Shown here: positions 1-19,404 of the stretch, one piece after another
Layout: the number at the start of each line of letters is the position of its first letter
Numbering within the stretch: position 1 is the first letter of the stretch
From: Phycisphaerales bacterium
GTDB taxonomy: Bacteria; Planctomycetota; Phycisphaerae; Sedimentisphaerales; Anaerohalosphaeraceae
Length of the DNA stretch: 19,404 bases
Reading direction: 5' to 3'
NCBI GenBank assembly: GCA_011053245.1
Contig: DRGS01000015.1
Location: 1 to 19,404, forward strand
The notes under the pieces: generated by a model
What the model was told of the DNA's origin: nothing
The model's database searches: none
Seen by the model: the letters and a program-made list of their open reading frames with translations, nothing else
Position numbers and translations under genes: made by a program

Positions 1-145
1 CGGTTAACTTTTTGTCATTTTTTGTTCGTTTTGGTTGACTTTTGGTCGGTTTTTGAGGGTGTTTTTTGAGGACTAAACAATTCGGGAATAGGGTTATGGA
101 TAACGATGCACTGTAAATATAAGGGCGGAAAAACGATTTTTTTAA
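1..145. other. Non-coding T/G-rich sequence
   Basis: No convincing gene is seen here. The first 80 bases are strongly strand-asymmetric on the plus strand, with runs of T broken by short G-containing words. An in-frame TAA at 143-145 closes the reading frame of the transposase relic that follows, so the relic cannot begin further left without a mutation. Confidence 0.5.
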
Positions 146-565
146 CCGCGGATTTATTCTCCTGCGACGGATCTTCGGCATGGACTTTTAGCACTGCTGC
201 GTCAGTCTGTTTACAGTCGGCTGGCGGGCGACGATGAGACTAATGATGCAGAGCGTATGTCCGTTGATCCTGCTATGCGTCAAGTTGTTGGTGGAAGAGC
301 TAAAGAACGAACGTCAGATTCGACAAGTCTGATGGGTAGATTTGAAACAGAGATACTTACCCAGCCCAAAAATATGGAGCTATTGAAAAACCTGTCAGGT
401 CAATGGGTATGGTTAATGATAAGAATTTCTGAAAAACCTGGGTTTCAGATGGGGACATTGGTTGGGGTACGTCAAAGAAACGATAGTCCGTGGCCAAATT
501 CGTGTTTTGACTATTATTTTGGCGGAAATAGCCTCAAAATGAAGATGGAAAGCTTGAATTTTTGA
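146..565 (+). pseudogene. IS1380-family transposase remnant
   Basis: This is a decayed transposase fragment. Reading from 146, just after a stop, the frame gives words typical of the N-terminal half of IS1380-type DDE transposases: LLRQSVYSRLAG, TNDAERMSVDP, MRQVVGGRA and MGRFETEILTQP, ending near GQWV at about 415. An internal ATG at 257 is the only start. The family protein is normally several hundred residues long, and the DDE catalytic core that should follow is missing. From 444 to 542 another frame reads a short W-rich, then AE-containing segment that could be the eroded C-terminus, which would mean an internal deletion, but that part is weak. No terminal inverted repeats or target-site duplication could be identified. 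It cannot be an active transposase. Confidence 0.72.
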
Positions 566-594
566 GATCAATTTGATATTCTATTGGAAAAGAG

Positions 595-645
595 GCTCAG
601 TGGCGTAGCTGAGCTAAGATATATAATGTTATATGGGAAATCCCA
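595..645 (+). promoter_or_regulatory. Possible promoter and hairpins before the glycosidase gene
   Basis: A hairpin with arms GCTCAG (595-600) and CTGAGC (609-614) is followed by TATAAT at 622-627, a perfect -10 hexamer but without a good -35 at the usual spacing. A second small hairpin, TGGG/CCCA around AAAT, lies at 634-645. A start site near 634 would give a leader of roughly 97 bases. The missing -35 could mean activator dependence. This is weak evidence. Confidence 0.35.
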
Positions 646-730
646 GTTAATACAAAAATAAACGGAGTTATCTTGATTCGAAAAACAAATCAGTAAGTTA
701 ATTATTTATGTTAAATATGGAGTGTTTAAA

Positions 731-3001
731 GTGAAGAAACTTTTGGTATCAGCAGTTTTTGTAGTTTGTATTCTTGACAGTACTTTGGCCGGAAGCAACG
801 GCATCGTTAGATTTGCCAATGATGGAAGTAATGTTATAGTTAAGGTTGATGGGATATCGAGTTTTCAGGGATCTTCATCGGCTGTTTATTCACAGTCAGG
901 AAAGACACATAGCATCGGCATTTCCGATCTGGATATGATCGGCAAAGTGCGCAATGCAATAGCAGATACGCCTTTTGGAAACGCGTCTGTTAGTGAGGCA
1001 ACGTTTGGCAGTAAGGATTCGCCGTTTGAGTACACCCTTACTTTGAAAAACATGGAAAGTTTCAAAGCGTTTACGGTGCAGGCGGTTTTTCATAATCGCA
1101 GCGATAGCGACATTAATCTTGCATCCTTTGATCTGATAGATACCCGTAAAGCTTCAGGCGGAGTTTTCAAGGTGGCTAACACCGATGACTGGCTGGTGAC
1201 GTCTTTGATGAAAAATTTTTCAGCAGTTTCGCTGACCGAAGCATCGAAAAGTATGGGCGAAGCGGCTATGATTTACCATCGCAACGGCAATGGTTTCCTT
1301 GTAGGACCGGTAGGGCCTGCAGAAGCTTATACACGAGTTCAGGCCGTTAAAAAAGCGATCCTGGCGACGGTAAAGATGGACAAGGTTCTGGTCCCGGCAG
1401 GCCAAAGCCGTCGAAGCGAAGAAATGTTATTCATATTTGAAGAGCCTGCTGTAGCTACTGACATCTGGACCAGATGGGTTGCAGTTACGCATGGTGCAAG
1501 GACACATCGCGATTCTGTGTATGGCTGGTGCAGCTGGTATGATCGTACAACTAACATCGATGAAAAACATGTGTCGAATATTACCAAGGTCATTGGGGAT
1601 AATGAAGATATATTCGGCAAGGGTGTTATTCAGATCGATGACGGCTACCAGCGTATGGATGGTGACTGGAGTGCGAATGACAAATTTCCTTCAGGCATGG
1701 CAGCCGTCGCAAAGCGAATCCGTGATATCGGCTGCATGCCGGGAGTGTGGTTCGCGCCTTTGATGATCAATCCCGATCACCCATGGGTCAAGGAAAATCC
1801 AGATGCGATCCGGAGGAATGCAAAGGGAATCGATTCCTTTATGAATCCGAACGCGTTCCATCCTGCCGGTGCAAAATGGATTAATCCATCGCACCCTGAG
1901 TCCAAAAAGTTTCTTGCAAATATTATTGGCGATGCTCGCCGCCGCGGATTCGGATATATCAAAATCGATTTTAACGGTATCGGCAGGCAGTTTGTCGACC
2001 CCACCAAAACACGCTTACAGGCATTCCGTGAATTGTATCAGACGTACAGGGAAGCGGCCGGTGAAGAGATGTATATCCTTTCATGTCTTGGGGGTCCTGA
2101 ACGCGGGGCTATCGGTTATGTCGATGCCTCGCGTATTGCGATGGATTCGCACCCGGCCCATTTTCAGGGTTGTCTCAGCAAGGTTCTGCGTACACAGATA
2201 TTCCATGGCGTATGGTGGTCCGCTAATGACCCTGACGTTTCTTACCTGGCCGAGAAACTTAAAAGCAGGAACTTAGAGCCGACACCTGAAGGTGTGGGCA
2301 TGTGGAGAACATGGCACAGCGTTGTTGCTCTGGTTGGCGGAACAGCTATGGTAAGTGAACCGCTGGATGCTCCCGATGCAAAACAGCTATGGCGAAACTA
2401 TTCGATCATGCGTCCTGCAAGTGCAGAACCGGCTAAACTGTTGACTTTAGGTGTGTCTGCAAACAATGAGATATTCGGCTTTGCTGCTAAAAGGCCTTAT
2501 GGGGACTTTGCGGTTTACAATTTGTATAATTCGACAAAAAAGCCTATGGATATAACATTGGATTTCAGCCAGGCCAAATTGCCCAGCGGGGTTAAATGTG
2601 CTGTGTTTGATTTCTGGGATAACCGCTTTGTAGGATTTGCTACGGATAAGTACTGCGCTGTTAAAGTATCACCTTTATCTTCGAAGTTGTTGAGATTTAC
2701 GCCGGTTGACAGGGCTGATACGGGATCGCCGATCCTTATTGGTTCAAACCTGCATTTATCAATGGGTGCAACTGAGATCAGGAATTTAAGTGTTACGAAA
2801 TCAAAAGTTACAATAGAACTCACTAACGCAGGCGCAAAGGATGGCAGCCTGACATTCTATAGCGTCAGGCCGTTAAAAGCCCTCGGCAGCAACGGATGTA
2901 ATGTGACATCTGTAGAAAAGAAGGGCGACAATATCTGGCAGGTTAATATCTCTGATCGTAAGTGGGCCAAAGAACAAACTATTACTCTGCTTGTAAAATA
3001 A
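731..3001 (+). CDS. Secreted GH36-like alpha-galactosidase
   Basis: A probable glycoside hydrolase of 756 residues that removes alpha-linked galactose from plant or algal oligosaccharides outside the cytoplasm. I chose the GTG at 731 because GGAG at 719-722 sits 8 bases upstream; the GTG at 722 overlaps that ribosome site. Residues 1-21 form a signal peptide (KK, hydrophobic core, STLA end). A beta-rich region follows to about 250, then a TIM barrel with YGWCSWY (264-270), IDDGYQ with D303/D304, IKIDFN with the likely nucleophile D413, RIAMD with the possible acid/base D472, and NDPD (499-502). A beta domain closes the protein. These are GH36/GH27-clan signatures. The substrate is uncertain: a raffinose-synthase-like or other alpha-galactoside specificity is possible. 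It appears to be transcribed alone. Confidence 0.82.
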   Translation: MKKLLVSAVFVVCILDSTLAGSNGIVRFANDGSNVIVKVDGISSFQGSSSAVYSQSGKTHSIGISDLDMIGKVRNAIADTPFGNASVSEATFGSKDSPFEYTLTLKNMESFKAFTVQAVFHNRSDSDINLASFDLIDTRKASGGVFKVANTDDWLVTSLMKNFSAVSLTEASKSMGEAAMIYHRNGNGFLVGPVGPAEAYTRVQAVKKAILATVKMDKVLVPAGQSRRSEEMLFIFEEPAVATDIWTRWVAVTHGARTHRDSVYGWCSWYDRTTNIDEKHVSNITKVIGDNEDIFGKGVIQIDDGYQRMDGDWSANDKFPSGMAAVAKRIRDIGCMPGVWFAPLMINPDHPWVKENPDAIRRNAKGIDSFMNPNAFHPAGAKWINPSHPESKKFLANIIGDARRRGFGYIKIDFNGIGRQFVDPTKTRLQAFRELYQTYREAAGEEMYILSCLGGPERGAIGYVDASRIAMDSHPAHFQGCLSKVLRTQIFHGVWWSANDPDVSYLAEKLKSRNLEPTPEGVGMWRTWHSVVALVGGTAMVSEPLDAPDAKQLWRNYSIMRPASAEPAKLLTLGVSANNEIFGFAAKRPYGDFAVYNLYNSTKKPMDITLDFSQAKLPSGVKCAVFDFWDNRFVGFATDKYCAVKVSPLSSKLLRFTPVDRADTGSPILIGSNLHLSMGATEIRNLSVTKSKVTIELTNAGAKDGSLTFYSVRPLKALGSNGCNVTSVEKKGDNIWQVNISDRKWAKEQTITLLVK

Positions 3002-3233
3002 ACATAAATTGAACTAAACCGCTTCGATACGGGCAACCAGAAGGGCGGTTGTCTCGTGCGGTGAACCGATAAAAGTCGAAAGGGCAAAAGATAAAAAAAC
3101 CGGAATACACGACCTGACCGAACAACTCGAACAAAACGTGCAACAACTCCTGGACGGTATATCCGTTGGATAGATGTAAATGAAACGGTTCATGGAACCT
3201 TTAATAATTCATTCCAAAGAAAGGGCTGAGACG
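3002..3233 (+). other. Intergenic region with possible gene-tail relic
   Basis: No intact gene is visible. From about 3072 to a stop at 3171-3173 a frame without a start codon reads a charged helical segment (words HDLTEQLEQ and QQLLDGI), which looks like the end of a lost coding sequence. I cannot assign it to a family. No clear terminator for the upstream glycosidase gene was found. Confidence 0.3.
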
Positions 3234-4511
3234 ATGAGAATTAAATTTAATATTGCAATGCTGTTATTATTGCTTTGCCTGCAAGGGTGTCGAGATAAGA
3301 TATGGTATTCTGTAATTACAGAAAATTGTTCGCAGCAAAGAATTTTCGACTGCAAGATGGAAGGTTGGAATCAATTTGTTATTTGGAGTGGTCATCATGC
3401 TGCGATAACAACTCCTGTTCCTGACAGTATAATTATTTCCTGGAAAACAATAAAACCAGGAAAAGAAAAAATCTATGAAGAATACGAAAAGGAATATCAG
3501 AAATATATTGATGAAGATTTTAAAAAATCCAAGGGATTCGACAGTGATGCTGAAGCTATGATGGATCTATTTTCGGCCCCTAAGGAGCCGGAAGGCATTT
3601 ATGACTATCACAAGGTTGAGGTGACTCTCAAAGATATAGTTCCCCGTAAACCTAATGGAAAAATAGAAATCACTTACATGGGCGATGAAATATTTAAGGT
3701 GGAGTTCCAAAGAGACAATGGCGGGGCAAAAGATTCTGATATGAAAAAACAGAATGTGGTGATTGAAGATGGCGTCTTAGATCTAAGTTTCTCGGAGATA
3801 ACAGGCAAAGGGTTAGCTTATCTCGAAAACCCGGAAGAGATAGAAGTGTTGGATTTAGCTGGTACCGATGTTACTGACACAGAACTGAAAAATCTAAACT
3901 TATATTCAAATCTTATTTCTCTTAACTTAAATTACTCACATATCACCGGGAAAGGTTTTGAAGGTGTAAAATTAGATAAACTGAAATCTTTGCATATGGA
4001 GTATAGCACATATCAGGATCAGTACCTGAAAAATCTATCAAATTTTGAAAACCTTAATGTGATATTTTTAATTAGAACAAATATAAGCGACATCTCTGGC
4101 TTACAAAATCTTAAGAAACTTTGGCATCTTAATCTATCAGCTAGCCCGATCTCCGACATGGGACTTAAGGATATTGCAAAACTGGAAAATTTAGAGGAAC
4201 TCTCCCTGCTTCAAACAAATGTTTCTGACAAGGGAGTAAAATATTTAACCGAATTAAAGAATCTGAGATCATTAAGACTGGGCGATACATATATTTCAGA
4301 CGCTTCTGTGCAGGAACTTTCCTCAATGCCTTCATTAATCTATTTAGAACTGTCAGGAACAGATATCACCGACAAAGCAATTGAATGGATACCCAAATTC
4401 CCAAAATTAGAGTCAGTGAATTTGCGTGGTACGCCAATATCAGAAGAAAGCCTAAGAAGTTTAAAACAGCAATGTCCAGATTTAGAAATATCAACATGGA
4501 AGAAGATTTGA
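3234..4511 (+). CDS. Leucine-rich-repeat lipoprotein
   Basis: A 425-residue exported lipoprotein. I chose ATG 3234 because AAAGG at 3220-3224 lies 9 bases upstream and the protein then begins with a compact lipoprotein signal: positive MRIK, a hydrophobic stretch, and lipobox LQGC with the lipidated Cys19. The ATG at 3180 has no ribosome site and would bury the signal. Residues 20-175 are a charged region without a recognised fold. From about 180 to the end there are roughly 24-residue leucine-rich repeats of the type N(L)..L.L..T.ISD.GL..L, close to the cysteine-free LRR class common in planctomycete surface proteins. The likely role is protein binding at the membrane; no catalytic motif is visible. 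It ends 15 bases before the thioesterase start, so the two are probably co-transcribed. Confidence 0.75.
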   Translation: MRIKFNIAMLLLLLCLQGCRDKIWYSVITENCSQQRIFDCKMEGWNQFVIWSGHHAAITTPVPDSIIISWKTIKPGKEKIYEEYEKEYQKYIDEDFKKSKGFDSDAEAMMDLFSAPKEPEGIYDYHKVEVTLKDIVPRKPNGKIEITYMGDEIFKVEFQRDNGGAKDSDMKKQNVVIEDGVLDLSFSEITGKGLAYLENPEEIEVLDLAGTDVTDTELKNLNLYSNLISLNLNYSHITGKGFEGVKLDKLKSLHMEYSTYQDQYLKNLSNFENLNVIFLIRTNISDISGLQNLKKLWHLNLSASPISDMGLKDIAKLENLEELSLLQTNVSDKGVKYLTELKNLRSLRLGDTYISDASVQELSSMPSLIYLELSGTDITDKAIEWIPKFPKLESVNLRGTPISEESLRSLKQQCPDLEISTWKKI

Positions 4512-4526
4512 TTTGTGAGGTATAAA

Positions 4527-5000
4527 ATGGAAGGCAAGAAACCAGGCGAAAGCAGCGTTGAGAGCAGGTACCTTTTGATGCCGCATCAGGCTAATCCTTA
4601 TGGCACCGCTTTTGGCGGTGTGATCATGGCATGGATCGATATGATCGCGTCCATGGCTGCTCAAAGGCACAGCGGCAAAGAGGTGGTGACCGCAAGCATC
4701 GATTCGCTCATATTCAAAGAGCCGATCTATGTCGGTGACCATGTCGTCTTAAAAGCCTCTGTAAATTATGCCGGTCGTACTTCAATGGAAGTTGGCGTCA
4801 GGGTGATCCGGGAGGACCCTTACAAGCACGAGCAGGTTACGGCTACGACTTCGCATCTTACCTTTGTCGCGCTCGATGAGAATAAACGCCCCACAGCCGT
4901 TGCTGCTGTATTGCCGGAAACAGCGGACGAAAAAAGACGTTATGAAAACGCAAAACTACGCGTTCAAGCCAGGAAGGAAATGTTGAGGAAGATCAAGTAA
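4527..5000 (+). CDS. Acyl-CoA thioesterase (hotdog fold, YciA/BACH-like)
   Basis: A 157-residue single-hotdog thioesterase that hydrolyses acyl-CoA to free acid and CoA in the cytoplasm, probably as an oligomer. The start is ATG 4527, with GTGAGG at 4515-4520 acting as ribosome site 6 bases upstream; a GTG at 4515 lies inside that site. Family signatures are clear: MPHQANPYGTAFGG near the N-terminus (the HxxN..G.xFGG loop), WIDM with the likely active-site Asp, then FKEPIYVGD and the TATTSHLTFVAL strand. The C-terminal 25 residues are a charged helix (RR, KLRVQARKEM). Length and motifs match YciA/BACH proteins. The substrate chain length cannot be read from the sequence. Confidence 0.87.
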   Translation: MEGKKPGESSVESRYLLMPHQANPYGTAFGGVIMAWIDMIASMAAQRHSGKEVVTASIDSLIFKEPIYVGDHVVLKASVNYAGRTSMEVGVRVIREDPYKHEQVTATTSHLTFVALDENKRPTAVAAVLPETADEKRRYENAKLRVQARKEMLRKIK

Positions 5001-5024
5001 ATCCGACAAAACCGCAAACCGCCC

Positions 5025-5053
5025 TTGACCGTCGAGTCAGGGGGATATATAAT
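5025..5053 (+). promoter_or_regulatory. Sigma70-type promoter for the 5118 gene
   Basis: TTGACC at 5025-5030, a 17-base spacer, and a perfect TATAAT at 5048-5053. Predicted start near 5060, giving a leader of about 58 bases. This is one of the closest matches to consensus in the window. Confidence 0.75.
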
Positions 5054-5117
5054 CCCGGCGGATATATTAAGCAACACATTTTAAGTACCACAAAAACTGA
5101 TATCAGAAAGGTTTACG

Positions 5118-5348
5118 ATGACAGAGAACGCAAAGATGGTCAAGGTCAAGATCTCTATGGCGACCGGTAAGGACCATGAATTTGAAATGGCGATTGAAAA
5201 AGCGACGGATCTTGTGAGCGTTGTAACTCACTTTGACGGACAGCCCAGCAAGCAGTGGGTAGATATATGGGACTACACCGGAACCCTGTCGGGTCAGCAC
5301 CTGATCAACATTTCGCGGATGGAACAGATCGAGTTCGATCCGATCTAA
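5118..5348 (+). CDS. Small conserved-looking protein of unknown function
   Basis: A 76-residue cytoplasmic protein without signal peptide or membrane segment. I do not recognise the family. The sequence alternates short hydrophobic and charged stretches (VKVKISM, then WVDIWDYTG, then INISRMEQIEF), suggesting a small beta-rich fold. AAAGG at 5107-5111 is 6 bases before the ATG. Its own near-consensus promoter at 5025-5053 and a terminator-like hairpin overlapping the stop codon make it a single-gene transcription unit that may be well expressed. The good ribosome site and isolated unit argue that it is a real gene rather than a chance frame. Confidence 0.7.
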   Translation: MTENAKMVKVKISMATGKDHEFEMAIEKATDLVSVVTHFDGQPSKQWVDIWDYTGTLSGQHLINISRMEQIEFDPI

Positions 5349-5365
5349 TACCAATGGTATTTTTT
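5347..5365 (+). terminator. Terminator-like hairpin at the stop codon
   Basis: AATACC (5347-5352), loop AAT, GGTATT (5356-5361), followed by T to 5365. The arm overlaps the TAA stop of the small gene. The stem is only 6 bp and AT-rich, so it may be weak alone. Confidence 0.5.
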
Positions 5366-5413
5366 GTTTTCGCGTTGCAAAGACTATAAGTTATTGTAAA
5401 CAAAAGTGTATCC

Positions 5414-5437
5414 CGCGTATAAACGCGCATTTTTTTA
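5414..5437 (+). terminator. Second terminator-like hairpin
   Basis: CGCGT (5414-5418), loop ATAA, ACGCG (5423-5427), then CA and seven T (5430-5436). An alternative hairpin CGCAT/ATGCG (5426-5441) uses the T run as its loop. It lies between convergent genes and probably backs up the weak terminator just upstream. Confidence 0.5.
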
Positions 5438-5500
5438 TGCGGAATGGTATGCGATCTCCAAATATTCACATATAAAAGTTATATCATGCTTGCAGTACAG

Positions 5501-5518
5501 AGAGATTTGTAAATCTCT
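5501..5518. repeat. Perfect 8-bp inverted repeat downstream of the response regulator
   Basis: AGAGATTT and AAATCTCT flank a GT centre. It lies 23 bases beyond the minus-strand response-regulator stop codon. It has no T run on either side, so it is either a transcript-end stem or a binding site. Confidence 0.5.
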
Positions 5519-5540
5519 ATTGAATGCTCTTGGTGGCAAT

Positions 5541-5972
5541 TCAGTTTAGATTGATCTCGGCTACACGGCCCACCTGTAGAATGGCATCGAGTTCTTCAAG
5601 AATATTCGGAAGTCCGGGAGATTTGACAATATAACCATTGCATCCGTATTTATAACAAAGAGCGATATCTTTCTCATCATCTGTTGTAGTAAGCATTATC
5701 ACAGGTATTGATCGGAGCATTTCATCGCTCTTGATCAGTTTAAGCGCCTGTATCCCATTTGTCTTCGGCATACAAATATCAAGCAGGATGATGTAACTTG
5801 ACAAGGACAGATCGGACGCAGTATGATGACTAAACAGAAACTCAAGAATTTCCTGGCCATCTTTAAAGTGCTGAATATCGTTTTCAAAACCGCTGACTCT
5901 GAGACTTTTTTTAATGAGTATCGCATGACCGGGGTTGTCTTCGACCATCAGGATGTTTACGTCTCCAGCCAT
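5541..5972 (-). CDS. Single-domain response regulator (CheY/Rcp1-like)
   Basis: A 143-residue stand-alone receiver domain. I chose the ATG at 5972 because GGAG lies 5 bases upstream; an upstream ATG at 6005 overlaps the end of the preceding gene and adds 11 unconserved residues. Receiver features are complete: acidic pair E11/D12 in VEDNPGHA, phospho-acceptor D65 in LLDICMPKTNG, the LTTT switch threonines, and the conserved lysine in YIVKSPG. The VEDNPGHAILI start and extended alpha2-beta3 region resemble Rcp1-type regulators paired with bacteriophytochromes and other hybrid-free kinases. There is no output domain, so it probably acts by protein contact or phosphotransfer. It directly follows the CheW-like gene in the same unit and may receive phosphate from the upstream kinase or an unlinked one. 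Confidence 0.85.
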   Translation of the reverse strand: MAGDVNILMVEDNPGHAILIKKSLRVSGFENDIQHFKDGQEILEFLFSHHTASDLSLSSYIILLDICMPKTNGIQALKLIKSDEMLRSIPVIMLTTTDDEKDIALCYKYGCNGYIVKSPGLPNILEELDAILQVGRVAEINLN

Positions 5973-5988
5973 TTTATCTCCGGAGTAA

Positions 5989-6357
5989 TTATAACTTAAG
6001 TTGTTCATCTATAAAGGAAAGCAACTCGGTAGTATTATTAACAATGATCGCCGTACCTTCCTGGCAAAGAATTCTATCTTTATCTAACAGAACGATACAA
6101 GTTTCTTCTGTGATCTTTTTGGCAGGCATCCCGTCCATTGCATGTCTGTCATAAACGGTAAAGTTTTTACCCCCGACTCGTATTGTACCCCTGACAAACT
6201 TAAAACTTTCAACGGCCGGTTCAAGCTGAAAACATCCGATGATGTTTACGGTTGCATGATTGCCCTTTTTTGAAAAGGCAAAGGTAGTCAGCCGCCTGTT
6301 CGGTATTCCCGACGGTTCATGCAATAACTCTTTTGGTTCCAGTGCGGTTTTTAGCAT
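5989..6357 (-). CDS. CheW-like protein, short form
   Basis: A 122-residue cytoplasmic protein resembling the second half of a CheW domain: FKFVRGTIRVGGK followed by NFTVYDRHAMDGMP and ITEETCIVLLD matches the CheW pattern of a beta strand, RG.I.L.G...PV.D, GLP and the next strand. The N-terminal part is divergent and the protein is shorter than the usual CheW of about 150 residues. I chose ATG 6357 because GGAG at 6367-6370 (minus strand) is 9 bases upstream; the TTG at 6372 overlaps the ribosome site. CheW adaptors link receptors to kinase CheA, but no CheA or receptor gene is in the window. It is followed at once by a CheY-like gene, so the pair may form a small signalling or scaffolding unit. 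It could instead be an unrelated beta protein. Confidence 0.55.
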   Translation of the reverse strand: MLKTALEPKELLHEPSGIPNRRLTTFAFSKKGNHATVNIIGCFQLEPAVESFKFVRGTIRVGGKNFTVYDRHAMDGMPAKKITEETCIVLLDKDRILCQEGTAIIVNNTTELLSFIDEQLKL

Positions 6358-6404
6358 GATCGATATCTCCAAATAACAGATTACGCTAACGGTTTTATCG
6401 TCTA

Positions 6405-6457
6405 ATTATGGGAAAAGGGCATCTTCTAAATTGGTAGCGGGCCTACCAAATTGGTAG
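6405..6457 (-). promoter_or_regulatory. Candidate operator and promoter for the CheW-like/response-regulator genes
   Basis: On the minus strand a dyad CTACCAA-T-TTGGTAG (6443-6457) is followed by a half-site CTACCAATTT (6428-6437), the same word repeated 20 bases on. Outer arms CATCTTC/GAAGATG (6420-6426 and 6462-6468) enclose both. CATAAT at 6405-6410 could be the -10, which would put the half-site at the -35 region and the dyad just upstream. This is the layout expected for an activator of the LuxR/FixJ type, and the FixJ-like gene ends just before it. Binding is inferred, not shown. Confidence 0.5.
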
Positions 6458-6498
6458 GGCCGAAGATGTTTGTTCTGAAATTAAGCTAAAAAGTGATG

Positions 6499-7113
6499 TT
6501 ACAATGCAATATCGTGCTTTGTTATTGAAGTGGCCAAATTTATAATACTGTTAAAATCTGTCTTTTCGGTGATATGTGAACGGTGAAATGCAACAGCCCT
6601 GCGGCTGATATCCAGTTTATGTGCAACCTGTTTGTCGGAGTCTCCCTCTATAAGCAGTTTCAAAACAGCTATATCACGCTCAGTTAAACATGACAGTGCC
6701 TCTTTTAATTCATTTCGGCTTTGGCGGCAGGACCGAGCCGTTTTACAGATTTCAAGAGCCTTTTGGATACTCGTCCATAGCGATTGCTCTCTAAACGGTT
6801 TTTCAAGAAAATCAACAGCTCCCATATTTACAGCTTCGACTGCCATAGGTATATCACCGTGTCCGGTTATAATTATAGTTGGGATGTAAATATCTTCATC
6901 AGTCAGTTTGGCCAGCAGATCCATTCCGCTAAGCCCGGGCATACGAACATCGAGAACCATGCACTCCAATTGATTCTTGGTGTATCTCTGTAAAAAATCT
7001 TCTGCTGAAACGAAAGGATTAACTTTTAATCCCATAGCCTCTACCATCTCGCATATAACATCTCTGGTTGCTTCGTCATCGTCTACTACAGAAATTACCG
7101 CTTGCTCCTGCAT
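6499..7113 (-). CDS. FixJ-like two-component response regulator
   Basis: A 204-residue transcription regulator with an N-terminal receiver and a C-terminal LuxR/FixJ-type helix-turn-helix. Receiver residues: D11-D13 acidic cluster, phospho-acceptor D55 in VLDVRMPG, T83 in IITGHGD, and K105 in EKPF. The sequence MAVEAVNMGAVDFLEKPF is typical of the FixJ/TodT/StyR subgroup. The DNA-binding domain spans about 140-195 with LTERDIAVLKLLIEG and the recognition region DISRRAVAFHRSHI. The ribosome site AGGGAG is just upstream, and the start lies 10 bases after the sensor-kinase stop, so the two are co-transcribed and are almost certainly cognate partners. Likely targets include the dyad at 6443-6457. 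No oxygen-sensing role should be assumed from the family name. Confidence 0.9.
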   Translation of the reverse strand: MQEQAVISVVDDDEATRDVICEMVEAMGLKVNPFVSAEDFLQRYTKNQLECMVLDVRMPGLSGMDLLAKLTDEDIYIPTIIITGHGDIPMAVEAVNMGAVDFLEKPFREQSLWTSIQKALEICKTARSCRQSRNELKEALSCLTERDIAVLKLLIEGDSDKQVAHKLDISRRAVAFHRSHITEKTDFNSIINLATSITKHDIAL

Positions 7114-7123
7114 TTTACTCTCC

Positions 7124-9616
7124 CTAAACTGCGATCTGTTGATCAGCTTTATTTACAGGCAATGTAAAGTAAGAAGTCACGCCTTTGTCGGCATTGGCCT
7201 CTAAACCGATCCTTCCACCCTGTGATTCTATTATTGTTCTGCTTATCGACAATCCTATCCCCAATCCATAAGATTTTGTAGTATAAAATGAATCGAAAGC
7301 GATTTGTATCTCTTCAGGGCTCATCCCGGAACCGTTATCCTTTATTCTTACTTCTGCATTTTCTCCTGCCAAAGATGATCTGATCGAGATCTGACGTTCG
7401 TCTTTCGGGATATCATCTAAGGCTTCTATGGCATTACTGATCAAATTTACGATAACCTGCTCGATCTGCACCGGATCTGTATTTACCTCAAGGTTATCTT
7501 TTGACAGATCCAGTTGAAGTTCAATCTTATTATGTTTTATCTCTATCTGAAGCAGGTCGAGAGAATTATTAATTAATGCATTTAGAGAAACTTTTTGTTT
7601 TACAGATTTCCCTTTCCTGACAAACTTTCTGATACGTGATATTATCTTTTCCGCACGGTCCGCTTGTTTCATGATAATTTGCATTTTATCAATTACAGTA
7701 TCAATGTTTGGGCTGCCGGTTTTAAGCAGTTTTGAACTTCTTTCTGCCTGTGCCTGCATGACGAACAGGGGTTGGTTGATCTCATGCGCAAGGCTCGATG
7801 CCATTTCACCTATCGAGTTTACTCTGGAAGCATGAGCAAGCTCTGCATGGTGCTGCTTTTCTTTTTCCTCGGCCTCTTTGCGATTGGTAATGTTCTGGCC
7901 GTTGACAACGAAACCCTTTATATCCCCATTCGGACCAATAAATGGGGAATAGCTGATAGACATGAACCGTAAGCCATAAACCGGAAACTGAAACCAATCC
8001 TCGTGGTAAACCTCATTGCCTTCCAGGCAAAGTTCGGCGTGGGGCTTTATGGTAGCCTCAAAGAACTCTTCACCAAAAACTTCGGAAACGGTGTGCCCAA
8101 CGACTTGATCCTTAGTCATGCCAAATGCCGTCAGATATGCCTTGTTAGCGGCAAGGTAGACAAAGTCAGTATCCATGAACGCCATCATATCACTTGAACT
8201 GGACGCTATACTTGCATATCGAAGTAATTCATCCTCAGCCTGCTTGCGCTTTGTGATATCCCTGCCATATAAATTTACATATCCGGCTTCTTTTACCGGG
8301 GTGATAGAGATCGAAAAGACTCGGTTGTTTACTTCCTCCTCCTCCTCCTCCTTACCTTTCCCGGACGCAAAGGCTTGGACAATTAAGTTGTGCCATTTCT
8401 CAGGTACTGTTTTCCCTACCTCAGAGTTCCACTGGGCGAGTAATAGCTTGCCTGCTTCATTGCTATATAATACTTCACCGTCTTTGCTGATACGCAAAAT
8501 AGGATGGGGGTTTTCACTTGGAAACTTTGCAATATTTGCTACTTCCATATATGCCTGCTCGCGATGAGCTATCTCGTCCTGTATTTCGTTGTAAGAATGT
8601 GTAAGTTTGTTTTCTATTCGTCCAAGATAGAAATAGAAGAAGCCAAGTAGCAATAAAGCGATTATGATGCAGGACAAAGTCAATATAATTGAGAATATTC
8701 GAAGCTCAGAGATTGCTTTCGTAATGTCAGCAATAACTATAATATCACCTACGTCTTGATTGCCCGCGTCTATCAGATGGAAAAAACGTCCTTGATAATG
8801 ATGATCATCGCTTACTATCTCAAGCATATTAGTAGGACGTTCTTCTTCTTTGCATGATTCCAGTTCTTCCAAGTATTTGCTCAATACTGGCGGTAACTTG
8901 TCAAAAGTCTTGTTGGAAATAACAAAACCGGGAAACTGGTCCCAGTGCGACCTGCGTCCCAGCATCTTCATCCCCTCTTCCCATTTGTTACGATCCAGAT
9001 ATGATTTATTGATGACCGAACAAAGCTCTATGCCAAGTAATTCTGAAATTTTGACTGTGATGTGCTCGATTTCTTCGCCCAACTCAATATAACCGACAAG
9101 TTTGCCGTCGATTTGCCATGGAGACACAACTCGTAATGTAAATGTACCTAATGCCCCCAGTTCAATCCCCCAGGTTAGCTTACGGTCATTTACGGCGCCG
9201 GCCATCGTAAACCTGTCTATGTGATCGGAGTGTCTTGGCGGATTGTGAACACGCAGGAAGTTGACTCTATCCAGACCATGAAAATAAAAGTGTGTAGTAT
9301 TGTGTTTTGTGCGAATATTGTCAAAAACAGGTAATGTATATTTGAGCAGTGCTTCTCTGTCTTTCGCCAGCCATGCATCTTGAAGGTTCTTGTCCCGTTG
9401 TATAAAATTTATAAGTCCACTTAATAACTGGGCATCCTCGCTCAGTTTCATTTCAAACAGGTTCTTCGCACTGGAAAGATGTTCCTGTGTATGGTCATTG
9501 ATACGCCGCATATGGAGCAGGTGAACTAAAAACATAGAAATTGCTAAAAGAATTACCAGTGCGAAACCCAAGGGAACCAGGATATGCAATCTGATTTTTT
9601 GTTTGGCTCTTTCCAT
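7124..9616 (-). CDS. Membrane sensor histidine kinase, Cache-like sensor plus two PAS domains
   Basis: An 830-residue inner-membrane kinase. Order: membrane helix 1 (about 10-34); extracytoplasmic region to about 300 resembling the double-Cache type, with HFYFHGLDRVNFLRVHNP and DRFTMAGA motifs; membrane helix 2 (about 305-330); first PAS-like domain (about 355-460) ending at YGRDITKRKQAE; second PAS domain (about 465-585) ending at NGQNITNRKEAE; HisKA with phospho-accepting H611 in LAHEINQPL; and the ATPase domain with VIVNLISNAIEAL, IKDNGSGM and GLGIGLS. The kinase core is of the FixL/TodS kind, matching the FixJ-like gene that follows. The sensor would detect a small ligand outside the inner membrane. 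Residues 422-427 are six glutamates encoded by a GGA-type triplet run within the first PAS region. Its start is 2 bases after the RluA stop. Confidence 0.88.
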   Translation of the reverse strand: MERAKQKIRLHILVPLGFALVILLAISMFLVHLLHMRRINDHTQEHLSSAKNLFEMKLSEDAQLLSGLINFIQRDKNLQDAWLAKDREALLKYTLPVFDNIRTKHNTTHFYFHGLDRVNFLRVHNPPRHSDHIDRFTMAGAVNDRKLTWGIELGALGTFTLRVVSPWQIDGKLVGYIELGEEIEHITVKISELLGIELCSVINKSYLDRNKWEEGMKMLGRRSHWDQFPGFVISNKTFDKLPPVLSKYLEELESCKEEERPTNMLEIVSDDHHYQGRFFHLIDAGNQDVGDIIVIADITKAISELRIFSIILTLSCIIIALLLLGFFYFYLGRIENKLTHSYNEIQDEIAHREQAYMEVANIAKFPSENPHPILRISKDGEVLYSNEAGKLLLAQWNSEVGKTVPEKWHNLIVQAFASGKGKEEEEEEVNNRVFSISITPVKEAGYVNLYGRDITKRKQAEDELLRYASIASSSSDMMAFMDTDFVYLAANKAYLTAFGMTKDQVVGHTVSEVFGEEFFEATIKPHAELCLEGNEVYHEDWFQFPVYGLRFMSISYSPFIGPNGDIKGFVVNGQNITNRKEAEEKEKQHHAELAHASRVNSIGEMASSLAHEINQPLFVMQAQAERSSKLLKTGSPNIDTVIDKMQIIMKQADRAEKIISRIRKFVRKGKSVKQKVSLNALINNSLDLLQIEIKHNKIELQLDLSKDNLEVNTDPVQIEQVIVNLISNAIEALDDIPKDERQISIRSSLAGENAEVRIKDNGSGMSPEEIQIAFDSFYTTKSYGLGIGLSISRTIIESQGGRIGLEANADKGVTSYFTLPVNKADQQIAV
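8334..8351. repeat. TCC trinucleotide microsatellite (six units) inside the kinase gene
   Basis: Six perfect TCC units on the plus strand, read as a run of six Glu codons on the minus strand. Slippage would add or remove Glu residues without breaking the frame. Confidence 0.85.
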
Positions 9617-9618
9617 TA

Positions 9619-10440
9619 TTAATTACTCTTAGTGCCTATTAGCGCCCCCGTTTCGGCGGTGAGGATTTTTTGGAGAGTGTCGGGATCCTTGAATGCATCG
9701 GGGCCGTTGATGTTGTGCTTGGTGAGCATCTTTATTGTGGCGACGAATTTCTTATCTAACTTTGCGACGTAAACGGCAGGGGGGCTGGACTCTTCGTCGC
9801 CGGGTATCTCGATCTGATACGCATGCAGCGTCAGCCGGTCCATTAGCGGCTTTTCTGGTTGACCTTTTTTCAAACGATATTTTGTCTTTACATCCGACAG
9901 CATGACCGGTCGCGTAGCCGAGTACAGCGGATCGATCACCAGCGGCATATCAACGCTTGCAAGGTGGACGCGTATCTGGTGCGTCCTGCCCGTAACCGGC
10001 GAAACCGCCAATAGCGAACATATCCCGAAATCCGCCAACTGCTTCCAATGCGTTATAGCCGGCTTACCGCGTTTGCGGTCGATCCGCATCACACGGTCGT
10101 TTTGGCGGTTCCGCGCCAGCCCTACGTCAATGGTTCCGCTTTCGGCAAAGATAGCTCCGCTTGCAAGGGCAAGATACGTTTTCTTTATCAATCGCTTTTC
10201 CAGCATGCTCGAGTATTTGCTTTGGGTCGGCAGGTTCTTAGCGACGAGCATTACACCCGAAGTGAATTTGTCAAGCCGATGGATCAATCGAAGGTCGGTC
10301 CCGGCAGCTACCTGCCTGGCCAGAACGGTAAGGAGGCTTTCCTTGCCGCTGCGGTCAGAGGTAACGGATATGCCCGACGGTTTGTTGATTACGATCAGAT
10401 CATCATCTTCGTGTATGATTTCAATTTTATTTTTTTGCAT
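9619..10440 (-). CDS. RluA-family RNA pseudouridine synthase
   Basis: Isomerises specific uridines in rRNA or tRNA to pseudouridine. Starting at ATG 10440 the protein has 273 residues and begins with the usual EDDDLIVINKPSGISV strand. The catalytic motif HRLDKFTSGVML carries the nucleophilic D57; GRTHQIRVHLAS and the IDPLY motif are the other RluA-family signatures. No S4 RNA-binding domain precedes it, as in RluA and RluC-like short forms lacking S4. An in-frame ATG at 10521, only 12 bases after the FHA stop, would add 27 residues; neither start has a clear ribosome site, so the true start is open. The gene sits between FHA and kinase genes in one minus-strand run; the 2-base gap to the kinase implies co-transcription, though a functional link is not evident. 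Confidence 0.87.
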   Translation of the reverse strand: MQKNKIEIIHEDDDLIVINKPSGISVTSDRSGKESLLTVLARQVAAGTDLRLIHRLDKFTSGVMLVAKNLPTQSKYSSMLEKRLIKKTYLALASGAIFAESGTIDVGLARNRQNDRVMRIDRKRGKPAITHWKQLADFGICSLLAVSPVTGRTHQIRVHLASVDMPLVIDPLYSATRPVMLSDVKTKYRLKKGQPEKPLMDRLTLHAYQIEIPGDEESSPPAVYVAKLDKKFVATIKMLTKHNINGPDAFKDPDTLQKILTAETGALIGTKSN

Positions 10441-10533
10441 AGGTGCTACATGACTTTCGTTGGAATTTCCGACAAGCAGTTGAAAGTGATACGGCCCGCA
10501 GCGCGAACCTTTCCAATGCACCGGCTGTTGTTG

Positions 10534-11007
10534 TTAGTTTTCCGCGTCCTCTAAGCCTTCAAGTATCTCGGCTGCGTCCTGACCCTGGATAGTACCCATA
10601 TCGTCAAGTCCGGCAAATTCCTGGGCTTCGCTTACCACCTTATCGATCTTTCGCTGTCGGGTATGTTTCGGCGGACGGACAATGGACTCACCACTGGATC
10701 CTAAGTCCGCAGGTTCACCGTTGATCTGCACAGCAAAGTCAAGCGGCCCGACCCGCAGACTGTCGCCCGGGTTGATGTACCCTTGACTTACCTGCTGACC
10801 GTTAAGAAAAGTCCCGTTTCGCGAACCAAGATCCCGCAACACCAACTGATCCTTATCCTCACCGATCTCACAGTGCCTGCGGGAAACTATCATCAGCGGT
10901 ATGCAGAGATCGCAGTCCTGACGACGCCCGACGACAGTAACCGAACCCGACAATGGAAAAGCCCTTGTCGAACCATCCTTCTTGAAAAGAACTAAATTAA
11001 CATCCAT
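10534..11007 (-). CDS. FHA-domain protein
   Basis: A 157-residue cytoplasmic protein with one forkhead-associated domain, which binds phosphothreonine in partner proteins. The start ATG 11007 is supported by AGGGAG 6 bases upstream; the frame is open further up but only through a TTG at 11049 with no ribosome site. FHA landmarks in order: VVGRRQDCDLCI (GR loop), IVSRRHCEI (SxxH core) and LRDLGSRNGTFLNG (NGT loop), covering about residues 5-100. The C-terminal third is acidic, probably disordered, and ends in DAAEILEGLEDAEN. A good promoter lies just upstream, so it is the first gene of the minus-strand signalling run. A Ser/Thr kinase partner would be expected elsewhere. Confidence 0.88.
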   Translation of the reverse strand: MDVNLVLFKKDGSTRAFPLSGSVTVVGRRQDCDLCIPLMIVSRRHCEIGEDKDQLVLRDLGSRNGTFLNGQQVSQGYINPGDSLRVGPLDFAVQINGEPADLGSSGESIVRPPKHTRQRKIDKVVSEAQEFAGLDDMGTIQGQDAAEILEGLEDAEN

Positions 11008-11048
11008 AAATTGCTCCCTTCCATTTTCAGTATACACGGTCACTCTCA

Positions 11049-11076
11049 ATTATACGCCTAAATACTCAATTGGCAA
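11049..11076 (-). promoter_or_regulatory. Promoter of the minus-strand FHA-led gene run
   Basis: On the minus strand TTGCCA (11076-11071), 16-base spacer, TATAAT (11054-11049). Predicted start near 11042 gives a leader of about 35 bases. It is divergent from the thrS promoter about 80 bases away. Confidence 0.65.
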
Positions 11077-11157
11077 GAACAAAATGGGGAATATAGTGTT
11101 TTTTTTTGGGTTAATCCAATTATGCGATAAACCTTTGGAAATATTGCATTTGACCCC

Positions 11158-11185
11158 TTGACATCAGCAATAATGGCTGTATACT
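11158..11185 (+). promoter_or_regulatory. thrS promoter
   Basis: TTGACA at 11158-11163, 16-base spacer, TATACT at 11180-11185. Predicted start near 11192 leaves about 55 bases of leader. I see no T-box or E. coli-style operator arms in that short leader. Confidence 0.72.
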
Positions 11186-11246
11186 TAAAACATGAGGTTT
11201 CAGAACTGCAATGAGCGAAAGGATTTAGGGTTATTCGGGTTTGAAT

Positions 11247-13163
11247 ATGGCAAAAGTTAAACTTCCTGACGGGAAGATATTAGAAGCGCCTGACGGGACG
11301 ACCGTAGGAGGTTTTGCGGTATTAATTGGCCCGGGATTAGCAAAGGCAGCGCTCGGCGGCCGCATCAACGGCGAGTTAGCGGATATGTCAACGCCTGTCA
11401 GCGGCGAATGCGAACTGACGATCATTACCAGTAAAAACGAAGAGGGTCTCGAAATCATCCGCCATAGCTGCGGGCACGTCATGGCAGAGGCTATCCTGAG
11501 TATATGGCCCGCGGCAAAACTGGTCTACGGCCCGACAGTCCGCGACGGTTTCTATTACGACATTGATCTCGACGAACCCATTCGCCCGGAGGACTTCGAG
11601 CGGATAGAGAAGAAAATGGCTGAGATCATCAAAGCCGACATCCCTTTCGAGCGGATCGAGATGACACGCCAGGCCGCCATCGAGCGAGTAGCCGGCGACA
11701 AATACAAAACCGAAAACATCCACCGCGCAGACGGCGACGTAATGAGTTTCTACTCCCAGGGTCAGCATTTCGAGGATCTTTGCCGCGGCCCACACGTCCC
11801 GAGTACCGGCAAGATAGGCAGCTTCAAGGTCATGAGCGTCGCCGGTGCATACTGGCACGGTGACGCCAACGAAAAAATGTTAAAACGCGTATACGGCACC
11901 GCATGGCACGATAAGAAAGCTCTCAAAGCCCATCTGGACCGGATTGAAGAAGCGAAGAAACGCGACCACCGACTCCTCGGCAAACAGCTCGACCTTTTCA
12001 GTTTTCATGATGAGGGGCCTGGCTTCGCTTTCCTGCATCCAAAGGGAATGATCATCTGGAACGCCATCATCGATTTCTGGCGGTCCGTCCACCAGCGTTA
12101 CGGATATGACGAGATCAAAACTCCTATCATGCTCAAGGAAGATTTGTGGCATAAGAGCGGCCACTGGGAGAACTATAAAGAGAACATGTACTTCACCACC
12201 GTCGACGAGATCACCTACGCGATCAAACCGATGAACTGCCCCGGCGGACTGCTCGTTTATAAATCGACAAAACATTCCTACCGCGAGTTTCCTATCCGCA
12301 TGGGCGAGCTTGGCTTGGTACACCGTTACGAATCCAGCGGCCAGATGCACGGCCTTGTAAGGGTCCGGCAATTTACCCAGGACGATGCCCACATCTTTTG
12401 CACCCCCGACCAGATCGAAAGCGAGATCGTCGGCGTTATCAACCTCGTCCAGGACCTCTACTCAGCCTTCGGGTTTAACGACTATCACATCGAGCTTTCG
12501 ACAATGCCCGAAAAGCATATCGGTTCCGATGAGACATGGGAAACCGCGACAAACGCTCTCAAAGCCGCTCTTGAACACAAGGGTATCGACTACGAATTGA
12601 ACGAAGGCGACGGAGCCTTCTACGGCCCCAAGATCGATTTCCATATTGAAGATTGCCTCAAGCGATCATGGCAGCTCGGCACGATCCAGTTGGATTTCGC
12701 CATGCCAGAGCGGTTCAAACTCGTATACACCGACGTTGACAATACCGAAAAAACCCCGATAATGATACATCGCGCCATCTTAGGCTCGCTCGAAAGGTTC
12801 ATGGGAATACTACTGGAGCATTACGGCGGCAACCTGCCGGTATGGCTGGCTCCGGAGCAGGTTCGGGTACTGCCGATCAGTGACAAGACCGCCGAATATG
12901 CGGGCCAGCTTGTCAAGAGGTTCAAAGAAGCCGGCTTGCGATGCACCGCGGACATGTCAAGCGAAAAGATCGGAGCCAAGATCGCAAAGGCACATACGGA
13001 GAAACCAGCGTATATGGTCGTCGTCGGCCCCAAAGAAGCCCAGCAAGATCAGGTAAGCGTAAGGATCCGCGGCAGCAAGGATTCGAAAACGCTTTTGGTC
13101 GATGAATTTATTGATATCGTAAAGACTAAGATCGCCGACAAGGCGACAACGTCTGAATTTTGA
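11247..13163 (+). CDS. thrS: Threonyl-tRNA synthetase
   Basis: Charges tRNA-Thr with threonine in the cytoplasm. With ATG 11247 the protein has 638 residues, the standard bacterial length; a TTG at 11241 would add two residues and is slightly better spaced from the AGGG at 11227-11230, so the exact start is uncertain. Order: TGS domain (1-62, beginning KVKLPDGK), editing domain with RHSCGHVMAEA and the HFEDLCRGPHVP segment (about 65-225), class II catalytic core with MNCPGG containing zinc ligand C331, HRYE, QDDAH, GPKIDF and motif 3 IHRAILGSLER with zinc ligand H508, then the anticodon-binding domain from about 530 (PVWLAPEQVRVLP). It heads the translation-gene group and is followed by infC after 34 bases. 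Confidence 0.97.
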   Translation: MAKVKLPDGKILEAPDGTTVGGFAVLIGPGLAKAALGGRINGELADMSTPVSGECELTIITSKNEEGLEIIRHSCGHVMAEAILSIWPAAKLVYGPTVRDGFYYDIDLDEPIRPEDFERIEKKMAEIIKADIPFERIEMTRQAAIERVAGDKYKTENIHRADGDVMSFYSQGQHFEDLCRGPHVPSTGKIGSFKVMSVAGAYWHGDANEKMLKRVYGTAWHDKKALKAHLDRIEEAKKRDHRLLGKQLDLFSFHDEGPGFAFLHPKGMIIWNAIIDFWRSVHQRYGYDEIKTPIMLKEDLWHKSGHWENYKENMYFTTVDEITYAIKPMNCPGGLLVYKSTKHSYREFPIRMGELGLVHRYESSGQMHGLVRVRQFTQDDAHIFCTPDQIESEIVGVINLVQDLYSAFGFNDYHIELSTMPEKHIGSDETWETATNALKAALEHKGIDYELNEGDGAFYGPKIDFHIEDCLKRSWQLGTIQLDFAMPERFKLVYTDVDNTEKTPIMIHRAILGSLERFMGILLEHYGGNLPVWLAPEQVRVLPISDKTAEYAGQLVKRFKEAGLRCTADMSSEKIGAKIAKAHTEKPAYMVVVGPKEAQQDQVSVRIRGSKDSKTLLVDEFIDIVKTKIADKATTSEF

Positions 13164-13184
13164 ATTGTTTAATTTCAGAAAGGT

Positions 13185-13190
13185 AAGGTG
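13185..13190 (+). promoter_or_regulatory. Ribosome binding site that fixes the infC AUC start
   Basis: AAGGTG lies 7 bases before ATC 13198. An in-frame TGA at 13189-13191 means the start must lie between 13192 and the conserved N-terminal domain; ATC is the only plausible initiator there. Confidence 0.75.
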
Positions 13191-13197
13191 ATATAGC

Positions 13198-13710
13198 ATC
13201 GCAAAGCCGAATTTAAGAATCAATGAAAGGATCCGCGTCACTCCCGTCAGGGTCATCAACGACAAGAACGAGCAGGTAGGCATCATCCCTACAAGAGATG
13301 CGTTGACCATGGCCAAAGAAGCATCTCTCGACCTGGTCGAGGTCTCCCCGAACGCCGAGCCGCCCGTATGCAGGATGATGGATCACGGTAAGTGGCTATA
13401 CGAACAGAAACGCAAGCATAAGCAGTCGCACAAAAAGCAGCACGTTACTACTCTCAAGGAGATCAGGCTCCGTCCAAAGATCGACGACCACGACCGCGAC
13501 ATCAAGGTAAACCACGCCATCAGGTTCCTCGAAAAGGGCCATAAGGTCCAGTTCACAATGCTATTCCGAGGACGTGAGATGACCCACATAGAGCGGGGAC
13601 ACGAGATCATGGCAGAGATCGTGGTGACACTTGAGGACAAGGCAAAGATCGAACGACCGGCGAAGATGTTAGGCAGAAGAATGACAATGGTAGTCACCAC
13701 ACTGAAATGA
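13198..13710 (+). CDS. infC: Translation initiation factor IF-3, AUC start
   Basis: IF-3 binds the 30S subunit and checks the start codon and initiator tRNA. The protein has 170 residues from ATC 13198, a normal IF-3 length: N-terminal domain with RINERIR, VINDKNEQVG and DLVEVSPNAEPPVCR (about 5-75), a lysine-rich linker helix (about 77-92), then the C-terminal domain with KEIRLRPKIDDHD and KVQFTMLFRGREMTH. The first ATG in frame, 13303, would remove most of the N-terminal domain and has no ribosome site. Known infC genes often begin with AUU, AUC or AUA, which lets IF-3 repress its own translation by rejecting the start. The gene follows thrS closely, but rpmI does not follow it here. Confidence 0.93.
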   Translation: MAKPNLRINERIRVTPVRVINDKNEQVGIIPTRDALTMAKEASLDLVEVSPNAEPPVCRMMDHGKWLYEQKRKHKQSHKKQHVTTLKEIRLRPKIDDHDRDIKVNHAIRFLEKGHKVQFTMLFRGREMTHIERGHEIMAEIVVTLEDKAKIERPAKMLGRRMTMVVTTLK

Positions 13711-13746
13711 CGACGCATACGGTCATCTAAAAACTGAAAACTGGTG

Positions 13747-13850
13747 ACACGGTCAAGATGCCTGTCGAGTCGTAGCTTTAGCGAAGACTGATGCTTGGCC
13801 GTGTGGTTGATTTCCCTTTTGTCATTCCAGCGCAGGCTGCGATCTTGACC
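13747..13850. repeat. Palindromic element with competing inverted repeats after infC
   Basis: The segment ACACGGTCAAG (13747-13757) pairs with CTTGGCCGTGT (13794-13804) with one G-T mismatch-type wobble. The same GGTCAAGAT (13751-13759) also pairs perfectly with ATCTTGACC (13842-13850), so the two folds exclude one another. Between them AGTC/GACT arms surround GCTTTAGC, and GTCATTCCAGCGCAGGCTGCG resembles an eroded REP-like unit. It lies between convergent infC and the membrane-protein gene. It may be a short mobile palindrome, a bidirectional terminator, or a structured RNA; no T run follows either stem. Confidence 0.55.
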
Positions 13851-13912
13851 CCACAATTTCAATGAACCTTCCCCATCAACACCCAATGAACAAACCGCAA
13901 AAAAACACCTAT

Positions 13913-14293
13913 TTATTTGCCTATCACATTCAAAGCTTCTTTGCAGGCCGATATCGCCATCTGTGCTTTTTCTTTATTCCCTGTTTTGCGCATTTCCATA
14001 TCGAGAGTAACGGTCCTGCGAAAAGCGATTACCTGTTTGCTGGATAAAAGCCCGATCTCAGATGCTATCGAGGTCAACATAGGGCTTGACGCCGATAGTT
14101 CTTCCCTATCGCTTTGCTCGTCAATGTACCGCTGAGCCTTTTCCATTATTGCAGTCACTTCAGCAGCGGCGATGGCCCGAATGGATTTCTTGCGTTTTCG
14201 ATTCGATAGATCAAAAAGAAACAAAGCTGTAACCAAACTGCTCAAAGAACCGATCACAGCCCCAACAATAACAGCGATTATTTGTTCCGACAT
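13913..14293 (-). CDS. Small single-pass membrane protein coupled to the TIR gene
   Basis: A 126-residue protein I cannot assign to a known family. The start ATG 14293 has GGAGG 7 bases upstream and overlaps the last 16 bases of the TIR gene, which indicates translational coupling and probably fixed stoichiometry. Residues 5-27 form one membrane helix with small residues spaced as in packing helices (GAVIGSL). RKRKK at 32-36 predicts the C-terminus inside. Residues 40-126 are charged and mainly helical (AAAEVTAIMEKAQRYIDEQ and further), possibly a coiled coil. No enzyme motif is visible. The setting suggests a membrane anchor, membrane-disrupting effector or inhibitor working with the TIR protein; this is inference from gene order alone. 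Confidence 0.75.
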   Translation of the reverse strand: MSEQIIAVIVGAVIGSLSSLVTALFLFDLSNRKRKKSIRAIAAAEVTAIMEKAQRYIDEQSDREELSASSPMLTSIASEIGLLSSKQVIAFRRTVTLDMEMRKTGNKEKAQMAISACKEALNVIGK

Positions 14294-17200
14294 TTTTTTT
14301 CCTCCGTAATACCCCAAACAAGCTGATCCATAGGGTCGGGCTCATCCTTGCGAAAATCTACCCACCCCATACCTCGAAGAAATACCGGCAGTTTTGGCTT
14401 CCTCTCACAATCTTCAAGTATAACCGGTATCACAGGACATCCGCGATTCACGAATTCACGCAAAAAGGCGTCTATCTCTGGCCCATGCCATGGACCAATT
14501 CCGCTGTCTCCTACAAATACCGCTGCCGACTTAACACTTTCAATTTGCTTTTCCAATTCCCGCTGCCATGAAAGCCCCGGCCGAAGTTCCCACTCGTCAA
14601 GCCACACCTTAAGCCCTCGCGCCTTTAACTCTTTGCCGATCTTTTTAACAGCCTCCTTGTCCCTGCTGTTATGGCATAGGAACACATCAAAGCCCTGTAT
14701 ATCTACTCCCTCCAGCAGATCCTTTACCCTGTACGACTCTTGAGCGCCCACCGGCCAATAATCCACCTGCCCAGCCTCTTCCAGCTTGATAAGATGCTCA
14801 TAATCAACGACCACCCCCTCCTCACCCGCAAGCGGCACCATCTGCTTTACTCCAAGTTTTGGGATCGTCGCATGAATACCATCAAATGAATTCCGTATAA
14901 CCGCCAGCGCCCTCCTCCTGCCCTCAAGATTGCCCTTAACCGATATAAAAACCACCCCCTTATCGACATCCGCCCGGATTAGTGCCTCGTTCCCATCAAT
15001 AGCTAACACTACACCGCTTCGCCAATATATGTGTTCTTTCGTCAGGTTATGATGCATACGCACAATAAACCGGCATATCAAACCGCTCGGCAAAACCTTA
15101 TAATGATACTCAAAGTTTAGCGACTTATCATAATCCCAGCCAAGTTCCGGCTCATTTTCACCTAACAACTCTGGTATCAGCACTCGTCTGCCGTGTCCAT
15201 CCGGAAAATCAAAGCACAACTCAAACTTCCGCATCATATCTACAATAAACTCATGCCGTTCCGTTGGATATCTTTTGGGGTCATTAAGAACTTTCCCGAT
15301 CATCCCCCACTCTAACACGCCCCCATTGTCCATCAGTTCTTTGTTGTTAATGATTTTATACACACCTTCGGTCACCCACTCAGGATTAAGTATATTGGTA
15401 TCTCTCAGATGATACGGATCCTTCGGATCGCCGAAATTCAGCACATTGCCAAGATCGTGCAAAAAGCGAAGCAGTAAATTCTGCTCACTCTCTTTGGTGA
15501 TCTTATGCTTGCGGCACAGTTTACGGAAATCCTTAGTATCGATGAAATCTTCACTCTCTGTACGCTCCTCTAATTTATGCTTTACATTAAAATAGCTTTC
15601 AGGCACCTCATCATAGACATGCCCGAGACCATTGATTTGCTTCTTTATCGCCGCTCTAAGCTCCTTTATCCCATCGCCTTTTTGACAGGATATATTAAAA
15701 AATCCCTTGATATTCGGCGCATAGTCTTTCATCAGACGGTTTTCATTCAAATCCAGATGCCCGCCATCACACTTGTTAGTAACGATAAGTACAGGCGAAT
15801 CCCCACCATAGCTTTGAATGATCTTGAGCCAGTACTGTATATTGCTTTCGTTCTTTCCTTTGCGCGCATCCAATACTAATACATACAAACTCCTCTTCGT
15901 CAAAAAGAACTGATGCGTAGCATGCATTATCTCCTGCCCGCCAAAATCCCACACATTCAACTTTATTTGTGGGCTTTTCTTGCCTTTCCTGCGCCTGCCT
16001 GCAACTTTCCAGTCCCTGATATTGATCCCCTCGGTCATTAGCTCTTCCGGGTCATAATCGTCATCGATAAGCCGTTTAACCAATGATGTCTTACCCACCC
16101 CACCCTGACCGACCAGCAAAATCTTAGCCTCTCGAAGTTCGCGCCTCGCTTCACTTCGCTGCCGAAAATAATACTCAAGAATATCCCCCGGTCTCGCTGG
16201 CTCTTCTTCTTCATCATACTCGGAACCAAGTACTTCAGGAGGTATCCCCAACTCGTCATTGCCTTGAAGATAAAGTCCTTTCAACTTTTTTAATTGCCTG
16301 ATTTCGGTAGGCAAAGAGACCAGATTGTTGTCCTGTAGATAAAGTTCTGTCAGTCTTTTCAATTGGCCGATTTCGGTGGGCAATGAAGTCATATTATTGC
16401 CGCCCAGAAAAAGTTCTGTTAGATTTTTTAATTGACCGATTTCGGCGGGCGCAGAGGACAGCTTATTGGGGCTCAGATAAAGTCCTGTCAGATTTATTAA
16501 TTGGCCGATTTCGGCGGGCACAGAGGTTAGATTATTGGCGCCCAGAAAAAGCGTTGTCAGGTTTATTAATTGGCAAACCTCGGCGGACAGAGAGGTTAGT
16601 TTATTGTTGTACAGCCAAAGTTCTGTCAGGTTTTTCAACTTGACAATCTCAGAAGGCAATGCTGTCAACTGGTTATCGTAAGGGTTCAGAGTACGCAGAT
16701 TTGTCAGCTTGCCTATCTCAGGAGGCAATGCTGTCAACTGGTTATCATAAAGATATAGTTCTTTTAGGTTTGTCAGCTTGCCTATCTCAGGCGGTAATGC
16801 TGTCAACTTCATACTACTCAAGTCAAGCGATTCGCTGTTTTCCCTTGCCGCCTTTTCGATCCTTGCAAGAGCCTTGTCATAGGCCCGCCGCTCTTCTTCG
16901 TTCTTTTCCCGCAAATACGCCAATATCGCTTCCGTCCCCTGCTTAACTATTTCCGACGGCGGCGATTCAAGGGGATTGCCGCCAAGCTCCAGCGTTTCCA
17001 GATTTGTCAGCTCGCCCATCTCAGGAGGCAACGCTGTCAACTGGTTGTCTTCAAGGCCCAGCCTTTGCAGATTGCTCAAATTGCCCATCTCAGGAGGCAA
17101 TGCTGTCAACTGGTTTTTGTCAAAACTCAGTGTTTGCAGATTTGTCAGCTTGCTTATCTCAGCAGGCAATGCTGCCAACTGGTTCCCGTCAAGGTTCAGT

Positions 17201-17565
17201 CCTTGCAGATTTATCAGCTTGGATATCTCAGGAGGTAATGTTGTCAACTGGTTGCCATGAAGATACAGTTCCGGTAACTTTGTCAGAGTGAATATCTCAG
17301 GAGGCAAAGCAGTCAACTGGTTGCCGCCAAAATTTAGCATTTGCAAATTTGTCAGCCTGCCTATCTCAGGAGACAATGCTGCCAGCTGGTTGCCATAAAG
17401 GCTCAATGTTTTCAGATTTGTCAGCTTACCTATCTCAGGAGGCAATGCTGTCAACCTCATATAACTCAAGTCAAGCGATTCGCTATTTCCCCTTCCTGCC
17501 TCTTCGATCTTTGCAAGAGCCTTATCATAGGCCAGTCGCTGTTCTTTATTCATTTCTTTCGCCAT
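14278..17565 (-). CDS. LRR-Roc-COR-TIR protein (ROCO-family, NLR-like)
   Basis: A 1095-residue multidomain protein. Order: short helical cap YDKALAKIEEA (13-23) and 23-residue LRRs of the LTALPPEIG type; the cap and LRR block restart at 229 and run to about 450; Roc GTPase with P-loop GQGGVGKTS (486-494), DFGGQE (540-545), NKCD (597-600); COR dimerisation region (about 660-945); C-terminal TIR from D960 (DVFLCHNSRDK) with VWLDEWEL and WHGPE, whose E1030 matches the catalytic glutamate of NAD-cleaving TIRs. Cytoplasmic, no signal. By family knowledge LRRs sense, Roc-COR switches, and TIR acts as NADase or scaffold. The start ATG 17565 follows AAGGA by 10 bases. A small membrane protein overlaps its 3-prime end. 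A role in phage defence or cell suicide is inferred, not shown. Confidence 0.9.
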   Translation of the reverse strand: MAKEMNKEQRLAYDKALAKIEEAGRGNSESLDLSYMRLTALPPEIGKLTNLKTLSLYGNQLAALSPEIGRLTNLQMLNFGGNQLTALPPEIFTLTKLPELYLHGNQLTTLPPEISKLINLQGLNLDGNQLAALPAEISKLTNLQTLSFDKNQLTALPPEMGNLSNLQRLGLEDNQLTALPPEMGELTNLETLELGGNPLESPPSEIVKQGTEAILAYLREKNEEERRAYDKALARIEKAARENSESLDLSSMKLTALPPEIGKLTNLKELYLYDNQLTALPPEIGKLTNLRTLNPYDNQLTALPSEIVKLKNLTELWLYNNKLTSLSAEVCQLINLTTLFLGANNLTSVPAEIGQLINLTGLYLSPNKLSSAPAEIGQLKNLTELFLGGNNMTSLPTEIGQLKRLTELYLQDNNLVSLPTEIRQLKKLKGLYLQGNDELGIPPEVLGSEYDEEEEPARPGDILEYYFRQRSEARRELREAKILLVGQGGVGKTSLVKRLIDDDYDPEELMTEGINIRDWKVAGRRRKGKKSPQIKLNVWDFGGQEIMHATHQFFLTKRSLYVLVLDARKGKNESNIQYWLKIIQSYGGDSPVLIVTNKCDGGHLDLNENRLMKDYAPNIKGFFNISCQKGDGIKELRAAIKKQINGLGHVYDEVPESYFNVKHKLEERTESEDFIDTKDFRKLCRKHKITKESEQNLLLRFLHDLGNVLNFGDPKDPYHLRDTNILNPEWVTEGVYKIINNKELMDNGGVLEWGMIGKVLNDPKRYPTERHEFIVDMMRKFELCFDFPDGHGRRVLIPELLGENEPELGWDYDKSLNFEYHYKVLPSGLICRFIVRMHHNLTKEHIYWRSGVVLAIDGNEALIRADVDKGVVFISVKGNLEGRRRALAVIRNSFDGIHATIPKLGVKQMVPLAGEEGVVVDYEHLIKLEEAGQVDYWPVGAQESYRVKDLLEGVDIQGFDVFLCHNSRDKEAVKKIGKELKARGLKVWLDEWELRPGLSWQRELEKQIESVKSAAVFVGDSGIGPWHGPEIDAFLREFVNRGCPVIPVILEDCERKPKLPVFLRGMGWVDFRKDEPDPMDQLVWGITEEKKCRNK
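16255..17500. repeat. Tandem 69-bp LRR-coding repeats with a 648-bp block duplication
   Basis: The DNA shows imperfect units of about 69 bp (23 codons), each with a word close to TCAGGAGGCAATGCTGTCAACTGG on the plus strand in the right part, and a more diverged set starting near 16255 with CGGCGGGCACAGAGG-like words. The N-terminal cap plus LRR start appears twice, near 17450-17565 and 16802-16917, at a 648-base offset and with high base identity. This marks an internal duplication. Such arrays can expand or contract by recombination. Confidence 0.75.
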
Positions 17566-17615
17566 AACCGCCTGATCCTTAATTTTACATTACGAACTAC
17601 AACTGCATACCCGCC

Positions 17616-17644
17616 ATTATCTACGATTATTGCCTGATTGTAAA
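17616..17644 (-). promoter_or_regulatory. Promoter of the LRR-Roc-COR-TIR unit
   Basis: On the minus strand TTTACA (17644-17639), 17-base spacer, GATAAT (17621-17616). Predicted start near 17609 gives a leader of about 44 bases. Confidence 0.6.
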
Positions 17645-17735
17645 GCAAAAAGGCGTATTTTACCACCGAAGAACCCCGTTTATTGGAGTATAAATAGAAG
17701 ACTTTAATTTTTTTTGTATTTTTCCAATTTTTTTC
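17645..17735. other. AT-rich spacer between divergent promoters
   Basis: No gene is seen. The segment is rich in T runs on the plus strand (17705-17735) and separates the minus-strand TIR-unit promoter from the plus-strand cold-shock promoter. Confidence 0.5.
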
Positions 17736-17763
17736 TTGAACTATCCTGCTCCATAGCGATAAT
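17736..17763 (+). promoter_or_regulatory. Promoter of the cold-shock gene
   Basis: TTGAAC (17736-17741), 16-base spacer, GATAAT (17758-17763). Predicted start near 17770 gives an unusually long leader of about 98 bases for a 69-residue protein. Confidence 0.6.
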
Positions 17764-17783
17764 TAGTTTTTTGTTGGGCGTGT

Positions 17784-17860
17784 CCTCTCACCTCTCGAGG
17801 GCAGAGTTTGACTAAATATGATTGAGAGGTAAGTTAAAGGGTCTGTAGCAGACCAAGGAG
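17784..17860 (+). promoter_or_regulatory. Structured leader of the cold-shock mRNA
   Basis: CCTCTC occurs twice (17784-17789 and 17791-17796); either copy can pair with GAGAGG at 17824-17829, the second giving a 7-bp ACCTCTC/GAGAGGT stem. A second hairpin GGTCTG-TAG-CAGACC (17840-17854) abuts the ribosome site AAGGAG (17855-17860). The layout resembles cold-responsive leaders of CspA-type genes, where pairing changes with temperature and exposes the ribosome site. Confidence 0.5.
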
Positions 17861-17867
17861 TATTAAG

Positions 17868-18077
17868 TTGAGTACAGGTACAGTAAAGTGGTTTAATGCA
17901 AGCAAAGGTTTCGGTTTTATCACCCCAGACGATGGTGGCAACGATTTGTTCGTACATCATTCAGAGGTTAAGGTCGAAGGTTATGCGACACTCGATGAGA
18001 ATCAAAAGGTCGAGTACGAAGTTGGTGAAGGCAAAAAGGGTCCATGTGCAAACAATGTAACCCCTGTCCAAGCCTAA
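17868..18077 (+). CDS. Cold-shock domain protein, TTG start
   Basis: A 69-residue nucleic-acid chaperone of the CspA class that binds single-stranded RNA or DNA and melts secondary structure. The TTG at 17868 is fixed by AAGGAG 7 bases upstream and gives the usual N-terminus [20 protein letters not shown]1 (KGFGFI) and RNP2 (LFVHHSEV) are complete, with the aromatic binding residues present. Length matches the family. It is monocistronic, with its own promoter, a structured leader, and a strong terminator after the stop. The TTG start may lower translation. The particular paralogue (cspA, cspC or other) cannot be named from sequence. Confidence 0.93.
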
Positions 18078-18100
18078 AATTAGACACGATGTAACGAATA

Positions 18101-18128
18101 GCCCTGTCAGCGATGGCAGGGCTTTTTT
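18101..18128 (+). terminator. Rho-independent terminator of the cold-shock gene
   Basis: A 9-bp stem (18101-18109 with 18114-18122, one G-U pair) closed by the stable tetraloop GCGA and followed by six T (18123-18128). Confidence 0.88.
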
Positions 18129-18190
18129 GTGCCAAAAAACCCGGTTTTGCCCTCAACAGCGGCATTTTGCGAAAAATCTGCATTTTGTAG

Positions 18191-18219
18191 TTGACCCGTT
18201 CGCCGATTTAGGGTATATT
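18191..18219 (+). promoter_or_regulatory. Promoter of rpmI-rplT-pheS
   Basis: TTGACC (18191-18196), 17-base spacer, TATATT (18214-18219). Predicted start near 18226. It allows the group to be transcribed independently of thrS-infC. Confidence 0.68.
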
Positions 18220-18281
18220 ACTCGGCTTGTATCAATAACAGAAATTAGTAGCGATAATTGTAACTAAGGAAAAAGATTCAG

Positions 18282-18479
18282 ATGCCAAAGCAGAAGACAC
18301 ACAAAGGTTTATCAAAGAGGATCAAGATTACCGGCAGCGGTAAGGTAAAACGCCGCCGCGCAAACGGAAGTCACCTCATGAGCACAAAGAACGCAAGACG
18401 TCGTCGCCGCATCGGCTCTACGTCAATCATTTCGGGCTTGCTCGCAAAAGTAGCAAAGAGGTCGCTCGGTAAGGGCTAA
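18282..18479 (+). CDS. rpmI: 50S ribosomal protein L35
   Basis: A 65-residue, strongly basic protein of the large ribosomal subunit. The N-terminus PKQKTHKGLSKRIKITGSGKV and the later HLMSTKNARRRRRI segment are characteristic, and the length is standard for L35. AAGGA at 18266-18270 is 11 bases before the ATG. It is the first gene of its transcript here, whereas in many bacteria infC directly precedes it. rplT follows after an 84-base leader-like gap. Confidence 0.96.
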   Translation: MPKQKTHKGLSKRIKITGSGKVKRRRANGSHLMSTKNARRRRRIGSTSIISGLLAKVAKRSLGKG

Positions 18480-18501
18480 CCATAATTGAATATACTTGCT
18501 T

Positions 18502-18564
18502 CCCGGCTTCTATCAGCTGCCGCAGCGGGTCAATAGAAACATACAAACGAAAGGAAAGCTGATA
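18502..18564 (+). promoter_or_regulatory. Candidate L20 translational operator before rplT
   Basis: TATCAGCT (18511-18518) is perfectly complementary to AGCTGATA (18557-18564), which includes the A of the rplT start codon. This pairing would place the ribosome site AAGGA (18551-18555) in a loop and hide the start. It excludes the local hairpin GCTG-CCG-CAGC (18516-18526), itself flanked by TTCTAT (18508-18513) and ATAGAA (18533-18538). In several bacteria L20 represses its own operon by binding leader RNA that mimics 23S rRNA; whether this leader does so is inferred. Confidence 0.5.
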
Positions 18565-18917
18565 TGCCAAGAGTAAGAAAAGGTGCCGCAAGGCGCAGAG
18601 CACACAAAAGAACCCTAAAAGCAGTCAAAGGCCATCGCGGCGCACCAGGCAGATGTTATCGTCTCGCAATACAGGGCCAGACTCGCGCAAACGTAAACGC
18701 ACGCATCGGTCGCAAACTCAAAAAACGCGATTTCCGCGGACTATGGATCATCCGGATCAGTGCCGCCTGCGTTCAGAGAGGCATCCGCTACAGCCAGTTC
18801 ATCAACGGTCTAAAGAAAGCAAACATCGAGCTTAACCGCAAGATGCTAAGCGAGATCGCCATTGCCGACCCCGCCGCTTTCGACACGATCGTCGAACAAG
18901 CCAAAGCGGCACTCTAA
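18564..18917 (+). CDS. rplT: 50S ribosomal protein L20
   Basis: A 117-residue basic protein needed for early 50S assembly; it binds 23S rRNA. The N-terminus PRVRKGAARRRAHKR and the later LWIIRISAACVQRGIRYSQFINGLKKA segment are diagnostic, and the length is standard. AAGGA at 18551-18555 lies 8 bases before the ATG. It follows rpmI and precedes pheS by 52 bases, the usual order. The unusually structured leader suggests feedback control by L20. Confidence 0.97.
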   Translation: MPRVRKGAARRRAHKRTLKAVKGHRGAPGRCYRLAIQGQTRANVNARIGRKLKKRDFRGLWIIRISAACVQRGIRYSQFINGLKKANIELNRKMLSEIAIADPAAFDTIVEQAKAAL

Positions 18918-18969
18918 CGTTTCGCGTTTGTCGTTGAAATTTTCGCCGCCTAAGCTCTGTTAGGATGAC

Positions 18970-19404
18970 ATGCTTGACAATTTCAAAAAAATCGGAGAAG
19001 AAGCATCCCAAGCGTTAATGCAGGTAACCGATGCCGACCAGCTTGAAGTTTTTCGCATTAAGTACCTCGGACGCAAGGGACTCGTCACCGGCATGCTCAG
19101 CCAGATAGGCAAGCTCCCCCCCCGAAGATAAACGCCAGGGCGGCCAGCTCGCCAACAAAACCAAAAAAGAGATCACCGCAGCTTTTGAAAAATTAAAAGC
19201 CAAGCTCGGCGACACCGGCCAAAAAGCCAAACCCATCGTCGATGTAACTCTCCCCGCCGAACCGAGCCGTTTAGGCAAAACCCACATCATATCCCAGACC
19301 GTCAGCGAGCTTCTCGAAATATTCGGCAGGATGGGTTTCAACATCGCTTATGGCCCCGAGGTCGAGGATGAATGGCACAATTTCATCGCCCTCAACATCC
19401 CCAC
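18970..19404 (+). pseudogene. pheS: Phenylalanyl-tRNA synthetase alpha chain, frameshifted and cut by window end
   Basis: The alpha subunit pairs with PheT to charge tRNA-Phe. The start ATG 18970 has AGGA 4 bases upstream and begins MLDNFKKIGEEA, with FRIKYLGRKGLVTGML, the conserved start of the coiled-coil arm. In a run of eight C (19116-19123) the frame breaks and would stop at 19129-19131. Removing one C restores KLPPEDKRQGG and an open frame to the window edge, including the RLGKTHIIS segment and VSELLEIFGRMGF, GPEVEDEWHNF of the catalytic-domain entry. The gene is essential, so the extra C is more probably a sequencing or assembly slip than a real inactivation. The catalytic domain lies outside the window. 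Confidence 0.88.

Follow-up and report, generated by a model that had tools for sequence, protein, structure and literature searches.

The window, by which we mean the whole 19,404-nucleotide stretch of DNA that was analyzed, contains two overlapping genes on the minus strand that lie between infC (IF-3; 13303..13710, plus strand) and rpmI (L35; 18282..18479, plus strand), the two borders of the insert. A cold-shock gene (17868-18077, plus strand) lies between the gene pair and rpmI, and rplT is at 18564-18917. These four genes were assigned by Pfam, and the pair sits amid housekeeping genes. No other defense genes were detected by PADLOC among 10 window proteins, which gave only TIR-to-TIR and response-regulator matches. 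The stretches close to the two insert ends (13601-13925 and 17556-17900) have no 9-12-base repeat in common, whether direct or inverted.

The larger gene (14278..17565, minus strand; protein P0001) encodes 1095 amino acids from an ATG. The ORF and Pfam bear out the description in an earlier note of a single LRR-Roc-COR-TIR polypeptide, with several LRR families, Roc, COR-A, COR-B and TIR_2 all above the gathering score. Roc comprises residues 481-600 (15766..16125; E 1.4e-33), COR-A residues 655-801 (15163..15603; E 2e-42), COR-B residues 814-953 (14707..15126; E 4e-31) and TIR residues 961-1083 (14317..14685; TIR_2 E 1.7e-25, and E 1.4e-6 to AbTIR in the PDB), all on the minus strand. In a phmmer search of the PDB, residues 468-954 aligned to CtRoco (PDB 6hlu) with E 3.6e-106. 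The motifs GQGGVGKTS (486-494), DFGGQE (540-545) and NKCD (597-600) and the glutamate of W1026...E1030 all lie where the earlier note had placed them.

Most of these sites are conserved among relatives. In an alignment of 26 sequences (that of the window and 25 TIR-bearing relatives chosen by hand), K492, T493, T511, D540, Q544, W1026 and E1030 are invariant (26/26), and position 600 holds D in 14 sequences and E in 11, with one gap. E1030 (codon 14476..14478, minus strand) is a WxxxE glutamate and pairs with the WxxxE-type glutamate of AbTIR, which we take to be catalytic in TIRs of this type. The solved TIRs closest to that of the receptor include the NAD(+) hydrolase AbTIR, and solved NADases are matched at modest significance (E ~1e-6).

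The LRR part of the receptor consists of two arrays, each with a cap helix, a feature absent from the earlier account. By our own division (limits approximate), the first array is residues 1-216 (16918..17565, minus strand; Pfam and model), with an N-cap helix at 7-25, and the second is residues 217-440 (16246..16917, minus strand), with a cap helix at 211-241 in the model. The arrays are 57.8% identical over 204 amino acids, and their DNA is 81% identical over 263 bases. In best local alignments to nine relatives, identity is 36-64% for the LRR arrays, 64-86% for Roc, 60-81% for COR and 50-76% for TIR, and the LRRs are lowest in all nine. Judging from these alignments, the sensor of the receptor varies while the switch is kept.

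The C terminus differs among relatives. The window TIR is matched at E <= 1e-5 by 38 of the 120 receptor relatives listed, and other relatives have different C termini, some of them hydrophobic stretches. The same type of TIR is also found with WD40, TPR, NTPase, caspase or phosphoesterase domains. By this comparison, the C-terminal module of this receptor class is exchangeable. Fusion of one TIR type to many effectors and switches, as in effector-associated domains, is also what might be seen if the TIR were an adaptor or polymerizing domain that recruits other TIR or effector proteins and were not an enzyme, and TIR filament formation is discussed in PMC8195603. However, W1026 and E1030 are present in 26/26 sequences, as expected of a catalytic glutamate, and we consider an adaptor role rather unlikely.

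Mobile-element evidence for TIR-ROCO proteins is thin. No Roc-COR-TIR match was found in 50,697 phage records, and in the 12 plasmid records (of 72,556) with a match, less than 80% of the query was covered. An initial scan of a viral collection with the receptor gave no match; three later scans, two of them run with alignments, gave four Roco contigs, all distant. One of these, L034, encodes a distant LRR-Roc-COR-TIR protein between a PARIS-like AriAB gene (E 1.7e-133) and an integrase-like gene, and an Old/AriA-like ATPase is also among its neighbors. L036 and L037 have Rocos with terminase genes, and in L038 an LRR-Roc-COR-TIR gene lies near an integrase. The L038 gene is followed 52 bases later by a gene for a 143-amino acid membrane protein; of 16 regions examined around relatives of this protein, 14 also have a TIR gene close by. 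The family of this membrane protein is unrelated in sequence to the small protein of the window and is absent from 23 Chloroflexota Roco or TIR loci.

These surroundings bear on the possibility that TIR-ROCO proteins serve internal signaling, in stress or development, and not defense. The housekeeping genes around the window pair, the lack of matches among phage records and their scarcity among plasmid records, and the stress-responsive ROCO genes of brown algae reported in PMC11378527 would all fit such a role. In contrast, the Rocos of the viral collection lie beside defense genes, terminases and integrases, and the LRRs are variable. We regard a purely internal role as fairly doubtful.

The smaller gene (13913..14293, minus strand) begins at an ATG at 14293, and the first 16 bases of its ORF are the last 16 of the receptor ORF (14278-14293). 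A Shine-Dalgarno-like GGAGG (14301..14305, minus strand) lies within the receptor ORF, seven bases before the ATG. The 126-amino acid product belongs to no known family and has an N-terminal membrane helix followed by a helical domain, which we infer to be cytoplasmic; the single-pass membrane protein that the earlier note saw starting inside the end of the receptor gene is thus confirmed. The ORF is more than a chance reading frame, because its homologues with E <= 0.01 number 126 (of which the top 120 were listed) and its predicted structure, which shows a single long helix at the N terminus, is confident (mean pLDDT 90.8). The family is likely centered in planctomycetes, where named matches lie, among them ACYS18_06490 and ISS79_01490 (P0047 and P0048). 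The protein had no match in plasmids and phages, the stretch 13700-14400 of the window had none in plasmids, and one scan of the viral collection with an alignment of the protein and its relatives as query found nothing.

The junction of the two genes might preserve a trace of how they came together. Seven of the best 120 small-protein relatives listed (P0008, P0013, P0014, P0022, P0029, P0041 and P0045) carry FGVLY (IGVLY in P0013) in an N-terminal extension ahead of the usual start. In the window, TTTGGGGTATTA (14307..14318, minus strand) is part of the VWGIT codons of the receptor and also fits an FGVL leader. Back-translated FGVL has only one match on both strands of the window, and it lies where the receptor gene ends. 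This suggests, as a hint, that the 3' end of the receptor gene came to lie within the leader of the small gene. The fit to FGVL is not very unlikely (~1/50 by a hand estimate), because Roco C termini carry WGIT. Reading the leaders in the other frame (by hand, with degenerate codons), those of P0008, P0022, P0029 and P0045 would allow LVWG and those of P0013 and P0041 would not; that of P0014 is too short.

The overlap, the shared strand and the shared insert would suit an operon. At the two genome loci found for the small gene, L001 (4.0 kb before the gene and 1.1 kb after) and L002 (10 kb on either side), no Roco adjoins it (2/2). The L002 locus is part of an island that also has integrases and defense-type genes. 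Neither of the two genomes has a Roc-COR match: G002 gave nothing, and G001 has one Roc-like and four TIR-like stretches and no COR-A; the completeness of either genome is not stated. The small-protein family occurs at 0/23 Chloroflexota Roco or TIR loci, 19 of which include at least 4.6 kb beyond the 3' end, and on 0/4 Roco contigs of the viral collection, within the sequence covered. These counts cover loci outside planctomycetes, the likely main home of the family, and at these non-planctomycete loci TIR-ROCO and the 126-amino acid gene are not adjacent in independent genomes. The proposal that the membrane protein is the partner of the receptor is thus not supported (0/2, 0/23 and 0/4 loci linked), and the outcome that the earlier note named as refuting it, homologues of the small protein apart from TIR-ROCO genes, is what was seen at every locus read besides the window, all of them outside planctomycetes. 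The two proteins also differ in conservation: among the best 120 small-protein clusters listed, 47 have 88% identity or more (a count that includes that of the window), whereas one TIR-ROCO reaches 81% and the one after it 74%. On these comparisons, the 126-amino acid gene looks like a separate conserved gene with its own history and not a fixed partner.

Contigs were also matched by size, and none was shared between 120 listed small-protein contigs and 224 Roco/TIR contigs (119 + 105). We discarded this test and give it no weight, because the window's own 1095-amino acid protein was missing from both Roco/TIR sets while its 126-amino acid neighbor was listed.

We have nonetheless weighed whether the two genes form one defense module, in which the 126-amino acid protein would be a membrane effector, anchor or inhibitor and the TIR would either make a nucleotide signal or bind that protein directly. 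The overlap, the Shine-Dalgarno-like site within the receptor gene and the shared position between infC and rpmI argue for it, as do the L038 parallel (a membrane protein 52 bases after LRR-Roc-COR-TIR, with TIR linkage in 14/16) and the small-family locus in the island at L002. Against it are the small genes at L001 and L002 with no Roco beside them and no Roc-COR in those genomes, the 0/23 and 0/4 counts, the different conservation of the two proteins (47/120 listed versus a best of 81%, then 74%), and an L038 partner family that is unrelated and missing from those 23 loci. We think a single module unlikely. It is quite improbable that TIR-ROCO receptors use exchangeable small membrane partners, which the TIR, once Roc-COR has switched it on, would trigger by a nucleotide signal or by contact. 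On this reading the partner would be the TIR-linked family in L038 and, in the window, a different, single-helix family captured into the same place, and an NLR-like receptor would drive a membrane effector. The 0/23 count for the L038 family lowers our estimate of this reading slightly.

Based on these results, we favor, as somewhat probable, a receptor of the AP-GTPase class that combines sensor, switch and effector in one polypeptide, with a TIR that cleaves NAD+ and with the 126-amino acid gene separate from it. We postulate that the doubled LRR solenoid is the binding site for a trigger linked to an invader. Binding would favor the GTP state of Roc-COR, and, by analogy with CtRoco, the LRRs would swing away and the dimer would change. 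This change could free or cluster the C-terminal TIR, which would then cleave NAD+ or make an ADP-ribose signal, and growth of the infected cell would stop. The receptor is probably an abortive-infection NADase. The architecture, the intact sites, the closeness to AbTIR and the defense-side relatives support the earlier scheme of an LRR sensor, a Roc-COR switch and a TIR; its membrane partner is not supported at the loci read.

The layout of repeat sensor, GTPase switch and TIR resembles that of animal and plant immune receptors, and LRR-Roc-COR proteins of prokaryotes are related to LRRK2. Should TIR-bearing Rocos prove to be NADases triggered by phage, their GTPase cycle would gain an assayable biological output, and plant TIR-NLRs and animal NLRs would have a counterpart in which a GTPase is the switch. 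A search of the literature turned up no published experiment testing a prokaryotic TIR-ROCO. The window protein and that of L034 are specific candidates for one, and the surroundings of L034 point most clearly to defense. The small-protein result is a caution against taking one overlapping gene pair for a system.

Several known systems resemble the receptor in part. Bacterial NLR-like NACHT proteins also place an NTPase switch between sensor and effector. In contrast to these, the GTPase of the window receptor is of the Ras clade, and Pfam found no NACHT or NB-ARC ATPase in it, which places it outside the NACHT/STAND proteins. Among the 10 window proteins scanned there is no ThsA profile match, as Thoeris would have, and no short Argonaute, as SPARTA would have, only TIR-to-TIR matches. 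CD-NTase, SAVED and STING, expected of CBASS with a TIR effector, were found neither by Pfam in the receptor nor among those 10 proteins. The receptor shares a TIR sequence and the WxxxE glutamate of catalytic TIR NADases with AbTIR-type NAD+ hydrolases. The four best solved chains of this type are 137-184 amino acids long, whereas the window TIR ends a GTPase switch. In P0348-family systems a TIR gene lies near a small membrane-protein gene, and in the L038 case the TIR gene is LRR-Roc-COR-TIR. Unlike the 126-amino acid protein, members of this family have several hydrophobic stretches (by eye); they are unrelated to it in sequence and occur in both plasmids and phages. CtRoco of Chlorobaculum tepidum (PDB 6hlu, 8r4b) has LRR-Roc-COR in common with the receptor, best over residues 468-954. 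GTP-bound CtRoco is monomeric with the LRR rotated ~135 degrees, and bacterial Rocos are given as only LRR-Roc-COR, according to PMC11052575. The window receptor differs from CtRoco in its added TIR.

The closest described class comes from a paper by Kaur, Iyer, Burroughs and Aravind (2021; PMC8195603). The "AP-GTPase" counter-invader proteins of that paper combine rapidly changing LRRs with Roc, COR and a C-terminal effector that can be exchanged. TIR is among at least 24 such effectors (section 15, Fig. 6D), some bacteria are said to have several paralogues that differ in their effectors within one genome, and the counter-invader role is a prediction. The earlier note knew of no described system with the same pair; the class of the receptor had already been predicted in that paper. 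The window receptor differs from the AP-GTPase proteins in having two LRR arrays with two caps, and its overlapping membrane-protein gene is not mentioned in section 15 of PMC8195603. With its N-terminal and rapidly evolving LRRs, Roc with COR and variable C-terminal effector, here a TIR, the receptor is a member of the predicted AP-GTPase counter-invader class and hence not of an undescribed kind.

The LRR-Roc-COR-TIR protein of the window (the receptor) is encoded by an ORF of 1095 aa at 14278-17565 on the minus strand, and its LRRs, Roc, COR-A, COR-B and TIR_2 domains all score above the curated Pfam cut-offs. The ORF and its domains confirm what the earlier note had observed, and the positions it gave for the GTPase motifs and the WxxxE glutamate are correct by a check of the sequence. 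An alignment of 26 sequences (the window's own and 25 TIR-bearing relatives that we selected) shows no variation at the GTPase and WxxxE positions checked, with the exception of NKCD: N597 is N in 25 sequences and a gap in one, and position 600 is occupied by D in 14 sequences and by E in 11, with a gap in the last one. The receptor has all the features amenable to testing of the AP-GTPases, LRR-Roc-COR-effector proteins predicted to act against invaders (PMC8195603), and is an additional member of this already known, predicted class.

The AlphaFold model of the receptor (mean pLDDT 82.2, pTM 0.56; 26 sequences as input) places a helix of 31 residues (211-241) between two LRR solenoids, where it repeats the N-terminal cap. 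The whole LRR array, cap helix included, is thus duplicated internally (16246-17565). The duplication looks fairly recent, because the two arrays share 57.8% identity across 204 aa and one stretch of 263 bases is 81% identical in DNA. The four relatives whose N-termini were read all have a single array. Best local alignments of the receptor with nine relatives give identities of 36-64% for the LRR arrays, 64-86% for Roc, 60-81% for COR and 50-76% for TIR. A second LRR protein of 443 aa is encoded in the window at 3180-4511, with a GC content of 0.357 compared to 0.455 for the window.

The small gene (13913-14293, minus strand; 126 aa) overlaps the last 16 bases of the receptor gene and has a GGAGG seven bases 5' of its ATG. 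It is a real gene, given 126 homologues of its product (E <= 0.01) and a confident structure model, in which a long N-terminal helix is followed by shorter helices. Positive residues come after the hydrophobic stretch, which suggests that the domain lies on the cytoplasmic side. The protein has no family in Pfam, NCBIfam or PADLOC; matches of the family to Pfam (searched with 75 members), to PHROGs and to PDB are weak and scattered and appear only at loose thresholds, and fold searches return only common helical bundles. Among the best 120 of the 126 matches, those with names are from Planctomycetota, Phycisphaerae and one Chloroflexota. Two relatives (P0120 and P0122) carry the conserved helical domain behind other N-termini that replace the membrane helix and have no Pfam match.

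In the window, the two genes overlap on the same strand in one common insert between infC (13303-13710, plus strand) and rpmI (18282-18479, plus strand), an interval that by our reading holds only the receptor gene, the small gene and one cold-shock gene. infC-rpmI-rplT is the usual gene order. The IF-3 ORF as listed begins within the IF3_N domain (profile positions 30-69), and infC probably starts farther upstream, at a rare codon.

Elsewhere, a pattern search of a genome collection covering 84,980 species found two loci with the small gene. In L001 (SAR202), it lies between a his-type biosynthesis cluster (by ORF reading) and a DUF1385 gene; in L002 (Actinomycetes), it follows a tyrosine recombinase gene. 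The island around it in L002 (2405-19955) contains two tyrosine recombinases, a Ppl-like (PADLOC) SMC-type ATPase, and a JAB-like and ThiF/E1-like pair. Neither locus has a Roco gene adjoining the small gene, over the 4.0 kb that precede it and the 1.1 kb that follow it in L001, and over 10 kb to either side in L002. In a search at E <= 0.001, the L002 genome (completeness unstated) has no Roc-COR-TIR match; the L001 genome (completeness unstated) has one Roc-like and four TIR-like stretches, and no COR-A was found in it. Wider draws of genomes around the L001 genome (251 and 294) and the L002 genome (248 and 3) each contained the small family in a single genome, the seed itself.

We also examined the small family from the side of the Rocos. 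In Chloroflexota, the phylum of the L001 genome as inferred from SAR202, a search at E <= 1e-40 located 23 Roco or TIR loci in 17 of 400 genomes, and the small family is at none of these loci (E <= 10). DNA extends at least 4.6 kb beyond the receptor 3' end in 19 of the 23, and 59, 320, 320 and 312 bases in L060, L072, L074 and L077. This count tests Rocos at large more than TIR-ROCOs, since only one locus reaches the TIR part by profile (L018, with Roc and TIR and no COR match). The family is likewise absent, within the sequence examined, from four Roco contigs of a viral collection (IMG/VR), two of which have a TIR. Abundance points the same way, with a reservation: of the best 120 small-protein clusters, 47 (the window's own counted) share 88% identity or more with the window's member; the closest TIR-ROCOs among the relatives listed are 81% (partial) and 74% identical to the receptor, in listings that lack the window's receptor itself, so that the database is incomplete for the receptor. 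A co-occurrence test that paired contigs of the small-protein and Roco/TIR listings was dropped when its positive control, the window pair, failed. After this homologue search and adjacency check, the proposal that the small protein is a dedicated partner does not hold for the loci compared, and the receptor and small gene as one system are not supported, in a comparison that has planctomycete genomes outside it.

The overlap could have another origin. Several TIR-ROCO relatives have C-terminal tails of the WGITG type, and the receptor tail past WGIT is, in the other frame, the ribosome-binding site and start of the small gene. An N-terminal extension containing FGVLY or IGVLY occurs in 7 of the 120 small-protein relatives listed, and back-translated FGVL has its sole fit in the window at the end of the receptor gene, at WGIT. 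Possibly the two genes were joined at this short common sequence, which would account for the overlap without a functional link, although the fit may be chance.

A different membrane protein does occur near TIR genes. In L038, a viral-collection contig whose LRR-Roc-COR-TIR gene has lost its start at the contig end and is followed 1.3 kb downstream by an integrase, P0348 (2357-2788; 143 aa) is encoded 52 bases after the TIR-ROCO. It has several hydrophobic stretches (helices by eye) and no sequence relationship to the small protein of the window. P0348 matches 120 plasmid records (E <= 1e-8) and three phage records (E <= 1e-6). Of the 16 regions opened from these 123 records, 14 have a TIR-annotated gene (noted as ThsB in phage) no more than 2.5 kb away; in this sample, H28 and H35 have an identical TIR protein, so not all cases are independent, and H13 was chosen for an already-named TIR gene. 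H18 and H22 have no TIR gene within that distance. Ten TIR proteins were retrieved from such regions, which span bacteria and haloarchaea. None of the 23 Chloroflexota loci carries a member of this family, nor does any of L035-L037, which leaves L038 as its single case beside a Roco. A literature search aimed at the P0348-TIR pair returned no title on such a pair. The P0348 linkage keeps open the earlier note's general idea of a TIR and a membrane protein working together, with a family different from the window's.

Distant relatives of the receptor have some neighbors of interest for defense. Contig 3300028585_000519 (L034/L035) encodes a complete LRR-Roc-COR-TIR protein of 1028 aa, directly preceded by an Old/AriA-like ATPase and an AriAB-type gene (PADLOC E 1.7e-133) and followed by an integrase-like gene, whose Arm domain is above the Pfam cut-off and whose Phage_integrase match is below it. 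The four genes (PARIS-like AriAB among them) are consecutive at 3384-11484 of this 69-kb contig. The Rocos of L036 and L037 have no TIR match; both contigs have terminase genes, and the L036 Roco adjoins an SMC-type ATPase gene. Support for defense is limited, because these relatives are few (four contigs out of 2.9 million, obtained by pattern search) and distant (25% identity between the L034 protein and the receptor, 26-31% between the L034 protein and the other viral-collection Rocos), the Roc-COR-TIR part of the receptor has no match in 50,697 phage records, and none of its 12 plasmid matches covers 80% of the query.

The TIR itself appears in many contexts. Among 120 receptor relatives listed, 38 match the window's TIR at E <= 1e-5 and 53 have TIR_2 (counted from a precomputed Pfam column); other relatives have a C-terminus made of hydrophobic stretches or a different module. 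At about 53-73% identity over the local alignment, this TIR type recurs alongside very different companion domains (WD40-GTPase, TPR, NTPase, caspase, phosphoesterase and nucleoside phosphorylase). Among solved structures, those nearest to the window's TIR include the NAD(+) hydrolase AbTIR, in which a WxxxE-type glutamate aligns with E1030.

In the open-licence literature, we found no published report of a phage-tested LRR-Roc-COR-TIR protein; a TPR-ROCO-TIR in a red alga is mentioned in PMC11378527. We propose that a trigger on the LRRs might favor an open state of the receptor like that of CtRoco, in which the TIR could be exposed or clustered, and that the TIR would probably then cause NAD+ loss or an ADP-ribose signal and stop the cell. 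In CtRoco, according to PMC11052575, GTP binding gives a monomer and the LRR domain rotates about 135 degrees. By analogy, this GTP-induced opening could serve as a model for the proposed receptor switch.
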